Origin: Bradyrhizobium guangzhouense
GTDB taxonomy: Bacteria; Pseudomonadota; Alphaproteobacteria; Rhizobiales; Xanthobacteraceae
Length of the DNA: 64,000 bases
NCBI RefSeq assembly: GCF_004114955.1
Contig: NZ_CP030053.1
Location: 4,464,001 to 4,528,000 of the forward strand
Direction: 5' to 3'
Part shown: positions 1 to 64,000 of the stretch, piece after piece
How the letters are laid out: each line of letters opens with the position of its first letter
Numbering within the stretch: the first letter of the stretch is position 1
Program-made: the position numbers and the translations under genes
The notes under the pieces: model-generated
What the model saw: only the letters and a program-made list of their open reading frames with translations
What the model was told of the DNA's origin: nothing
Database searches by the model: none

Positions 1-426
1 GGACGCTTCCCGGCTCGCGGGGTCCAGGCGCAGCACTGCATTGCCGAGCACCGCCGGCGCGCCGCTGGCCTCGCGCCGAGCCACCGCGCGCATCCGCGCC
101 AGCAACTCGCGAATCTCGAAGGGCTTGACGAGATAATCGTCGGCGCCGAGATCGAGCCCCTCGATCCTGTCGTCGATCGCATCGCGCGCGGTCACGATGA
201 TGACGGGAAGCTTGCGGCCATCGGCGCGCAACCGCCGCAGGATGTCGCGGCCGTCGACATTCGGCAGACCAAGATCGAGCAGCAACACCTCGTAGGATTC
301 GCTCGCCGCGGCGTGCAGCGCGGTCTCGCCGTCCCTGACCCAGTCGACGGCATAGGCGGCATCCTTCAGCGCCTGCTCGACGGCGGCGCCGACCATCCTG
401 TCATCCTCGATCAGCAGCACCCGCAA
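1..426 (-). CDS. OmpR-type response regulator (partial, C-terminus outside window)
   Basis: Two-component response regulator cut by the window edge; only the receiver domain and linker are present. The product opens with RVLLIEDD (acidic pocket), has the phosphoacceptor Asp near residue 51 in LLLDLGLP, then VTARD and the conserved Lys in LVKPFE. The winged-helix output domain expected of OmpR/PhoB relatives is not visible. An in-frame stop lies just upstream and there is no ATG, so a TTG at 426 with GAGG about 8 nt upstream is the best start; GTG two codons on is an alternative. It diverges from the COG4705 gene at 622 across about 195 bp, so it may control it, but that is inference. The cognate kinase is not in view. 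Confidence 0.85.
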   Translation of the reverse strand, partial: MRVLLIEDDRMVGAAVEQALKDAAYAVDWVRDGETALHAAASESYEVLLLDLGLPNVDGRDILRRLRADGRKLPVIIVTARDAIDDRIEGLDLGADDYLVKPFEIRELLARMRAVARREASGAPAVLGNAVLRLDPASREAS

Positions 427-621
427 AAATCGATCCTCGAGCTCCGCCGGACCTTCCGGCTCTCACATCCTGTTCACCATGACTTAGCGCAGAGTTAGGA
501 AGCGCGAGCAGGCCCAAATTGCGGCGAAGACGATGCTGCGCACGAAATTTCTCGCCCCTAAGTCGGGCCTAAGTCCTCTGCGCGACGGTCCCACATCGCT
601 TCGGCTCCAGGAGATTTGGGC

Positions 622-1404
622 GTGTCGCAATATTTAGGCGTTGGCGCAAGGCAGATGCTGAACAAGGTTCCGGAGGTCACCGCGATCTTCTGGGCCATCA
701 AGATCCTCTCCACGACGGTCGGGGAGACCGGCGCCGACTATCTCGCGGTTCATGTCGGCCTCGGCGCCAGCCTCACCGCGATCTGTTTGACCGGCCTGCT
801 CGTTGCCGCGCTGCTCACGCAACTGCGCCGCCGGGCGTATGTGCCCTGGATCTACTGGCTCACTGTTGTTCTCGTCAGCATCGTTGGTACACAGCTCACT
901 GATCTGTTGACCGACAAGCTCGACATCAGCCTCTACATCAGCACCGCAGCGTTCGCCTGCGCGCTCGCGGCGACGTTCGCCTTATGGTTCAGCGTCGAGC
1001 GCACCCTCTCGATCCATAGTATCGTCACGACGCGACGCGAGCTGTTCTACTGGACCGCGATCCTGTTCACCTTCGCGCTCGGCACCGCAGCCGGCGATCT
1101 GTCCGCCGAAGCGCTCGGCCTCGGTTTCCAGCTCGGTGTTGTCGCCTTCAGTGCGCTGATCGCCGCTGTGGCCGTCTCTTATCATTTCGGCGCCAATCCG
1201 GTCCTCACCTTCTGGCTCGCCTACATCCTCACCCGCCCGCTCGGCGCCTCGCTCGGCGATCTGCTGTCCCAATCGCGCGAATACGGCGGCATCGGTCTCG
1301 GCACGATCCAGACCAGCATCGGCTTCCTGAGCATCATCGTTGGCCTTGTTGCCTGGGTGACGTTCGAAGGCGACGGCGCGCGCCGGGCCGGCCCAGCCCA
1401 GTAA
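622..1404 (+). CDS. COG4705-type multi-pass membrane protein, copy 1
   Basis: Integral membrane protein of about 260 residues with roughly seven to eight hydrophobic segments and an internal repeat feel. Near the N-terminus it carries [10 protein letters not shown] and TTVGETGAD, and later [10 protein letters not shown], patterns shared with the second copy at 1924. I recognise these as the uncharacterised COG4705 family; no biochemical function is established. GTG at 622 is chosen because AGGAG sits 8 nt upstream; TTG at 616 or ATG at 655 are possible. It is followed by a secreted small protein and a paralogue, and diverges from a response regulator. Confidence 0.8.
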
Positions 1405-1463
1405 TTCGCAACGCAGGTTCAACCCGTCCTGCGCCGAGGCAGGAGTTACACCAGGAGACACCG

Positions 1464-1862
1464 ATGAAACTCATTCCCGCCATTGCCGTTTGTCTCGTGA
1501 CAACGTTCACGGGCGAGCCGAACACGCAGGCAAGCCGGCACTTCACCTTTGTGCCGCTGGCGGAGGCGGCGGCCGCGAAGCTCGGCGACCTTACGCCATT
1601 CCGCAGCATCGCGGTCGATGTCGCGGGGCTGATCGACAAGGGCGACCTGGCCGCCGCCAAGGCCAGGATCAAGGACCTGGAGACCAAATGGGACGAAGCA
1701 GAAGCCGGATTGAAGCCACGCGCGGCGGCCGACTGGCACATGGTGGACAAGGCGATTGACCGAGCTCTGGAAGCGCTGCGCGCAGGAACGCCGGATGCCG
1801 CCAAATGCAAGCAAGCGATCACCGACTTGCTTACGATCATGGATAGCGTCGCCAAGGCCTGA
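1464..1862 (+). CDS. small exported helical protein of unknown function
   Basis: A 132-residue protein with a short N-terminal hydrophobic stretch ([15 protein letters not shown]) that may be a signal peptide. The mature part looks all-helical, alternating Ala/Lys/Asp/Glu-rich helices with one Cys near the C-terminus (AAKCKQAI). I do not recognise a named family. An AGGAG motif stands 8 nt before the ATG. It sits 59 nt after the first COG4705 gene and 61 nt before the second, so the three are probably one transcription unit and may act at the envelope together. Confidence 0.65.
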
Positions 1863-1923
1863 GGTTTCCGCACCGCCTCCCGCCAGTCGCAGGCCATAGT
1901 TCTGGCCCAGCAAAGAGGACACG

Positions 1924-2715
1924 ATGGAAGACACTATCAAGAGCAGCCATTTCAGCGAAAGCAAGGTCCCCGAGGTCACGCTCGGTTTCTGGATCATCAA
2001 GATCGCCGCCACGACGCTGGGCGAGACCGGCGGCGACACCGTGACGATGACGCTGAACTGGGGTTATCTCGCAGGCACATGCCTTTTCCTGGCGGCGATG
2101 GTCGTCCTGGTCGCGGCACAGATTCGCGCGCAGAAATTTCATCCCGCGCTTTATTGGGCCACCATCGTGGCCTCGACCACATTCGGAACCACGATGGCCG
2201 ACTTCGCCGACCGTTCGCTCGGTATCGGCTACACCGGCGGCGCGACGCTGCTGCTGATCTGTCTCGCGCTGGTGCTCGGCCTCTGGTATCGCATCGAAGG
2301 GACCATCTCGGTCAACAGTGTCAGCACCCCGCGGGCGGAAGCCTTCTATTGGGGCGCGATCACGTTCTCACAGACGCTGGGCACCGCGCTCGGCGACTGG
2401 ATCGCCGACACCGGCGACATGGGCTATCGCGGCGGCGCGCTGATCTTCGCGGCCGGGCTCGCCGTCATCGCAGCGCTCTATCTCTGGACCCGGGTCTCCC
2501 GCGTGACCCTGTTCTGGGCCGCCTTCATCCTGACGCGACCGCTGGGTGCAACCGTCGGCGATTTCCTCGACAAGCCGCTGGATCAGGGCGGGCTGGCGCT
2601 GAGCCGACCATTGGCCTCCGCCGTCATCGCGACATTCATGGTGGCCTGCCTGCTGCTGATCCCGCAACGTGCGGGGCAGCATCCAGGCGCTAACCGCGCA
2701 GCCGAGCGCGCCTAG
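1924..2715 (+). CDS. COG4705-type multi-pass membrane protein, copy 2
   Basis: Paralogue of the gene at 622, 263 residues, about seven to eight membrane segments. It shares KVPEVTLGFWIIKI, TTLGETGGD and TRPLGATVGDFLDKP with copy 1, and its middle also echoes the first half (GTALGDWIAD), suggesting an internally duplicated fold. An AGAGGA element precedes the ATG. The stop codon overlaps that of the convergent small gene on the other strand (TAG here, CTA/TAG there, at 2712-2715). Function unknown; likely co-transcribed with the two genes upstream. Confidence 0.8.
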   Translation: MEDTIKSSHFSESKVPEVTLGFWIIKIAATTLGETGGDTVTMTLNWGYLAGTCLFLAAMVVLVAAQIRAQKFHPALYWATIVASTTFGTTMADFADRSLGIGYTGGATLLLICLALVLGLWYRIEGTISVNSVSTPRAEAFYWGAITFSQTLGTALGDWIADTGDMGYRGGALIFAAGLAVIAALYLWTRVSRVTLFWAAFILTRPLGATVGDFLDKPLDQGGLALSRPLASAVIATFMVACLLLIPQRAGQHPGANRAAERA

Positions 2716-2975
2716 CGAATGATCGTCGTCAGCGACGAGTAGCGCTTGTTCGGCTTGGCTTCGGCCGCCGAGAACTGCGCAAAGGCGTCGCTGACGCGGG
2801 TCGCCGGCGGCGTGTTGCTGGCGAAGCGGAATTCCTGCGGCCCTGGCGCATAGAAGCTGGCGCTGAAATAGGAATCGTCGAAGCGCGCCTCGCCGACCCC
2901 GAACAATGTGTCGCACGCAAACAGGAATGCGTAGACTCCCATAATTGCTGCGACGACCTCCTTGAGAACCGACAT
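2712..2975 (-). CDS. small single-pass membrane protein, hypothetical
   Basis: An 87-residue product beginning MSVLKEVVAAIMGVYAFLFA, i.e. an N-terminal membrane segment or uncleaved signal, followed by a soluble tail with FRFASNTPPATRVSDAF. I do not recognise a family. A longer reading frame extends upstream to 3086, but the hydrophobic start at 2975 fits an exported or anchored protein better. Convergent with the COG4705 gene and sharing its stop-codon bases. Confidence 0.55.
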   Translation of the reverse strand: MSVLKEVVAAIMGVYAFLFACDTLFGVGEARFDDSYFSASFYAPGPQEFRFASNTPPATRVSDAFAQFSAAEAKPNKRYSSLTTIIR

Positions 2976-3274
2976 GTTGATGCCCTGCCCTTTTGCGGCA
3001 GGATGCAGGCCGGTTCCAAAGTTCTGGTTTAAGGTGCCGGGCTTCTTGTCCGCACGGTTTGCCGGCACTGAGCGGATTGCAGACAATTTTATCGATCTGC
3101 AAAGCGCACGCGCGAAGAGACGCTCGCGACTTCCTCATTGGCAGGAGCCGACGTCACCGGCTGAAGGCGTTCCCGGAGATGCACGCCGTACGATGAAGCG
3201 GCCGGCCGCATGCGCCTTGTTCGCGGCGGGCAAGAATGGCAAGCTCGGTTTGGAACCATTCAAGAGACGCCAGC

Positions 3275-3652
3275 ATGTCGCGCGCAAGCGCCAAATCCCT
3301 TCCGCAGCTGAGCCTTCGCATCGACCTCGACGGCGAGGACCGGATCGGGCCAGGCAAGATCGAGCTTCTGGAGCAGATCCGCGAGCAAGGCTCGATCTCC
3401 GGGGCCGGCCGCGCCATGGACATGTCCTACAAGCGCGCCTGGGATCTCGTCGACGAGATCAACCGGATCTGCGGACATCCTGCGGTCGAGCCGCAGGCCG
3501 GCGGCAAGTACGGCGGCGGCGCAATGCTGACACCGTTGGGCGAAAAGCTCGTGGCACGCTACCGCAAGATCGAGCGCGACGCCGCCCGCGCCGTGCACAA
3601 GGACCTGGAAGCGCTCAAGAGCGACATTGCCCGCTCCCGCAAATCGTCGTAG
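3275..3652 (+). CDS. ModE-family winged-helix transcriptional regulator (single domain)
   Basis: A 125-residue DNA-binding protein of the ModE N-terminal class: IGPGKIELLEQIREQGSI, the helix-turn-helix segment SGAGRAMDMSYKRAWDLVDE, then GGKYGGGAMLTPLGEKLV. This is the LysR-like winged helix that in E. coli ModE binds DNA in response to molybdate. The C-terminal molybdate-binding Mop domains are absent, as in many alphaproteobacterial short forms, so how it would sense molybdate is unclear. The ATG at 3275 is preferred because the ModE similarity starts shortly after it. It is convergent with the hypothetical gene at 3655, and two matching palindromes occur at 4054-4077 and 4151-4174. Confidence 0.82.
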   Translation: MSRASAKSLPQLSLRIDLDGEDRIGPGKIELLEQIREQGSISGAGRAMDMSYKRAWDLVDEINRICGHPAVEPQAGGKYGGGAMLTPLGEKLVARYRKIERDAARAVHKDLEALKSDIARSRKSS

Positions 3653-3654
3653 CC

Positions 3655-4032
3655 CTAGTTCGGCCGCACCGTCATCTCGGGCATCGGCTGGGTCAGCGCT
3701 TCGCCCAGAAGGCTCTGCTCATCCCTGGGGATCGAGAAACGAACCTTAAAACCGTCTTCGGTTTCCAGCGTGATGATGCGCTGCGTCGTGTCGGTGGATT
3801 GTTCGAGCACCCAGGATGCGAGCGGATAGGCATAGCGCAGGCTCTGGTCGCCGTAACGGACCTTCAGCGCCGCCTCGAGCAATCCGGGCAGCGTCATGAT
3901 GAGCGCGCCGACCTGGTTGAGCGAGACGCTGACCGCGGCGGGATTGCCCGACACGTCCTCGAAGCCCAGCGAGATCGCGCCGCCATCGGACGCCACCTCG
4001 CAGGTCGTGAGCTGCCTCACCTTGATTTCCAT
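3655..4032 (-). CDS. hypothetical protein, possible ModE-regulated gene
   Basis: A 125-residue soluble protein (MEIKVRQLTTCEVASDGGA at the start) predicted mostly beta by eye, with no signal peptide or recognised motif. The ATG at 4032 is chosen over an upstream extension to 4209, because the extension would run through the palindromic promoter region. Its start codon lies 21 nt from a ModE-box-like palindrome and it diverges from the aldehyde dehydrogenase gene. Its stop is 2 nt from that of the modE-like gene. No function can be assigned. Confidence 0.55.
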   Translation of the reverse strand: MEIKVRQLTTCEVASDGGAISLGFEDVSGNPAAVSVSLNQVGALIMTLPGLLEAALKVRYGDQSLRYAYPLASWVLEQSTDTTQRIITLETEDGFKVRFSIPRDEQSLLGEALTQPMPEMTVRPN

Positions 4033-4053
4033 CGCCGGTCCCGGAACGCAGTT

Positions 4054-4077
4054 CGCTATATCCGTCAAGATATATCG
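4054..4077. promoter_or_regulatory. ModE-box-like palindrome 1
   Basis: Arms CGCTATAT (4054-4061) and ATATATCG (4070-4077) are inverted with one mismatch, separated by 8 nt. Its architecture is the same as the second site at 4151. Known Mo-boxes are AT-rich palindromes of the CGnTATAT...ATATnnCG type. It lies 22 nt upstream of the minus-strand start at 4032, a position suited to repression. Confidence 0.55.
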
Positions 4078-4150
4078 ATAGGTCGAGCCGCGTCCAGCCG
4101 CTTTTTCTGGAATTGATCGATTCCGCGACCATTGGCCGGCCCGTGGCAAG

Positions 4151-4174
4151 CGTGATATATCTCGGAATATAACG
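4151..4174. promoter_or_regulatory. ModE-box-like palindrome 2
   Basis: Arms CGTGATAT (4151-4158) and ATATAACG (4167-4174) are inverted with one mismatch and the same 8-nt spacer as site 1. The site ends 40 nt before the aldehyde dehydrogenase start, where it could overlap its promoter. A ModE-type gene lies less than 1 kb away. Confidence 0.6.
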
Positions 4175-4214
4175 AGGCCTGAACGGCCCGTTCTGCAAAG
4201 GGAACACAAAGCCT

Positions 4215-5621
4215 ATGAGTGACTTCAATCTTCTCATCGACGGCAAGATGGTGCCCGGCGACCTGACCATGCCGGTTCTCAATCCCGCAACCGAAGAAGT
4301 GGTGGCCGAGTGCCCCCGTGCCTCGAAGTCGCAGCTCGATGCGGCCGTCGCGGCGGCGAAAGCCGCCTTCCCCGCCTGGGCTGCGACCTCGATCGAGGAC
4401 CGTCGCAAGGTCGTGATGAAGATGGCCGACGTGATCGAGGCCAATTCAGGCGAGCTTGCGCGCCTGCTTACCAGCGAACAAGGCAAGCCGCTTGCGGACG
4501 CCACCGGCGAAGTGCTCGGCATGGCCGCCTTCTTCCGCTATCTCGGCTCGCTCGATCTGCCGATGAAGGTCATCGAAAATTCCGGCGATCGCAAGGTCGA
4601 GGCCTATCGCCGCCCGCTGGGCGTCGTCGGCGCCATCATCCCCTGGAACTACCCGCTCCTGATCCTTGCCTTCAAGCTGCCCTCCGCGCTGATCGCCGGC
4701 AACACGCTGATCGTGAAACCCGCCCCGACGACGCCGCTCTCCTCCTTGCGCTTCGCCGAGCTGATCAAGGACGTGGTGCCGAAGGGCGTGCTCAACTTCA
4801 TCACCGACGCAAATGATCTCGGTGGCGAGATGACCAAGCACCCAGACATCCGCAAGATCTCCTTCACCGGCTCGACCGCAACGGGCCAGAAGGTGATGGC
4901 GAGCGCGGCGCAGACGCTCAAGCGCATCACGCTCGAGCTTGGCGGTAACGATGCCGGCATCGTGCTCGACGACGTCGATAAGAAGGTCGCGCCCGGCATC
5001 TTCGAAGGCGCGTTCCAGAATTCGGGGCAAGTGTGCCTGGCCATCAAGCGGCTCTATGTGCACGAATCCGTCTATGACGAGCTTTGCGACGAGCTGGTCG
5101 CCATCGCGAAGAGTACCGTCGTGGACGATGGCTCCAAGCAAGGAACAAAACTCGGGCCGCTGCAAAACAAGATGCAGTACGAGAAGGTCAAGGCGTTCCT
5201 CGAGGACGCGCACAAGAACGGCAAGGTGGTCGCAGGCGGCGCCGCGATGGACCGTCCCGGCTATTTCATCGAGCCGACCATCGTGCGCGACATCAAGGAG
5301 GGCTCGAAACTGGTCGACGAGGAGCAGTTCGGCCCGGTGTTGCCGCTGATCAAATATTCCGACAAGGACGATGTGATCCGCCGCGCCAATGCCACCACCT
5401 ACGGCCTCGGCGCCTCGGTCTGGTCATCCGACATTAACCGTGCGCATGAGGTCGCGACGCGCCTGGAGTCCGGCACGGTCTGGATCAACAAGCATCTCGA
5501 CATGGCCCCGCACATCCCGTTCGGCGGCGCCAAGCAATCGGGCATCGGCACGGAGTTCGCCGAGGAAGGCCTCGCCGAATTCACCCAGCTCCAGATCATC
5601 AACGGCCCGCCAGCGGCCTGA
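4215..5621 (+). CDS. NAD(P)-dependent aldehyde dehydrogenase
   Basis: A 468-residue cytosolic enzyme of the ALDH superfamily that oxidises an aldehyde to the acid. Landmarks include the cofactor-loop region PWNYPLLILAFKLPSAL, FTGSTATGQKV, the catalytic Glu in LELGGND, the catalytic Cys in NSGQVCLAIKRLYV, and the C-terminal IPFGGAKQSGIG. The length is normal. The substrate cannot be read from sequence; NAD-dependent dehydrogenases of the succinate-semialdehyde/YneI type look closest. It is preceded by a ModE-like palindrome and followed 71 nt later by a DUF2478 gene, with a hairpin in between. Confidence 0.9.
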   Translation: MSDFNLLIDGKMVPGDLTMPVLNPATEEVVAECPRASKSQLDAAVAAAKAAFPAWAATSIEDRRKVVMKMADVIEANSGELARLLTSEQGKPLADATGEVLGMAAFFRYLGSLDLPMKVIENSGDRKVEAYRRPLGVVGAIIPWNYPLLILAFKLPSALIAGNTLIVKPAPTTPLSSLRFAELIKDVVPKGVLNFITDANDLGGEMTKHPDIRKISFTGSTATGQKVMASAAQTLKRITLELGGNDAGIVLDDVDKKVAPGIFEGAFQNSGQVCLAIKRLYVHESVYDELCDELVAIAKSTVVDDGSKQGTKLGPLQNKMQYEKVKAFLEDAHKNGKVVAGGAAMDRPGYFIEPTIVRDIKEGSKLVDEEQFGPVLPLIKYSDKDDVIRRANATTYGLGASVWSSDINRAHEVATRLESGTVWINKHLDMAPHIPFGGAKQSGIGTEFAEEGLAEFTQLQIINGPPAA

Positions 5622-5631
5622 TTCGACATCA

Positions 5632-5659
5632 GGGGTCGCGGCGAAACCGCCGCGGCCCC
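5632..5659 (+). terminator. GC-rich hairpin between aldehyde dehydrogenase and DUF2478 genes
   Basis: GGGG-T-CGCGGCG pairs with CGCCGCG-G-CCCC around an AAAC loop, a 12-bp stem with one G-T pair. No T-tract follows, so it may be an attenuating or mRNA-stabilising hairpin rather than a full terminator. Confidence 0.45.
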
Positions 5660-5692
5660 GATTCATTCTCAAGAGACATACGGAGGCGAACC

Positions 5693-6253
5693 ATGTTCGA
5701 TGCACATTGCGAGCTCGCCGCTCTCGTTTACGAGAAGCATCAGGACCCGGATGCCGTCCTGCGCGACTTCGCCGCAGATTTGATCGCCCGCGGCCATCGC
5801 GTCGTCGGTATGGTGCAGGCCGGCCAATGCGCCGATTCCAGCCTCTCCGCCATCCTGCTTCACAGCTGCGAAAAGCTGCTGCTCGCGCAGGATATTGATC
5901 CGGCCGCACAAGGCTGCCGGCTCGATCTTGCGCGCCTGCAAAATGCCGGCATGCGGATCGCAGATGCCCTCGCCCGCGGGGCGGACCTCGTCATCATCAA
6001 CCGCTTCGGCAAGCGCGAGCGCGACGGCAAGGGCCTGTCTTATCTGATCGAGCGTGCGCTCGATGCCGGCATTCCCGTGGTGATCGCGGTCGGCCAGGAT
6101 CACTTCGCCGACTGGATCAAGTTCGCCGGCGGCATGAGCGTCAAGCTCGGTTGCGACCGTGGCGCGCTGGACACGTGGTGGCGCACCGTCTCGACCGCCG
6201 ACATCCAGACGGGAATCGGACCGCATCCGACAGTGTGCGAACTTCTCAAATAG
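5693..6253 (+). CDS. DUF2478 family protein
   Basis: A 186-residue cytosolic protein. Recognisable family features are LAALVYEKHQ near the start, RGHRVVGMVQAGQ, the Cys-containing AAQGCRLDL, ADLVIINRFGKRERDGKG and GIPVVIAVG. The fold looks like an alpha/beta NTPase-like protein, but no clear Walker A loop is visible. From memory, DUF2478 genes often neighbour molybdate-transport or ModE genes; the ModE-like gene upstream agrees with that. An ACGGAGG ribosome-binding site stands just upstream. The exact role is unknown. Confidence 0.75.
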   Translation: MFDAHCELAALVYEKHQDPDAVLRDFAADLIARGHRVVGMVQAGQCADSSLSAILLHSCEKLLLAQDIDPAAQGCRLDLARLQNAGMRIADALARGADLVIINRFGKRERDGKGLSYLIERALDAGIPVVIAVGQDHFADWIKFAGGMSVKLGCDRGALDTWWRTVSTADIQTGIGPHPTVCELLK

Positions 6254-6257
6254 ACGG

Positions 6258-6902
6258 TCAGGAGAGCGGCTCGTCCTTCAGCGCCGCGATCACCTGCGCG
6301 CCCGGCGCGGTGAGGCGATACGTCACCAATGGACGGCTCGTTGGCGGCTTGCGGTCGATCTCGACGACGTAGCCGCGCACCATCAGCGCTTCGAAGCTGC
6401 CGTAGTAGCCGTGCATGCTGATCTGGCTCTGCTTGAGCAGCTTGAACTCACGCAGCAGGCGGATCTCGTTGCCCGAAAGCAGCGAGCGTCGGACCCTTTG
6501 CACGAAGCTCGCGCGCCGCTCGAACCAGGCTGCATCGGGCAGCTCGCGCGAAGACGGCAAGGCGTCGCGGTCGCACGGAGGCGCCTCGACATCGGCCCTT
6601 ACTGCCGGCGGCGACGGCATGCTGCTGCCGACCGCGTCCCTGACGTCGTCGAGCAACGCAATCGGCCAACGCCGCTTGTTGTCGACCATGACGGGTGGCG
6701 GCACGACGTTGTCGCGCACGAGCTGCTCGAAACGGCCGGCGGTCACGCCGACATAAGCGGCCGCGCGGCGGCGGTCGACCAGACGGGCATCCCGCCCATG
6801 CTCCAGCTCGCAAGCGATCGTCTCGTCCACCCCAAAATCCCCTGCCGCATCTTTGCGGGCGCGCCGCCGCGCGGGTCCGAGAGGCCCGTCAGCACATGAC
6901 AC
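6258..6902 (-). CDS. HTH (excisionase/MerR-like) protein with C-terminal winged-helix-like segment
   Basis: About 214 residues if translation starts at GTG 6902; a GTG at 6830 is an alternative, and the upstream frame to 6965 would overlap the LysR promoter. The first part holds a MerR/AlpA-like helix-turn-helix (LVDRRRAAAYVGVTAGRFEQL then DNKRRWPIALLDD). The last 70 residues (SGNEIRLLREFKLLKQSQIS, then RGYVVEIDRKPP and VTYRLTAPG) resemble a second winged helix. The middle is Pro/Ala-rich. I cannot name a family. It diverges from the LysR gene. Confidence 0.55.
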   Translation of the reverse strand: MSCADGPLGPARRRARKDAAGDFGVDETIACELEHGRDARLVDRRRAAAYVGVTAGRFEQLVRDNVVPPPVMVDNKRRWPIALLDDVRDAVGSSMPSPPAVRADVEAPPCDRDALPSSRELPDAAWFERRASFVQRVRRSLLSGNEIRLLREFKLLKQSQISMHGYYGSFEALMVRGYVVEIDRKPPTSRPLVTYRLTAPGAQVIAALKDEPLS

Positions 6903-6989
6903 TAGGGTGAATTCAGCGCTCTCAAAAGGCAGAGAATTTCGTACATGTTGCTGCCATTTCGGCAACAGCTATTGTGCGTCCGGGGTCCC

Positions 6990-7928
6990 ATGCGCTTTCA
7001 TTCACCAGCCATCCAGTATTTCCATGCCGTCCGCCGCACCGGCTCGATCCGGGCCGCCGCGCGTCTTCTGAACGTTGCCTCGTCAGCGGTCAGCAGACAA
7101 ATTATCAAGCTGGAACAAGAGGTTGGCTCGCCCTTGTTTGAGCGGACTGCGCGCGGCCTGACGCTGACTACGGTCGGCGAGATGCTGGCCCGCCACGTCA
7201 TGAACGTGCTGCAGGACCTCGATCGCTTCCGCTCCGACGTGGCGTCCCTGTCCGGCGCCTGGCGCGGCACTATCAGCATCGCCTGCATCGAGTCTCTCAC
7301 GGAATCGGTGCTGCCGGATCTGATCGCCTCGCATCGCAGCAGGGCCAGGCGCGTCAGCTTCACAGTCGAGGTGATGGGATCGTCCGACGTGCTCGAAGCC
7401 CTGCGGCGGGGCGAGGCCGACATCGGCATTGCCATCGCGCTCCGGCATCCGCCCGATTTGCGCCAGGTCGCGCTGAAACGGTTTCGCCTCGGCGCGCTGG
7501 TCGCCCGCGAACATCCGCTGGCGCGCCGCAAGACCGTCACGCTGGAGCAGTGTCTCGCCTTCCCCGTCATTCAGGCGCTGCCGGAGCTCTCGATCTACCA
7601 TTTGCTGCAGCCGCTGATCGCGCAGCTCTCGGAGACACCGGAGCCGGCGATCCAGGCCAACTCGATCGACCTGATGCGCGAGCTCGCCGCGCGCGGTGTC
7701 GGCGTCGCCTTCCAGACCCAGCTCGGCATCACCAGGCTGTGGCGCGATGCGCAGCTCGTGTTCCTACCGCTCGACAATGCCGGCAGCCCGGTCTGGTCCG
7801 ATCTCGGCGTCTATGTCCGTGCCGAGCGCACCCTGCCCGCCTTCACGGACTCATTTCTCCAGGAGCTGGTGCGCGAACTGGGCGAGCGTGAGCGGCACGA
7901 GACTGCGGCGTACCCGCAAGTCGTGTGA
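6990..7928 (+). CDS. LysR-family transcriptional regulator
   Basis: A 312-residue regulator. The N-terminal winged helix-turn-helix (FHAVRRTGSIRAAARLLNVASSAVSRQI) is followed by the effector-binding periplasmic-binding-protein-like domain (GTISIACIESLTES, then GEADIGIAIAL, then LAARGVGVAFQTQLGI). ATG 6990 is used because the canonical HTH begins within ten residues of it. Its target cannot be deduced; divergent transcription with the HTH protein at 6258 and the downstream AraC gene (now broken) are candidates. Confidence 0.88.
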   Translation: MRFHSPAIQYFHAVRRTGSIRAAARLLNVASSAVSRQIIKLEQEVGSPLFERTARGLTLTTVGEMLARHVMNVLQDLDRFRSDVASLSGAWRGTISIACIESLTESVLPDLIASHRSRARRVSFTVEVMGSSDVLEALRRGEADIGIAIALRHPPDLRQVALKRFRLGALVAREHPLARRKTVTLEQCLAFPVIQALPELSIYHLLQPLIAQLSETPEPAIQANSIDLMRELAARGVGVAFQTQLGITRLWRDAQLVFLPLDNAGSPVWSDLGVYVRAERTLPAFTDSFLQELVRELGERERHETAAYPQVV

Positions 7929-8240
7929 TAAGGCGCCGCAGTAGTTTTACGGAATAGGGCCAAGGGCCTGCCACCTGATACCTTCCGCGCATTATTCGCA
8001 CTCCTCCTGGCACCGCTTGGTATTCAGACATGCCGGTTCGTCAGCTCACAGCTTCGCGCATCCTCCGCATCGAGCGCTTTTCGGATTTCGACGAGTTTCG
8101 CGCCAATGACGTCCTCGGTCTGGGCGTCAGCACGCCGCTGCGCCCGCACGAGGTCTCGCTGTCGCGCGCCATCCTGCCGCTCCAGGACGGGCTGTTCGTG
8201 CTCCAGCGCGCCTTCGCTCGCCGTTTCGAGGCCGAGGTCG

Positions 8241-8249
8241 GCACCGACC
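8241..8249. repeat. target-site duplication, left copy
   Basis: GCACCGACC directly abuts the left inverted repeat. It is identical to 9522-9530 on the other side of the insertion sequence, and one copy belongs to the original AraC reading frame. Confidence 0.92.
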
Positions 8250-9521
8250 CACGGGTGTCCGGTTCATTGGAAGTATAGTCCAAGGTTCAACTGGTTTTGG
8301 TTGATAGGGACGGACTGCAGAGGTTCGAGCAAGTTGTTGATCGGACGTCTGTGCATGAGATTGGTGCGGACGAGCCGGGCAAATTCGAGGGGACTGTGTA
8401 CCGCTTTTTGAGCGAGCTGGGCCATGCGCAGGAGGAGAAACGCGATCAGGGCGATGGCGATCTGAATGCGGACTGCGTTCTCGGAGACGCCGATAAAATG
8501 CCTGATTCGAAGCGTCTGCTTGACCCAGCGGAAGAACAATTCGATCTGCCAGCGCTGTTTGTAGAGCTCGGCGATCTCTTCTGCCGACGCGTCGAGATCA
8601 TTGGTCACGATACGCAACTGCTTGCCGCTCTCAATGACGACGCAGATCTCCCTGACCGGAACTTGCAGCGGATTCTTGCGGCTGTTGGCGAGGCGGGCCG
8701 GCAAGTGACCGATCCGGTCGCTCACAATATTGCTGTTCTTGGAGACGTGGTTCTCCCTTATCACGTCGAGCGGAGTGTTCTTCTTCAACCGCGTCACGAA
8801 GCGGCAGCCGGCCTCATCGAGCTTCGCCCACCAGCCATAATCGTAGTAACCGAGGTCGTAGACGTAGGTTGCGCCCAGCTCAATCGGCATGGCCTTCGCA
8901 GCCGTGATGTCGTTGACGTTGGCTGGCGTCACCGCAAAGTAAACCGGCCGATCGGCATTCGGATCGTAGACGATATGCGCCTTGGCCCCGAACACATCGG
9001 CCGAAAATGTCGCCCAGCTCTCGCTCAGGCTGGAGAGCCTAATACTGGTAGAATCAATCAGGCGGACCGCATCCGCGGTTGCCCGCCGCAGCCCGCGATG
9101 CGCCTGCGGCAGCATCTGTGCGAACAGCTCGCTGAACACCTGCCAAGGTCGCTGCGAGTTGGCGTCCGACATCGTCGAGCGCTTCACCGGCGCCGCCCCC
9201 ACGTGATAAAGCCGCGTCTCGTGGCTTGCCATCCCAGTCACGATCTCCCGCAGGCTCGTCGAGCCGCTCAATTGCCCATACAGCAGTGCAATAAAGTGGC
9301 GCTTCGTCGTCAACTTGCGCACCAATCGATCGGCCCCGTACTTCTCCACGACCTGTTCGAACTTAGACCAAGGGATTTGCTTCGTTAGACTGTGAAATAC
9401 GCTATTCTGATGCCGCATGGCGTGGACTTCCTTCCGTGTCTCGAACGTGTGCGAAGCGCTCGAAACACAGAAGAATCCCCGTCATGCACCCTGTCCACAA
9501 CAATCGAACCGGACACCCGTG
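8250..9521 (-). mobile_element. IS4-family insertion sequence, 1272 bp, complete
   Basis: Perfect 16-bp terminal inverted repeats (CACGGGTGTCCGGTTC) lie at 8250-8265 and 9506-9521. A perfect 9-bp target duplication GCACCGACC flanks it at 8241-8249 and 9522-9530. It contains one intact transposase. The 9-bp duplication and the Y-R-E-K style signature in the transposase fit the IS4 family. It is inserted in an AraC-type gene. Confidence 0.93.
8264..9418 (-). CDS. IS4-family transposase
   Basis: A 384-residue DDE transposase. The N-terminal DNA-binding segment (KQIPWSKFEQVVEKYGAD) is followed by the catalytic core: the first Asp in RLIDSTSIRL, a second in YVYDLGYYDYGWW, and the Y-(2)-R-(3)-E-(6)-K signature in YKQRWQIELFFRWVKQ containing the catalytic Glu. 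It is uninterrupted, so probably functional. The stop codon overlaps the inner end of the left inverted repeat by two bases. Confidence 0.93.
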   Translation of the reverse strand: MRHQNSVFHSLTKQIPWSKFEQVVEKYGADRLVRKLTTKRHFIALLYGQLSGSTSLREIVTGMASHETRLYHVGAAPVKRSTMSDANSQRPWQVFSELFAQMLPQAHRGLRRATADAVRLIDSTSIRLSSLSESWATFSADVFGAKAHIVYDPNADRPVYFAVTPANVNDITAAKAMPIELGATYVYDLGYYDYGWWAKLDEAGCRFVTRLKKNTPLDVIRENHVSKNSNIVSDRIGHLPARLANSRKNPLQVPVREICVVIESGKQLRIVTNDLDASAEEIAELYKQRWQIELFFRWVKQTLRIRHFIGVSENAVRIQIAIALIAFLLLRMAQLAQKAVHSPLEFARLVRTNLMHRRPINNLLEPLQSVPINQNQLNLGLYFQ

Positions 9522-9530
9522 GCACCGACC
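9522..9530. repeat. target-site duplication, right copy
   Basis: GCACCGACC directly follows the right inverted repeat, identical to 8241-8249. Confidence 0.92.
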
Positions 9531-10276
9531 AGGGCATCGGCCTCACGGTCCCGTTCTCGTTTCACGCAATCACCAACGGCCATGAGATCGACAGCTCCAT
9601 GGTGAACGTCGTGCGCGGCAAGGTCCCGATCGATTCCCTCGCATACGGCACCAATACTTTCCTGATGATGCGCTTCAACTCTGAAATGCGCCATCGCGGC
9701 TGGGCTGACTACACCAGCGGCCTCACGTACTACCGCCCACAAGACGCGGCCATGACACGGCTGCGAAGCGCGATCACGAGCATGTTCAACCTGGCCTCCA
9801 GCCTCGACGACCCCAGGGAGTTCGCCATGCTCAACCGGCCGATCCAGGAGACGCTGCTCGCCTGCCTCGACGACACACTGGTGACGTCCGATAGTCTCCG
9901 CGCACGCCCGGGGTCGTTCGACAAGCACCGCAAACTGATCGCGCAGCTCGACGAAATCGCGGCGACATTCGGCAGCCGCCCGCTCTACAGCGAAGACCTC
10001 GCCGCCGCGCTCAACATCTCGGTGCGCACCCTCCAGACCGCAACACATGCGGTGCACGGCGTGAGCTTGCACCATTATCTGCGGCTCAAGCGGCTGTGGT
10101 CCACCCGCGTTCAGCTCATGTCCGGCTTCTCCGGCTTGAGCGTCAAGGCCGCAGCGCTCGGCAACGGCTTCTGGCACCTCGGCGATTTTTCGCGCGGCTA
10201 TCGCGTGGCGTTCGGCGAGATGCCCTCCGAGACGCTGGCGCGGAGCCGGCGTCTCTGATCAGGCCCGCTCACGTCA

Positions 10277-10849
10277 TCACGCGTGACCGTTCTCCTTGCG
10301 ATGCCCGTTCTCGCTGAGACGATCGACCCAGGCGATGCCGATCGCGGAGACGATGAAGGTCAGGTGGATCAGCACCTGCCACATCACGCCGGTCTCGGTG
10401 AAATTGCTGCGCGTGGTGCCGAGATTGCCGGCCTCGATGAAAGTCCTGAGCAGCGAAATCGAGGAGATGCCGACGATTGCCATGGCCAGCTTGATCTTGA
10501 GCACGCTGGCATTGACGTGGCTCAGCCATTCCGGCTCGTCGGGATGGCCGCGCAGGTTCAGGCGCGAGACGAAGGTCTCGTAGCCGCCGACGATCACCAT
10601 GACGAGCAGGTTGGAGATCATGACGACGTCGATCAGCCCGAGCACGACGAGCATGATCTGTTGCTCGCTGGCGTCGAACGAGTGCGCGACCAGGTGCCAG
10701 AGCTCCTTCAGGAACAGCAGGACATAGACCGCCTGCGCGACGATGAGGCCGACATAGAGCGGCAATTGCAGCCAGCGCGAGCCGAAGATCAGCCGCGGAA
10801 ACAGGCCGACCGGCGGGTTCGCCAAAGGTGCTTTGGATTCAGACGACAT
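10277..10849 (-). CDS. UPF0114 (YqhA-like) membrane protein
   Basis: A 190-residue inner-membrane protein with about four hydrophobic segments and the family landmarks [27 protein letters not shown] and [17 protein letters not shown]. The family (TIGR00645/YqhA) has no firmly established activity. It is the last gene of a terB-like, membrane-protein, terC unit running on the minus strand; 43 nt separate it from the TerC gene. GGAG lies 7 nt before its ATG. Confidence 0.85.
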
Positions 10850-10892
10850 CGATCACTCCAGGAAGATGAAGACAGAAAGACGAAGGCGGGAC

Positions 10893-11531
10893 TTAAAGGC
10901 TCGCGATGACAGGTGCGAGCTCGAGCGAGCCGCGATAGATCATTTCGGCGGCGACGTAGACGATGATGGCGAGGCCGACATAGGCGATCCAGCGCTGCGT
11001 CTGCAGCACGCGGCCGAGCAGATCGGCGGCAACGCCCATCAGCGCGACCGACAGAAGCAGGCCGAAGGCCAGGATGTAGGGATGCTCGCGCGCCGCACCC
11101 GCGACCGCGAGCACATTGTCGAGCGACATCGAGACGTCGGCGGCGACGATCTGCATCGCCGCCTGCCCGAACGTTTTCCGGGGCAAAGCCGCGCCGGCCG
11201 CGCCGCCGCCATGGCTGAACGCGAATTGGCTGGATTGCGCGGCCTGCTCGCGCAGCTCGCGCCACATCTTCCAGCACACCCACAGCAACAGCACGCCACC
11301 GGCCAGCAGCAGGCCGATCACTTGCAGGAGCTGGGTCGCGACCCCGGCAAAGACGATGCGCAAGCCGGTGGCCACGATGATGCCGACGACGATGGCGCGG
11401 CGGCGCTGATCGGGCGGAAGGCCTGCCGCGGCAAGACCGATGACGACAGCATTGTCGCCGGCGAGCACGAGGTCGATCAGAACGACCTGCAGCAGCGCGG
11501 TCAGCGCGTCGGCCGTGATGAATTCAGTCAT
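10893..11531 (-). CDS. TerC-family integral membrane protein (YjbE-like)
   Basis: A 212-residue protein with about seven membrane helices and the two TerC signature Asp motifs, LAGDNAVVIGLA near residue 24 and MSLDNVLAVAGA near residue 134. TerC proteins are linked to tellurite resistance and, in better-studied members (Alx, MeeF/MeeY, YceF/YkoY), to manganese export. Its ATG overlaps the stop of the preceding gene by 4 nt, indicating translational coupling. The loop between helices has a Gly/Ala stretch (SHGGGAAGAA). Confidence 0.88.
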   Translation of the reverse strand: MTEFITADALTALLQVVLIDLVLAGDNAVVIGLAAAGLPPDQRRRAIVVGIIVATGLRIVFAGVATQLLQVIGLLLAGGVLLLWVCWKMWRELREQAAQSSQFAFSHGGGAAGAALPRKTFGQAAMQIVAADVSMSLDNVLAVAGAAREHPYILAFGLLLSVALMGVAADLLGRVLQTQRWIAYVGLAIIVYVAAEMIYRGSLELAPVIASL

Positions 11532-11890
11532 GTCTCATCATTTTTGGGAGCGGATGGATCCAGCCAGTGCGGCTTGCGGCGCTCGATCCAATCGAAGACC
11601 TTCGAGCGCGACGCGCGCAGCGCCGGCACGTCCTCGGCGAGCAGCGCGAGGCCCAGCGGCAGCATCCAGATGCCGAGCACAGGCAGGAAGGACAGCACGC
11701 CACCGACGACGAGCAGCGCGCCCGAGGGAATCCGGACCCAGCGGCTGGACGGCTGCAGGAGGTAGCCGACCGCGCCGGCAAGGCGCGGCGGCAGCCGATG
11801 GACGAGCGCGTCGAGCCGCGGGTCGCCACCCGCAGGCCTGCCGCCGGCGCCCTCGAATTTCGTCCCCTGCTCGTCCGAAGCTGCGCTCAT
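11528..11890 (-). CDS. small membrane protein of a TerB/TerC operon
   Basis: A 120-residue protein with one or two central membrane segments (GALLVVGGVLSFLPVLGIWM then LPLGLALLAEDVP) and a basic C-terminus (SRSKVFDWIERRKPHWL). I do not recognise a named family, though proteins of this pattern occur in rhizobial genomes. The ATG at 11890 is 2 nt from the stop of the TerB-like gene, and the stop overlaps the terC start. This makes it the middle member of a tightly coupled operon. Confidence 0.7.
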   Translation of the reverse strand: MSAASDEQGTKFEGAGGRPAGGDPRLDALVHRLPPRLAGAVGYLLQPSSRWVRIPSGALLVVGGVLSFLPVLGIWMLPLGLALLAEDVPALRASRSKVFDWIERRKPHWLDPSAPKNDET

Positions 11891-11892
11891 GA

Positions 11893-12339
11893 TCACCTCT
11901 TTGCGGCCGCGCTGGCCCCGACCGGCTTCGCGCGCGGCAGCACCAGCGTCAGCAGGCGCAACAGCTTGATCGCCTGCACTTCGTGCGGATGCACGTCTTC
12001 GTCCGCCGCCGCGACGCGCTCCGACAACTCGATGAGATGGGACGACAGCGGCAGGTCCGCGACCGGGCGCAAAGTTTCGATGACGACATTGGCGAAGTCG
12101 GGCTCCTCGAGCCGTTCGGCGAGCTCGTCGAACATGGACGACAAACGATCGTCGGCGATGCCAGGCGCCAGGCCGCGCTCCCTGATGAAGCGGATCACCT
12201 CGTCGCGCTCGACCGGCGAGACGCGCCGGTCGGCGACGGCAACGAGCGCGCCTGATATCACCAGCGCCACCGCAGCCTGCTCGTTGAAACGTGACGGTTC
12301 GGTGATCTCGATCAGGGTGGACGTATTGACGTCGGACAT
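11893..12339 (-). CDS. TerB-family (tellurite resistance-like) protein
   Basis: A 148-residue all-helical cytosolic protein. AVALVISGALVAVADRRVSPVERDEV and ERVAAADEDVHPHEVQAIKLL are the duplicated acidic, metal-binding-like segments of the TerB fold (VAxADxxxxxxE pattern). TerB domains are thought to sense or bind metal and partner with TerC. It is the first gene of the operon; GAGGAG stands 5 nt before the ATG. Confidence 0.8.
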   Translation of the reverse strand: MSDVNTSTLIEITEPSRFNEQAAVALVISGALVAVADRRVSPVERDEVIRFIRERGLAPGIADDRLSSMFDELAERLEEPDFANVVIETLRPVADLPLSSHLIELSERVAAADEDVHPHEVQAIKLLRLLTLVLPRAKPVGASAAAKR

Positions 12340-12735
12340 CGTCGCTCCTCATTCTTGCGAATTGGCCGCGCGGAGCTTGCGATGGGGACGATTGGGCCGG
12401 AGGGAACTCAAGAAGGCCCGACAATCGGCCGATCCATCGCATTCGCGCGGGACAGGTCATCCGACATCGCGAGGTTTTGCTGAGACGATCAGCGGCCTCG
12501 CCAGAGGGGCCCGGATTCTTGTTCGCTTCAGACATAAAGATGCATGGATCGGAATCAAGGCGACACGACTGCGACCAGCAGCCGCAGATCAGTTCCGCGT
12601 TGTCATATTCATTACCGTCATCGCACGCGCAGGCGGGCGATCCAGTATTCCAGAAGCGGCGCAGCTGGAATCGAGGAGTCGCGGCGTACTGGCTTCCCCG
12701 CCTTCGCGGGGAATCACAGCGGAGTGTTCGCGCGT
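12340..12735. other. intergenic region, 396 bp, with repeat-like palindromes
   Basis: This is the space between the divergent-from-centre TerB operon and the NTF2-like gene's 3' end. From about 12600 to 12720 it carries the kind of GC-rich palindromic intergenic repeat common in Bradyrhizobium (GCGCAGGCGGGCGATCCAGTA, then a hairpin at 12694-12713). No gene is supported here; the promoter of the TerB operon should lie in the first 100 bp. Confidence 0.6.
12694..12713. repeat. perfect hairpin of a genome-wide intergenic repeat type
   Basis: TTCCCCGC and GCGGGGAA form a perfect 8-bp stem around a CTTC loop. The core resembles the CCCGCxxxGCGGG palindromes dispersed between genes in Bradyrhizobium. 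It lies 23 bp past the stop of the minus-strand NTF2-like gene and may help end its transcript. Confidence 0.55.
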
Positions 12736-13116
12736 CTACCTTGCCCGCTCCACGAGATGCGCACGCGTTGGTGACGGATCGAACCGATCGCCGAAATATT
12801 GCGTTTCGTGCGCCACCAATCCGTCACGGAATTCCATGATGCTGACCACGTAGGACGGCACCCCGTCATAGGTCAGGACGAACTCGCTCACCCAGAGATC
12901 GCCGCCGCCGATGATCCGCCGCACCGTGAAGCGCTTCTGGTTCGGCTGCACGAAACGGCTCTGCTGAATATTCCGCCGTCCGCGGATGCGTTCGCCGGAC
13001 TGCGGATAGTCGAGCACGGCATCCTCGCGATAGATGTCATGTTCTGCCTCGAAATCATTCGCGTCCGAAGCGTCCCAATGACGCTGCAGCGCCGCGCGTG
13101 TGGCCATGTCATCCAT
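12736..13116 (-). CDS. SnoaL/NTF2-like fold protein
   Basis: A 126-residue single-domain protein with the NTF2-like layout: N-terminal helices ending in DIYREDAVLDYPQSGERIRG, then RNIQQSRFV, then the beta sheet GDLWVSEFVLTYDG and SIMEFRDGLVAHETQYFGD. Relatives include SnoaL-type polyketide cyclases and many uncharacterised ligand-binding proteins; the substrate is unknown. GGGAG lies 7 nt before the ATG. Confidence 0.75.
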   Translation of the reverse strand: MDDMATRAALQRHWDASDANDFEAEHDIYREDAVLDYPQSGERIRGRRNIQQSRFVQPNQKRFTVRRIIGGGDLWVSEFVLTYDGVPSYVVSIMEFRDGLVAHETQYFGDRFDPSPTRAHLVERAR

Positions 13117-13300
13117 CGCGATCTCCCGCCTTGTGGTTTCCTGTCTTTAAATCAGCGTGCAGGCGGCCGGCGGCAAGACCAGCTCGCAAAGTCTAACAAA
13201 GCCTAACGTGCCAAGGCCGCGATCCGGATGCAGATTGCCACTGCCTCGATCGGGAATCCGCCGGGTCGACGCGCCGCTCTGGTCACCCCGGGGAACACAA

Positions 13301-15052
13301 ATGGCACGCTTGCTGTCCGTCAATGTCGGCCTGCCCCGCGACGTCGTCTGGCAAGGCAGGACGGTGCATACCGGCATCTGGAAGACTCCCATCGAGGGCC
13401 GGCGCAGGGTGCGGAAGCTCAACATCGACGGCGATGGCCAAGGCGATGCCGCGGGTCACGGCGGCGAGCAGCGCGCCGTGTACGTCTATCAGGACGAGTC
13501 CTATCGTTTCTGGCAAGAGCATCTCGGGCGCGCGAACCTCGTCCCCGGTCAATTCGGCGAGAACTTCACGGTCGAAGGCCTCGTCGACAGCGACGTCTGC
13601 ATCGGAGATCGCTTCAGGATCGGCTCTGCCCTGCTCGAAGTGACGCAGCCGCGCGTCACGTGCTACCGGCTCGGCATTCGCATGCAGGAGCCCGACATGG
13701 CCGCCCTGCTGGTCAAGCACGGCCGGCCCGGCTTCTATTGTCGCGTGATCGAGGAAGGTGACGTCGGGGCCGGCGACGAGATCATCCAGGTCGCGCGCGG
13801 ACCGGAAAGCATGAGCGTGTCCGAGATCAACGCGCTGCTTTACCTGCCCCCTCACCCGCGTGACAGGCTCGAATGCGCGCTGAAGATTCCGGCGCTGAGC
13901 CGTGGCTGGCGTCATTCCTTCGAGGCATTGCTTGGCCAGAATGCGGCAGCCGGCAATGCCGGGCTCGGCCCGGCGGCGAACCCGGCACCGGCGTGGCGCG
14001 GCTTCCGGCCATTTCGCGTCGTGCGCAAGATCTTCGAAACCGACGACGTGACGTCGTTGGTCCTCGAACCTGCGGATGGACGTGCCGGGGCGGCGGCTCT
14101 GCCCGGTCAGTTCGTCATCATCAGGCTCGGGCCCTCCGGCACGCCGGCGATGACGCGCAGCTATTCGCTGTCGAGCAACATCGATGCGGCGTCCTATCGC
14201 GTCAGCATCAAACGGGAGCCGCACGGCATGGCCAGCGCATACGTCGCCGACGAGCTCCAGCCCGGCGACGTCGTGCAGCTCGGTGCGCCCCGCGGCAGTT
14301 TTACGCTGCGACAGGACACGCGGCCCGTGGTCCTGCTGAGCGCCGGCATTGGCGTGACGCCGGTGCTCGCCATGCTCCACGCGCTCGCAACAGAAGAATC
14401 CCAACGAGATATTTGGTGGCTGCACGGCACCCGCAACGGCCGCGAGCATGCTTTCGGCGCCGAGGTGCGCGAACTCCTGACCGGACTTCCTCACCATCAC
14501 GGCCACGTCCGTTACAGCAGGCCCGACCCCGGCGATCGGCTGGGAATCGATTTCGACAGCGTCGGACGTCTGGATGCCGCCCTGCTCCGGCAACTCGATT
14601 TGCCGCGAGACGGCGACTTCTATCTGTGCGGACCGGCCACCTTCATGAGCGACCTCACCTCGGGGCTCCGCGCTTGGGGCGTCGCGCCCGATCGTATCCA
14701 CACCGAGTTGTTCGGCGCTGGACCGTCGCTGACGCCCGGCATCGCGACGTCGGCAACGAAGATCCCCCCGCATGTGCTGGCGGGAGCGCCGGGCCCCGGG
14801 CCGGTGGTGTCCTTCGCCCGCAGCGGCCTCAATGTCCGCTGGGGACCGTCCTATGCGAGCCTGCTCGAACTGGCCGAGACCTGCGACGTCCCCGTGCGCT
14901 GGTCCTGCCGGACGGGGGTCTGCCACAACTGCGAGAGCGGGCTCATTGCCGGTGACATCGGCTATCAGCCCAATCCGCTCGACGCACCGGCGGACGGAAA
15001 CGTCCTGATCTGCTGCGCCCGGCCGGTCAGCGACATCGTGATCGATCTCTAA
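13301..15052 (+). CDS. MOSC-domain/ferredoxin reductase/2Fe-2S ferredoxin fusion protein
   Basis: A 583-residue multidomain protein. Residues 1 to about 220 form a MOSC domain of the YiiM type (AAGHGGEQRAVYVYQDESY; TQPRVTCYRLGIRM with a conserved Cys). Residues about 235-490 form a flavin reductase: FAD-binding RSYSLSS, and NAD-binding LLSAGIGVTPVLAMLHAL and FYLCGPATFM. The C-terminal 90 residues are a plant-type ferredoxin with C-x4-C-x2-C (SCRTGVCHNCESG) and a distal Cys (LICCARP). It likely passes electrons from NAD(P)H to a MOSC-bound substrate, perhaps a molybdenum-cofactor or N-hydroxylated compound. ATG 13301 follows GGGGAA and begins the MOSC homology. A peroxiredoxin-like gene follows 16 nt later. 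Confidence 0.9.
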   Translation: MARLLSVNVGLPRDVVWQGRTVHTGIWKTPIEGRRRVRKLNIDGDGQGDAAGHGGEQRAVYVYQDESYRFWQEHLGRANLVPGQFGENFTVEGLVDSDVCIGDRFRIGSALLEVTQPRVTCYRLGIRMQEPDMAALLVKHGRPGFYCRVIEEGDVGAGDEIIQVARGPESMSVSEINALLYLPPHPRDRLECALKIPALSRGWRHSFEALLGQNAAAGNAGLGPAANPAPAWRGFRPFRVVRKIFETDDVTSLVLEPADGRAGAAALPGQFVIIRLGPSGTPAMTRSYSLSSNIDAASYRVSIKREPHGMASAYVADELQPGDVVQLGAPRGSFTLRQDTRPVVLLSAGIGVTPVLAMLHALATEESQRDIWWLHGTRNGREHAFGAEVRELLTGLPHHHGHVRYSRPDPGDRLGIDFDSVGRLDAALLRQLDLPRDGDFYLCGPATFMSDLTSGLRAWGVAPDRIHTELFGAGPSLTPGIATSATKIPPHVLAGAPGPGPVVSFARSGLNVRWGPSYASLLELAETCDVPVRWSCRTGVCHNCESGLIAGDIGYQPNPLDAPADGNVLICCARPVSDIVIDL

Positions 15053-15068
15053 GACAGAGGAGAACCTC

Positions 15069-15659
15069 ATGCGGTCAGACATGGTACCGGGAGCAACCTT
15101 TCCGGACTACGAGCTCAGCGACCATATTGGCAAGCACCGCAAGCTTTCCGAGCTGCAAGGCATCGATCCGATGATCGTCGTGCTCGGTCGCGGCGGATAT
15201 TGTCCGAAGGACCGTCGCCAGACCGAAGGGCTGGTGCAGCTCCATCGCGAGATGGAGGTGGGCTATTGCCGGCTCGTCACCATCACCACCGATACCATCA
15301 TCCAGACCAACGAATACCGAACCGGCGCCGCAGCGCATTGGCCCTTCCTGTCGGATCCCAGGCGGATCGTGCAGAAGGATCTCGACATCGCCGAATACAC
15401 CGATCCCGTCCACAATCCGATGATTCCGCATGTCGTCGTGCTGGAGCCCGGCTTGCGCATTCACAAAGTCTATAACGGCTACTGGTTCTTCGGTCGGCCG
15501 ACCGTCGAAGAATTACGCGGCGATCTCAGAGCCGTCAGCATGAGATGTCGTCCGGATTGGGACATCACAGCGCCTGGACTCAGGGCGCAGTGGGACCAGG
15601 GCCGCAAAGAGCATTTCTATCCCTACGGCAAGACTTACGCCGAAACGCTCGGCGAATAG
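15069..15659 (+). CDS. AhpC/TSA-type redoxin
   Basis: A 196-residue thioredoxin-fold protein. The N-terminus MVPGATFPDYELSDHIGKH is peroxiredoxin-like, and the single candidate peroxidatic Cys lies in GRGGYCPKDRRQ, where a Cys-Pro pair replaces the usual PxxxTxxC. Later segments (LVTITTDTI, FLSDPRRIVQKDLDIAEYTD) match the family. It is 16 nt downstream of the MOSC/reductase fusion with AGAGGAG before its ATG, so the two are probably co-translated in a redox or detoxification pathway. Confidence 0.75.
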   Translation: MRSDMVPGATFPDYELSDHIGKHRKLSELQGIDPMIVVLGRGGYCPKDRRQTEGLVQLHREMEVGYCRLVTITTDTIIQTNEYRTGAAAHWPFLSDPRRIVQKDLDIAEYTDPVHNPMIPHVVVLEPGLRIHKVYNGYWFFGRPTVEELRGDLRAVSMRCRPDWDITAPGLRAQWDQGRKEHFYPYGKTYAETLGE

Positions 15660-15768
15660 GGCCAGGGGCGCAGGCGATTGCCGATCTGGCCTGATGGAAT
15701 CGCCAACGTCTGGCCATTTATGAAAGGCCGGATTCCGGCTATCTCCGTACCAAGAACGGAGACACGCC

Positions 15769-16398
15769 ATGTACATCCCCCCGGCTTTCAGGGACGACGA
15801 CATCGAGAGCATCCGCGCAACCATTCGCGCCGCCCGCCTCGCGAGCCTCGTCACGGCCACCGCGGAGGGTCCGGTCGCGACACCGTTGCCGCTTCTCCTC
15901 GACGAGAGCGAAGGCGAGCGCGGCGTGCTGTATGGGCATGTCGCGAAAGCCAATCCGCAATGGAAGTTGCCGCCGATCGGCGATGCGCTCGCGATCTTCT
16001 CGGGTCCCGACGCCTATGTGACGCCGTCCTGGTACGCGACCAAGCAGGAGACCGAGAAGGTCGTGCCGACCTGGAACTACGTTGCCGTCCATGCCTACGG
16101 CCCGGTGGAATTCTTCCAGGAGCCGGAGCGCCTGCTCGAGGTCGTGACGCGGCTGACGGGCAAGCACGAAGGCGCGCGCCCAAAGCCCTGGGCCGTCAGT
16201 GACGCGCCCGCCGATTTCATCGCCGCGCAGTTGCGCGGGATCGTCGGGCTGCGCATCCCCGTGGTGCGGTTCGAAGGCAAACGCAAGATGAGCCAGAACC
16301 GGCCGGAGGCCGATCGCATCGGTGTCGCACGGGGCCTCGCGGCGAGCGACAACGCCGATGATCGTGAGGTCGCGCCCCTGATCCCGCTCCCGACCTGA
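15769..16398 (+). CDS. paiB: PaiB-family FMN-binding protein
   Basis: A 209-residue protein with the split-barrel flavin-reductase fold and PaiB hallmarks: MYIPPAFRDDD at the start, GHVAKANPQW, GPDAYVTPSWYATK, VPTWNYVAVHAYG and IVGLRIPVVRFEGKRKMSQNRP at the end. PaiB homologues are annotated as FMN-binding negative transcriptional regulators, although the molecular role is uncertain. GGAGA stands 6 nt before the ATG. The usual partner PaiA is not adjacent. Confidence 0.88.
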   Translation: MYIPPAFRDDDIESIRATIRAARLASLVTATAEGPVATPLPLLLDESEGERGVLYGHVAKANPQWKLPPIGDALAIFSGPDAYVTPSWYATKQETEKVVPTWNYVAVHAYGPVEFFQEPERLLEVVTRLTGKHEGARPKPWAVSDAPADFIAAQLRGIVGLRIPVVRFEGKRKMSQNRPEADRIGVARGLAASDNADDREVAPLIPLPT

Positions 16399-16536
16399 GC
16401 CGATGGCGCCCATTGCGCGTCCCGGAGGGAACGACCGAATTGTTCCGTCCGGCCTCGCAATTTCGGGGGTCCCCGAGGCGGAACCCGTCTCGGTCCGACG
16501 GATTATCGCCCGCAGGTGGTACCGTCGCCGGGTGGC

Positions 16537-17769
16537 ATGATGACAATTGCATCGGATGTCTTGAAATTGCTGCGCCTCGATTCCTCAGACGACAAGCAGC
16601 ATCTCGTCATTCGCTCCGCCGGCGGCCGCGGCAAGGCGGCGGACTATTCATTCGGCATCGAGGAGGAGTATTTCCTCGCCGATCGCCGCACCCTCGAGGT
16701 CGCGATCCAGACCCCGAACGAGTTGTTCGAATCGGCGAACTGGTCGACCGGCGGCCAGGCCATGCGCGAGATGCTGCAATCCCAGCTCGAGATCGCCACC
16801 AACGTCCACGTCGACGTCAATGACGCACGGGAAGAGCTGAGATTCCTGCGCCGCGAGGTCGGCAACGTCGCCGCGCAATATGGCTTTGTCATCATGGCCT
16901 GCGGCACGCACCCCACCGCCGTCTGGCGCATGTCGCAGCCGAGCCCGAAGCCGCGCTACGAGGAGATGATCGAGGATCTGCGCAGCATCGGCCACCGCAA
17001 CATGATGTGCGGCATGCACGTGCATGTTCAACTGCCGGATCCCGAGAAGCGGATGGCGGTGATGCGGGCGATGCTGCCGCATCTGCCGCTGTTCATTGCG
17101 CTGTCGGCCTCCTCCCCGTTCTGGAATTCGCACAAGACGGGACTGAAAGGCTACCGGCTCGCGGCCTATTCCGAACTGCCGCGCACCGGCCTGCCCGAGC
17201 TGTTCGAGAGCAAGCGTGAGTATGACGATTATGTCGGCGCATTGCAGCGCTCCGGCGTGATCCCGGACGAGAGCCACATCTGGTGGGCGATGCGGCCGTC
17301 GATGAAGCATCCGACACTGGAGCTCCGTGCGCCCGACACCTGCACCCTCGTCGACGACGCCGTCGCCATCGCCTCGCTGTATCGTTGCCTGACGCGGCAT
17401 CTCTATCTGCGGCCGCATCTGTCGAAGCAGGTCAATGCGGTCGAACGCGCGATTGCGGTCGAGAACAAATGGCGCGCCCAGCGCTACGGCACCGACTGCA
17501 TCTTTGCATCCAGGGACGGTCCGGTGACGATCTCGGAGATGCTCGCGCGAATCATCGACGACACCGCCGAGGACGCCGACGCATTGGGCTGCGCCGCCGA
17601 CATCGAGCACTGCCGCACCATTGTCGACCGCGGCAGCTCGGCGGAATTCCAGCTTCGTGCCTATCGCGACAACGGCGATGATCTCGCGGCCGTGTCACGA
17701 TGGATCGCGACATCGACAATCTCGGGAACGAGCGCGCCGGTCGGGCGCAGCGCTCAAGCGCCGTCGTAG
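16537..17769 (+). CDS. carboxylate-amine ligase, glutamate-cysteine ligase 2 family (YbdK-like)
   Basis: A 410-residue ATP-dependent ligase of the GCS2 family: FGIEEEYFLAD at the ATP/Mg site, ELRFLRREVGNVAAQYG, CGMHVHVQLPDPEKRM, SASSPFWNSHKTGLKGYR, WWAMRPSMKHPTLELRAPDTC and ENKWRAQRYGTD. E. coli YbdK has weak gamma-glutamylcysteine ligase activity; whether this one makes glutathione or another amide is not decided by sequence. The start is uncertain among ATG 16537, ATG 16540 and GTG 16516. The last 20 residues (after STISGTSAP) look unstructured. Confidence 0.85.
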   Translation: MMTIASDVLKLLRLDSSDDKQHLVIRSAGGRGKAADYSFGIEEEYFLADRRTLEVAIQTPNELFESANWSTGGQAMREMLQSQLEIATNVHVDVNDAREELRFLRREVGNVAAQYGFVIMACGTHPTAVWRMSQPSPKPRYEEMIEDLRSIGHRNMMCGMHVHVQLPDPEKRMAVMRAMLPHLPLFIALSASSPFWNSHKTGLKGYRLAAYSELPRTGLPELFESKREYDDYVGALQRSGVIPDESHIWWAMRPSMKHPTLELRAPDTCTLVDDAVAIASLYRCLTRHLYLRPHLSKQVNAVERAIAVENKWRAQRYGTDCIFASRDGPVTISEMLARIIDDTAEDADALGCAADIEHCRTIVDRGSSAEFQLRAYRDNGDDLAAVSRWIATSTISGTSAPVGRSAQAPS

Positions 17770-17788
17770 CGCTCGAGCGCCCTTTGCC

Positions 17789-18097
17789 TCAAGCGCGCGC
17801 CACCAGGCGTGGACGGAACACGGACTCGACGGTGGGGGCCTGTGCCGCAGCGAGCTTTCGTGCCGACCTGCGCCGCGGAATGAAGAAGCTGCTCACGACG
17901 ATCGGCTCGAAATCGCCGAGCGCAGTCCGCTCCTTCACCAGCAGGCTCATGACCGAGCGCATCTTGATGACTTCCTGCGCCACGAAGCTGCAATCCTCAT
18001 CGCGGTTGATCTGTTCGTGCATGATCGCCTCAGCCTCGCGCATGCTGACGCGGAGCGCTCTGATGGTTCTGCGGATGTCGTTGATGCGGTTGTCCAT
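17789..18097 (-). CDS. small helical protein, hypothetical
   Basis: A 102-residue protein starting MDNRINDIRRTIRALRVSMR, a long amphipathic helix with coiled-coil character, followed by CSFVAQEVIKMRSVMSLLVKER and a basic Arg/Lys-rich tail. No family is recognised. GGAGG is 5 nt before ATG 18097, which decides the start over the longer frame to 18322. Convergent with the YbdK-like gene. Confidence 0.6.
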   Translation of the reverse strand: MDNRINDIRRTIRALRVSMREAEAIMHEQINRDEDCSFVAQEVIKMRSVMSLLVKERTALGDFEPIVVSSFFIPRRRSARKLAAAQAPTVESVFRPRLVARA

Positions 18098-18451
18098 GGC
18101 TGCCTCCATCTCGGTCGCAGCATAAGAACAAAACATGAACAAGATGTCAATTGCAGCCTGCGCCGATTGCGGTGTCACGCGCGATCCGCCGACGGCGCCG
18201 CTGCACGTGCGCTGAGATTCTTGCTGACAAATTAGACACGTGACGCCGCTGCCCGGCAATCGCGACGCCCTCGCGACGCCTGGCGCGATCGACGTCGACT
18301 GCCGATCTAACCTCCGGTGCAATCACCGAATTTTTTCCTGATCGGGCCCTCCGCATGGCAGCGCCAGGCGTGCTTGCTGCCCGGCCAACCGACTGGCCCA
18401 AAATTCGCAATGACATTGCAAGCTTGGCAATGGCGCAGAGCGGAGAACGTC
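18098..18451. other. intergenic region, 354 bp
   Basis: This lies between the divergent small helical protein and the cupin gene and must hold both promoters. I see no recognisable gene, RNA or repeat in it, and no clear operator. Confidence 0.5.
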
Positions 18452-19591
18452 ATGAACGTGCATGCTGCGGGCGATCTCAAGACATCAGGCCTCACCCATC
18501 CGAACGGCGCGCCGCTCCGCCTCAACGTCAAGGACTTCGTTGCGATCGATCGCGACAAGAATGCAAAATTCGAAGCGACCTACCGTCCGCAAGCGCTCTA
18601 CAATCGCGCCAGCGAAGGCTTTCACGCCAACAACGAGACCTTCCTGCTCCATGAAGTCGCGACCAACCTGCCGATCTATCGTCCCGACACCGGCCCCACG
18701 GATTTCCATCTGCATCTGCCGCCCGGCGGCTTTCAGCTCGTGCTGGTGACCTCCGGCGCATTCACCTTCGACTATGACGGACGCTGGTACAATGTCGGCC
18801 CCGGCGCGGTGATGCTGCAAAGCGCGATCGTGCACCGCCAGCTCTTCTACACCTGGTCGGGGCTATCGACCGAAGAGAATTTGAAGACGCCGCAGACCGT
18901 CGTGCCGGACCCGATCTCGATGGGCTATTCCGGCAAATTCCTCGAAGCCTTCATCACCGATCCCACGACCTTCCCGAACCCGACCATCGTCGGACCTGAT
19001 AAGATCAATGAAGACGAAACGCCGCGCGTGGCCTGGAGCCATCCGTTGCATGATCGTCCCGCTGACGCCGGCTTCTGGCTCCAGGATCCCCTCGCGCTGG
19101 ATGCGCTCTACAAGCCGCTCACCGACGGTTCGGTCAAATCGGCGCAGCAGGTTTACGTGCGCGATATCGGGATCGAGGCTCCGAGCGGTCATCTCGTGAC
19201 CGGCCATGTCATCGCAACCGATCCGCATGGGCACGCACTCCTGCCGAAGAGCACGTCTGCCGCCGCCGATGCAACGTGCTTTGCCAAGGGCGAGGTCGTG
19301 ATCTATCGCGTCATTCGCGGCACGGCCGAGTTCAAGAAGAAGGATGGCGAGCGCTTCGAGCTCTCTGCCGGTGATGTGGTCACATCGGGCAAGGATTCGA
19401 TCGGCCTGATCGGCGTCGGCGAAAACACCCAGGTGCTTCGGCTCGGTCTTCTCAAGGGCATCAACGATCTTCGCAGCTGGACACCGACGCAGCGCGACGA
19501 GATCGATGGCCTTGCCAGCCAGATCATCACGCACAGGGACATTCGTCCGCTGCGCACCGAAGGCAAACCGGTCGGCTATCTGTACGGCTAG
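18452..19591 (+). CDS. cupin-fold protein, function unknown
   Basis: A 379-residue cytosolic protein with two cupin-like beta regions. The first contains FHLHLPPGGFQLVLVTSGAF and WYNVGPGAVMLQSAIVHRQLF, with His residues that could bind metal. The second contains KGEVVIYRVIRGTAEFKKKD and FELSAGDVVTSGKDSIG. The closing residues RPLRTEGKPVGYLYG are distinctive, but I cannot name the family or substrate. GGAG lies 7 nt before ATG 18452, which is preferred over an upstream in-frame ATG at 18317. Confidence 0.7.
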   Translation: MNVHAAGDLKTSGLTHPNGAPLRLNVKDFVAIDRDKNAKFEATYRPQALYNRASEGFHANNETFLLHEVATNLPIYRPDTGPTDFHLHLPPGGFQLVLVTSGAFTFDYDGRWYNVGPGAVMLQSAIVHRQLFYTWSGLSTEENLKTPQTVVPDPISMGYSGKFLEAFITDPTTFPNPTIVGPDKINEDETPRVAWSHPLHDRPADAGFWLQDPLALDALYKPLTDGSVKSAQQVYVRDIGIEAPSGHLVTGHVIATDPHGHALLPKSTSAAADATCFAKGEVVIYRVIRGTAEFKKKDGERFELSAGDVVTSGKDSIGLIGVGENTQVLRLGLLKGINDLRSWTPTQRDEIDGLASQIITHRDIRPLRTEGKPVGYLYG

Positions 19592-19640
19592 GCGCGAGCG
19601 CAGTGTCAACGCGCCCGCTGCCGCTCTTGCCCCTTCGCGA

Positions 19641-20162
19641 ATGGTGCTGGTAGTTCATAGGCGATCGAATTTGCCTGGAGCACCAGCTTCACCCGTGAGC
19701 CCTGCCGTCACCAGAACCTGCGGAAGCTGCACCGCCTGCTGCGATGGCTGGCTGCAGATCGAGGTCCGCGGCCACAAGGTGGGCAAAGGGCAGCCGTGCC
19801 CGTTCAGCGTTGCACATCAATGCTCGATCTATGCTGACCGCCCGCAGCATCCCTGCCGCGAATTTGTCTGCGGCTGGCTGGTCGCGTCGAGCCCGCTGCC
19901 GGATTGGATGCGGCCGGACCAATCCAGCATGATCATGCTCGCTGCCAATTTTGTCTGGCGCGGCCTGCCGGTCGACGTCGCGGTGCCGGTCGGCGACCAA
20001 CCAAAGAAGAAAGCGCTGGACTGGCTGACGCAGTTTTGCGCCGAGAACAGGCGGCTGCTGGTGTACCAAATCGGCGAGGAGTGGTTCGCGTTCGGTCCGC
20101 CGCTGTTCCAGACCGACATTGCCGACCGTCTCGCCCGCGGCGAAACGCCGTGGAGCGATTGA
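19641..20162 (+). CDS. YkgJ-like CxxCxxCC zinc/iron-chelating domain protein
   Basis: About 173 residues with a Cys-rich N-terminal half: CGSCTACCDGW (CxxCxxCC), then QPCPFSV, QCSIYADRP and HPCREFVCGWL. This spacing is that of the YkgJ/UPF0153 family, thought to bind Zn or an Fe-S cluster. The C-terminal half is a plain alpha/beta stretch ending in RLARGETPWSD. ATG 19641 or GTG 19695 could be the start; the family homology begins just after the latter. Function unknown. Confidence 0.72.
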   Translation: MVLVVHRRSNLPGAPASPVSPAVTRTCGSCTACCDGWLQIEVRGHKVGKGQPCPFSVAHQCSIYADRPQHPCREFVCGWLVASSPLPDWMRPDQSSMIMLAANFVWRGLPVDVAVPVGDQPKKKALDWLTQFCAENRRLLVYQIGEEWFAFGPPLFQTDIADRLARGETPWSD

Positions 20163-20402
20163 AGCTGGGCGCAGGGCAAGCCCTCGAATTCACTAGGCTT
20201 TTAGCGCGAAACCGCCTGCCTCCATCGCAATGCGGCAGATCGCCGCGCGACACGTTTTGCGAAGAATAGTTGCCCTTCAGACACACGCGGCCGGAAAGCG
20301 AGCAACATCGCAGCAATCGCGTTGTATATGGCATCTGGCATACATTAACTTCCGCTTTATCCCGGACCCATCTGAGAGTCCGCGGCGATAAAGGGGAAAC
20401 CA

Positions 20403-22049
20403 ATGAGGAAGGCCTTTCTGCTCGGCACAGGCTTCGCGGCCCTCTGTGCAACTACAATTAGCCATCCACTGAAAGCCGCAACCATAGATGACGTGGTTGC
20501 CCGCCTCGATGCGCTCGAGCGCAGCAATGCCAAGCTTGCGAAGGAAAACGCGCAGCTGCGCGAACGCGTCAATCACATCAGCGAGCCGAGGACCGCCGCG
20601 ACGGCCGTCGCGCCGGGTTCGCCGAAGGGCAACCCGGTTCTGCATGCGGCGGTGGCACCGTCGCCGGCCCCCGCGGCGCCCGAGCACACCGTCGTCAGCA
20701 TCGGCGGCGCTCCGCTCTACAGCAAGGCGCCGGGAAGCAATCCCTTCATCGACAACACCACCGTGACGCTCTACGGCCACGTCGATCTGTCCGGTGACAT
20801 CTTCAATCCCGGCGTCTACGACCAGGGCACGAAGTTCGGTGTCGCCAGCAACCTCACCTATTTCGGCATTCGCGCGCGGCACAACCTCGATCCCTATGGC
20901 TATCCCGGTTGGGCGGCCATCGCGCAGTTCGAGTCGCTCGTGGAGGTCGCGGCCGTTCCGACCGAACGCGCAGCGTTCGGCACTCGCGACAGCTTCCTCG
21001 GCATGGAGAGCCCGTGGGGCACGATCAAGGCCGGCAAGGCCGACACGCCCTACAAGAAGGCGACGGCGAAGTTCGATCCGTTCTCGGCCACGCTCGGCGA
21101 CTACAACTCGATCATGGGCAACACCGGCGGCGATCTCCGCGCCGAGTTCGATTGGCGCGCCGCGCATGCAATCTGGTATGAATCGCCGGTGTGGAACGGC
21201 TTCCAGGCCACAATCATGGTCTCGCCGGGACAGAACACTGCCAAGGACAACAGCGACTACGCGCTCGGCGATTTCAACTGCCCGGCCACCTCGTCACGCG
21301 GCAGCGGTTCAGGCTTCCCGCTCACGTCGGCGCCGGAGGGCTGCACTGACGGCTCGTACGGCAACCTCTACAGCGCATCGCTGACCTACAACAAGAGCGG
21401 GTTCACCGGCGTCGCCGCCTACGAGTTCCACGAGGGCACCAACCGAACCGGCGACGAGGCCGTGACACCGCTCAGCAATGGCGGCGTTCTCACCGTGCCG
21501 ACCGGAGCGGTCGGCATCGCCAACGAGTGGGCCGCAAAGGTCGGCGCGGGCTACAAGTTCAACGACATGATCGGCAGCCTGCAGCTCTACGGCATCTACG
21601 AGATCATGCGCCGCGAGCACACGGTCGCCGCCTTCAACGAGCGATCGCGCGACGGCTACTTCCTCAGCGCGACCCAGTCCGTCGAAAAATGGGACCTCAG
21701 TGCATCCTGGGCTCACGCCAATGCCTCGCCGGGCTCGCCGGGCACGGGCGTCCTCAACGCCTATCCCACCCCCGGCGTCGCGGTCTCCGCTCCGGCTGGT
21801 GCCGCCGACTTCGCGCTCAATACCGTCGACTCCAGTGCCGACCAGTACGCAGTGGGCGTGAAGTATCACTTCAGCCCGTTCGTGAGCTGGTACATGGTGG
21901 GCAGCTATCTGCGCAACGGCCCGGGCGCGCATTACTGCCTGGGTGTCAGCGGACATGGCTACGGCGTGTGCGGACGCGATGCCAACAACAACGTCATTGC
22001 CGGCAACAAGGCCGAAGCGGTCACGACAGGCATGACGTTCGACTTCTGA
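20403..22049 (+). CDS. outer-membrane porin with N-terminal coiled coil
   Basis: A 548-residue exported protein: a signal peptide (MRKAFLLGTGFAALCATT), then a heptad-like coiled coil (DDVVARLDALERSNAKLAKE), a Pro/Ala linker, and a beta-barrel beginning at VTLYGHVDLSG. It has porin-type motifs such as SFLGMESPWGTIKAGKADTP in the barrel and a C-terminal aromatic (TGMTFDF), as expected for BAM insertion. This is the general Gram-negative porin layout (porin 4 type) with a peptidoglycan-facing coiled-coil extension. It probably passes small anions or organic solutes; specificity is unknown. A terminator hairpin follows at 22068. Confidence 0.82.
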   Translation: MRKAFLLGTGFAALCATTISHPLKAATIDDVVARLDALERSNAKLAKENAQLRERVNHISEPRTAATAVAPGSPKGNPVLHAAVAPSPAPAAPEHTVVSIGGAPLYSKAPGSNPFIDNTTVTLYGHVDLSGDIFNPGVYDQGTKFGVASNLTYFGIRARHNLDPYGYPGWAAIAQFESLVEVAAVPTERAAFGTRDSFLGMESPWGTIKAGKADTPYKKATAKFDPFSATLGDYNSIMGNTGGDLRAEFDWRAAHAIWYESPVWNGFQATIMVSPGQNTAKDNSDYALGDFNCPATSSRGSGSGFPLTSAPEGCTDGSYGNLYSASLTYNKSGFTGVAAYEFHEGTNRTGDEAVTPLSNGGVLTVPTGAVGIANEWAAKVGAGYKFNDMIGSLQLYGIYEIMRREHTVAAFNERSRDGYFLSATQSVEKWDLSASWAHANASPGSPGTGVLNAYPTPGVAVSAPAGAADFALNTVDSSADQYAVGVKYHFSPFVSWYMVGSYLRNGPGAHYCLGVSGHGYGVCGRDANNNVIAGNKAEAVTTGMTFDF

Positions 22050-22067
22050 GCAGAAGAAAGACGACAG

Positions 22068-22091
22068 CGGGGAGCCCGTCGCGGCTCCCCG
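22068..22091. terminator. bidirectional terminator-like hairpin between porin and gor
   Basis: CGGGGAGCC (22068-22076) and GGCTCCCCG (22083-22091) form a perfect 9-bp stem with a 6-nt loop, followed by TCCTTTG. It lies between two convergent stop codons, so it can serve both genes. Confidence 0.7.
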
Positions 22092-22104
22092 TCCTTTGTC
22101 CGCC

Positions 22105-23493
22105 CTACTCTGCCGCCTGGCGCACGTGGCGCGCGGTCGGCGTGCGCATCGTCACGAGCTCCTCGGCCGCGGTTGGATGCAGCGCGATGGTTGCGTCGAA
22201 ATCGGCCTTGGTCGCTTTCATCTTCACGGCGATCGCGACGGCTTGCGTCACCTCGGCGGCGCAATCACCCACGATGTGGCAGCCGAGCACCCGATCGGTC
22301 GAACCGTCGACCACGAGCTTCATCAGCACGCGCGTGTCGCGACCCGACATTGTCGCCTTGATCGGGCGGAACGTCGTCTTGTAGATGTCGACGTGACTGA
22401 ACTGCGCGCGCGCCTCGGTTTCGGTCAGACCGACGGTGCCGACTTCCGGCTGCGAGAACACCGCAGTCGGGATGTTGGAATGGTCGACCTGCACCTCGCG
22501 CTTGCCAAACACGGTGTCGGCGAAGGCATGGCCCTCGCGGATCGCGACCGGCGTCAGGTTGAAGCGATGGGTGACGTCGCCGATCGCAAAGATGCTCTCG
22601 ACCGAACTCCTGGAGAAATGATCGACAGCAATGCCGCCGTTCTTCGGGTTGATGGCGACGCCGGCCTTGTCGAGGCCGAGATTGGCCACATTGGGATGGC
22701 GGCCGATCGCGAACATGACCTGGTCAGAGGCAACGCTCGATCCATTCGACAAATGCGTGGTGAATTCCTCGCCATGACGATCGACCTTCGTCACCGTGCA
22801 GCCGGTGAGAATGGTGATGCCCTGCTTTTCCATCTCGCTGCGGACATGGGCGCGCACGTCTTCGTCGAAGCCACGCAGAATGTTGTCACCGCGATAGATC
22901 ACGGTGACGTCGGAGCCGAAACCGTTGAAGATGCCGGCGAACTCCAGCGCGATATAGCCGCCACCCTGGATCACGATCCGCTTCGGCAGCTTCTTGAGGT
23001 GAAAAGCCTCATTCGAGGAGATCACATGCTCGATGCCTGGAATCGCGACCCCGTGATTGGGCGCACCGCCGGTGGCGATCAGGATGTATCTTGCGGTGAT
23101 CTTCTTGTCGTCCGTGAGCAGGCGGACAGTGTGCTTGTCCTCGATCACGGCGCGGCTCTTGACGATCTGCGCGCCCGACTTCTCCACATTGGCCGTGTAG
23201 GCCGCTTCGAGCCGCGCGATCTCCTTGTCCTTGTTGGCGATCAGCGTCGGCCAGTCGAAGTGTGCTGCCGGAACGGTCCAGCCGAAGCCGGCGGCATCCT
23301 CGAGGTCGTGACGAACATGCGAGCCGATCACGAACAGCTTCTTCGGCACACAGCCGCGGATCACGCAGGTGCCGCCCATGCGGTACTCTTCCGCGATCAT
23401 CACGCGGGCGCCGTACCCGGCCGCGATGCGGGCGGCGCGCACGCCGCCCGAACCGCCACCGATGACAAAGAGGTCGACGTCGAATTCAGCCAT
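22105..23493 (-). CDS. gor: glutathione-disulfide reductase
   Basis: A 462-residue cytosolic flavoenzyme that reduces glutathione disulfide with NADPH. Evidence: the FAD dinucleotide-binding start FVIGGGSGGVRAARIAA, the redox-active disulfide GGTCVIRGCVPKK, the NAD(P)-binding IQGGGYIALEFAGIFNGFG, FAD motif IFAIGDVTHRFNLTPVA, and the C-terminal dimer-interface base HPTAAEELVTMRTP. ATG 23493 is favoured over the 23514 extension because the FAD motif then starts at a normal distance. It is the last gene of an rpiA, DUF2059, gor unit. Confidence 0.93.
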   Translation of the reverse strand: MAEFDVDLFVIGGGSGGVRAARIAAGYGARVMIAEEYRMGGTCVIRGCVPKKLFVIGSHVRHDLEDAAGFGWTVPAAHFDWPTLIANKDKEIARLEAAYTANVEKSGAQIVKSRAVIEDKHTVRLLTDDKKITARYILIATGGAPNHGVAIPGIEHVISSNEAFHLKKLPKRIVIQGGGYIALEFAGIFNGFGSDVTVIYRGDNILRGFDEDVRAHVRSEMEKQGITILTGCTVTKVDRHGEEFTTHLSNGSSVASDQVMFAIGRHPNVANLGLDKAGVAINPKNGGIAVDHFSRSSVESIFAIGDVTHRFNLTPVAIREGHAFADTVFGKREVQVDHSNIPTAVFSQPEVGTVGLTETEARAQFSHVDIYKTTFRPIKATMSGRDTRVLMKLVVDGSTDRVLGCHIVGDCAAEVTQAVAIAVKMKATKADFDATIALHPTAAEELVTMRTPTARHVRQAAE

Positions 23494-23574
23494 TGTCCCC
23501 TCCGACCCCTTCAACCCGAAGCGCGGCGCTGCGCTCGAGGGATTTCTGATCGCTATCCTCTCAAATAGGTACGG

Positions 23575-24090
23575 TCAGATTTCCTTGCCACGCTTGCGCA
23601 TCTCGGTGCGGAAGGCGCTCGCGACGACCTCGGAGAAGTTCCGCGCCCAGTCGTTCATGACCTGCATGCTGAGGCTGATGGCCTTGGGTTCATTGGTGAG
23701 CAGCTTCTGGCCGAGCGGCGACTTGTAGAACGTGACGAGGTCCTTCAGCTCCTGCTCGGTGAACTCGCCGGCATAGACCCCCACCATGCCGTCGCCAATC
23801 TCGGACTCGCGGCCCGCGAGCTGCTTGGCGATAACAGGGGCGAGCTCGTTGAGATCCTTCTGGTAGTTGAGGTTCTGCCCGATCAGGGTGGTCTTGACCT
23901 TCTCCACCATGCCCGGCACGGCGCCGGCGTACATCGCGCTGGCATTCTTCAGCTGCAAAATCTCCTTCGCAGCAGCGATCGCCCCCGGAGAGGGGGCCGC
24001 CGGCTGCTGTTGCGCGGTCGCAGGTGCTGCCCCCAGCGCCAGCACGAGGGCGAGGCACGCAGCGGGCACGATCTTCAAAGCGCTCTTCAT
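23575..24090 (-). CDS. exported DUF2059 protein
   Basis: A 171-residue protein with a cleavable signal peptide (KIVPAACLALVLALGAAPATA, cut after ATAQ-like). The helical DUF2059 domain follows, including LNYQKDLNELAPVIAKQL and the characteristic EFTEQELKDLVTFYKSPLGQKLL. The family is periplasmic and of unknown function. It is 21 nt downstream of rpiA, implying one transcript. Confidence 0.85.
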   Translation of the reverse strand: MKSALKIVPAACLALVLALGAAPATAQQQPAAPSPGAIAAAKEILQLKNASAMYAGAVPGMVEKVKTTLIGQNLNYQKDLNELAPVIAKQLAGRESEIGDGMVGVYAGEFTEQELKDLVTFYKSPLGQKLLTNEPKAISLSMQVMNDWARNFSEVVASAFRTEMRKRGKEI

Positions 24091-24111
24091 TCCTAGTCTC
24101 CTTTCGGCGGC

Positions 24112-24810
24112 TTATCGCCGTTCAATCACGCGGATTCCCTCGCCACCCGCCAAAACAGCCGAGCTGGCCAAGCCGATGAACAACCCATGCTCGACCACGC
24201 CGGGGATCGCGCTCAGCGCCTTGGCGAGGCTCGCCGGATCGGCAATGCGTCCGAGCTGGGCATCGACGATCCAGTGGCCGCCATCAGTGACGAAAACGTG
24301 GCCATCTTTGGCCTTGCGGACCGCCATTTGCCCGGAAACGCCGCATTCTACAAATGCCTTCTCGATGGCGCGGCGGGTCGCCCCGAGCCCAAACGGGATC
24401 ACCTCGACCGGCAGCGGAAAGCGACCGAGCGTCGGCACCCATTTGGTGTCGTCGGCAATCACGATCATGCGATCCGAAGCGGCCGCCACGATTTTCTCGC
24501 GCAGCAATGCCCCGCCGCCGCCCTTGATCAGATTGAGCTGGGGATCGATTTCGTCGGCGCCGTCGACGGTGATGTCGAGATGGTCGATCTCGTCGAGCGT
24601 GGTCAACGGCACGCCACAGCGCTCTGCGTCGGCGCGGGTTGCCTCCGAGGTCGGCACACCGATCACATTGAGCCCGGCGGCGACGCGCTCTCCCAGCAGC
24701 TCGACGAAATGCTTGGCCGTCGAGCCGGTCCCGAGCCCGAGCTGCATCCCGTCGCGCACCTCGTCCAGCGCGCGCGCCGCAGCCTGCCGCTTCAACTGGT
24801 CCATATTCAC
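24112..24810 (-). CDS. rpiA: ribose-5-phosphate isomerase A
   Basis: A 232-residue enzyme of the pentose phosphate pathway interconverting ribose-5-P and ribulose-5-P. Diagnostic motifs: [15 protein letters not shown] (phosphate loop), [40 protein letters not shown] with the catalytic acid and Lys, and the C-terminal [12 protein letters not shown]. Length is normal. It starts a minus-strand unit with DUF2059 and gor, and diverges from gph. Confidence 0.95.
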
Positions 24811-24976
24811 GTTTGCGCCCGCCTCTCAAAGTCAGGTGTGCCGCGGATAGAGTCGCTTGCGGCGGCCTATGTAGCCTCGTTTTCCCCGCGAGAACAGGGC
24901 CCGGAAACCGACCTATAAGCTGATCTTATGGCCCTGCCCCTTGCGCCGGCCCGGGCGGACCGATAGCGCTTTTTGC

Positions 24977-25690
24977 ATGACCTCCCCAGACAAGACCGGC
25001 CCTTACACCCTCGTCTTCGATCTCGACGGCACGCTCGTGGATACGGCGCCCGACCTGATCACCGCACTGAACCACGTGCTGGAGCGTGAAGGCCTGCCGC
25101 CGGTGCCGATGGCCTCGGCCCGCAACATGATCGGCGCCGGCGCCCGGAAGCTGATCGAGCGGGGCCTGGAGGCCGAGGGCCGGACGGTCACGCCTGCCGA
25201 CATGGACCGGTTGACGACCGATTTCATCGCCTATTACGCCGACCATATTGCGGTCGAATCCCGCCCCTTCGAGGGGCTACTTGACGCGCTCGACCTGTTC
25301 GCCGCGCAGGGCCACCGGCTTGCGGTCTGCACCAACAAGCTGGAATGGCTGTCCAAGCGGCTTTTGGACCAGCTCGATTTGAGCCGCCGCTTCGCAGCGA
25401 TCTGCGGTGCGGACACGTTCGGCGTCCAGAAGCCGGATCCGACCATTTTCCGCGAGACCGTGGCGCGGGCGGGCGGTGAGGTCAAAGCCAGCATCATGGT
25501 CGGGGACGCCGGAACCGATGTCGGGGTGGCCAGGCGCGCCGGGGTGCCCGTCATCGGGGTCAGCTTCGGCTATACGGATGTGCCCATCGCCGACCTGAAG
25601 CCGGACCGCCTGATCCATCACATGCGTGACCTGCCGGCCGCCGCCGATAGCCTGATGGTCCCCCAGGCGGCAGGCAAGGCGCTGAGATAG
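24977..25690 (+). CDS. gph: phosphoglycolate phosphatase, HAD superfamily
   Basis: A 237-residue HAD phosphatase that removes phosphate from 2-phosphoglycolate. The four HAD motifs are present: nucleophile Asp in VFDLDGTLVDTAPD, Thr in LAVCTNKLEWL, Lys in VQKPDPTIF, and Asp residues in MVGDAGTDVGVARRAG. ATG 24977 places motif I at the usual distance from the N-terminus. Confidence 0.9.
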   Translation: MTSPDKTGPYTLVFDLDGTLVDTAPDLITALNHVLEREGLPPVPMASARNMIGAGARKLIERGLEAEGRTVTPADMDRLTTDFIAYYADHIAVESRPFEGLLDALDLFAAQGHRLAVCTNKLEWLSKRLLDQLDLSRRFAAICGADTFGVQKPDPTIFRETVARAGGEVKASIMVGDAGTDVGVARRAGVPVIGVSFGYTDVPIADLKPDRLIHHMRDLPAAADSLMVPQAAGKALR

Positions 25691-25715
25691 CCCGATTGTC
25701 CCGCGGAACCCCGCA

Positions 25716-25730
25716 TTAACCATCTATTAA
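25716..25730. promoter_or_regulatory. CtrA-type box upstream of lipoprotein gene
   Basis: TTAA, CCATCTA, TTAA: an exact match to the alphaproteobacterial CtrA consensus TTAA-N7-TTAA, and the first half reads TTAACCAT, the classic half-site. It lies 93 nt upstream of the ATG at 25824. Confidence 0.6.
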
Positions 25731-25823
25731 CTATGCACGGTCCGCCGGTTGCTTGCCCGGAACGACGCTCCTAAGGTCCGCACGGGGTTATGTGGCGGTT
25801 CGTCGCAGTAAAAGTGGATGGTC

Positions 25824-26306
25824 ATGCGTCGTGTCATCGCGATTGCGTTAGCGGGAGCGAGCCTTGGTGGCTGCTCCTCTGTATCTTGGGATATGTTCAA
25901 GTCGGCGCCGCCGACCGTACAGGTCCGGCTTGAGTCCAATCCGCCCGGCGCGGACGCCAGTACCTCGCTCGGGCCGGGCTGCAAGACCCCCTGCTCGGTC
26001 TCGGTTCCTGCACCCGACGGCCCGTTCACGGTCGCTTTCGCGCTGCCCAAGTACCAGCCGGCGAGCGTGCCCGTGAACGTGATCAAGACTCCCGGCAGCC
26101 TGATGACGGCCGGGACCGCCACCACCGATCCAAATCCGGTGTTCGCGGAACTCCAGCCGGCCGTGCCGCCCAAGCCGGTGAAGAAAAAGCCTCACCGGCC
26201 GAAGAAGCCGAAACCTGCCGCAGCCGCACCGGCTGATGCACCGGCCGACGCGGCAGCGCCTGCTGCAGGCTCGGCATTCCCCGATCCGAACGCGGGCAAG
26301 CGCTGA
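25824..26306 (+). CDS. lipoprotein with PEGA-like segment and Pro/Ala/Lys tail
   Basis: A 160-residue exported lipoprotein. A short signal peptide ends in the lipobox LGGC, with the lipidated Cys at residue 17. The following region VRLESNPPGADASTSLGPGCKTPC resembles a PEGA-type small beta domain. The last third is Lys/Pro then Ala/Pro repeats (KKKPHRPKKPKP, then PADAPADAAAP), a linker or cell-wall-binding tail. ATG 25824 gives the shorter, more typical signal; ATG 25818 is two codons earlier. An exact CtrA-type box upstream suggests cell-cycle control. Confidence 0.75.
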   Translation: MRRVIAIALAGASLGGCSSVSWDMFKSAPPTVQVRLESNPPGADASTSLGPGCKTPCSVSVPAPDGPFTVAFALPKYQPASVPVNVIKTPGSLMTAGTATTDPNPVFAELQPAVPPKPVKKKPHRPKKPKPAAAAPADAPADAAAPAAGSAFPDPNAGKR

Positions 26307-26429
26307 TCTTCCGTGCAGTGCACGATTGTCCTTGTGGCATACCATGCTTAGATTGGCTTCCGAGCGCACCGCTGAAGCAAAGGTGCGCTCGTCGCCATCA
26401 GTGACAAGGCATTTGGCAAGGCATTTGGT

Positions 26430-27464
26430 ATGAACGGATCCCCTGCGAGTCCCCTCGCCGCACTGTCGAGTCCAATGACCGATCCGTTCGGTCGCACCAT
26501 CTCTTACTTGCGCGTCTCCGTCACCGATCGCTGCGATTTGCGCTGCTTCTATTGCATGTCGGAAGACATGACGTTCCTGCCCAAGGCCGACCTGCTGACC
26601 CTGGAGGAGCTCGACCGGCTCTGCTCGGCCTTCATCGCCAAGGGCGTGAAGAAGCTGCGACTCACCGGCGGCGAGCCGCTGGTCCGTCGCAACGTAATGA
26701 CGCTGGTCCGCTCGCTGTCGCGCCACCTGGTGAGCGGCGCGCTCGGCGAGCTCACGCTGACCACCAACGGCACGCAACTGGCAAAACATGCGCAGGAGCT
26801 TGCCGATTGCGGCGTCCGCCGCATCAACGTCTCGCTCGACACGCTCGATCCCAAGAAATTTCGTGAGATCACGCGCTGGGGCGAGATCGACAAGGTGCTG
26901 GAGGGAATCGAAGCGGCGCGCGCTGCGGGGCTTGCCGTGAAGATCAACGCGGTCGCGCTGAAGAACCTCAACGAGGACGAGCTCCCCGATCTGATGCGCT
27001 GGGCCCACGGCAAGAACATGGGGCTGACCCTGATCGAGGTGATGCCGATGGGCGAGATCGGCTCCGGCCGCATCGACCAATATCTGCCGCTCTCGCTGGT
27101 GCGCGCGCGGCTCGCCCAGCAATTCACGCTGACGGATCTGGCCGAGAGCACCGGCGGGCCGGCGCGCTATGCCAGCGTCGCCGAGACCGGCGGCAAGCTC
27201 GGCTTCATCACGCCGATGACCCATAATTTCTGTGAATCCTGCAACCGCGTGCGCATCACCTGCACCGGCACGCTGCACACCTGCCTCGGCCACGAGGACG
27301 CGTCCGATTTGCGCAAACCTCTGCGTGCATCCAGCGACGACACCCTGCTTGCAGCGAGCATCGACCGCGCCATCGGGCTGAAGCCCAAGGGCCACGATTT
27401 CATCATCGACCGCCGCCACGACCGCCCCAGCGTCTCCAGGCATATGAGCGTCACCGGCGGCTGA
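26430..27464 (+). CDS. moaA: GTP 3',8-cyclase, molybdenum cofactor biosynthesis
   Basis: A 344-residue radical SAM enzyme that with MoaC converts GTP to cyclic pyranopterin monophosphate. The N-terminal [4Fe-4S] site is [14 protein letters not shown] (C-x3-C-x2-C). [12 protein letters not shown] is the SAM-binding segment. The second, C-terminal cluster is [19 protein letters not shown]. Residues 1-15 may be dispensable, as a second ATG follows at codon 16. The active enzyme ends in two Gly, and here the protein ends SVTGG, as expected. Confidence 0.95.
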
Positions 27465-27760
27465 GGATTCGCCGCGCGTCTGTCGCCTTAACCTTTTGAC
27501 TGGTCGTCAATTTGCCCATTTTCCGATTGACGGCACCCAGCGCCGCTGATTTGGTGCGACCGCCTTTGCTTGCCCGGCAGCCATAAGCCGGCCCGCCCCT
27601 TTGGCGGTCGCGGTCAAGACGGCAAGGCACGAGGGGAGGACTGACGCCGCAATCGCTTTCGGACTGCGATCCGTGTGGTCGCGTGCTTGTCGCACGCCGG
27701 CCAGGCGTTGCGTGCTGAAGCCTCCCGTGAAGTGTTAGGCCGCGACGGAGAGAAGGTAAA
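27465..27760. other. intergenic region, 296 bp, upstream of TRAP permease genes
   Basis: It follows moaA and precedes dctQ on the same strand, and should contain the dctQM promoter. I see no gene, RNA or clear operator in it. Confidence 0.4.
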
Positions 27761-28300
27761 ATGCGTCCATTGCTGGCGATGAGCAACGCCATCGACGCCC
27801 TCAATGAAAAGATTGGGTACGTCTGTAACCTGCTCGTGCTCTTCGCGTGCTTGGTCAGCGCGGCCAACGCCATGATCCGCTACGCCTTCAGCTACTCGTC
27901 CAACGGCTGGCTGGAGCTGCAATGGTACATGTTCGCGATCCTGGTGATGTTCGGATCGTCCTACACCTTCAAGCGCAACGAGCATGTGCGGGTCGAGATC
28001 TTCTATCTGACCCTGTCCGAACGCGGCCAGCTCTGGCTCGACCTGATCGGCACGCTGTTCTTCCTGATCCCTTCCTGTCTCCTGCTCGCCTATCTGTCCT
28101 GGCCGTTCTTCATGCAGGCCTATGACGTCGGCGAGATGTCGGGCAATGCCGGCGGCCTGGTCCGCTGGCCCATCAAGTTCGTGATCCCCGCCGGCTTCGT
28201 GATGCTGGCGCTGCAGGGTGTTTCCGAAGTCATCAAGCGTATCGCGGCTCTCCAGGGCTATGTGACGATCGACGCCAAGTACGAGAGGCCGACCCAATGA
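27761..28300 (+). CDS. TRAP transporter small permease (FcbT2/DctQ type)
   Basis: A 179-residue inner-membrane protein with four helices, the small subunit of a tripartite ATP-independent periplasmic transporter. Landmarks: NACNxxxN-like start replaced by VSAANAMIRYAFSYSSNGWLE, WYMFAILVMFGSSYTFKRNEHVRVE, and the last helix near VIPAGFVMLALQGVSEVIKRI. It belongs to the mannitol/chloroaromatic/2-oxoacid class (COG4665). The stop overlaps the start of the large permease by 4 nt. No binding protein is adjacent; two of the matching class lie at 34586 and 39673. Confidence 0.88.
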   Translation: MRPLLAMSNAIDALNEKIGYVCNLLVLFACLVSAANAMIRYAFSYSSNGWLELQWYMFAILVMFGSSYTFKRNEHVRVEIFYLTLSERGQLWLDLIGTLFFLIPSCLLLAYLSWPFFMQAYDVGEMSGNAGGLVRWPIKFVIPAGFVMLALQGVSEVIKRIAALQGYVTIDAKYERPTQ

Positions 28301-29898
28301 TTACGCTGGAAATGATGCCGCCGATGATGTTCGGCGGTCTGGTTCTGGCGATGCTGCTCGGCTTCCCCGTCGCGTTCACGCTTGCCGCGGTCGGCCTCTC
28401 CTTCGGCTTCCTCGCCATCCATCTCGGATTCTTCGACCTCAACTTCCTGCAGGCGATCCCCGGCCGTGTGTTCGGCAGCGTGCTCTCCAACGAGCTGCTG
28501 CTCGCGATCCCGTTCTTCACCTTCATGGGCGCGATATTAGAAAGATGTGGACTTGCGGAGGACATGCTGGACTCGATGGGCCAGCTGTTCGGCCCGATCC
28601 GCGGCGGCCTCGGCTATTCCGTCATCATCGTCGGCTTCATCCTCGGCGCCATCACCGGCACGGTGGCGGCGCAGGTCATCGCCATGGCGCTGATCTCGAT
28701 GCCGGTGATGATCCGCTACGGCTACAACATGCGCTACATCACCGGCGTGCTGGCGGCTTCCGGCACCATCACGCAGCTGGTGCCGCCCTCGCTGGTGCTG
28801 ATCGTGCTCGCCGATCAGCTCGGCAAGTCGGTCGGCGACATGTATCTCGGCGCCTGGGGCCCCTCGGTGTTCCAGATCCTGCTGTTCGCCGGCTACACTT
28901 TCGTGCTCGGCCTGATCAAGCCCGACCACGTGCCGCCGGTGCCGAAGGAAGCGCGCACGCTGACCGGCTGGGCGCTGTGGAAGAAGTGCCTGATGGGCAT
29001 CATCCCCTCAGCCGTGCTGATCTTCGTCGTGCTCGGCACCATGATGATGGGCCTTGCGACGCCGACCGAAGCCGGCGCCATGGGCGCGGTCGGTGCCATC
29101 GTGCTCGCCGCGATCCACCACAAGGATTTCACCTCGACCGACCGCAAGGTGCTGGTCATCGGCGTGATCGCCGCCGGCATCGGCACCATCATCGCGATGC
29201 TGTTCACCGAGAACCTGATCTTCAAGCTCGCCTTCGCCGTGACCTATCTCGCGGTCGCCTGGATCTGCATCCAGGCCGCCCGCATCCCCGACCTGCGCGA
29301 CCTGATCAAGCAGGGCTACGAGACCACCATGCGCATCACCTGCATGGTCACGTTCATCCTGATCGGCTCGACCTGCTTCTCGGTGGTGTTCCTCGGCGTC
29401 TCCGGCGGCGTCTGGCTCGAGCACATGCTGACCTCGCTGCCCGGCGGCGTCTGGGGCTTCCTGATCTTCATCAACCTCTTCATCTTCTTCCTGGCCTTCT
29501 TCCTCGACTTCTTCGAGATCGCCTTCATCATCCTGCCGATGATCGCGCCGATCGCGCAGAAGATCCTGGGGCCCGTCGTCGGCGACGGACCGGCGCTGAT
29601 CTGGTTCGGCGTCATGCTCTGCGTCAACATGCAGACCTCGTTCCTGCATCCGCCGTTCGGCTTCGCGCTGTTCTACCTGCGCGGCGTCGCGCCGAAGGAA
29701 GTGAAGAGCTCGGACATCTATTGGGGCGCAATGCCCTGGATCGGCCTGCAGATGATCATGGTGCTGATCGTGATCGCCTTCCCGATCACGGTGACGGGCC
29801 TGCTGGACAAGCCTGTCAATGTCGACCTCGACAAGGTCAAGATCGAGGTGCCGCAGATCGACCTGCCGCCATTGGATCTCGGCCCGCCGCAGAAGTAG
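28297..29898 (+). CDS. TRAP transporter large permease (FcbT3/DctM type)
   Basis: A 533-residue, roughly 13-helix inner-membrane protein that forms the Na+-coupled substrate channel. DctM hallmarks: ELLLAIPFFTFMGAILERCG, GPIRGGLGYSVIIVGFILGA, SGTITQLVPPSLVLIVLAD, GLATPTEAGAMGAVGAIVLA and the C-terminal FLDFFEIAFIILPMIAPIA. It is longer than the common 430-residue DctM because of an extra region around residues 270-370, which is usual in the COG4664 class. Its C-terminus is Pro/Asp-rich. Probable partners are the TakP-like binding proteins further on. Confidence 0.92.
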   Translation: MITLEMMPPMMFGGLVLAMLLGFPVAFTLAAVGLSFGFLAIHLGFFDLNFLQAIPGRVFGSVLSNELLLAIPFFTFMGAILERCGLAEDMLDSMGQLFGPIRGGLGYSVIIVGFILGAITGTVAAQVIAMALISMPVMIRYGYNMRYITGVLAASGTITQLVPPSLVLIVLADQLGKSVGDMYLGAWGPSVFQILLFAGYTFVLGLIKPDHVPPVPKEARTLTGWALWKKCLMGIIPSAVLIFVVLGTMMMGLATPTEAGAMGAVGAIVLAAIHHKDFTSTDRKVLVIGVIAAGIGTIIAMLFTENLIFKLAFAVTYLAVAWICIQAARIPDLRDLIKQGYETTMRITCMVTFILIGSTCFSVVFLGVSGGVWLEHMLTSLPGGVWGFLIFINLFIFFLAFFLDFFEIAFIILPMIAPIAQKILGPVVGDGPALIWFGVMLCVNMQTSFLHPPFGFALFYLRGVAPKEVKSSDIYWGAMPWIGLQMIMVLIVIAFPITVTGLLDKPVNVDLDKVKIEVPQIDLPPLDLGPPQK

Positions 29899-29913
29899 CG
29901 GCCACGCTTTCTT

Positions 29914-29936
29914 CCTTCTCCCCCTGTGGGAGAAGG
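29914..29936. repeat. palindromic intergenic repeat copy 1
   Basis: CCTTCTCCC and GGGAGAAGG form a perfect 9-bp stem with loop CCTGT. It is identical to 31349-31371, and the two copies flank the M20 peptidase gene. It is followed by GCGCGAAGCGC, also palindromic, as in a dispersed repeat family. Confidence 0.75.
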
Positions 29937-30044
29937 TGGCGCGAAGCGCCGGATGAGGGGTTGCCTCAGCGTATTCAACTGAGAGTGACACGCGCGGCAA
30001 ACGCGGGCATACCCGACGTTCCCTAAATTCACGGAACGCTGCGC

Positions 30045-31334
30045 ATGCCCCGATTGCACTCTGCTCCCTCGCTCGCCGGTTCTCTGATCGCCTCGCTGTG
30101 GCTCGCCTGTGCCGCGGGACTGGCGCATGCCGAGGCGATGGCCGACCTCCAGGCGCTGGCGCAGAAGGAGCAGCAACCGCTGCTCGACACCCTGCGCGAT
30201 CTCGTCAACATCGAAACCGGCAGCCGGGACATCGAGGGCCTCAACGTGATCGCAGGGCGCGTCGCCGACCAGCTCAAGCAGCTCGGCGGCGAGGTGGAGA
30301 TCCTGCAACCCACCGACATCTATCGGCTCGACGACACGCCCGAGAAGATCGGACCTGCCGTGCACGCCACCTTCAAGGGCACCGGCACCAAGAAGATCAT
30401 GCTGATCGCCCACATGGACACCGTCTATCTGAAGGGCATGCTGAAGGACCAGCCGTTCCGCATCGACGGCGACAAGGCCTATGGCCTGGGCATCGCCGAC
30501 GACAAGCAGGGCGTCGCGCTCATTCTCCACACCGTCGCGATGCTGCAGAAGCTGAACTTTAGGGATTACGGCACGCTCACGGTGCTCACCAATAGCGACG
30601 AGGAGATTTCTTCGCCCGGCTGGCGCAGCACCATCACCAAATTCGCCTCCGACCAGGACGTCGTCTTTTCGTTCGAAGGCGGCGGCACCGATGGCTCGGT
30701 CCGACTCGCAACCAGCGGCATCGGTTCGGCCTATCTGACCGTGACAGGCAAGTCGTCGCATGCCGGCGCCAGGCCCGAGGGCGGCATCAACGCGCTCTAC
30801 GAGCTCTCGCACCAGCTGCTGCAGATGAAGGATCTGTCGAAGCCCGAGCAGGGCCTGAAGCTGAACTGGACCGTCGCGAAGGCCGGAACCAACCGCAACG
30901 TGATCCCGGCCCAAGCCACGGCCCAGGCCGATGCGCGCGCGCTCAAGGTCGCCGATTTCGACGAACTGGAGAAGACCCTCCAGGAGAAGATTAGGGATCG
31001 GCTGCTGCCGGACTCCAAGGTCGCGATGAAATTCGAAGTGCGCCGCCCGCCGCTCGAGGCCAACGACGCCTCGCGCCGCGTGGCGGCCTATGCCAAGACG
31101 ATCTATCAGGAGCTTGGAATGTCCATGAACGTCGCCGAGAAGGCGACCGGCGGCGGCACCGACGCCGCCTTTGCCGCGCTCAAGACCAGCGGTGCCGTGG
31201 TCGAAGGCATGGGCCTGTCGGGCTTCGGCGCGCATTCCAACGATGCGGAATATGTCAAGCTCGACAGCATCGTGCCGCGCCTTTACCTGACGACGCGCAT
31301 GATCATGGATCTGTCGACCGGCAAGCTGAAATAG
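30045..31334 (+). CDS. exported M20 metallopeptidase, glutamate carboxypeptidase-like
   Basis: A 429-residue periplasmic zinc peptidase: a signal peptide (SLIASLWLACAAGLAHA), metal ligands in LIAHMDTVY and GIADDKQG, the catalytic/ligand Glu in NSDEEISSPG, the dimerisation-domain segment GKSSHAGARPEGGINALYEL, and the final His in SGFGAHSNDAEYV. It resembles carboxypeptidase G2, which releases C-terminal glutamate from folate-like and peptide substrates. Its proximity to TRAP genes may mean hydrolysis products are imported, but this is inference. Confidence 0.88.
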   Translation: MPRLHSAPSLAGSLIASLWLACAAGLAHAEAMADLQALAQKEQQPLLDTLRDLVNIETGSRDIEGLNVIAGRVADQLKQLGGEVEILQPTDIYRLDDTPEKIGPAVHATFKGTGTKKIMLIAHMDTVYLKGMLKDQPFRIDGDKAYGLGIADDKQGVALILHTVAMLQKLNFRDYGTLTVLTNSDEEISSPGWRSTITKFASDQDVVFSFEGGGTDGSVRLATSGIGSAYLTVTGKSSHAGARPEGGINALYELSHQLLQMKDLSKPEQGLKLNWTVAKAGTNRNVIPAQATAQADARALKVADFDELEKTLQEKIRDRLLPDSKVAMKFEVRRPPLEANDASRRVAAYAKTIYQELGMSMNVAEKATGGGTDAAFAALKTSGAVVEGMGLSGFGAHSNDAEYVKLDSIVPRLYLTTRMIMDLSTGKLK

Positions 31335-31348
31335 CCGTCAGCGTTCTT

Positions 31349-31371
31349 CCTTCTCCCCCTGTGGGAGAAGG
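31349..31371. repeat. palindromic intergenic repeat copy 2
   Basis: Same 23-nt palindrome as 29914-29936 (arms CCTTCTCCC and GGGAGAAGG). It sits exactly between the converging stop codons of the peptidase gene and the histidine kinase gene and may end both transcripts. Confidence 0.75.
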
Positions 31372-32736
31372 TCAGGCCCTCGCCTCCGCCAGCCTGAACC
31401 GCAACGTGAACTCGGCGCCGCCGCCGGGAAGATTGTCCACCGCAACCGTTGCGGCATGATCGTCGGCGACGCCGCGGACGATCGAGAGGCCGAGGCCCGC
31501 ACCGTCGCTGCGCTGGCGATCCCTGCGCCAGAAGCGCTGGAAGATCAGATCGCGCTCTTCTTCGGTCACGCCGGGGCCATGATCGCGCACACGCACCGAA
31601 CCATCGTCGCCGACTTCAACGTCGACGGACGTCTCCTTCGCGGTGAACTTGATGGCGTTTTCGGCAAGGTTGAAGACCGCGCGCTGGAGCATCTCCGAAT
31701 TGCCGTGGATCAGCACGGGGGCCTCGGCGCCCTTGAGCGCGATGTCCTTGTGCTGCGCAATCGCCAAGGGCGCGATCGCGCCGACCACCTCGGCGCAGAC
31801 GGCGCGCAAGTCGGCTGTCTCACCGGGATCGATCACCAGGGTGTCGAGCTCGGCGATCTCGAGGAGCTGGGCGACGATCCGGCTCATGCCCTCGATGTCG
31901 TCATGCAGCAGCTGCCTGACAGCACTGTTGCCGAGCGTCTCGATCCGCGTGCGCAGGATCGCGAGCGGCGTCCGCAACTGATGGGCCGCGTCGGCGGTGA
32001 ACTGGCGCTGCACGCGAAAGCCGTCCTCGAGGCGGTCGAGGGCCTGGTTCACGGCGGTGACCAGCGGCACGATCTCGCGCGGAATCTGCTCCGTCGGCAG
32101 ACGGATGTCCGTGCGCGACGGGCCGATATTGCTGGCCTCTTCCGAGGCCTTCCACAGCGGCGCGATCGCGCGGCGGAAGATGATGATGTCGATGGCGAGC
32201 AGGATCAGAAGAATGGGAATGGTGATCCAGCCGACGCGGCGGAAGAAGTTGGACACGATATCGTCGGTGATGACGTCGCGATGGGACAGATCTTCTCCCA
32301 CGCGAATGCGAACGGTGGTGCCGTCGATTGTCTGCCTGACTTCGGCGCCCGAAATCGTATCCGACCTCGCATCACCGGTCTTCTTGTGCGACGAGAACAG
32401 CAGACGGCCGCGTTCATCGCGGATGTCATACTGGTAGCGGCCATAGGCTTCCGAATAGAGGCCTCGCAGGCTCTCCGGCAGATTGAACGTCACCTTGCCG
32501 TCTGGCCCGATGGCGATACGTTCGGCGAGCGTCTCGGCCTGGGTCCGCATCGCCGCCCGATGCAGTTGGTCGATCTCGGAGTTGAGCAGCCAGAACAGCA
32601 CCAGCGGCAGGAAGATCGCCACCACCGCGACTGCGATGATATGCAAGAACACGATGCGCGAGATCAGCGATTTGAACGACGGGGCCCGGACCTTTGATCC
32701 GGTCAGGGACCCGATCTGGAATCCACCCCAAGCCAC
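31372..32736 (-). CDS. sensor histidine kinase, two-component system
   Basis: A 454-residue membrane kinase: a first helix near residues 27-52 (FLHIIAVAVVAIFLPLVLFW), a periplasmic sensor region of about 110 residues, a second helix (ITIPILLILLAIDIIIF), then the H-box ADAAHQLRTPLA with the phosphorylated His. The ATPase domain contains NLAENAIKF, RDHGPGV and GAGLGLSIVRG. It starts with GTG immediately after the response-regulator stop, with the Shine-Dalgarno inside that gene's end (GAGGAG). By arrangement it is the partner of the regulator at 32738, perhaps a TctE/QseC-like carboxylate sensor. Confidence 0.92.
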   Translation of the reverse strand: MAWGGFQIGSLTGSKVRAPSFKSLISRIVFLHIIAVAVVAIFLPLVLFWLLNSEIDQLHRAAMRTQAETLAERIAIGPDGKVTFNLPESLRGLYSEAYGRYQYDIRDERGRLLFSSHKKTGDARSDTISGAEVRQTIDGTTVRIRVGEDLSHRDVITDDIVSNFFRRVGWITIPILLILLAIDIIIFRRAIAPLWKASEEASNIGPSRTDIRLPTEQIPREIVPLVTAVNQALDRLEDGFRVQRQFTADAAHQLRTPLAILRTRIETLGNSAVRQLLHDDIEGMSRIVAQLLEIAELDTLVIDPGETADLRAVCAEVVGAIAPLAIAQHKDIALKGAEAPVLIHGNSEMLQRAVFNLAENAIKFTAKETSVDVEVGDDGSVRVRDHGPGVTEEERDLIFQRFWRRDRQRSDGAGLGLSIVRGVADDHAATVAVDNLPGGGAEFTLRFRLAEARA

Positions 32737-32737
32737 C

Positions 32738-33412
32738 CTATTTCTCCTCGGCCATCATGTAGCCGACGCCACGGATGGTATGGATCAGGACCTTGGCGCC
32801 ATGCTCGGTAAGCTGCTTGCGCAGGCGCGAGACATAGACCTCGACCGCATTGGAGGCGACCTCGCCCTCCAGCCCGAAAATGTGATCCTCGACGTTCTTC
32901 TTCGGCACCACCCGCCCCTGCCGGCGCAGCAGGATCTCCAGCACCGAGGTCTCGCGCGAGGAGATGATCCGCGGCTTGTCGTCGATGAAAATCTGGCGGC
33001 TCTCGGTATCGTAGACGAGATTGGCGAGCCGCAATGAACGGCCGAGCAATTGTCCCGGGCGCCGCAGGATCGCCTCCAGCCGCGCCACCAGCTCCTCCAT
33101 CGCGAACGGCTTTGCCAGATAGTCGTCGGCGCCGCTGCGCAGGCCGTTGACGCGGTCCTGCACGCCGCCGCGCGCGGTCAGCACCAGCACCGGCAGCGGC
33201 TCCATCTGCCGCCGCAATTCGCGCAGCACCGACAGGCCGTCGCCGTCGGGCAGGCCGAGATCGAGGATCATCGCGGCATAGCTGACATTGTGCACCGCCC
33301 CGCGAGCCTCCTCGGCACTGCCGACGATATCGCTCTCATAACCGGCCGCCGCCAGCCCATTGGCCACGAGCCGTGACAGCTCGGCATTGTCCTCGACGAT
33401 CAGCAGGCGCAT
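32738..33412 (-). CDS. OmpR-family response regulator
   Basis: A 224-residue regulator with receiver domain (MRLLIVEDNAELS; phosphoacceptor Asp in MILDLGLPDGDG; LVLTARGG; LAKPFAMEEL). The winged-helix output domain has SSRETSVLEILLRRQGRVV, NAVEVYVSRLRKQL and IRGVGYMM. ATG 33412 begins the receiver directly. It is co-transcribed with the kinase at 31372. The nearest plausible targets are the TRAP genes on both sides. Confidence 0.93.
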   Translation of the reverse strand: MRLLIVEDNAELSRLVANGLAAAGYESDIVGSAEEARGAVHNVSYAAMILDLGLPDGDGLSVLRELRRQMEPLPVLVLTARGGVQDRVNGLRSGADDYLAKPFAMEELVARLEAILRRPGQLLGRSLRLANLVYDTESRQIFIDDKPRIISSRETSVLEILLRRQGRVVPKKNVEDHIFGLEGEVASNAVEVYVSRLRKQLTEHGAKVLIHTIRGVGYMMAEEK

Positions 33413-33994
33413 CCAGTGAATCCAAGCATCCGGCATTTCCGAACCGCGCGCACGCGGCGATGGCCGATCTCTTCCACCAATCGGCGGATTGAGCCAGCGA
33501 AAAATGGCGCTTGCGAGGTTGACGCGATCCCGCAGGCGCGTGCTCGGCCAGATCACCGCCGGTCTGGCCGGCGCAGTGGCGCCAACATCTGCACCGACGG
33601 CCGGGTTTCGATCGGCGCGCGTTTCATGCCGCGCTCAACACCGCCGCATCGGCGCTCTTCCGGGAGCACCTGAAGGATTGACCAACAGCGGCAGCTTTGG
33701 GCGCGACAGCCCGGCGCGCCGCACGATGTTGCGGCATTGGCGGTGGACTCCCTCTCCCGCCTTGCTTGCGGGAGAGTGTTGGGGAGAGGTTAACGGGACA
33801 ATCCCAAGGAAGAACCCTCACCGGCCACGCGCGGGACGATGCTTCGCATACGAGATTGCTCTGCCGTGTAGGGGACGCCAGGCGGGCGGTCGCGGGGGCC
33901 GGCAAAGCGCTGGAAATTTTCGCGCCCAGGGGGTACAATAAACTCCAATTGCGGTGGGTTGCGGTGTTGCTTCCTTGTTGGTGTGAGTAGCGTT
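33413..33994. other. intergenic region, 582 bp, with possible coding remnant and a repeat hairpin
   Basis: No intact gene is supported. On the plus strand around 33517-33580 a frame reads TRSRRRVLGQITAGLAGAVAP, which resembles a twin-arginine signal peptide but leads nowhere. From about 33600 a different frame reads FDRRAFHAALNTAASALFRE and then stops, like the end of a protein. They may be pieces of one frameshifted gene. A hairpin (CTCTCCCGC/GCGGGAGAG) lies at 33752-33776. Confidence 0.35.
33752..33776. repeat. intergenic palindrome
   Basis: CTCTCCCGC and GCGGGAGAG form a perfect 9-bp stem around a 7-nt loop, of the dispersed type seen between rhizobial genes. Confidence 0.6.
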
Positions 33995-34450
33995 ATGGAC
34001 GACAAGTTCGCGGGTTGGCGCAGGCCCGATATCCAAATCCGCCACATCCTGCTTTTGGCTGCCGCGATGTATGCGGCCTGGACGCTGACCTACCTCCTGT
34101 TCAAACCGGACCCCATTACCGTGCCGGATGGTGAGCACGTCGAGCTCATTGTGCCGACAGGTACCAATAGCGACGACGGCACATCGGTCGAGCACCTGTT
34201 CGGCATCCGACAACAAAAAGGCGGCGAGGACCCCGGCAAACTTGTCGTCTATGAAGGCCGGGTGCAGCTGCCGACCGATCACTACCACTTCGCGCCATTC
34301 AACCCGGGCAATCCGTGGCGGATTGTTGACGTCATGGCGAGCGACGGGAGCGATCCGAGACACAACGGGCGCTCCTACTACGCTGTCGTGCCGCATACCG
34401 GCCAAGGCTCGGTTCAAGCCAGCCGCGGGCGAACTGCACTCATCGATTAG
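33995..34450 (+). CDS. membrane-anchored hypothetical protein
   Basis: A 151-residue protein with one N-terminal membrane helix (RHILLLAAAMYAAWTLTYLLF) and an exported C-terminal domain containing PDGEHVELIVPTGTN, PTDHYHFAPFNPGNPWRIVD and ASDGSDPRHNGRSYY. No family is recognised. ATG 33995 is used because the helix starts about 18 residues later; the longer frame from 33959 adds only Cys/Val-rich residues. A strong terminator follows at 34533. Confidence 0.5.
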   Translation: MDDKFAGWRRPDIQIRHILLLAAAMYAAWTLTYLLFKPDPITVPDGEHVELIVPTGTNSDDGTSVEHLFGIRQQKGGEDPGKLVVYEGRVQLPTDHYHFAPFNPGNPWRIVDVMASDGSDPRHNGRSYYAVVPHTGQGSVQASRGRTALID

Positions 34451-34532
34451 GGTGCTGTCGTGATCGGCACCTGACCTTCCTCGATCGCGCTCAGAGGTTG
34501 GCCTCCGTCTCGTGAGGTCCTCTGCCTCGAAC

Positions 34533-34566
34533 AAAAGCCCCGGAGCGTAGGCTCCGGGGCTTTTTT
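34533..34566. terminator. bidirectional rho-independent terminator
   Basis: AAGCCCCGGAGC pairs with GCTCCGGGGCTT around GTAG, giving a perfect 12-bp stem with A-run on the left and six Ts on the right. It can end the plus-strand hypothetical gene and the minus-strand dctP gene (stop at 34586). Confidence 0.9.
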
Positions 34567-34585
34567 CTCTCATGCTCGACGCTGC

Positions 34586-35674
34586 TCAGCTCTGCGAGTG
34601 ACGCGCCATGAAGATGTCGTAACCGACTTCTGCGACCTGGAACCAGGCATAGCTCTCGTTGGAGAATTTGGTGAGGGACTCGTAGACCTTCTTGAAATTG
34701 GGATTGGTCGCCGAGACCTCGTCGTGCAGCTCCTTCGCCGCCTTGTAGCAGGCGTCCATGATCGGCGGCGAGAAGGCGTGCAGCTTGGTGCCGTTGGCGA
34801 GCAACTTGCGCAACGCCAGCGGATTGGCCTGGTCGTAGCGCGCCATCATGTAGTTGTTGGAGTAGTGGCCGGCCTGCGTGAGCACGCTTTGATAATATTT
34901 CGGCAGCGCGTTCCATTTGTCGAGATTGACGAAGGCGAGCAGCATCGGACCGCCTTCCCACCAGCCGGGATAATAGTAGTGCGGCGCGATCTTGTAGAAG
35001 CCGAGCTTCTCGTCGTCATAGGGGCCGACCCATTCGGCACCATCGATGGTGCCCTTCTCCAGCGCCGGATAGATGTCGCCGCCGGCAAGCTGTTGCGGCA
35101 CCACGCCGAGCTTCAGCAGCACGCGGCCGGCGAAGCCACCGATGCGAAATTTGAGGCCCTGGAGATCCTCGACGGTGTTGACCTCTTTCCTGAACCAGCC
35201 GCCCATCTGGCAGCCGGTGTTGCCGGCGAGCAGCGAGGTGACGTTGTAGCTCTTGTAGAAGTCGTTGAGGATGTCCTTGCCCCCACCCAGCATGTACCAG
35301 GCCTGGTTGACGCGCATGTTCGGACCGAACGGCACCGACGAGCCGAAGGTGAAGGTCGGATCCTTCCCGAAATAATAGTAGGATGCGGTGTGGCCGATCT
35401 CGCAGGTGGCGTTCTGCACCGCGTCCAGCACCTGGAGGCCCGGCACGATCTCGCCGGCTGCAAAAGGCTGGATCTGGAATTTGTTGTCGGTCGCCTCCGC
35501 CACCATCTTGCACATCATCTCGGCGCCGCCATAGAGCGTGTCGAGCGATTTCGGCCAGCTCGTCGGCATGCGCCATTTGATCTCCGGCATCGACTGCGCA
35601 ATCGCGGGAGAAGCGAGCGTGGCGGCCCCAGCCGCAGCAAGTCCAGTGACCTTGATGAAGTCTCGTCTTTTCAT
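34586..35674 (-). CDS. TRAP transporter solute-binding protein, TakP/FcbT1-like, copy 1
   Basis: A 362-residue periplasmic binding protein with a twin-arginine signal (MKRRDFIKVTGLAAAGAATL, cut near AIAQ). The mature part follows the 2-oxoacid-binding TakP pattern of Rhodobacter sphaeroides: EIKWRMPTSWPKSLDTLYGG, FQIQPFAAGEIVPGLQVLDA, YYYFGKDPTFTFG, NTGCQMGGWFRKE, GVVPQQLAGGDIYPALEKG and AEWVGPYDDEKLGFY. Substrates of the class include pyruvate and other 2-oxoacids, mannitol or chlorobenzoates. AGGAAATC precedes ATG 35674. No permease is adjacent; the QM pair at 27761 is of the matching class. Confidence 0.9.
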   Translation of the reverse strand: MKRRDFIKVTGLAAAGAATLASPAIAQSMPEIKWRMPTSWPKSLDTLYGGAEMMCKMVAEATDNKFQIQPFAAGEIVPGLQVLDAVQNATCEIGHTASYYYFGKDPTFTFGSSVPFGPNMRVNQAWYMLGGGKDILNDFYKSYNVTSLLAGNTGCQMGGWFRKEVNTVEDLQGLKFRIGGFAGRVLLKLGVVPQQLAGGDIYPALEKGTIDGAEWVGPYDDEKLGFYKIAPHYYYPGWWEGGPMLLAFVNLDKWNALPKYYQSVLTQAGHYSNNYMMARYDQANPLALRKLLANGTKLHAFSPPIMDACYKAAKELHDEVSATNPNFKKVYESLTKFSNESYAWFQVAEVGYDIFMARHSQS

Positions 35675-35782
35675 GATTTCCTGCCCTGATGTATCAGTGA
35701 TTGTGGGCCTTCTTTCCGAGGCTTGGGAACCAGCATGGCGCAACGCCGAGGCGAATGCCATCGTCATCGCACTGCGGCATGG

Positions 35783-35812
35783 AAAAAGGGCCGGCCTCGG
35801 TGGCGAGCCGGC
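35783..35812 (-). terminator. rho-independent terminator of the SDR-sigma operon
   Basis: Read on the minus strand, GCCGGCTCG and CGAGGCCGGC form a stem with one bulge around CCAC, followed by CCTTTTT. It lies 73 nt past the sigma-factor stop codon. Confidence 0.65.
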
Positions 35813-35884
35813 ATCAGGACGGGGCAGCTATTTTCCGAATTCACGGCCCGCGCGGCTTTTGCCAAAGGTTGATGGCCCCGATCC

Positions 35885-36952
35885 CTATCCTTCCAGCGTC
35901 ACCGGCAGGCCAAACGCGCTGAACAGACGCGGGCTGGAAGGTCTCACAAACAGGGTCAGGCTGGAGACCGACTCGTGCCCGAGGGAGAGCACCTGGATGG
36001 AATGCGCCCTCCACTCCTCGCCGGCGCGGGCATAGGCGGCGAACGCCGGCTGTCCGTTAGCCGCGGTCGTCAACAGACGATAGCCCTCATAGTCTTTCCA
36101 CGCCCATTTGAAGAACGCGCGAATTGATTGACGCCCCGCATACCACTGCGACATCGGCGGCATGGTGTAAGTGGCGTCCTCCTTCAGAAGGGCCACGAAG
36201 CCATCGAGATCGAGCGCTTCCCACGCCTTCACGTACCGACCAAGGAGTATCTTCTGCGCCGCGTCGGGCTCCGCACCTGCAACGGTCTCCTGACGACGTC
36301 CTCTTTCGGTCGTCGTCCGCGCACGCTGCAGGGCGCTGTTGATCGAGGTCGTCGAGCCGCCCAGCAGGGTGGCAACTTCTGACACTTTCCAGCCCAGCAC
36401 GTCGCACAGCAAGAGCGCAGCCCGCTGGCGCGGCGGAAGCTGCTGGATCGCGGCAACGAAGGCAAGCTGGACCGCTTCACGCGCAGCGTAACGCGCCTCC
36501 GGGTTCGGGGTCCCGTCGAGTACACCCTCGAGCTCGGAATCCGGGTAGGGATCGATCCATGCGACCTCGTCCGCCGGTATGCCGTCCGGCATCCGATCAT
36601 CAGGCGGAAATCGGCGATCGGGCAAGAACCGCCGCTGCTGTGTTCGGCTGGCCAGCGCATCGAGACAGACATTCGTTGCGATCCGGAATAGCCAGGCACG
36701 AAAGGACCCGCGTTCCTCGAAGCGATCGAAATTGCGCCAGGCGCGCAGATAGGTCTCCTGAACCAGGTCCTCGGCCTCAGAAATCGAGCCCATCATCCTG
36801 TAGCAGTGCAATTTGAGCCCACGCCGGAAAGGCTCGGCGAGTTGCTCGAATGTGTGGCTCCCCCGCGGCGAGGTCGCTGCAGCCGTTGTCGGATGCGGAC
36901 GGGTCATGTCATTCGACATCGCAGCTGCGCTCTCTTTTCCAACCGGGCTCAT
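35885..36952 (-). CDS. ECF-type sigma-70 factor with C-terminal SnoaL domain
   Basis: A 355-residue sigma factor. Region 2 is visible in FRRGLKLHCYRMMGSISEAEDLVQETYLRAWRN and RAWLFRIATNVCLDALASR. Region 4 is visible in IQQLPPRQRAALLLCDVLGWKVSEVATLL and STTSINSALQRAR. The last 130 residues form a SnoaL/NTF2-like domain (YVKAWEALDLDGFVALLKED, TYTMPPMSQWYAGRQSIRAF). This is the TIGR02960-like class, in which the appended domain is thought to replace an anti-sigma factor in controlling activity. The start overlaps the upstream SDR stop by 4 nt (ATGA); ATG 36919 is an alternative. Confidence 0.9.
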   Translation of the reverse strand: MSPVGKESAAAMSNDMTRPHPTTAAATSPRGSHTFEQLAEPFRRGLKLHCYRMMGSISEAEDLVQETYLRAWRNFDRFEERGSFRAWLFRIATNVCLDALASRTQQRRFLPDRRFPPDDRMPDGIPADEVAWIDPYPDSELEGVLDGTPNPEARYAAREAVQLAFVAAIQQLPPRQRAALLLCDVLGWKVSEVATLLGGSTTSINSALQRARTTTERGRRQETVAGAEPDAAQKILLGRYVKAWEALDLDGFVALLKEDATYTMPPMSQWYAGRQSIRAFFKWAWKDYEGYRLLTTAANGQPAFAAYARAGEEWRAHSIQVLSLGHESVSSLTLFVRPSSPRLFSAFGLPVTLEG

Positions 36953-37695
36953 AACTGCACGGTTTCGAGACAGTTCCCCGAGACCACGAAGACGCTGCCC
37001 TCGGGCTTGTCGCTGGCGGCCAGCTCGATGATCGCCTCCGCAGCGTGAGCTGCCGTTGGCGGAGAGGCCATGCTGCGAATGAAGTCGTCCGCCGATATGC
37101 CGAGATAATCGGAGTACCCGGCAATTGCGCTCTCCCCGAGCTCGGTCCCGGCCAGGATGCGGGGAGCGATCGCGAGAAATCGTAGTCCAAGCCCGAGACG
37201 ATCCGATTCCTTCTGGCTGTAATTCGCGATGAAGAGCTGTGTGCGCTTGGACCCGGCATAGCCGCCCGTCAGAGGCGAGCCCGCAAGGGCCGCTCCGCTG
37301 GAGACAAGAACGATCCTTGTGCCCTCCGGCAACGGCCGGGTCAGTGCTGCCTTGCAGAAATGAAACGCGATCTTGACGTCACTCTCCCAATTTACCGCGA
37401 ACTGTTGCCAGCTCTGCTCATGCAGAGGCGCCAAAGAGGGATGCGTGCCTGCGCAAATGACCAGGATATCGGGCACCATCGCGTCAAACAGCTTCGGCGG
37501 GGCTTCGGGATCCGTCGCATCGAGCGACATCGTTTCCAGGCCCGGCAGGCTCCGGGCCAGCTCTTGGAGGACGCCGGGTTGACGCGCGAGCGCAAGCACC
37601 TCTGCGCCATGGCGGTGCGCCTCCTCGACCAGACGCCGTCCCACGCCTCGACTACCGCCGACGACGATCATTTTCTTGCCTGCGAGTGCGTGCAT
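36949..37695 (-). CDS. short-chain dehydrogenase/reductase, atypical
   Basis: A 248-residue Rossmann-fold oxidoreductase. The cofactor loop is VVGGSRGVGRRLVEEA (GGxxGxG variant), followed by DILVICAGTHPS (NAG replaced by CAG), LVSSGAALAG (catalytic Ser region) and GYAGSKRTQLF (YxxxK). Substrate unknown. It follows another SDR by 33 nt and is translationally coupled to the sigma factor. Confidence 0.85.
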   Translation of the reverse strand: MHALAGKKMIVVGGSRGVGRRLVEEAHRHGAEVLALARQPGVLQELARSLPGLETMSLDATDPEAPPKLFDAMVPDILVICAGTHPSLAPLHEQSWQQFAVNWESDVKIAFHFCKAALTRPLPEGTRIVLVSSGAALAGSPLTGGYAGSKRTQLFIANYSQKESDRLGLGLRFLAIAPRILAGTELGESAIAGYSDYLGISADDFIRSMASPPTAAHAAEAIIELAASDKPEGSVFVVSGNCLETVQL

Positions 37696-37728
37696 CTCAT
37701 CCTCCCGGATTGGTTCGCTCGGTATCTG

Positions 37729-38499
37729 TCAAACAGCAGCGGGAACGAGCTTCCTGGAGGCTTTCCAGAGCTGCGCGTTGATGAAATCGGGCGCAATGCG
37801 CCGCATGAGTGCCAACTGGCTGGACTGGCCCGGCCGAATCTCGAGAGTGCCCTTGCGCAGCGACTTGAACGACTGTTTCACCAGTTCGTCGGTCGTGATC
37901 ATGGTGATGCCGTCACCGTCGCGCAGGTCGGCGGTCATATCGGTCTTGACCGCCGGCGGCATGAGTTCGATGACCTCAACGCCAGTCTCCTCGAGTTGGA
38001 AGCGGAGCGACTGGGTGTAGGAATGGATGGCCGCCTTCGTGGCGCAATAGATCGGAATGCAGGGCAACGGCACGAAGGCCAGTGCGGACGACACGTTGAT
38101 CAGCGTGCCCTTGTTGGCCTTGAGAAGGTCCATGAAGGCAGAGGTCACGCGAATGACGCCACCTGCGTTGACCTCCAACTCCTTGGTGAGGCCGGCCAGA
38201 TCCGTGGCTGTCCCCTTGAGGTTCTTGTAAAGGCTGATGCCGGCGTTGTTCATCAGGACATCGAGTCGCGGAAACTCCGCCGCCATGCGCGTCGCGAGGG
38301 CGCGGATTTGATCGGGGTCAGCGACGTCGCTCTGAATCGCGTGGAGCTTTGGATACCTCCGCTTGACGTCTTCGATCAGCCGCTGACGGCGGCCCGTGAC
38401 AATGACCTGATTGCCGAGTTCGGCGAATTTGAGTGCAAACGCGAGACCGATGCCCGCGGTACCTCCCGTGATGAGGATGGTGCGACCGGTGAGTTTCAT
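37729..38499 (-). CDS. short-chain dehydrogenase (DltE-like)
   Basis: A 256-residue classical SDR: cofactor motif ILITGGTAGIGLAFALKFAE, DVLMNNAGISLY (NNAG), INVSSALAFVPLPCIPIYCATKAAIHSY with the Ser-Tyr-Lys triad (YCATK), and a basic C-terminus. It resembles DltE/YvaG-type oxidoreductases without a known substrate. ATG 38499 is used because the Rossmann motif begins five residues later. It is the first gene of a three-gene unit with a second SDR and the sigma factor. Confidence 0.88.
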   Translation of the reverse strand: MKLTGRTILITGGTAGIGLAFALKFAELGNQVIVTGRRQRLIEDVKRRYPKLHAIQSDVADPDQIRALATRMAAEFPRLDVLMNNAGISLYKNLKGTATDLAGLTKELEVNAGGVIRVTSAFMDLLKANKGTLINVSSALAFVPLPCIPIYCATKAAIHSYTQSLRFQLEETGVEVIELMPPAVKTDMTADLRDGDGITMITTDELVKQSFKSLRKGTLEIRPGQSSQLALMRRIAPDFINAQLWKASRKLVPAAV

Positions 38500-38613
38500 G
38501 GACGTCCGAAATCCCTCTGAATGCGGGCCCTCGCGGGCCACCTAATGTGTATGACTGGCAGACCAGCCGAAACTCACCGGTGGACGTCGGATTTTTTTGA
38601 GCGCCGGCCAGGC

Positions 38614-39030
38614 TTACCAGTAAGGTTTGAAGGGATGTCCGGCCTTCATCTCCCACAGGACATTCACAATCACCCAGCGGCCGTTGAGGCGCGACAGGTG
38701 TAGGTAGTCGATCCAGGTCGATGCGGTCACCCTGGCACTGGCGGCATTGTTGCAGATGTCGAAGACGACGATGTCCTGCTGGCGTTCCGCCGTCGGCGTC
38801 GGACGGTCAGCCTTCTGCCGCGTCAGCTTTGTGAGGGCAAGCGCGCTCATCTCGGCGACGGTACCACGCCCGGATGCGGCGTCGACGTAAGCGATGCGCT
38901 TGGCGAGCTCGGGATGAAGCGCACGTTCCATGCGCGCCTCATCGCCATCGTAGAACCCTTCGATATAGTCGAGCAGCGTCCGCTCTATTGCCTCAAGGTC
39001 GTCCCGTCCTGCGATATTGGCGTCGTCCAT
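38614..39030 (-). CDS. NTF2-like (lumazine-binding-like/DUF4440-type) protein
   Basis: A 138-residue protein of the NTF2 fold: DLEAIERTLLDYIEGFYDGDEARMERALHPELAKRI at the start, then DIVVFDICNNAASARVTASTWIDYLHLSRLNGRWVIVNVLWEM. The pattern matches putative lumazine-binding or DUF4440 proteins that bind small ligands. It lies 114 nt upstream of the SDR-SDR-sigma unit on the same strand and may belong to it. The sigma factor carries a related fold at its C-terminus. Confidence 0.75.
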   Translation of the reverse strand: MDDANIAGRDDLEAIERTLLDYIEGFYDGDEARMERALHPELAKRIAYVDAASGRGTVAEMSALALTKLTRQKADRPTPTAERQQDIVVFDICNNAASARVTASTWIDYLHLSRLNGRWVIVNVLWEMKAGHPFKPYW

Positions 39031-39193
39031 CTCTGGTTTCCCCCGGCTTGGGGGCCCAGCCTAACCTTTCGGCCAGGGAGCGGAGAGTAACAATCCTGAC
39101 GCGAATTGCGTCATGAGCCTGTCTTCCAACTCCGCGGAATCGACGCAATCGCCGCGGCTGGGCTTATGTTCAGACATGTTCTTTGTTCGTTAT

Positions 39194-39430
39194 TCACTGC
39201 GCTGCGTCGGCCCGATTTGCGTAAGCGATCGGCTCATCGAATTGGCTCGCCGCGAAGTCATATCGCCGCCCCTCGATCCGGTTGTAGAAGTGGTCGCCGG
39301 CCGGCAGCGGCGTCTTCAGCAGGTCACCGCCGAACAGTTCCTGGACCAGCAGGGACGTGACATTGCATTGTCCTGCCGGATTGTCCGCCGTCCACTGGCT
39401 GGCTGTCGCTGACGACCATGCCTTCGAACT
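39194..39430 (-). pseudogene. YunG-like protein remnant, no start codon
   Basis: The frame reads WSSATASQWTADNPAGQCNV, then TSLLVQELFGGDLLKT, GDHFYNRIEGRRYDFAASQF and stops shortly after. It fits the YunG-family core (a W, a PAxGQCxVT motif, GGxLLxT, and H-x-x-N-R). No ATG, GTG or TTG exists in frame before the conserved block, and an in-frame TGA lies 12 nt upstream of the first Trp. The upstream part must be frameshifted or lost, and the C-terminus also ends early. Function of the family is unknown. Confidence 0.5.
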
Positions 39431-39612
39431 TCATCGTCGCCCAAGGGTGACGGTCGCCACCAGAATTCGGATTATTCGATTATCGGTTTATGCCACTGTT
39501 TTGCCCGACGGGTCAAGCCAAACTCCATCCACGCATCATTGCGCCCTCCCCCATTTCTACTGTGCATGGGGTTGTTTTGCGGATTTTGCGTGCGCCTGCC
39601 GTCTCGCCCACG

Positions 39613-39645
39613 AAAAAGGCCCGGCCTCGCGAACGAGGCCGGGCC
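39613..39645 (-). terminator. rho-independent terminator of dctP copy 2
   Basis: GGCCCGGCCTCG and CGAGGCCGGGCC form a perfect 12-bp stem with a CGAA loop. On the minus strand it is followed by TTTTT. It lies 27 nt past the dctP stop codon. Confidence 0.9.
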
Positions 39646-39672
39646 ATTCCGTCTGACAGCTCGAGCCGACGA

Positions 39673-40764
39673 TCAGCCGCGGGTGCGCGAGCGGATCATG
39701 AAGCTGTCGTAGGTGTACTCGGCGACCTGCCACCACAGATATTCGTCGGAGCGGTAGGCCTGCATCGCGTCGATCGACTTCTTGAAGTCGGCGTTCTTGG
39801 CCGAGATCTCTGCCCACAGCTCGTTGGTCGCCTTGAGGCAGGCCTCCAGCACTTCGTTGGTGAAGGGACGCAGCTGCGTGCCGCCGGCGACAAGACGCTT
39901 CAGCGCAGCCGGGTTCTGCATGTCGTAGCGCGCGGCCATCCAGCTGTTGGCGTTGGCCGTCGCATTGGTGAGGATCGCCTGGTAGTTCTTCGGCAGCGAA
40001 TTCCACTTGTCGAGGTTGGCGAAGGCGTGGACCATCGGACCGCCCTCCCAGAAGCCCGGGTAATAGTAGTACTTGGCGACCTTGGCGAAGCCGAGCTTCT
40101 CGTCATCGTAGGGGCCGACCCACTCGGCCGCGTCGATGGTGCCCTTCTCCAGCGCCGGATAGATGTCGCCGCCGGCGAGCTGCTGCGGCACCACGCCGAC
40201 CTTCTGGAGCACCTGGCCTGCGATGCCGCCGATGCGGAATTTCAGGCCGGAGAGATCGGCAACGGTCTTGATCTCCTTGCGGAACCAGCCGCCCATCTGG
40301 GTGCCGGTGTTGCCGCAGGCGAAGCCGATCACGTTCGACTTCTTGAAGAACTCATTGCCCAGTTGCTCGCCGCCGCCCTGGTACCACCAGGAGTTCTGCT
40401 GGCGCGCGTTGAGGCCGAACGGCACCGAGGCGTAGATCGCCCAGGTCGGGTCCTTGCCGACATAGTAGTAGGAGACGGTATGGCTCATCTCGACCGTGCC
40501 GTTCGAGGTCGCGTCGAGCGCCTGCAGGCCGGGCACAACTTCGCCAGCGGCGAACACCTGGATCTGGAACTTGTTGTCGGTCATCTCGGCGACGTACTTG
40601 GCCACCTGCTCACCGCCGCCATAGATGGTGTCGAGCGACTTCGGGAAGCTCGACGTCATGCGCCACTTGATCTCGGGCGAGGATTGCGCAATCGCCGGCG
40701 AGGCGACCGCGGCTGATGCCGCTGCGCCTGCTGCCGACACTTTCAGAAAATCACGACGCTTCAT
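39673..40764 (-). CDS. TRAP transporter solute-binding protein, TakP/FcbT1-like, copy 2
   Basis: A 363-residue paralogue of the protein encoded at 34586, aligning with it over its whole length almost without gaps. It has a twin-arginine signal (MKRRDFLKVSAAGAAASAAV, cleavage near AIAQ) and the same class motifs: EIKWRMTSSFPKSLDTIYGG, FAAGEVVPGLQALDA, YYYVGKDPTWAIY, NTGTQMGGWFRKE and AEWVGPYDDEKLGF. Residues around the pocket differ between copies (for example TFTFGSS versus TWAIYAS), so substrates may differ. No permease is adjacent. Confidence 0.9.
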   Translation of the reverse strand: MKRRDFLKVSAAGAAASAAVASPAIAQSSPEIKWRMTSSFPKSLDTIYGGGEQVAKYVAEMTDNKFQIQVFAAGEVVPGLQALDATSNGTVEMSHTVSYYYVGKDPTWAIYASVPFGLNARQQNSWWYQGGGEQLGNEFFKKSNVIGFACGNTGTQMGGWFRKEIKTVADLSGLKFRIGGIAGQVLQKVGVVPQQLAGGDIYPALEKGTIDAAEWVGPYDDEKLGFAKVAKYYYYPGFWEGGPMVHAFANLDKWNSLPKNYQAILTNATANANSWMAARYDMQNPAALKRLVAGGTQLRPFTNEVLEACLKATNELWAEISAKNADFKKSIDAMQAYRSDEYLWWQVAEYTYDSFMIRSRTRG

Positions 40765-40956
40765 CTTCAGGTCTCTCCTTGCTGGGGCGTGTCCCCGAAC
40801 TTCCTCTTTGCTGCCGCTCATTCCGGCGAGGCGATCTTCCCGCGTCGAACCGTAGGGGCTTTGCCGCCGTGGCGTTTAACACGGAAGCTCTTGCCACGGA
40901 ACGCGACATTGGCATGACAGGGGGCGACGAAAGTCGCATGTCCCCAGACATCAGGC

Positions 40957-42093
40957 TCAGGCCGCGGAAATCGCGCTCTTGAGCTGGTCCCGGACCTGTC
41001 CCGCAATGGCGCGATAGATCGCCGCATGGGGGCCGTCGGGCTCGCTGTCCACGACGGGATTGCCGGCGTCGGATGTCGCGCGAATCGCCATGTGCAGCGG
41101 GATCTCGCCCAGGAACGGTACTCCGAGCTTCTCCGCCTCGTGGCGCGCGCCACCGTGGCCGAAGATGTCGGATTTCGTGCCGCAATGCGGGCACTGAAAG
41201 TAGCTCATGTTCTCGACGATGCCGAGCACGGGCACGTTGACCTTCTTGAACATGGCGAGCCCCCGCCGCGCGTCGATCAGCGACAGGTCCTGCGGGGTCG
41301 AGACGATCACGGCGCCCTTCAGCGGCACGTTCTGCGCCAGCGTGAGCTGGGCATCGCCGGTGCCCGGCGGCATGTCGACGACGAGCACGTCGAGCGTGCC
41401 CCATGCGACGTCGCGCAGCATCTGCGTCACCGCCGACATCACCATCGGGCCGCGCCAGATCATCGCGGTCTCTTCCTCGACCAGGAAGCCGATCGACATG
41501 ATGGCGAGGCCGAAGCGCCGCAGCGGAATCATCTTGCGCTCGCCGTCCAGCTCCGGCTTCTGGTGCAGGCCGGTCAGCCGCGGCACCGAGGGGCCGTAGA
41601 TGTCGGCATCGAGCAGCCCGACCTTGAGGCCGAGGTCGCGCAAGCCGAGCGCCAGGTTGAGCGCGGTGGTCGACTTGCCGACGCCGCCCTTGCCGGAGGC
41701 GACCGCGATCACGGCAGCAACGCCCGGAATTTCGGACTGCCGCGCCATCGGCGATTGCGCGCCGCCCTGTGGCGGCGGCTTGTGGGCGTGGACCGGTTGC
41801 ACGCCAGGCGTGCCGCGGCTCGGCGGCGGTGGCGGTGCGGCGCCCGCCTTGCGCTCGGCAGTCAGCGCGACCATCACGGTGGTGACGCCTGGAAGGCCGC
41901 GCACGGCCGCCTCGGCCTCGGCCCGGATGGATTCCCAGGCCCGCGCCTCGGCGGCATCGACGTTGATCGAGAAGAACACCTTGCCGTCGGACGCACTGAT
42001 CGCGCTCAGCACATTGGCATTGGTGAGCGCGACCCCGCGGGGCGACTTGATCTTGGCGAGGCTGTCGAGGACCTGTTGCTGCGTCACGCTCAA
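40957..42093 (-). CDS. apbC: Mrp/ApbC-family Fe-S cluster carrier ATPase
   Basis: A 378-residue P-loop protein that binds and delivers Fe-S clusters. An N-terminal DUF59/MIP18-like domain (residues 1-80) is followed by a Pro-rich linker (AAPPPPPSRGTPG). The ATPase follows: VASGKGGVGKSTTALNLAL (deviant Walker A), LLDADIYGPSVPRL, VVDMPPGTGDAQL, and the cluster-binding CPHC in MSYFQCPHCGTKSDIFG. A TTG at 42093 with AGGAG 8 nt upstream is the likely start; ATG occurs only in another frame or further upstream. Confidence 0.92.
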   Translation of the reverse strand: MSVTQQQVLDSLAKIKSPRGVALTNANVLSAISASDGKVFFSINVDAAEARAWESIRAEAEAAVRGLPGVTTVMVALTAERKAGAAPPPPPSRGTPGVQPVHAHKPPPQGGAQSPMARQSEIPGVAAVIAVASGKGGVGKSTTALNLALGLRDLGLKVGLLDADIYGPSVPRLTGLHQKPELDGERKMIPLRRFGLAIMSIGFLVEEETAMIWRGPMVMSAVTQMLRDVAWGTLDVLVVDMPPGTGDAQLTLAQNVPLKGAVIVSTPQDLSLIDARRGLAMFKKVNVPVLGIVENMSYFQCPHCGTKSDIFGHGGARHEAEKLGVPFLGEIPLHMAIRATSDAGNPVVDSEPDGPHAAIYRAIAGQVRDQLKSAISAA

Positions 42094-42146
42094 AGCGCAT
42101 CTCCTAAAGTTCAAGATGCCCCATTAGAGCGGAAACGGCCAAAAGG

Positions 42147-42596
42147 CTACTGCCTGCCGATATCGTCAGCCATCTCGGCGGGCGCGGCTCCCTGCTCCAG
42201 GGCCGCCTCGTAATTGAGCTCGATCATGACCCCGTTGGGGTCGTGGACGAAGATCTGCCAGAGGTCGCCGCCGGGCACCTGGCGGGAATCGAATGTCATG
42301 CCCTTGGAGGCCAAGCGCTGCTTCATGCCGTCGAAGCCGCGGCTGACGAAGGCGACGTGGTGGACCACGCCGGAATCCGGCTTTTGCGGCTCGGAGGTCG
42401 GGGAAATATCGACGAGGTGCACCACCGGCTTGCCCTCGCTGTACATCCAGGCTCCCGGGAAGGCGAAATTCGGCCGGGGTCCTTTTTCGAGGCCCAGCAC
42501 GTCCTCGTAAAAGCGGACAGTCTCGGCCAGATTCCGGGTCCGGATGTTGAAATGATCGAGGACGCCAACGCTCACGCTGCCCGAGCCTGCTGCCAT
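42147..42596 (-). CDS. VOC/glyoxalase-family protein
   Basis: A 149-residue metal-dependent vicinal-oxygen-chelate fold protein: LDHFNIRTRNLAETVRFYED, then VHLVDISP, VHHVAFVSRGFDGMKQRLASKG and FVHDPNGVMIELNYE (C-terminal metal ligand Glu). His and Glu ligands appear at the expected spots (DHF, HHV, IELN). Glyoxalase, dioxygenase or resistance functions are all possible. A GGGAG motif precedes the ATG. Confidence 0.85.
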   Translation of the reverse strand: MAAGSGSVSVGVLDHFNIRTRNLAETVRFYEDVLGLEKGPRPNFAFPGAWMYSEGKPVVHLVDISPTSEPQKPDSGVVHHVAFVSRGFDGMKQRLASKGMTFDSRQVPGGDLWQIFVHDPNGVMIELNYEAALEQGAAPAEMADDIGRQ

Positions 42597-42785
42597 GGTT
42601 TCGCTCCCTTGTTTTGAAGTCCTTTAGTCCCACCATCCTAGCACAGGAGGCCGCCAAACGAAGCCGTTGCCCTCCGCCCCTAAGAGTTTATGGTGCGCCC
42701 GGCCGCCCTTGGGCGGAACCCTAGGGATCCCGGCTGGCGCCCCTCGCCCGGCTGCAACCGTAAAACTCAAGCTACGGACACACAT

Positions 42786-43658
42786 ATGGCTAAAGTCGCT
42801 TTCCTCGGTCTCGGCGTGATGGGCTTTCCCATGGCCGGACACCTCGTGAAAAAAGGGGGCCATGAGGTCACCGTCTACAACCGCACCGCGGCCAAGGCGA
42901 AGGAGTGGGCGGACAAGTTCGGCGGCAAGACGGCACCGACCCCGAAGGCTGCCGCCGAGGGCCAGGACTTCGTGATGTGCTGCGTCGGCAACGACAACGA
43001 TCTGCGCGCGGTCACGATCGGTCCCGACGGCGCATTCGCCGGCATGAAGAAGGGCGCGACCTTCGTCGACCACACCACCGCCTCCGCCGAAGTCGCGCGC
43101 GAGCTCGACGCGGCCGCGACCAAGGCCGGCTTCAAGTTCATCGACGCCCCCGTCTCCGGCGGTCAGGCTGGTGCCGAGAACGGCGTGCTGACCGTGATGT
43201 GCGGCGGCGCGAAGGATGACTATGCGGGCGCCGAGCCCGTTATCACCGGCGCCTATGCACGGATGTGCAAGCTGCTCGGGCCCGCCGGATCTGGCCAGCT
43301 GACCAAGATGGTCAACCAGATCTGCATCGCCGGCCTCGTGCAGGGCCTCTCCGAGGGCATCCATTTTGCCAAGAAGAGCGGCCTCGACGTCGCGGCCGTG
43401 ATCGAGACCATCTCCAAGGGCGCGGCGCAGTCCTGGCAGATGGAGAACCGCTACAAGACCATGAACGAGGGCAAGTACGATTTCGGCTTCGCGGTCGAAT
43501 GGATGCGCAAGGATCTCTCGATCGCGCTCGCCGAAGCCCGCCGCAACGGCGCCAACCTGCCTGTTACCGCGCTGGTCGACCAGTTCTATGCCGAGGTCGA
43601 GAAGATGGGCGGCAAGCGCTGGGATACGTCGAGCCTGCTCGCCCGCCTCAATCGCTGA
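42786..43658 (+). CDS. beta-hydroxyacid dehydrogenase (3-hydroxyisobutyrate/tartronate semialdehyde type)
   Basis: A 290-residue NAD(P)-dependent oxidoreductase: nucleotide-binding VAFLGLGVMGFPMAGHLVKKG, the substrate-binding FIDAPVSGGQAGAENG, and the catalytic Lys in GQLTKMVNQICIAG with KDLSIALAEA near the end. Family members oxidise 3-hydroxyisobutyrate or reduce tartronate semialdehyde (GlxR). The exact substrate is not resolved. An ATATGG start at 42786 begins the Rossmann motif. Confidence 0.9.
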   Translation: MAKVAFLGLGVMGFPMAGHLVKKGGHEVTVYNRTAAKAKEWADKFGGKTAPTPKAAAEGQDFVMCCVGNDNDLRAVTIGPDGAFAGMKKGATFVDHTTASAEVARELDAAATKAGFKFIDAPVSGGQAGAENGVLTVMCGGAKDDYAGAEPVITGAYARMCKLLGPAGSGQLTKMVNQICIAGLVQGLSEGIHFAKKSGLDVAAVIETISKGAAQSWQMENRYKTMNEGKYDFGFAVEWMRKDLSIALAEARRNGANLPVTALVDQFYAEVEKMGGKRWDTSSLLARLNR

Positions 43659-43670
43659 CCCGATACTGCC

Positions 43671-44948
43671 TTGCTGACCGCGATCGCCGCAATCTTCGTC
43701 GTGACCTATGCGGCGATCGCGCTCGAGCACCCGCTCGGGATCAGCAAGACTGCGACCGCGCTTCTCGGCGCGGGGCTGCTGTGGACCATCTACGCGGTCA
43801 CGATCAGCGATCACGCGCTGGTCAGCCATCAGCTCGACGAGTCTATCGCCTCTACCGCGCAAATCGTGTTCTTCCTGATCGGGGCAATGACGATCGTCGA
43901 AGTGATCGACGCCCATGACGGCTTCGAGGTCATCACCTCCCGCATCAACACCACGAGCCAGGTCACACTGATATGGCTCGTCGGCTTCGTGTCCTTCGTC
44001 CTGAGTGCGATCCTGGACAATCTGACGACCACCATCGTCATGATCTCGCTGATCCAGCGCCTGATCGCCCGGCGCGACGATCGCTTGCTGTTCGCCTCCC
44101 TCATCGTCATCGCGGCGAATGCAGGTGGCGCGTGGACCGTAATCGGCGACGTCACCACCACCATGCTGTGGATCGGCGGCCAGATCACGCCATTGAACAT
44201 CATGCGAGCGCTGTTGCTGCCCTCGCTGGTCAATCTGCTTGTGCCGCTGGGCTTCATCAGCCTTTCGCTCAGGGGCAAGACCATCGCGGCGCCGCAAACA
44301 GAGAGCGGATTGCTGGCCGTCGTCAGGTTCGAGCGCAACCTGATGTTCTTTCTCGGCCTCGGCGTGCTGATTGCGGTGCCGGCCTTCAAGACGCTCACGC
44401 ATCTGCCGCCCTTCATGGGCGTGCTGCTCGGCCTCGGTATCGTGTGGCTGGTCGGCGAGGTCCTTCACCGCGACAAGGACGAGCACGTGCGCCGGCCGCT
44501 CTCGCTCGCGCATGCACTGACCCGGATCGACATGGGCTCGATCGTGTTCTTCACCGGCATTCTGCTCGCGGTGGCCTGCCTCGAACATGCCGGCCTCCTG
44601 ACGATGCTGGCCAGATGGCTGGAGGCGACGATCGGCCGCCAGGACGTCATCGTCGTCGTGCTCGGCCTGTTCAGTGCCATCGTCGACAACGTGCCGCTGG
44701 TCGCGGCAACCATGGGCATGTACGACCTCGGCCACTACCCGACGGACAGCTTCCTCTGGGAGTTCATCGCCTATTGCGCCGGCACCGGCGGCTCGATCCT
44801 GATCATCGGCTCGGCCGCGGGCGTTGCCGCGATGGGGCTGGAGCGGATCGAGTTCCTCTGGTACGCCCGCCGCATCGCGGGTGCGGCGCTTGCGGGCTAT
44901 CTGGCCGGCGCCGTGGTCTATGTCGCGCAGCATGCGTGGCTGCACTGA
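43671..44948 (+). CDS. nhaD: NhaD-type sodium/proton antiporter
   Basis: A 425-residue inner-membrane transporter with about 11-12 helices of the ion transporter superfamily: IGAMTIVEVIDAHDGF, VSFVLSAILDNLTTTIVMISL, ANAGGAWTVIGDVTTTMLW and LFSAIVDNVPLVAATMGMYDL. These repeat the SAILDN/SAIVDN motifs typical of NhaD. It likely expels Na+ in exchange for protons. A TTG start 12 nt after the previous stop suggests co-transcription with the dehydrogenase gene. Confidence 0.9.
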   Translation: MLTAIAAIFVVTYAAIALEHPLGISKTATALLGAGLLWTIYAVTISDHALVSHQLDESIASTAQIVFFLIGAMTIVEVIDAHDGFEVITSRINTTSQVTLIWLVGFVSFVLSAILDNLTTTIVMISLIQRLIARRDDRLLFASLIVIAANAGGAWTVIGDVTTTMLWIGGQITPLNIMRALLLPSLVNLLVPLGFISLSLRGKTIAAPQTESGLLAVVRFERNLMFFLGLGVLIAVPAFKTLTHLPPFMGVLLGLGIVWLVGEVLHRDKDEHVRRPLSLAHALTRIDMGSIVFFTGILLAVACLEHAGLLTMLARWLEATIGRQDVIVVVLGLFSAIVDNVPLVAATMGMYDLGHYPTDSFLWEFIAYCAGTGGSILIIGSAAGVAAMGLERIEFLWYARRIAGAALAGYLAGAVVYVAQHAWLH

Positions 44949-44969
44949 GCGGCGGCGGCTCGATCCAAG

Positions 44970-44984
44970 TTAACGCCCCGTTAA
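44970..44984. promoter_or_regulatory. CtrA-type box upstream of histidine kinase gene
   Basis: TTAA, CGCCCCG, TTAA: an exact TTAA-N7-TTAA match, the CtrA binding consensus. It lies about 100 nt upstream of the kinase start at 45087. A second TTAA pair with an 8-nt gap follows inside the palindrome at 44999. Confidence 0.6.
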
Positions 44985-44998
44985 CGCAATTCTTTAGC

Positions 44999-45020
44999 TC
45001 CTTAAGTCACCTCTTAAGGA
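44999..45020. promoter_or_regulatory. perfect inverted repeat upstream of histidine kinase gene
   Basis: TCCTTAAG (44999-45006) and CTTAAGGA (45013-45020) are perfect 8-bp arms with a 6-nt spacer (TCACCT). The position 66 nt before the start suits an operator; the protein that would bind it is unknown. Confidence 0.5.
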
Positions 45021-45050
45021 TTTCTTGCCAGAGATAGACAATGCAGAAGG

Positions 45051-45067
45051 CCCGCGTGCGACGCGGG
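45051..45067. terminator. hairpin between nhaD and the kinase gene
   Basis: CCCGCGT and ACGCGGG form a 7-bp stem with a GCG loop. No T-run follows. It may end the nhaD transcript or shape the kinase leader. Confidence 0.35.
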
Positions 45068-45086
45068 CAGGAATCGTTGTTGCTTG

Positions 45087-46682
45087 ATGAGTAACCCCGC
45101 TGAAAAGCCTGAGGTAGTGCAGCTTCCGGCCGATCCGGTCGGCGCTCCATCAGCGAGCTCCCGACGGGCTGCGTCGCAGCGGGTCCGCGAGGCACGCGAT
45201 AAGTTAACGTCGACCAGCGGAACCCGGCCGGCCTTCGACGCCGAGCTGTTGCGTCAATATGCCCAGACGCGGCTTTCGGCCTCCTATGTCGTGATGCTGC
45301 TGGTGGTCGCGACCGGCGTGCTGTTCGGACTGTGGATGCAGCCGATTCCGGCTGCCGCCTGGACCGCCGGCATGATCTGCCTTCATGTGGCGATGATCCG
45401 CAGCTGCCGTCGCTTCCTGGCGGAGCCTGCCTCGCCAGCGGCAACGCGCGCCTGGCGGACACGCTTCGTCGTGCTCGATCTGCTCTATGGCCTGTGCTGG
45501 ATGGCGATCCTGATCCATCCCGTGCTCGACATGGTCACGGAAACGCTGATGATGTTCCTGATGCTGCTGGTGATCGCAGTGTCGAGCATGCTTGCCGCCA
45601 ATCTGCCGATTGCAGCGCTCGCCGCCACAGCTCCGGTTGCAGTCGCGATGGCGCTGAGCTTTGCCATGAGCGGTTCGCTCGACAACTACATCCTGGCCGC
45701 GCTCGCGCTCGCAGCCGAAGGCTATTTCGTGCTGCTGGCGCATCGCCTGCACTCCTCCACCTTTGCCACACTCGAAGCGCGCGCCGAGAAGGACGCGCTG
45801 ATCGGAGAGCTCGAACAGGCCAAGGCGATCTCGGACGAGGCGCGCCACCGCGCCGAATCCGCCAACGTCGCCAAATCGCGTTTCCTGGCCCAGATGAGCC
45901 ACGAGCTACGCACGCCTCTCAACGCCATCCTCGGCTTCTCCGAGGTGATGAAGAGCGAGATCTTTGGCGCGCATGCTGTGCCGGTCTACAAGGAATATTC
46001 CGCCGACATCCATAATTCCGGCGTGCACCTGCTCAACCTGATCAACGAAATCCTCGATCTGTCGCGGATCGAGGCCGGCCGCTACGAATTGAACGAGGAA
46101 GCGGTGTCGCTGGTAGGCATCGTCGCCGACTGCCATCATCTGATGAAACTGCGTGCCTCGAGCCGCGGCATCACCATCCACGAAGTGTTCGAGCAGGCCA
46201 TGCCGCGGCTCTGGGCCGACGAGCGCGCGATCCGCCAGGTCGTGCTTAATTTGCTCTCCAACTCGATCAAGTTCACTCCGCAGGGCGGCGAGATCTGGCT
46301 CAAGGCCGGTTGGACCGCCTCTGGCGGGCAATATCTGTCCGTGAAGGATTCCGGCTCGGGCATCCCCGAGGACGAGATCCCGGTCGTGCTCGCCTCGTTC
46401 GGCCAGGGCTCCAACTCGATCAAATCGGCCGAACAGGGCGCGGGCCTCGGCCTGCCCATCGCCAAGAACCTGATCGATCTGCATGGCGGCACCTTCACGC
46501 TGAAGTCGAAACTGCGCATCGGCACCGAGGTGATCGTCACCTTCCCACCGGAGCGTGTGATGAGTGCGCTGGCGCCGCTGTCGGAGGATGCGCCGCCGCT
46601 GCAGCCGGAAAGTTCCATGGTGCCCGATGAGAAGCGCCGGCCGCGCCACAGACCGATCATGAGCGCAGGCACGGGCTCGTAA
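45087..46682 (+). CDS. membrane sensor histidine kinase, PdhS/PleC-like core
   Basis: A 531-residue kinase. After a variable N-terminus (residues 1-60), about six hydrophobic segments follow (MLLVVATGVLFGLWMQPIPA and LMMFLMLLVIAVSSMLAANL among them), then a short coiled coil, then the kinase core. The core has the H-box FLAQMSHELRTPLNAILGFS followed by EVMKSEIFGAH, a sequence style typical of the alphaproteobacterial PleC/DivJ/PdhS cell-cycle kinases. The ATPase segments are NLLSNSIKFTPQGG, KDSGSGIPEDEI and GAGLGLPIAKNL. No regulator gene is adjacent, as for orphan cell-cycle kinases. ATG 45087 directly follows a TTG. A CtrA-type box lies upstream. Confidence 0.88.
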   Translation: MSNPAEKPEVVQLPADPVGAPSASSRRAASQRVREARDKLTSTSGTRPAFDAELLRQYAQTRLSASYVVMLLVVATGVLFGLWMQPIPAAAWTAGMICLHVAMIRSCRRFLAEPASPAATRAWRTRFVVLDLLYGLCWMAILIHPVLDMVTETLMMFLMLLVIAVSSMLAANLPIAALAATAPVAVAMALSFAMSGSLDNYILAALALAAEGYFVLLAHRLHSSTFATLEARAEKDALIGELEQAKAISDEARHRAESANVAKSRFLAQMSHELRTPLNAILGFSEVMKSEIFGAHAVPVYKEYSADIHNSGVHLLNLINEILDLSRIEAGRYELNEEAVSLVGIVADCHHLMKLRASSRGITIHEVFEQAMPRLWADERAIRQVVLNLLSNSIKFTPQGGEIWLKAGWTASGGQYLSVKDSGSGIPEDEIPVVLASFGQGSNSIKSAEQGAGLGLPIAKNLIDLHGGTFTLKSKLRIGTEVIVTFPPERVMSALAPLSEDAPPLQPESSMVPDEKRRPRHRPIMSAGTGS

Positions 46683-46727
46683 ACCACATGCTTGCCGACA
46701 TGCCCGATATTCCTTCACTATGTCCGT

Positions 46728-46931
46728 ATGAGCAAAGAAACGCCGTGCGTCGCCGTCTGCATGATCGATCCCAAAACCAAGCTGTGCTTCGGCTGCGGCC
46801 GGACCCTGCCGGAGATCGCGCGGTGGCACGCCATGGAGAGCGTAGAACGGCTCGCGGTGATGGCGCTGTTGCCGGCGCGCATGGCGGACGCTGGCCTTGC
46901 GCCACCAGCGGGATCGCCGAGACGCACCTGA
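46728..46931 (+). CDS. DUF1289 small Cys-rich protein
   Basis: A 67-residue protein with the DUF1289 pattern: ETPCVAVCMIDPKTKLCFGC, giving C-x3-C-x9-C-x2-C, then GRTLPEIARWHAM. The four Cys probably bind Zn or an Fe-S cluster. ATG 46728 is chosen because the family starts with MSKETPC-like residues. It is often found near Fe-S or ubiquinone genes; here it is followed by an aspartic protease gene. Confidence 0.85.
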   Translation: MSKETPCVAVCMIDPKTKLCFGCGRTLPEIARWHAMESVERLAVMALLPARMADAGLAPPAGSPRRT

Positions 46932-46959
46932 CCGGCCTCCGCGCCGTCGGAGGCGCGCA

Positions 46960-47514
46960 ATGATCCGCCTCCTGCTCGTTCTCATCTTGTTGGCCGGCAC
47001 AGCGGGCGCCGTGGTCGCCTATGGCGATCCCGACCAGATCGCACGCGCGAGCCACAAGGTCTCCTACATGTTCCGTGGGCAAGCCGCCTCGCCCGCGCCC
47101 GAAGTGCAAATCCAGCGGGGCCAGGGCGGCGAATTTGCGCTGCGCGCCAAAATCAACGGCGTGGCAACGCCAATGGTGATCGACACTGGTGCCACCTCCG
47201 TGGTGTTGACCTGGGAGACCGCAAAGGCGATCGGCCTGCCACTCGAGATGCTCGAATACGACGTCGACCTCGAAACCGCCGGCGGCCACACCAAGGCGGC
47301 CAGGCTGACACTCGATCGCCTCGCCGTCGGCCACCTCGTCGAGAAATCCGTGCCGGCGCTCGTCGTGCAGCGCGGGCAGATGAAGACCAATTTGCTCGGC
47401 ATGAGCTTTCTCGATCGCCTGGAGAGCTGGGGCGTGCGCGCGGACAAGCTCATGCTGACCGGCTATCCGGAGCTGCAGGGCAGCCATCGCCGCGCGCGCA
47501 CGGCGGTGGATTGA
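46960..47514 (+). CDS. membrane-anchored retropepsin-like aspartic protease (TIGR02281 type)
   Basis: A 184-residue protein with an N-terminal membrane anchor (MIRLLLVLILLAGTAGAVVA) and a periplasmic domain in the retropepsin fold. The active-site motif VIDTGATSVVLTWETAKAIG carries the catalytic Asp. The pairing strand is LLGMSFLDRLESWG. Such single-domain proteases work as dimers; substrates in alphaproteobacteria are mostly unknown. ATG 46960 gives a proper signal anchor, 28 nt after the DUF1289 gene. Confidence 0.85.
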   Translation: MIRLLLVLILLAGTAGAVVAYGDPDQIARASHKVSYMFRGQAASPAPEVQIQRGQGGEFALRAKINGVATPMVIDTGATSVVLTWETAKAIGLPLEMLEYDVDLETAGGHTKAARLTLDRLAVGHLVEKSVPALVVQRGQMKTNLLGMSFLDRLESWGVRADKLMLTGYPELQGSHRRARTAVD

Positions 47515-47518
47515 GAAC

Positions 47519-48514
47519 CTAGGCGGCCGCCTCTGCCGGCGCGTGAGCCGTGATGCGTGCGATCGCATCGCGCAGGACGTCGACGCCAGCCCCCGGCCTG
47601 ACACCTTGTTCGGCAAGATGGCGACGGAAGGCCCGCGCGCCGGGCACCGCGTGGAAGGCGCCGACGAAATGCCGCGTCATGGCGTGCAGCCGCGTACCGC
47701 GCGCAAGCTGCGCCTCGATATAGGGCATCATCGCCTCGAACACGTCCTGCATCGTCGCATGCGGCGCAGCTTCGCCGAAGATGTCGCTATCGACTGATAG
47801 CAGCCGCCACGGCTCCTGATAGGCGGCCCGGCCGAGCATCACGCCGTCAACATGCGCAAGATGGGCTTTCGCCGCCTCGATGCTCAGGACGCCACCGTTG
47901 ATGATGACAGGCACATCCGGCATCGCACGCTTGAGCCGATAGACACGATCATAATCGAGCGGCGGGATATCGCGGTTTTCCTTCGGCGACAGACCGTTCA
48001 GCCACGCTTTTCGCGCATGCACGATCAGCGCGTCACAACCCGCAGCCACGACGGCGCGCGCGAGCGTATCCAGCGCGACTTCGGGATCCTGGTCATCGAT
48101 GCCGATGCGGCATTTCACAGTAACCGGGACGGACACCGCGCGCTTCATCGCGCCGACACATCTCGCAACAAGCTCAGGCTCCGCCATCAGGCAGGCACCG
48201 AAGCGGCCATCCTTCACCCGATCGGAGGGGCAGCCGACATTGAGATTGATCTCGTCATAGCCGAACTGTTCGCCGATCCGCGCAGCCCTCGCGAGCTCGC
48301 CAGGATCCGACCCGCCAAGCTGAAGCGCCACGGGGTGCTCGCTCGCGTCAAAGCCGAGCAGCCGCTCACGATCGCCATGAATGATGGCACCCGTGGTCAG
48401 CATCTCCGTATAGAGTAGCGCCCGCTTCGTCAGGTGACGATGGAACACCCGGCAGTGCCGGTCCGTCCAATCCATCATGGGGGCCACAGAAAAGCGATAG
48501 TCTTGCGATTTCAA
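47519..48514 (-). CDS. dusA: tRNA-dihydrouridine synthase A, 5' end replaced by island insertion
   Basis: A 331-residue flavoenzyme reducing U20/U20a in tRNA. Motifs: FSVAPMMDWTDRHCRVFHR (FMN and catalytic environment), NVGCPSDRVKDGRFGACLM with catalytic Cys, VTVKCRIGIDDQ, LIVHARKAWLNGLSPKENR and VIINGGV. There is no ATG near the start: the frame is open upstream but without homology. A TTG at 48514 gives MKSQDYRFSVAPMMDW with a weak AAGG 7 nt upstream. The first 47 bp lie at the edge of an inserted genomic island; the ancestral 5' end with an ATG is found near 55281. It may therefore be translated less efficiently. Confidence 0.9.
   Translation of the reverse strand: MKSQDYRFSVAPMMDWTDRHCRVFHRHLTKRALLYTEMLTTGAIIHGDRERLLGFDASEHPVALQLGGSDPGELARAARIGEQFGYDEINLNVGCPSDRVKDGRFGACLMAEPELVARCVGAMKRAVSVPVTVKCRIGIDDQDPEVALDTLARAVVAAGCDALIVHARKAWLNGLSPKENRDIPPLDYDRVYRLKRAMPDVPVIINGGVLSIEAAKAHLAHVDGVMLGRAAYQEPWRLLSVDSDIFGEAAPHATMQDVFEAMMPYIEAQLARGTRLHAMTRHFVGAFHAVPGARAFRRHLAEQGVRPGAGVDVLRDAIARITAHAPAEAAA
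48468..48485. repeat. attachment site, dusA-proximal end
   Basis: CAATCCATCATGGGGGCC, inside the codons for APMMDW of dusA. It matches 55235-55252 at 17 of 18 positions. Confidence 0.8.
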
Positions 48515-48550
48515 ATATTTACCTTGTTTTTTCAATGGGATGAACCCGGA

Positions 48551-48586
48551 ACATGTGCACTTCAAACTATTCGAAATTGCACATGT
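48551..48586. repeat. inverted repeat near attachment site
   Basis: ACATGTGCA (48551-48559) and TGCACATGT (48578-48586), perfect 9-bp arms separated by 18 nt that itself holds TTCAAA...TTCGAA. It lies between the dusA start and the integrase gene, the place expected for integrase or excisionase binding. Confidence 0.55.
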
Positions 48587-48608
48587 TTGTACCTGTTTTG
48601 ACCTCTCA

Positions 48609-48645
48609 GTGCACACATAGCGCACACGAATTGGGGGGTGCACAC
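48609..48645. repeat. cluster of GTGCACAC-type octamers, left side
   Basis: GTGCACAC at 48609-48616, GCGCACAC at 48620-48627 and GTGCACAC at 48638-48645. The same octamer occurs at 55177-55184, 55188-55195 and 55426-55433 around the other end of the island. Possible arm-type sites for the integrase. Confidence 0.55.
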
Positions 48646-48649
48646 GGCC

Positions 48650-48991
48650 GTGGCCAGCTTTACTCAATTGCCTTCCGGGAACTGGCGCGTCCAGGTCCGC
48701 CGCAAGAACCGCTACGTGTCAGAGACCTTTCGCCGGCGCAAGGACGGCGAAGGCCGGGCGCTCGACATGGAGCGCAATATCGACCGCAGTGGATCGCCGA
48801 AGCCCCGCGCCGCGGTCCAAGCCAAAACCTTCGGCGACATCATCGATCTGCAGATCGAGGACATGCAGGAGGTCGGCCGCCCTCCCCGCCGCTCCAAGGC
48901 CGCAGTGTTAGAGGCACTAAAGGAAGCCTTGGGGACAGTAAAATTACCCAAGCTCAATCGCGAACGGCTTATTGAGCTGCTGCCGGTTTGA
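48650..48991 (+). pseudogene. tyrosine-type integrase, N-terminal fragment
   Basis: A fragment of about 114 codons from a GTG start: MASFTQLPSGNWRVQVRRK, then RYVSETFRRRKDGEGRALDM, KTFGDIIDLQIEDMQEV and KLNRERLIE. This is the arm-binding and core-binding N-terminal region of a dusA-associated integrase. The catalytic domain with its R-H-R-Y residues is gone: the frame ends at 48991, where IS3-type sequence begins. Non-functional. Confidence 0.8.
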
Positions 48992-49237
48992 TGGACACCG
49001 AGATTAGGTGTTTCATAAAGCCGGAGGTGGGCGATGAAGAGACGGAAGTTCAGTCGCGAGTTCGAGGTCGAGGCGGTCAAGCTGGTGGGGGAGCGCGGGG
49101 TATCGGTGGCGCAAGCCGGCCGGGACCTGGATGTTCATGAGAATGTTCTGCGCAAGTAGGTGAAGGAGCTCGGCTCCAACCCGGTACAGGCCTTTCCCGG
49201 TCATGGGCAGATGAAGCCCGAGCAGCGGGAGATCGAC
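48988..49237 (+). mobile_element. IS3-family element, 5' remnant
   Basis: It begins TGATGGACACCGAGATTAGG, the usual left end of this IS type, and contains the first part of orfA. It breaks off at about 49237 within codons for PEQREI, where a different sequence (an OxlT-like gene in the other direction) starts. orfB and the right end are missing. Confidence 0.7.
49034..49159 (+). pseudogene. IS3-family OrfA fragment with a nonsense codon
   Basis: MKRRKFSREFEVEAVKLVGE, then RGVSVAQAGRDLDVHENVLR is the HTH region of OrfA. A TAG stands where the family has Trp (LRKW-VKELG), after which the frame continues as VKELGSNPVQAFPGHGQMKP up to about 49237. Confidence 0.75.
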
Positions 49238-49239
49238 CA

Positions 49240-49380
49240 ATCCTTATGCGCCGCATTGATTGGGTGGACGAACAACGTCCAACCATATTGCAGATTGGCG
49301 ATCATGATCATGCAGATGATCCCCGCGATCAGTTGGGTCCATTTTTCCCGATTGAGCGATGAGCTTGCACCATGGGCCAT
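49240..49380 (-). pseudogene. MFS transporter 5' stub, oxalate/formate antiporter-like
   Basis: A minus-strand start with a good GGGGAG Shine-Dalgarno about 5 nt before ATG 49380 gives MAHGASSSLNREKWTQL, then IAGIICMIMIANLQYGWTLF and VHPINAAHKDW. This is the first membrane helix of OxlT-type (OFA family) transporters. It is cut after about 47 codons by the IS3 remnant. The rest of the gene is absent. Confidence 0.65.
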
Positions 49381-50037
49381 TTCTCTCTCCCCGAGCTTCT
49401 TCCCTCCCCCATTTTCGCTTTCCACGCTTTGCTGAGCGCGCGCTGCGCTTTGCGACGACGCGACGGAGCTTTGCGCAAGCTGAAACTCGGCCGTGCCGTT
49501 CCAGGTTCCTTCCTCACAAATACTACGATCGTCGGAGTTCGTGGGTCTGACGATCATCGCCATCGAAACGATGAGGCAGCGGCACTTCAACTTTCGTCGA
49601 TGTCTAGACGTCGAGCGACAAAGCGGAAGCCTCGTTCAAACAGATCCTTGCTTAAGTGTCGGCTCCTTCCAAGAAGAGAGCCTCGCGCGAGATTCGGCTG
49701 CCGGGCTTTGGGTTTGCCAAGACATTGAGCTACAGCTCATTGAGTGCGCCCTCGATGTTGCGCAGCAGCAGGATTATCGAAAGATCAGAGTCGAGCACGA
49801 AAGCGTGTTGGCCGGTTAGACCAATTGTGAATTTTTACCCTTCGGGAACCGATGCAGTCTGCCGTCGGGAAGCGATGACCGTTGCCGCGTGACGCGCGGC
49901 AAGCGCCCCCCAATTCAAAACAGCGATGTGAAATCGCCCGTGATCTCGGAGATGACTGATCTCCTACTCATCGCGGCAACCGGAATGATTTGCCCTATGA
50001 ACTAGCATCGTGAAACGAATGAACAGGGAGGTCTGGA
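49381..50037. other. non-coding or degenerate stretch inside the island
   Basis: About 650 bp between the MFS stub and the ABC operon. It must include the original promoter of the stub and that of the ABC operon. Several short frames exist on both strands, none with recognisable similarity. Around 49640-49830 the minus strand reads LDSDLSIILLLRNIEGALNE before a stop, possibly an old coding remnant. Confidence 0.4.
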
Positions 50038-51288
50038 ATGGCACGAATTCAACCTTCGATCAGTCGTCGTTCGCTCATCAAGTCTGGCGTTGTCCTTGCC
50101 GGAAGCCAGTTGATCAGCGCCCCCTTTATCGTGAGATCTCTCGCCGACGAGCCGGTGAAGATCGGTATGGTCAATCCCTTGACGGGTGTTCTCTCCGCGC
50201 TGGCTCAGAGCGAGGTCGACGGGGCCAAATACGCTGAGGCCGAGATCAACAAGAAGGGCGGCATCCTGGGTCGCCAGGTTCAGCTTCTTGTCGAGGATTC
50301 CGCGAACGATGTCGGGACCGGTGTGCAGAAGACCCGCAAGCTGATTGACCGTGACAATGTGGCGGTCATTCTCGGTGACGTCAATTCCGGCATTGCCTAT
50401 GCAATGTCCCAAGTCACCAACGAGAAGAAGATTTTCCATATCGTCCCTGGCGGCCACACCGATCCGATCACCGGCTCGAACTGCAAATGGAATGTCTTCC
50501 GGATCTGCAACACAACGACGATGGACGCCAACGCGGTCACACCGGAGCTGGTGAAGAAGTTCGGCAAGAAATGGTTCTTCATCACACCGGACTACGCCTA
50601 TGGCCACACGCTTCAAGACGCCTTCATCAAGGCGCTGAAAAAAGCCGGTGGGACTTACGAGGGAGACATGCTCCCGATTAACAATACGGATTTCTCGGCT
50701 ACTCTGATCAAGGCGAAGGCGTTCAAACCGAACGTTCTACTCAACAACATGGGCGGTCTTACGCAAATCAACTGCATGAAGCAATTCACGCAATTTGGCA
50801 TGCAGAAGGAAATGGCGCTTGGCGGCGCGCTCTTCGAGCTCGAGAGCATCAAGGGCTGCCCGCCCGATGCGCAGGCTGGATGGTGGGCGATGGAATGGTG
50901 GTGGAATCAACCGAACGTGCCGGAGGTCGTCAAGTTTGTGAGCGACTTCCGCGCCGCCACGAAGAGGACGCCCTCAGCGCGCGACTGGTTCGGCTACGTG
51001 GCGATGCATACCGTACGCTTGGCGTCAGAAAAGGCGAAGTCGTTGGATGGCCCCAAAATGGCGAAGGCTCTTGAGGATCTCGAGCTGCCGCCGGATGTCG
51101 CTCTCCAGCCGGGCAAGGTACGCTACAGGGCGGGAGACCATGAGCTGATGCCGAACATCTTCGTCGGCGAAGTTCATCCGGCAAAATCTTCTCCCGACGA
51201 CGTCTTCAATGCCGAGACGCTGGTGTCTGGCGAGCAGGCGGCAGGCTCGGTGGAAGATACAGGATGCAAGATGGTCGAGCCGGCCTGA
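50038..51288 (+). CDS. ABC transporter substrate-binding protein, Leu/Ile/Val (HAAT) type
   Basis: A 416-residue periplasmic protein with a twin-arginine-like signal (SISRRSLIKSGVVLAGSQL). The mature domain is of the LivJ/AmiC fold: PVKIGMVNPLTGVLSALAQS, AEAEINKKGGILGRQVQLLV, DNVAVILGDVNSGIAYAMSQ, KWFFITPDYAYGHTLQDAF and NTTTMDANAVTPE. Substrates of this family include amino acids, amides, urea and aromatic acids; it cannot be decided here. GGGAGG precedes ATG 50038 by about 7 nt. It is the first gene of a five-gene cassette. Confidence 0.9.
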   Translation: MARIQPSISRRSLIKSGVVLAGSQLISAPFIVRSLADEPVKIGMVNPLTGVLSALAQSEVDGAKYAEAEINKKGGILGRQVQLLVEDSANDVGTGVQKTRKLIDRDNVAVILGDVNSGIAYAMSQVTNEKKIFHIVPGGHTDPITGSNCKWNVFRICNTTTMDANAVTPELVKKFGKKWFFITPDYAYGHTLQDAFIKALKKAGGTYEGDMLPINNTDFSATLIKAKAFKPNVLLNNMGGLTQINCMKQFTQFGMQKEMALGGALFELESIKGCPPDAQAGWWAMEWWWNQPNVPEVVKFVSDFRAATKRTPSARDWFGYVAMHTVRLASEKAKSLDGPKMAKALEDLELPPDVALQPGKVRYRAGDHELMPNIFVGEVHPAKSSPDDVFNAETLVSGEQAAGSVEDTGCKMVEPA

Positions 51289-51324
51289 TCAACAAGCGGA
51301 GAAGACATCAGGGCGGAGGACGCG

Positions 51325-52194
51325 ATGATCCAGGTCATATTTTTCAACGTCACTAATGGACTGATCATTGGCGCGTTCTACGTGTTGATGGCCCTCGGCT
51401 TGTCGCTGATCCTCAATCTCAGCAACGTCATCAATTTCTCCCACGGCAATTTCCTGGCGCTCGGCGGCTATCTCGCTTTCACGTTGTCGCCGGCGCTGGG
51501 TTATTGGGGCGCGTTGCTGGTCGCGCCGCTCATCACAGCGCTTATCGGCCTTGCCGTCGAGCGGCTGATGATCCGCCGCGTTTACAACCGAGACCCCGTT
51601 TACAGCCTGTTGCTCACGTTCGGTTTTGCCTTCGTCATGCAGGACATGGCTCGCTATATTTGGGGACCCAATGGCTTGCCGCTGGGATTGCCGGAATTCC
51701 TGGCCCAGCCGATCAGCTCAAACCTGTTCTTCATCACTTGGTACCGCGTCTTCATGGTCGCGGTGGTGATCATCGCGGTGCTCGGGCTGTTCGCGTTCCT
51801 CCGCTACACAAAAGTCGGCGTCCGCATTCGGGCCGGCACGCTCGATCTTGAAACGGTGGCCTCCCTTGGCGTCAACATCAGCCTCCTGCGAACATTCAAT
51901 TTCGCGCTCGGCTGCATGCTCGCCGGCCTTAGCGGAGTACTCGCCGCGGGGCAGATCGGGCTCAATCCAAATATGGGTGATGACCTGCTGATGCCGAGCT
52001 TCATTGCAATCATTGTTGGTGGCGTCGGCAGCCTGATCGGCACGCTGTTTGGGGGGCTGCTCATCGGCCTCGCGGCGGCACTGACGACCGTCGTCTTTCC
52101 CGCCGCGAGCGAGGCGGTCATTTACGCAATTATGATGGTCGTGCTTCTGGTTCGTCCACGGGGCCTGATGGGCGAAGAAGGGATGATGTCATGA
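51325..52194 (+). CDS. ABC transporter permease, LivH type
   Basis: A 289-residue inner-membrane permease with about eight helices. Landmarks: NGLIIGAFYVLMALGLSLIL, SNVINFSHGNFLALGGYLAF, VGVRIRAGTLDLETVASLG, and IIVGGVGSLIGTLFGGLLIGL. GGAGGACGCG precedes the ATG. The stop overlaps the LivM start by 4 nt. Confidence 0.92.
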   Translation: MIQVIFFNVTNGLIIGAFYVLMALGLSLILNLSNVINFSHGNFLALGGYLAFTLSPALGYWGALLVAPLITALIGLAVERLMIRRVYNRDPVYSLLLTFGFAFVMQDMARYIWGPNGLPLGLPEFLAQPISSNLFFITWYRVFMVAVVIIAVLGLFAFLRYTKVGVRIRAGTLDLETVASLGVNISLLRTFNFALGCMLAGLSGVLAAGQIGLNPNMGDDLLMPSFIAIIVGGVGSLIGTLFGGLLIGLAAALTTVVFPAASEAVIYAIMMVVLLVRPRGLMGEEGMMS

Positions 52195-53195
52195 GCACGG
52201 ACGTTAGCCCAGGTTTGCCCACAGCCGCTGTCGCAACGAGCCGTACTCCGCCGTTCCCCCGCTGGATGTTGCTCGTCCTTGTCTGGGCACTTCTGATTGC
52301 AGCCCCGTACTGGCTGCCTCTGGTCGGCGGCTACACTGCACTTGCCGGAAAGGTTCTGGTTTTCGGCCTGGCTGCAATGGGCCTGAATCTCTTGTTGGGA
52401 TTTACGGGCGTGCTGAGTTTCGGGCACGCGGCCTATTTCGGGCTCGGCGCGTATGGCGCGGGTCTCACATTGCGGTACCTCGCGCACAGCACGCCGCTCG
52501 CCATGCTTTTAGGGACGTTGCTTGGAGGGCTGGCAGGCACGCTGTTCGGACTCTTGATCGTACGTCGCCGCGGCGTTTACTTTGCGATGTGTACCATCGC
52601 ATTCGGACAGCTCTGGTACTATCTCGCCTATAGCTGGAACGACTTCACCGGCGGCTTTGATGGCTTGCGCGATTTCCACCGCGAGCAGATTGGATTGGGT
52701 CCCTTCAGCCTGGACATCGCCGAGGGCGGCAACAAATTTTACTTCTTCGTGCTCGCTGTGTTTGCGATCACGGTGGGATTGCTAGGTATGCTGGTTCGCT
52801 CGCCGTTTGGTCACACCTTGCGGGCGATCCGGGAGAATGAGCGTCGTGCTCGCTTCTTGGCCATTCCTGTCGAACGACAGATCTGGCTGTCTTTCTCGAT
52901 CTCGTGCTTTGTGACGGCGCTTGCCGGCACGCTCTATGCTCTTTTGAACAACTTCGCCGATCCACTGGCGTTGCACTATTCGCTCTCGGGCTATTTTGTC
53001 GTGATGTGCGTGATGGGCGGGATGCGGACGTTCTGGGGCCCGTTGGTTGGCGCGACGGTATTCGTTGTGCTGCAGGACTATATCTCCTCCATGACCGTTA
53101 ATTGGATGTCCTTTGTGGGTGCGATTTTCGTGCTGGTCGTGCTTTTCTTCCCGCGCGGCCTGCTTGGCATGCGGCGCCAGCGCAGTTCGGGGTGA
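52191..53195 (+). CDS. ABC transporter permease, LivM type
   Basis: A 334-residue inner-membrane permease with about ten helices: GLAAMGLNLLLGFTGVLSFG, HAAYFGLGAYGAGLTLRYL, and the EAA-like cytoplasmic loop SPFGHTLRAIRENERRARFL. It has a hydrophobic C-terminus ending RGLLGMRRQRSSG. Coupled to LivH (overlap) and separated by 2 nt from the LivG start. Confidence 0.92.
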   Translation: MSTDVSPGLPTAAVATSRTPPFPRWMLLVLVWALLIAAPYWLPLVGGYTALAGKVLVFGLAAMGLNLLLGFTGVLSFGHAAYFGLGAYGAGLTLRYLAHSTPLAMLLGTLLGGLAGTLFGLLIVRRRGVYFAMCTIAFGQLWYYLAYSWNDFTGGFDGLRDFHREQIGLGPFSLDIAEGGNKFYFFVLAVFAITVGLLGMLVRSPFGHTLRAIRENERRARFLAIPVERQIWLSFSISCFVTALAGTLYALLNNFADPLALHYSLSGYFVVMCVMGGMRTFWGPLVGATVFVVLQDYISSMTVNWMSFVGAIFVLVVLFFPRGLLGMRRQRSSG

Positions 53196-53197
53196 AC

Positions 53198-53941
53198 ATG
53201 CTCGAGGTTCGCAACGTTTCCAAACGGTTCGGCAGCCTGGTTGCCGTGAAGGACGTGTCGATGATGGTCGAACGTGGCGAGCTGCGCGCCATCATCGGTC
53301 CGAATGGAGCGGGAAAGACGACCTTCTTCAACATGATCAGCGGCTATTTCCCGCCCAGCAGGGGATCAATCCTGTTCAATGGCAAAGACGTGACCGCTGT
53401 CCCGCCACACGCGCGGGTTGGTCTCGGCATGGGGCGTACTTTCCAGATCACCGAGGTTTTTCCCGAATTGACCGTCCATGAGAACGTCCTGACTGCGGCG
53501 GAGGTCGCGGCGGGGCAGACCTTGCGGATGCTGCCCAACAAGGCCGATGCCAAGATTGCCAACGATGTAGCGATCGAGATGCTTGCGGTCGTGGGAATGA
53601 GCGCCAAGGCGGACCGGCTGGTCGGGGAGCTCTCGCACGGCGATCAGAGGACGATCGAGATTGCAATGACGCTGGCGCAATTGCCGCGCCTCCTGCTGCT
53701 CGATGAGCCGACCGCGGGAATGGGCGATCAGGAAACGTACGAAATCACCACACTGATCCGCCGCCTGCATCGAGAGCGAAACTACACGATCGTCCTGATC
53801 GAGCATGATATGCGCGTGGTCTTTCACCTCGCCGACCGCATCACGGTTCTCGACCAGGGCACCCTGCTCGCAGAAGGGACGCCACAGGAGATCGCCGCTT
53901 CCGAAGCGGTGCAAGCGGCCTATCTGGGGGAGACCCAATGA
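53198..53941 (+). CDS. ABC transporter ATP-binding protein, LivG type
   Basis: A 247-residue ATPase: Walker A GPNGAGKTT, signature LSHGDQR (a common LivG variant of LSGGQ), Walker B LLLLDEPTAGM, and H-loop IEHDM. The LivG-specific end EGTPQEIAASEAVQAAYLGE is present. ATG 53198 begins the ABC domain directly; the stop overlaps the LivF start by 4 nt. Confidence 0.93.
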   Translation: MLEVRNVSKRFGSLVAVKDVSMMVERGELRAIIGPNGAGKTTFFNMISGYFPPSRGSILFNGKDVTAVPPHARVGLGMGRTFQITEVFPELTVHENVLTAAEVAAGQTLRMLPNKADAKIANDVAIEMLAVVGMSAKADRLVGELSHGDQRTIEIAMTLAQLPRLLLLDEPTAGMGDQETYEITTLIRRLHRERNYTIVLIEHDMRVVFHLADRITVLDQGTLLAEGTPQEIAASEAVQAAYLGETQ

Positions 53942-54657
53942 ACCCACTCAGCGTGAGGGGATTGCAGACCTTCTACGGCAAGAGCCACATCCTGCATAAC
54001 GTCGGCCTGGAGGTCCATGAAGGCGAGATCGTCGTCCTGCTCGGCCGGAATGGCGCGGGCAAGACGACAACGCTCCGTAGCATCATAGGGCTGACCCCGC
54101 CCCGAGAGGGCAATGTTAGCCTATTCGGAGTCGATGCCACACGGATGTCACCCTATCAGGTTGCGGCGCTCGGTGTGGGCTATGTTCCCGAAGGACGCAA
54201 GATCTTCGCCAACCTGACCGTTGAGGACAATTTGCGAGTCCCGGTCACGCGCCCGGGTCCGTGGACCATCGATCGCGTCTTTCAGACCTTTCCGCGGCTT
54301 GCCGAACGCCGGGGAAATCGCGGTCGGCAACTGTCGGGCGGCGAGCAGGAGATGCTTTCGATCGCGCGTGCGCTGCTCCTCAATCCAAAACTGCTGCTGC
54401 TGGACGAGCCAAGCCAAGGCCTTGCCCCATTGATCGTAAAGGAGGTGTTTCAGATCATACAGACCATGCGGCAAGAGGGCATTTCAGTCCTGCTGGTCGA
54501 GCAGAATGTGAGGATCGGTCTAACCGTTGCTGACCGCGCCTATGTGCTGGATGACGGCGCCATCATCTATAGCGGCAGCGCTTCCGAGCTCGCCAATGAC
54601 GAGGAACGCGTCCGTTCCATGGCGGGCGCGAGCGCAAACGAGTGGGCGATGAGCTAG
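53938..54657 (+). CDS. ABC transporter ATP-binding protein, LivF type
   Basis: A 239-residue ATPase: Walker A GRNGAGKTTTLRSIIG, GVGYVPEGRKIFANLTVEDN, signature LSGGEQEMLSIARALL, Walker B LLLLDEPSQGLAP and VEQNVRIG. It closes the five-gene transporter cassette. No enzyme gene follows, so the nature of the substrate is not revealed by neighbours. Confidence 0.93.
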   Translation: MNPLSVRGLQTFYGKSHILHNVGLEVHEGEIVVLLGRNGAGKTTTLRSIIGLTPPREGNVSLFGVDATRMSPYQVAALGVGYVPEGRKIFANLTVEDNLRVPVTRPGPWTIDRVFQTFPRLAERRGNRGRQLSGGEQEMLSIARALLLNPKLLLLDEPSQGLAPLIVKEVFQIIQTMRQEGISVLLVEQNVRIGLTVADRAYVLDDGAIIYSGSASELANDEERVRSMAGASANEWAMS

Positions 54658-55176
54658 CTCGGCAGAGCGAGACGCCCGCGAGCGGCAGGCGCTGTCGCTG
54701 AGCTTTATCGAGGCGACAATCTCGGCAAACTACTCCTCCACCTTGAGCCGCTATGAGCCCCATTGATGTCCCGTTGCCCATTAGCCAAGCAGGCCCCCAC
54801 CTCACGTCCCTCGCAGCAGCCTTGTGTGCTGGATTCCCGCTGGGCAGCTTGGCAGAAAACTTGACCCGCCCCATGCAGTTTCGCGTGCCGCCACAAGGGC
54901 TACCATCTTGGGTGCAGGATCGTGAAAAATTGTACTCTGGCGTACAAATTCGATTCTGCTGTTAGCGGGGGAGCGACCCGCCCCCCGACATCAACCTTCT
55001 TCATCGTTGAGCTAAACAGCAGACCTACGCGATCGACGAAATGAAGGCCGATCCGACCTCCGCGCGACAAAAACGGGATCGGCTTCTCGGTCGCAGTGGT
55101 TCGATCGCGTTGTCCGCATCACGGCTCGTGACCGCCTGCTCAGACTTGCCGTCGATAGATTTTTCTGGATCTCCCG

Positions 55177-55195
55177 GTGCACACGTCGTGCACAC
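55177..55195. repeat. tandem GTGCACAC octamers, right side
   Basis: GTGCACAC at 55177-55184 and 55188-55195, 40-58 bp inside the distal attachment site. They repeat the octamers near the integrase start (48609-48645). Confidence 0.55.
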
Positions 55196-55234
55196 GAGAC
55201 CCTCTAAGCGATTGAATAAATTGAACTGTCGCTT

Positions 55235-55252
55235 CAATCCATCATGGGAGCC
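55235..55252. repeat. attachment site, distal end
   Basis: CAATCCATCATGGGAGCC. On the minus strand the sequence next to it reads MNSLDRRFSTAPMMD and then a stop, matching the DusA N-terminus RFSVAPMMDW; this is the displaced original start of dusA. Confidence 0.8.
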
Positions 55253-55281
55253 GTGGAAAATCTGCGATCTAAGCTATTCAT
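55235..55281 (-). pseudogene. displaced original 5' end of dusA
   Basis: From ATG 55281 the minus strand reads MNSLDRRFSTAPMMD, then a stop created at the junction. It matches the DusA start (RFSVAPMMDW) encoded at 48470-48500. It marks where the dusA coding sequence began before the island inserted. Confidence 0.7.
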
Positions 55282-55516
55282 TTTGCTGGGATATTTTGAC
55301 TTCGGTCGACCCTTTAGGTGATTGGACCGATTGAGAAATCTGGTTTGAGCAAGCTTCCGCGGCTTGGCACTTCTAGGACCATATATGCATGAATTGGAAG
55401 CGGAAATCGCTACTTCGGATTCTCTGTGCACACGTCGCCTGCGCGGGAGCGAGAGTGCGCACGTCACTCATATGACGTGGGTCAGAGATCCTTGAGAGCG
55501 ACGGGCGGGCTTCGGT

Positions 55517-55542
55517 TATACTCATTCCGCAATGTGAGTATA
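55517..55542. promoter_or_regulatory. operator-like palindrome upstream of the ArsR-type gene
   Basis: TATACTCA (55517-55524) and TGAGTATA (55535-55542), perfect 8-bp arms with a 10-nt spacer. It lies 110 nt before the regulator start. ArsR/BigR proteins bind AT-rich palindromes of about this size and usually control their own gene. Confidence 0.5.
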
Positions 55543-55652
55543 CTTCGCATGTTCATGCTGCGCCCATACAATCGCGGACCATTTACTCTCGGCAATATCA
55601 GGATTTCTGACCCTTTTGGCGGCTGGCACGCAAATGCTAATGAGACACCGTC

Positions 55653-55970
55653 ATGCGACGAATGAATACGAAGGAGCTCGAAAGGCAGGCAAAGGGGGTG
55701 GCCACCCTGATGCGCATGTTCGCCAATGAGCATCGGCTGCTCATCGTCTGCAAGCTGGTCGAATATGGCGAGGCCAGTGCCGGTACGCTTGCCGAGGATG
55801 TCGGACTATCCGCCTCGGCGCTGTCACAGCACTTGACCAAGCTGAAGGCGGAGGGCGTCGTCGCCGTTCGACGCGACAGTCAAACCATGTGGTACCGCAT
55901 CGCCGACCGGCGGGTCGAAGAGCTGTTCGCGACCTTGCACCGGCTGTTCTGCGGCCCGCGCAAGCGCTGA
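55653..55970 (+). CDS. ArsR-family repressor of the BigR/SqrR (persulfide-sensing) pattern
   Basis: A 105-residue winged-helix repressor. FANEHRLLIVCKLVEYGEAS and LSASALSQHLTKLKAEGVVA give the HTH; YRIADRRVEELFATLHRLFCG closes the dimer helix. It has only two Cys, at about residues 33 and 100, the positions and spacing of the reactive pair in SqrR and BigR, which form a tetrasulfide with persulfides and release DNA. The metal-binding ELCVCDL motif of ArsR proper is missing. It converges with three YeeE/YedE-type sulfur-transport genes, which fits a role in sulfide or sulfane sulfur sensing. Confidence 0.85.
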   Translation: MRRMNTKELERQAKGVATLMRMFANEHRLLIVCKLVEYGEASAGTLAEDVGLSASALSQHLTKLKAEGVVAVRRDSQTMWYRIADRRVEELFATLHRLFCGPRKR

Positions 55971-55986
55971 GCTTTCGACGCGCAGC

Positions 55987-56538
55987 CTAGCTGCGCTTCT
56001 GCTTCGCTTCCGCCGATTCAATCCACCAGAAGAATAGCGCGGCACCGACGGCAAGGGCCGCGAACCAGGCGATGTCCGGGATGTGCGTGACATCCGGAAG
56101 GCGGACCTTGCCCAGCGCCCAGACGTTGAGGACATGCGCCTTCAACCAGTCGAAGCTCAGCGCGTAGAGGATGGCGCCGGCGACCATGCCGAGTGCGCCG
56201 ACAAGCGCGTGCACGCTGCCGGTGGCGATCGCGCCGAGCGCCGTGCCCGGACAATAGCCGTAGACCACCATGCCGATGCCGAACAGCGCGGCGCCGAGCG
56301 CGACCGCCAGCATGTTGGCGTCCTTCACGTAGTACTTCGTGTTGCCGGTATCGACGAGCAGCAGCACGCCGAGCCCGCCGACCACGATCGCCGTGCCCAT
56401 CACCTTGAGCACGGTGAAGTCGCGCAGTCGAAACTGGTTCTCGATCACGTTGCAGTTCGTCACCTTGCCACGTTGCAGCAGGAAGCCGAAGGCTGCTCCC
56501 ATCCCGAGCGGCCCGAGGATTGTCATCATCGCAGTCAT
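55987..56538 (-). CDS. YeeE/YedE-family membrane protein, PmpB-like half
   Basis: A 183-residue membrane protein with about four to five helices. Motifs KVTNCNVIENQFRLRDFTVL and VVYGYCPGTALGAIATGSV carry the conserved Cys of the YeeE/YedE (TsuA/PmpB) fold, which transports thiosulfate or other sulfur compounds. It is half-sized and pairs with the gene 12 nt upstream. The operon converges with the ArsR-type gene, 16 nt between stops. Confidence 0.85.
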   Translation of the reverse strand: MTAMMTILGPLGMGAAFGFLLQRGKVTNCNVIENQFRLRDFTVLKVMGTAIVVGGLGVLLLVDTGNTKYYVKDANMLAVALGAALFGIGMVVYGYCPGTALGAIATGSVHALVGALGMVAGAILYALSFDWLKAHVLNVWALGKVRLPDVTHIPDIAWFAALAVGAALFFWWIESAEAKQKRS

Positions 56539-56550
56539 CTCGATTCTCCT

Positions 56551-57102
56551 TTACGGCTTGCGGAACAGGAGCGCGGAAATGCCGAGCCCGGTGCCGAACA
56601 TCACCGCCAGGAACAACCAGCTCGACACCGCGAGTTGCAGACCGCCGGAGATGCCGTGTCCGCTGGTGCAGCCGCCGGCAAGCCGCGCGCCGTACATGAT
56701 GACGATACCGCCAAGAAACGCGCCGACGAAGCGCTTGGCGATCGACGGTCCGAACCGCTCCTTCCAGACCTCAGGCACGAGCTCGAGCCGCCACGTGCCC
56801 GACATCACCGCCGCGATGAACGCACCTGCGGGAATGCCGACGAGAAACCAGACGCCGTAGTCCCATTTCAGCGGCATGCTCTTCCAGTAGGAATTCTGCG
56901 CCACCGCCTCCGGCCCGATCACAGGAACGGCGAACAGCGAGGCGACGCGCGAATAGGCGGTGGTGACGCCGAGCGGGTCACCGAACACTGCAAAGGCGAT
57001 CCAGCTCAAGAGCCCGATCCCCGCGCCGACGAGATAAGGCGACCAGTCGATCCGCGCGGTGCGCGGCGCTGGCCGAACATAGCTTTCCGTGATGGTGGTC
57101 AT
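56551..57102 (-). CDS. YeeE/YedE-family membrane protein, PmpA-like half
   Basis: A 183-residue membrane protein with four helices; RLAGGCTSGHGISGGLQLAV is the conserved Cys motif of the YeeE/YedE fold. It starts at ATG 57102 with GGGGAG 8 nt upstream. Together with the following PmpB-like half it would build one transporter. The 83 nt upstream contain an AT-rich palindrome (57167-57182). Confidence 0.85.
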   Translation of the reverse strand: MTTITESYVRPAPRTARIDWSPYLVGAGIGLLSWIAFAVFGDPLGVTTAYSRVASLFAVPVIGPEAVAQNSYWKSMPLKWDYGVWFLVGIPAGAFIAAVMSGTWRLELVPEVWKERFGPSIAKRFVGAFLGGIVIMYGARLAGGCTSGHGISGGLQLAVSSWLFLAVMFGTGLGISALLFRKP

Positions 57103-57166
57103 GTGTGTCTCCCCGACAGCGGCTCGACCGGTCCGCATCGGGGAAAATCATATTCAAGAAACATAA

Positions 57167-57182
57167 TTTAGCAAAGCCTAAA
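57167..57182. promoter_or_regulatory. AT-rich inverted repeat upstream of the PmpA-like gene
   Basis: TTTAG (57167-57171) and CTAAA (57178-57182) around CAAAGC, in the gap between two YeeE/YedE genes. It could be the binding site of the ArsR-type repressor or another regulator, but it differs from the palindrome at 55517. Confidence 0.35.
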
Positions 57183-57185
57183 GTA

Positions 57186-58271
57186 TTAGGCGCGCGGAGA
57201 ACCGACCGCTTGCTGCGGTTGCGACAGGCCGGCCCGATCGACCAGCAGATCGGTGAGCCCCGCCCCCAGCCACATGCCGCCGAGCACGAGCCAGGCGGTG
57301 AGCGCGAATACGGAGGCTCCGGTCACACCGGCGCCGACCGCACAACCGCCGGCGAGCATCGCGCCGAATCCCATCAGCACCGCGCCGAGCGGGTAGCGGC
57401 GCATGCCGAGCCCGTCCGAAAACCCCTCGAGCTTGAGTTCATGGGCACCGGCCGCGGCGACGAACGAGCCCAGGAACACGCCGGGGATGATGCCGAGGTC
57501 GAAGCCGAGCCGGAGCTGCGGGCTGTTCAGGAACAGCATCAGCAACTCGGCCGATGGTCCGCTGAAGGTGAGGCTTTTCAGCGTCACCGGCGCGAACGAG
57601 GCCTGCGAGAGCTGGTAGGTGAAGAGCCATCCGGCGACGACGGCCACGCCCGTGGCCAGCGCTGCAAGGATCAGGCGCCGCGGCAGATGGCTGCGAAGCG
57701 CGAAGGCGAGCCCCGCGATCAGCCACAATCCGCCGAAGGCGAGCTTCTCGGGCGTCCCGCCGCCGAATACCGCCATGATGTCGCGCGAAGGGCCACCGTC
57801 GACCAGCCACAGATTGGTCACCCATTCGCGCGCGGGCGACAGCAGGCCGCGATAGGAGGCCTGCGCGGTGACCGCAAACACCAGGCCCGACAGCAGCGCC
57901 CTGAGATTGCCGTTGGCGGAGAGCACGAGCAGCCGGCTGGCGCAGCCGCGGGCGAGGATCATGCCGCAGCCGAACATGACGCCGCCGACCAGCGCGCCGG
58001 AGATGCTGCCCTGCTGCGCGAGCTGGCGCGCCTCGGACACGTCGAGGAAGCGGAGCGCGACCAGCGCCTGGGTGCCGACCAGCGCCGCCGCAAAGGTCAG
58101 GAGCCACACCGCAAGGCGCGGGCCGCCCTCGCCGCGGGAGAATTCGACCGCCGCGGCGCGCAGGCAGAATCGGCTGCGCTGGGCGAAGAAGCCGAAGAGG
58201 CCACCGACCAGAAGGCCGCCCAGCCATGACAGCCGGTCTTCCCCGAAGAGGTCGATGAGTGTCGTCAGCAC
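57186..58271 (-). CDS. full-length YeeE/YedE (TsuA-like) sulfur transporter
   Basis: A 361-residue, roughly 9-10 helix membrane protein. Its three Cys-bearing segments are RSRFCLRAA (N-terminal), GGVMFGCGMILARGCASRLL (middle) and GAMLAGGCAVGAGVTGAS (C-terminal). In the structure of the Spirochaeta TsuA such Cys residues relay thiosulfate across the membrane. This gene is 81 nt downstream of the first DsrE-like gene of the sox operon, so it may belong to the same transcript. Confidence 0.88.
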   Translation of the reverse strand: MLTTLIDLFGEDRLSWLGGLLVGGLFGFFAQRSRFCLRAAAVEFSRGEGGPRLAVWLLTFAAALVGTQALVALRFLDVSEARQLAQQGSISGALVGGVMFGCGMILARGCASRLLVLSANGNLRALLSGLVFAVTAQASYRGLLSPAREWVTNLWLVDGGPSRDIMAVFGGGTPEKLAFGGLWLIAGLAFALRSHLPRRLILAALATGVAVVAGWLFTYQLSQASFAPVTLKSLTFSGPSAELLMLFLNSPQLRLGFDLGIIPGVFLGSFVAAAGAHELKLEGFSDGLGMRRYPLGAVLMGFGAMLAGGCAVGAGVTGASVFALTAWLVLGGMWLGAGLTDLLVDRAGLSQPQQAVGSPRA

Positions 58272-58352
58272 GGCCGTCTCGGTTCCCTTGAGATCCGCTA
58301 ACCTACCGCTCGTTACGGCCGCGCCATATGAGCCAAATCAAGGCTCGCGCGC

Positions 58353-58796
58353 TCACGGGCGCAGATAGGCATATCCCTGCTGTTGCAGCTCGGCGAGCCG
58401 CACCACGCCGCCCTTCTCGGCCACCACGAAGCCGGGCGTGAGGTCGTCCAGCTTGACGCCCTGCGCCTTCATGGTGTTGGCACAGGCGTCGAACCCGACG
58501 CCTGCGTCGGCAAGCTTCTTCATCATCTCGATGGTGTGATCATCGGCGGCGAGCGCATGGAAGGCGCGGAGTGCCGGTCCATGCACGACCAGCCTGATAT
58601 CGGCCTTGCCGGGCCCGCCGACGCCATCGACATGGTTCTGGATGTTGCCGAGCACAAAGACGACGCGGTCGGCGTCGGCGAGGTGATAGACGACGCGCTG
58701 CCGCGCCGGCGCTTCCGTCGCAGCACTCGCCTCGCGTACGGCAAGAGCGCCGAACAGTCCGGCAAGGCTCGCGCGAAGCATGGATCGACGCTGCAT
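58353..58796 (-). CDS. exported DsrE-like protein 1
   Basis: A 147-residue protein with a twin-arginine-like signal (MQRRSMLRASLAGLFGALAV) and a DsrE/TusD-like domain: VVYHLADADRVVFVLGNIQN, ADIRLVVHGPALRAF, and the conserved Cys in GVGFDACANTMKAQGV. DsrE-type proteins carry sulfane sulfur on this Cys; most are cytoplasmic, whereas this is exported. Eight nt separate it from the hydrolase gene. ATG 58796 follows AGGAGG by a few nt. Confidence 0.82.
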   Translation of the reverse strand: MQRRSMLRASLAGLFGALAVREASAATEAPARQRVVYHLADADRVVFVLGNIQNHVDGVGGPGKADIRLVVHGPALRAFHALAADDHTIEMMKKLADAGVGFDACANTMKAQGVKLDDLTPGFVVAEKGGVVRLAELQQQGYAYLRP

Positions 58797-58804
58797 GGTC
58801 CCTC

Positions 58805-59710
58805 CTATCGGGTCTGCTTGATGAACTCGGCGATGCGGTCGGCGACATCTTCCGCGAACAGGTCGCGGAAGAAATGATCGGCATCCTCGATCTTGTCGAG
58901 CTGCACCCGGCCGCCGCTCGAATCGGCAAGCGGTGCGAAGGACGCTACCACATCGGGCACGACCGTATCCTTGGTTGCGGCGAGCACCAGGACGGGCAGC
59001 TTCATGCGCGCCACCAGCGCCGCAGTGTCCTGCGCAGCATCGGCGACATAGAAGGACGCAAAGGCGCGCGCCGTCACCACGGCGTTGCGGCAATAGATGA
59101 AGCCGGGCACGTCCATCCACTCTCCGCCGCGTCCCGCTGCGACGGCCTTCGTCGCCTGCTCCAGGAACGGCTCGAGCGGCTTGCCATACGTCTGGGCGTA
59201 GGAGGCGCGCAAATCGGCCTCGGCCTTTGCGGTCGCCGGCGCCAGCAGCACCGCACCCGCTACCGGCGACGTCTCGTTCGCCGCCAGATAGCGCGCAACC
59301 TGGTTGCCGCCGCGCGAATGACCGAACGCGAAGACCTGCCGCGACATGGCCTTCGCCTTCTCGACCCAGGCGCCGATCTCGGCAACAGCGTCCCCTGCGG
59401 TATGGTCGTGCCGGACAGCGCAGTCATACATGCCCTTGCGGCGATCGATCCCCAGCGACAGCGTATGGGCGAGCGAAGCGATGCCGCGCTGCTCGAGCGC
59501 CTTGGCTACGCCCTGAATGACCTCCATGTCCTTGTGCGCAAGGGTGCCGTGGGTCATCACGACGAGCGGCGTGTCCGGCCCCATCGCGGCTGGCGTGCGC
59601 AGCGTCGCGAGCGTCGTGCGGCCGTAGACCGACAGTTCCAGCTCCTGCTCGGCCGCGCCAGCAGGCCGGGCGAGAAGGAGCAAGACCGCCAATCCCATCA
59701 ACCATCGCAT
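58805..59710 (-). CDS. exported alpha/beta hydrolase in the sox operon
   Basis: A 301-residue protein with a signal peptide (MRWLMGLAVLLLLARPAGA). The hydrolase fold shows LVVMTHGTLAHKD (oxyanion region), the nucleophile Ser in VFAFGHSRGGNQVA, the acid Asp in LVLAATKDTVVPDVV, and the His in EDADHFFRDL. The substrate is unknown. It lies between two exported DsrE-like genes with only 8-14 nt gaps, so it is part of the sox transcript. Confidence 0.82.
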   Translation of the reverse strand: MRWLMGLAVLLLLARPAGAAEQELELSVYGRTTLATLRTPAAMGPDTPLVVMTHGTLAHKDMEVIQGVAKALEQRGIASLAHTLSLGIDRRKGMYDCAVRHDHTAGDAVAEIGAWVEKAKAMSRQVFAFGHSRGGNQVARYLAANETSPVAGAVLLAPATAKAEADLRASYAQTYGKPLEPFLEQATKAVAAGRGGEWMDVPGFIYCRNAVVTARAFASFYVADAAQDTAALVARMKLPVLVLAATKDTVVPDVVASFAPLADSSGGRVQLDKIEDADHFFRDLFAEDVADRIAEFIKQTR

Positions 59711-59724
59711 CGGCGGCTCTCTCC

Positions 59725-60189
59725 CTATGGCCGGACGATCGTCCAGCTCTTTTCGGCAAGCTCCATCAGCATGGCAACCCCGACCTGGGTGACGCTGATG
59801 CCTTCGATCAGCGGCGGTCGTTTGCCTTCCTTCGCCGTGAGCGTTTCCAGCGTGTTGCCGCAGGCGACGAAGCTCACATTAGGCATCGATTTCAGGAAAT
59901 TCACCAGGCGCTCCTTCACTGGCGAGCGATCCTCGAGCAGCATGTCGAGGCCGCCATTGAAGGCGACAACCACGATCTCGACGTCCTCGCCTTGCCCTGA
60001 ATAATGCCGCGACACGTTGGCCGCAACATCGAGGACCGCGCGCATCTTGACCGGGTCATCGTCGCTGATCTGCAGCGCGAGCCTGTGCGACTCCGCCGCC
60101 CGGGACGGGGCCGCGAGACTTGTCACGATGAAGGCCGCTGCGAGCAGACCGCGAAGCATTCCACGGCGGCTCGCCCGGCCCCTTCTCAC
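59725..60189 (-). CDS. exported DsrE-like protein 2
   Basis: A 154-residue protein with a twin-arginine-like leader (ASRRGMLRGLLAAAFIVTSL) and a DsrE-type domain: LALQISDDDPVKMRAVLDVA, VEIVVVAFNGGLDML, the conserved Cys in VSFVACGNTLETL, and the ending MELAEKSWTIVRP. GTG 60189 is the start; it overlaps the SoxD stop by 4 nt (GTGA). Together with DsrE-like 1 it brackets an exported hydrolase. Confidence 0.82.
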   Translation of the reverse strand: MRRGRASRRGMLRGLLAAAFIVTSLAAPSRAAESHRLALQISDDDPVKMRAVLDVAANVSRHYSGQGEDVEIVVVAFNGGLDMLLEDRSPVKERLVNFLKSMPNVSFVACGNTLETLTAKEGKRPPLIEGISVTQVGVAMLMELAEKSWTIVRP

Positions 60190-60878
60190 TCCACGCCCCG
60201 CGGCTTTCCGTCCTTGCCGTCCTCAGGCGTCACATCGATGACCGCGGCGCGCCCGGTGATCTTCACCGGCGCGATGCAATCCTTCATGCAGGGGTCCTTC
60301 TGCCAGAACGACCTCTCGCTGGTGGCGCGATCGTCCATCACAAAACCCTGCTCGTTCGGCATCTTGAGCGTGGCGAGGTTCTTGTTGGTGAGCTCGAAGT
60401 TCTGGTCGGTGACGACGTCGTTCAGGTAGAGGACATAGGCGACCAGCGCATAATATTCGTCGACCGAGAACGACTCCGCATTGCCGTAGGGCATGGCGTG
60501 ACGGACATAATCGAACACGGTCGAGGCATAGGGCCAGTAGGAGCCGACCGTCTTGACCGGATTGTCTGACGTCAACGAGCCCTTGCCGCCCGCCAGCACC
60601 GGCCAGCGGCCGTTGCCCTCGCCGAACTCGCCATGGCAGGTCGAGCAATTGTCCATGAACAGCTTCTCGCCCTGCGCGACGGTGCCCTTGCCTTCCGGCA
60701 GGCCCTGGCCGTCGGGCCGCACGTCGATATCCCAGCCGCGGATCTCGTCCGCGGTCGGCGCACGACCGATGTGATAGCGCGGACCGCCCCTGGCGTCTGC
60801 CTTCTGTTGCGCGAGCGCCGGTGCGACCAGCGCGCAAGCGAGCAGCGCGGCTGCGATGAAATTAGGCGACTTCGACAT
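60186..60878 (-). CDS. soxD: SoxD-type cytochrome c subunit of sulfane dehydrogenase, monohaem
   Basis: A 230-residue periplasmic protein: signal peptide (FIAAALLACALVAPALAQ), DIDVRPDGQGLPEGKGTVAQ, one haem-binding NCSTCHGEFGEG, GSYWPYASTVFDYVRHAMPY, and a Cys pair in DPCMKDCIAPV. The sequence follows the N-terminal half of Paracoccus SoxD. The second haem domain of that protein is absent, giving a short form. The start lies inside soxC (17-nt overlap). Confidence 0.88.
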   Translation of the reverse strand: MSKSPNFIAAALLACALVAPALAQQKADARGGPRYHIGRAPTADEIRGWDIDVRPDGQGLPEGKGTVAQGEKLFMDNCSTCHGEFGEGNGRWPVLAGGKGSLTSDNPVKTVGSYWPYASTVFDYVRHAMPYGNAESFSVDEYYALVAYVLYLNDVVTDQNFELTNKNLATLKMPNEQGFVMDDRATSERSFWQKDPCMKDCIAPVKITGRAAVIDVTPEDGKDGKPRGVE

Positions 60879-62133
60879 TCTCGACCTCACCATTGGCCTG
60901 CACATGCCAGGTCTGGATGCCATTGTTGTGATAGATGGAGTTGACACCGCGAATCTTGCGCAGCTCGGCCTTGCTCGGCTGCACATAGCCGGTCTCGTCC
61001 TGGACGCGCGATTGCAGCAGCAGCGGCTCACCGTTCCAGTCGAACTCGTAGTAGAAGCGCGTCAGCGCCTTGTCGAGAACGGGACCATCCAGCCGCGCCG
61101 GCCACCAGTTGCGGCCACCGTCGAGCGATACGTCGACGCGCTTGACCTTGCCGTTGCCGCTCCAAGCGAGCCCGGAGACGATGGTGAAGCCCTTGCCGTG
61201 CTTGATCGGCGCCTGCGGGCTCGGACTCGTGATGACAGACTTGGCGTCCATCGACCAGGTGAAGCGGCGCGCCTTGCCGTTCGGCAGCAGGTCCGTGTAT
61301 TTCGACGTCTCCTCGCGAGTGTGCCAAGGCTGGTCGCCGACCTTGATGCGGCGCAGCCATTTGACCCAGAGATTGCCCTGCCAGCCCGGGACCACGAGCC
61401 GCATCGGATAGCCCTGCTCGGGATAGAGCGCCTCGCCGTTCATCTTGTAGGCGATGATGCAGTCATCGAGCGCCTTCTCGATCGGCAGGCTGCGATCCAT
61501 CGCCGCCGCATCGGCGCCTTCGACAAGCAGCCACTTGCCATTGGTTTTGACGCCGGCTTCCTCCAGCAGCGTGCGCAACGACACGCCGGTGTACTGCACG
61601 CAGTGGATCATGCCGTGGGTGAACTGGCAGCCATTGAGCTGCGCGCCGCGCCACTCCATGCCTGAATTCGCCGCGCACTCCATGAAGTGGATGCGGTTGA
61701 CGCGCGGATAGCGCTTCAGCTCGTCCAGCGTCAGGATCAGCGGCCGCTCCACCAGCCCGTGGATCATCAGGCGATGATCGGCCGGATCGATCTCGGCGAT
61801 GCCGCCATGATGCCGCTCGAAACAGAGGCCGTTCGGCGTGATGATGCCTTCGAGCTCGTGAAGCGGCGTGAAGCTGACCGAGGACTCGCGAGAGGCCGTC
61901 AGCCATTCGACATCGCGCCGGATGACCTCCTTCTCGAACTTCGACGGCTTGCCGTAGGGGCGCACGGCGACGCCCTCACCGAGCGACTTGCTCCATTCAG
62001 GCACGTTGGGCGGCTGGTTCGCGGGATTGCCGGCGCCCGCAAGAGCGGGCTTCGCGAGCACCGATGCCGCAACACCGGCGCCAGCGGCCAGGAAACTGCG
62101 TCGGGATTTCCGGGGACTGTCCATCTTCGACAT
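60862..62133 (-). CDS. soxC: SoxC sulfane dehydrogenase molybdenum subunit
   Basis: A 423-residue twin-arginine exported enzyme (KSRRSFLAAGAGVAASVLA) of the sulfite-oxidase family. The molybdenum-ligating Cys is in HFMECAANSGMEW. The pterin-binding residues are in PNGLCFERHHGG, and the dimerisation domain includes TIVSGLAWSGNGKVKRVDVS. With SoxD it oxidises the sulfane sulfur bound to SoxYZ. It follows soxB by 6 nt. It needs the molybdenum cofactor, for which moaA is encoded in the same window. Confidence 0.93.
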   Translation of the reverse strand: MSKMDSPRKSRRSFLAAGAGVAASVLAKPALAGAGNPANQPPNVPEWSKSLGEGVAVRPYGKPSKFEKEVIRRDVEWLTASRESSVSFTPLHELEGIITPNGLCFERHHGGIAEIDPADHRLMIHGLVERPLILTLDELKRYPRVNRIHFMECAANSGMEWRGAQLNGCQFTHGMIHCVQYTGVSLRTLLEEAGVKTNGKWLLVEGADAAAMDRSLPIEKALDDCIIAYKMNGEALYPEQGYPMRLVVPGWQGNLWVKWLRRIKVGDQPWHTREETSKYTDLLPNGKARRFTWSMDAKSVITSPSPQAPIKHGKGFTIVSGLAWSGNGKVKRVDVSLDGGRNWWPARLDGPVLDKALTRFYYEFDWNGEPLLLQSRVQDETGYVQPSKAELRKIRGVNSIYHNNGIQTWHVQANGEVENVEVA

Positions 62134-62139
62134 CGCTTC

Positions 62140-63831
62140 TTACGCTCCGGTGACTTTGACCGCTCGGTTGGGTTCGAGGCGAACCGTCTTCTGTCGGGTG
62201 AGATAGTTGGCTACGACCTCCCAGATTGGCGGCCCTTCGGTTCCTTCGTTGACGCTGGCCCAACCGGCGACCTGATATTCCCTGGCGGGATCGATCGGCG
62301 CACCGGTCTTCAGCAACTGCATGTCCGAGATGCGACTACCTTGCGGCTTCGTGACATCGATCGCGTAAGACAGCCCGCCGATCCGCACCATATCGCCGCC
62401 CTGCTGGTAATAGGGATCGACGTTGAAGAGATTGTCGGCGACGTCCTCGATGATCTCCTTCAACCGCGAACCCGTCATGCCCATGCGGTAGACGGCCGGA
62501 TACGTGATCGCGGTCGCATTGGTGACGTCCTCGAAGGTGATGTCCTGCCCCGGCAGCACGCTGGTGCCCCAGCGGAAGCCCGGCGACAGCGCGATCTCGG
62601 CGTCGCGCTCCTGCATCAACGCCTGGCAGATCAGGTCGTCGAACGTGCCGTTGAAATTGCCGCGGCGGTAGAGCAGCGAGTCCGTCTTGCCGAGGACCTT
62701 GGACAGGTCGGACGCAAAGGGCTTGCGCACCTCGGCAATCTTGGCGGCCATCTCGGCGTCCGCCGCGATGACGTCGGAAAACAGCGGGATGAGCTTGTAA
62801 CGGAACGCCTTCACCTCGCCATCGCGGACGTCGAGGTCGAGCCGCGACACGAACTTGCCGGACGAGCCCGACGCGATCAGCAGCGTCTTGCCGACCTTGA
62901 CCGCCTCGGGCAGCGCGTCATGGGTGTGTCCGGTCAGGATGACGTCGATGCCCTTGACGCGGCTCGCAAGCTTGCGATCGACGTCAAAGCCATTGTGCGA
63001 CAGCAGCACGACGAGCTGCGCGCCATCCTTGCGCGCCTTGTCGACCTGCGCCTGCACGTCCTCTTCACGGACGCCGAACGACCAGTTCGGAATCATCCAG
63101 CGCGGATTGGCAACGGGCGTATAGGGGAACGCCTGGCCCAGCACCGCGATCTTGACGCCGCCGCGCTCGATCATGGTCGAGGCGTCGAACGCCGCCTCGT
63201 TCCACTCGGTGTCGCGGATGTTGAGGCCGAGGAACGGGAAGCCGAGGCCTTCGATCGCCTGCTTGACGCGCTCGGTGCCGTAGGTGAATTCCCAGTGACC
63301 GGTCATCGCGTCGGGCTTGAGCAGCGCCATGCAGTCGATCATGTCCTGGCCGCGCGTCTTCAGCGAGGACCACGAGCCCTGCCAGGTATCGCCGCCGTCG
63401 AGCAGCGCGACCTTGTCGCCGCGCTCGGCGCGGATCGCCTTGATCACGGTGGCGGCGCGATCGAGGCCGCCGATCCGGCCGTAGCTCTTGGCGAGCGCCT
63501 CGAAATCCTCCGACGTCAGGGCATAGGCCGCGGACGAACCGGGCGCGATGCCGAAGCGCGCAAGAAACTCCTTGCCGGTGACGTGCGGCGGAAGGCCCTT
63601 GGCATCGCCGACGCCGAGATTGGTCGAGGGCTCGCGGAAATAGAGCGGCATGAGCTGGCCATGAATGTCGGTCACATGCACCAGCGTGACGTTGCCGAGC
63701 GGCTCGAACGCCAGCAATTCCTTCTCGGTCAGACGCTGCTGCGCGACCGCCCGGGTCAGGTCCGAACCCACACCGGCCGAAAGGGCGGCCGTCGCGGCAG
63801 CAACCTGAATGAACTCGCGGCGAGAGATCAT
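62140..63831 (-). CDS. soxB: SoxB thiosulfohydrolase
   Basis: A 563-residue periplasmic manganese-type metallohydrolase that releases sulfate from SoxY-bound S-sulfonate. It has a twin-arginine leader (MISRREFIQVAAATAALSAG) and the 5'-nucleotidase-like metal motifs LVHVTDIHGQLMP, LLDGGDTWQGSW, MTGHWEFTYG, VVLLSHNGFDVDR and ILTGHTHDAL. Full length for the family. It lies 27 nt downstream of soxA. Confidence 0.95.
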   Translation of the reverse strand: MISRREFIQVAAATAALSAGVGSDLTRAVAQQRLTEKELLAFEPLGNVTLVHVTDIHGQLMPLYFREPSTNLGVGDAKGLPPHVTGKEFLARFGIAPGSSAAYALTSEDFEALAKSYGRIGGLDRAATVIKAIRAERGDKVALLDGGDTWQGSWSSLKTRGQDMIDCMALLKPDAMTGHWEFTYGTERVKQAIEGLGFPFLGLNIRDTEWNEAAFDASTMIERGGVKIAVLGQAFPYTPVANPRWMIPNWSFGVREEDVQAQVDKARKDGAQLVVLLSHNGFDVDRKLASRVKGIDVILTGHTHDALPEAVKVGKTLLIASGSSGKFVSRLDLDVRDGEVKAFRYKLIPLFSDVIAADAEMAAKIAEVRKPFASDLSKVLGKTDSLLYRRGNFNGTFDDLICQALMQERDAEIALSPGFRWGTSVLPGQDITFEDVTNATAITYPAVYRMGMTGSRLKEIIEDVADNLFNVDPYYQQGGDMVRIGGLSYAIDVTKPQGSRISDMQLLKTGAPIDPAREYQVAGWASVNEGTEGPPIWEVVANYLTRQKTVRLEPNRAVKVTGA

Positions 63832-63858
63832 GCCCGATGCTCCTGCATGCTCATCGTT

Positions 63859-64000
63859 TCAATTGCGTACCGACGGCGTCTCGACCGGCAATCCGATGCC
63901 GCGCCAGGCGACATAGAGCTCAAGCGCAAGGAATTCGTCCGACAGCGGCTTGAACGGCTCGGCGCGCACGTCGAACATGCAGCCTTCGAAGCGCTCATGC
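63859..64000 (-). CDS. soxA: SoxA c-type cytochrome (partial, C-terminal end only)
   Basis: Only the last 46 codons lie in the window: RFEGCMFDVRAEPFKPLSDE, then FLALELYVAWRGIGLPVETP and VRN. The Cys in FEGCM is the haem-axial (cysteine persulfide) ligand of the SoxA C-terminal haem region. SoxAX joins thiosulfate to SoxYZ. The gene continues past 64000, where soxX, Y, Z are expected. Confidence 0.9.
   Translation of the reverse strand, partial: HERFEGCMFDVRAEPFKPLSDEFLALELYVAWRGIGLPVETPSVRN

Follow-up and report, generated by a model that had tools for sequence, protein, structure and literature searches.

Within the 64 kb stretch of Bradyrhizobium DNA that was analysed (hereafter the window), two short direct repeats bound a segment of 6.8 kb lying between the 5' part of dusA and a cluster that includes an ArsR-family regulator gene (Table 1). 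The segment contains a fragment of a tyrosine integrase gene, remnants of an insertion sequence and of an oxalate/formate antiporter gene, and a complete five-gene operon for an ABC importer. The dusA gene is intact, its product scoring 523.9 bits against the NCBIfam model NF008774 (cut-off 269) in a profile search. TTG is its predicted start codon, and relatives of this locus that bear the integrase have a dusA gene with the same TTG-type leader.

Table 1. Features of the dusA locus, with positions counted from the first nucleotide of the window
Feature	Position	Strand	Remarks
dusA, tRNA-dihydrouridine(20/20a) synthase	47519..48514	-	Intact; 331 aa if started at TTG 48514
attL core repeat	48468..48485	+	CAATCCATCATGGGGGCC; inside dusA
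Left arm, two GTGCACAC sites	48609..48645	+	At 48609 and 48638; putative recombinase arm sites
Tyrosine integrase N-terminal fragment, dusA-associated type	48638..48988	+	About 112 codons match relatives; catalytic domain missing
Insertion-sequence remnant	48973..49236	+	Transposase HTH frame 49034-49156, ending at an in-frame TAG; HTH_Tnp_1, 7.9e-10
Oxalate/formate antiporter gene, 5' remnant	49234..49344	-	TIGR04259, E 2.5e-12
Substrate-binding protein of HAAT (Liv/Urt-like) ABC importer	50038..51288	+	Peripla_BP_6, 1.1e-74
Permease 1	51325..52194	+	BPD_transp_2
Permease 2	52191..53195	+	BPD_transp_2
ATPase 1 (LivG/UrtD-like)	53195..53941	+	Domain and profile matches
ATPase 2 (LivF/UrtE-like)	53938..54657	+	Domain and profile matches
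Right inner arm	55157..55234	+	GTGCACAC at 55177 and 55188; other right ends of the dusA type have a similar sequence
attR core repeat	55235..55252	+	CAATCCATCATGGGAGCC
Displaced previous dusA 5' end and leader	55253..55447	-	ATG at 55281; GTGCACAC at 55426; homologue directly upstream of dusA in relatives
Native right flank	55628..64000		ArsR-family regulator 55653-55970 and cluster; adjoins dusA in G180

An earlier note on this DNA had proposed that two 18-bp direct repeats bound the segment and that the left one lies in the live dusA gene. Both statements were verified: the copies are identical at 17 of 18 positions (79% when widened to 33 bp), and the left one is located at the codons for APMMDW, in the conserved 5' end of the gene. 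When a core pattern with one position open was searched with up to two mismatches, the two repeats were the only sites in the window, whereas 100 shuffled windows contained 0.05 sites on average and none contained two. The same two sites alone were recovered from the genome of 8,138,177 bases, with no further att site elsewhere within two mismatches, and a reversed control pattern gave none. A tRNA gene was rejected as the integration target, as the window is devoid of any tRNA. On the minus strand, the right copy is associated with an ATG at 55281 and a frame that reads MNSLDRRFSTAPMMD before a stop codon. The note took the right repeat to adjoin the original dusA start; what lies there is the previous leader, which was perhaps left by an older island.

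The motif GTGCACAC is present at five sites in the window, all of them given in Table 1 and all close to the ends of the segment. Their number is by itself unexceptional (shuffle mean 2.24, with at least five sites in 7 of 100 shuffles); it is their placement that is exceptional. Relatives are designated below as G### and the present genome as G000. The sequence of the right arm recurs in G034 (window positions 55157-55260, 83% identity), G117 (55157-55427, 80%) and G187 (55135-55329, 74%), and more weakly in G191 (two copies, 71-73%) and G150 (70%). In G187 the arm adjoins the right-flank cluster and is separated from dusA by about 253 kb.

The earlier note had placed an integrase fragment immediately within the left end, and its presence there was confirmed. 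The fragment is 96% identical over 114 amino acids to the dusA-adjacent integrase of G141, and the match ends at residue 114 of 360, where it borders DNA that is also present on replicon C2 of the same genome. By itself the fragment matches a single family, phrog_22184, and no Pfam or NCBIfam family; in a full-length relative, from G104, the Phage_integrase domain (PF00589, 2.2e-21) occupies residues 178-343. The bordering insertion-sequence remnant consists of two stretches, 48973-49175 and 49167-49236, each 91% identical to replicon C2 (G000:C2:316975-317177 and G000:C2:325036-325105, respectively). The antiporter remnant next to it covers only positions 1-36 of the 405 in the TIGR04259 profile, with 46.4 bits against a cut-off of 335, and positions 49234..49344 gave no Pfam match. 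No second copy of a G141-type integrase was detected in the genome at E 1e-40. As the integrase is cut at the insertion-sequence remnant and no other genomic match exists at this threshold, the island looks stranded. Judged from its sequence, the integrase is a dead remnant, and the missing catalytic domain together with the lack of a second match at E 1e-40 indicates that autonomous mobility of the island has probably gone.

The occurrence of this integrase was then surveyed in a genus sample of 195 genomes, this one included, with the G141 protein as the query at E 1e-40 and distances to dusA counted by hand from the coordinates. The dusA gene was found in 194 of the 195 genomes. A match of the required quality was present in 55 genomes, G000 among them, and in 49 of these 55 it lies within 400 bp upstream of dusA. 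In three others (G044, G115 and G193) the integrase is away from dusA, and the remaining three (G152, G166 and G175), for which dusA was not listed, were left unplaced. Thirty-four of the 49 dusA-adjacent matches extend from residue 1-4 to about residue 285, and the other 15 are partial, which indicates that decay is common; the survey suggests that broken dusA-adjacent integrases are common and that dusA serves generally as a site of accretion in Bradyrhizobium. The last 75 residues of the G141 query are covered by no other listed match, and the alignment of the G104 integrase to the G141 locus stops at residue 297 of 393. The G141 integrase gene is therefore probably frameshifted, and not all of the 34 longer matches are proven to be intact.

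Relatives were also compared for the organisation of the site itself. The dusA loci of the 29 best-matching relatives were fetched first, and further loci, such as those of G233 and G083, later. In six of the first 29 (G036, G150, G171, G155, G088 and G187) the sequence contiguous with dusA is a homologue of the 55253-55447 stretch, with 69-81% identity; the same arrangement is present in G233 and G083. Several of the six seemingly empty sites among the first 29 may in fact be the ends of islands. The right flank, whose cluster presumably contains YeeE/YedE-like genes, is 88.6% identical over 8364 bp to the locus of one relative (L078) and is present in 36 of the 195 genomes at E 1e-60. In G180, dusA is located 0.15-0.2 kb from the arsR flank; a left-flank match was not found in the 5 kb covered, and the 55253-55447 stretch is absent. 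In G030, the counterparts of window positions 44970-48496 and 57216-62514 are about 1.2 kb apart and the left flank is collinear; dusA and the flank are separated by a different sort of gene, and 55253-57215 is lacking. Occupied sites were seen as well: in G034 about 11.5 kb separate dusA from the same right end and flank as in G000, and in G036 the distance from dusA to the right flank is 18 kb. The occurrence of empty and occupied sites in relatives shows that the site is a hotspot and that the flanks described here are its native neighbours.

The earlier note predicted that both flanks would be directly joined in genomes lacking the insert. The dusA gene is close to the right flank in G180 and G030, which are without the island; an exact junction of the two flanks was seen in no single close relative. 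As evidence against an island, the note had named relatives with the ABC operon next to dusA and no empty sites. The first half was observed, but with the operon on the 3' side of the gene, and the combination as a whole was not, because sites without the island exist. In G036, G118, G018, G029, G005 and G163 the stretches at the right border yielded no attR-like sequence, and the intervals between dusA and the cluster in these genomes are therefore not claimed as single islands. A dusA-bounded symbiosis island in G046 was likewise rejected, as the 15 kb examined contain no attR-like sequence. In that genome, the interval from dusA to the right-flank cluster contains a nifH-family match.

The composition of the segment differs from that of its surroundings, with 55-59% GC inside against 65% in both flanks. 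The displaced leader has 49% GC and is unlike the flanks. The integrase end (48486-48975) is 96.1% identical to G141, far closer than dusA (84.2%) or the left flank (87.7%), which indicates that the end of the island has moved between lineages.

Taken together, the repeats, the truncated integrase, the recurring arm and the empty and occupied sites support the reading of 48468-55252 as a dusA-specific genomic island in a decayed state, to which we assign a probability of about 0.9; in this respect the proposal of the earlier note is upheld by the ends, the type of integrase and the empty or otherwise occupied sites of relatives. Arguments against this reading are the lack of an exact two-flank junction in any one close relative, the chance that several seemingly empty sites are island ends, the GC content of the displaced leader, and an operon divergence (below) that roughly parallels the chromosome. 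It is extremely improbable that there is no island and that the repeats are copies of the dusA start that arose by chance or through gene conversion. A rough estimate indicates that one 18-bp pair with one mismatch is not rare in 64 kb, but the position at dusA codons, the adjoining integrase end, the recurrence of the right arm, the uniqueness of the pair in the genome and the arrangement in relatives all speak against such an origin.

The decayed island probably arose as follows. A dusA-associated tyrosine recombinase would have joined the attP site of a circular element to attB in the APMMDW codons of dusA, and the integration would have provided the gene with a new leader and start (TTG, MKSQDYRFS-), so that the first dusA codons, up to the repeat, would come from island DNA. 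The previous start (ATG, MNSLDRRFS-) would thereby have ended up at the right boundary. The truncation of the integrase about 112 codons in, ahead of the catalytic domain, was probably caused by an insertion sequence at a later time, and other material would have been lost, leaving an island of 6.8 kb fixed in place with the five-gene HAAT importer as its only complete cargo. Even a dead dusA island would thus still set the start of a housekeeping tRNA-modification gene, though it is probably unable to leave.

The displaced leader was investigated further in a survey of 40 dusA loci, including that of G000, in which TGCACAC was sought on either strand within 300 bp upstream of the core. The motif is present in 13 of the 15 loci with an adjacent integrase match, the other two having distant integrases of 34-35% identity, and in 8 of the 25 loci without such a match; the background was 459 of 8000 random 300-bp stretches from the same loci. 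Among the 25 integrase-less loci, it was found in 7 of 11 leaders of the ATGAA type (at positions 176-177 and 201-206) versus 1 of 14 others, in a sorting made by eye after the data had been seen and among related genomes that are not independent. In the displaced leader of G000 it occupies position 176 by the same ruler. G034 and G150, which have leaders of the ATGAA type, carry an attR-like arm about 11 kb upstream. These similarities suggest that the leader at 55253-55447 belonged to an older island. A wider proposal, which we regard as tentative and somewhat doubtful, is that the dusA start has been rewritten repeatedly in Bradyrhizobium, each island bringing a new leader and pushing the old one, arm sites included, to its right end as a further layer, 55253-55447 being the relic of an older island. 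If this were true, the order of the layers could be read as a history of integration.

The five importer proteins all scored under the UrtA-E and Liv cut-offs. The binding protein, which we take to carry a twin-arginine-like signal, is far below the cut-offs of the UrtA and Liv models (113.6 against 492.75 for UrtA), and its best solved relative by sequence is 3i09 (2.5e-36). Transport of urea or of branched-chain amino acids was therefore rejected as a firm assignment; the class of the system suggests that it probably takes up an amino-acid- or amide-like solute. No clear recurring neighbour that would name the substrate was noticed at 14 loci whose reading frames were inspected by eye, a few of them also by profile scanning. 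The copy in G055 has a malonyl-CoA decarboxylase alongside, and the one in G000 has the oxalate/formate antiporter remnant as a neighbour.

A search of 265 genomes, with two candidates scored per genome, retrieved a nearly complete operon in at least nine, G000 included. Identity to the G000 operon is 90% in G036, 81-82% in G191, G256, G076, G108 and G233, 80-82% in G227 (70% in the last part) and 76% in G055; further genomes contain copies at 67-69%. In G108, G191, G256 and G233 the operon and the 3' end of dusA are 0.2-1.2 kb apart, and in G036 it lies in the same direction at about 11 kb, so that it is on the 3' side in five of the eight other carriers among the matches listed; in G076, G055 and G227 it is on a different contig from dusA. 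The stretch homologous to G036 is bounded by positions 49523 and 54657, both inside the island. Between G000 and G036 the operon is 0.910 identical, compared to 0.911 (45084-46600), 0.943 (40957-42114) and 0.876 (dusA) for the chromosome. The corresponding values are 0.919 versus 0.928, 0.932 and 0.894 at three chromosomal stretches for G191-G256, and 0.822 versus 0.826, 0.814 and 0.806 for G000-G191. The divergence of the operon thus roughly tracks that of the chromosome and does not suggest a recent import, although G055 is off this pattern (0.763 versus 0.856 at dusA).

These roughly matching identities, the position of four of the eight other listed carriers within 1.2 kb of the dusA 3' end, with G036 further out on that side, and the ends of the G036 homology inside the island are what one would expect if the importer had long belonged to the surroundings of dusA in Bradyrhizobium and had moved from there into the decayed island instead of arriving with it, a possibility that we place a little short of even odds. 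However, with at least nine carriers in 265 genomes, descent would need very many losses, and in the near relatives G062, G264 and G210 similarity is confined to short stretches of the ATPase part (70-77%). The GC content of the operon (59% versus 65%) and the misfit of G055 also argue against relocation, and the comparison at the two longer chromosomal stretches covered only five genomes, from two clades. About evenly balanced is the probability that the island carried the importer in as cargo from another Bradyrhizobium, in the manner of other dusA islands that contain metabolic genes. The operon sits between the two att sites and has a low GC content, and transport and metabolic genes (MFS_1, Dak2) occur near dusA integrases or island ends in G141, the right end of which was not located, and in G034. 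Yet none of the eight other listed copies was seen between dusA att sites (in G227, no dusA was noticed in an 18 kb stretch), and the chromosome-like divergence does not favour arrival as cargo. The cargo and the island end may have different histories, the operon diverging about as the chromosome does and the integrase end being 96% identical to G141 against 84% for dusA. The transporter is thus a caution that a position between att sites is no proof of arrival with the island.

The importer resembles the Liv/Urt (HAAT) importers in gene order (binding protein, two permeases, two ATPases) and Pfam domains, and differs from the curated Urt and Liv systems in that all of its proteins fall below their cut-offs. 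As for the island, dusA-specific islands have been described as insertions in the 5' end of dusA with imperfect direct repeats (21 bp), an adjacent integrase, a new dusA 5' end and variable cargo (Farrugia et al. 2015, PMC4482086). Bradyrhizobium sp. BTAi1 is among their hosts, the smallest is 4758 bp and their average size is 42.6 kb (PMC4482086). The present island shares the insertion point, the imperfect repeats and the probably island-supplied dusA 5' end with those described there. Next to dusA it has a fragment of an integrase that adjoins this gene in many relatives, and which may belong to the published family; this integrase is truncated, and the 6.8 kb of the island are far below the average. 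The passages of PMC4482086 cited here make no mention of GTGCACAC sites or layered leaders such as those found in this work. The dusA elements of Vibrio supply a promoter and the N-terminus of dusA, need rdfN for excision and are mobilizable by IncC plasmids, according to the part of PMC8409611 cited here. The island has the same target and the same replacement of the dusA leader as these elements, but no gene such as rdfN was noticed among its reading frames. Its anatomy, as read from the DNA, fits both the islands and the elements described in the cited parts of PMC4482086 and PMC8409611, and by this comparison it is a decayed member of the known class of dusA islands.

In the relative G046, an integrase fragment adjoins dusA, and the interval between this gene and the right-flank cluster with YeeE/YedE-like genes, which borders dusA on the right in another genome (G180), contains a nifH-family match. 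This interval may be a symbiosis region with dusA as its anchor; the right island end (attR) was not found in the 15 kb of G046 sequence inspected. The best nifH-family match of B. guangzhouense itself is located on its 979 kb second replicon, and that of G036 likewise lies on C2.

Upstream of one dusA in G066 are two dusA-type integrases separated by ~30 kb, which suggests tandem islands. At the G191 locus, dusA is adjoined by a broken integrase and two attR-like arms are spaced 2.6 kb apart; this locus perhaps represents two collapsed islands.

Left of dusA in the window lie two related genes (75% DNA identity over 947 bp), presumably TRAP-type solute-binding, close to the position occupied in G036 by the five-gene Liv/Urt (HAAT) type ABC importer operon.

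Coordinates of dusA-associated loci, nifH-family matches and the related gene pair
Feature	Genome	Coordinates
dusA-to-cluster interval	G046	C1:2049761-2343120
nifH-family match	G046	C1:2198864
dusA with two integrases	G066	C22:219363-251044
dusA locus	G191	L062:12402-15861
Best nifH-family match	B. guangzhouense	C2:519486-520298
nifH-family match	G036	
Related gene, first copy	B. guangzhouense	window 34586-35767
Related gene, second copy	B. guangzhouense	window 39673-40821
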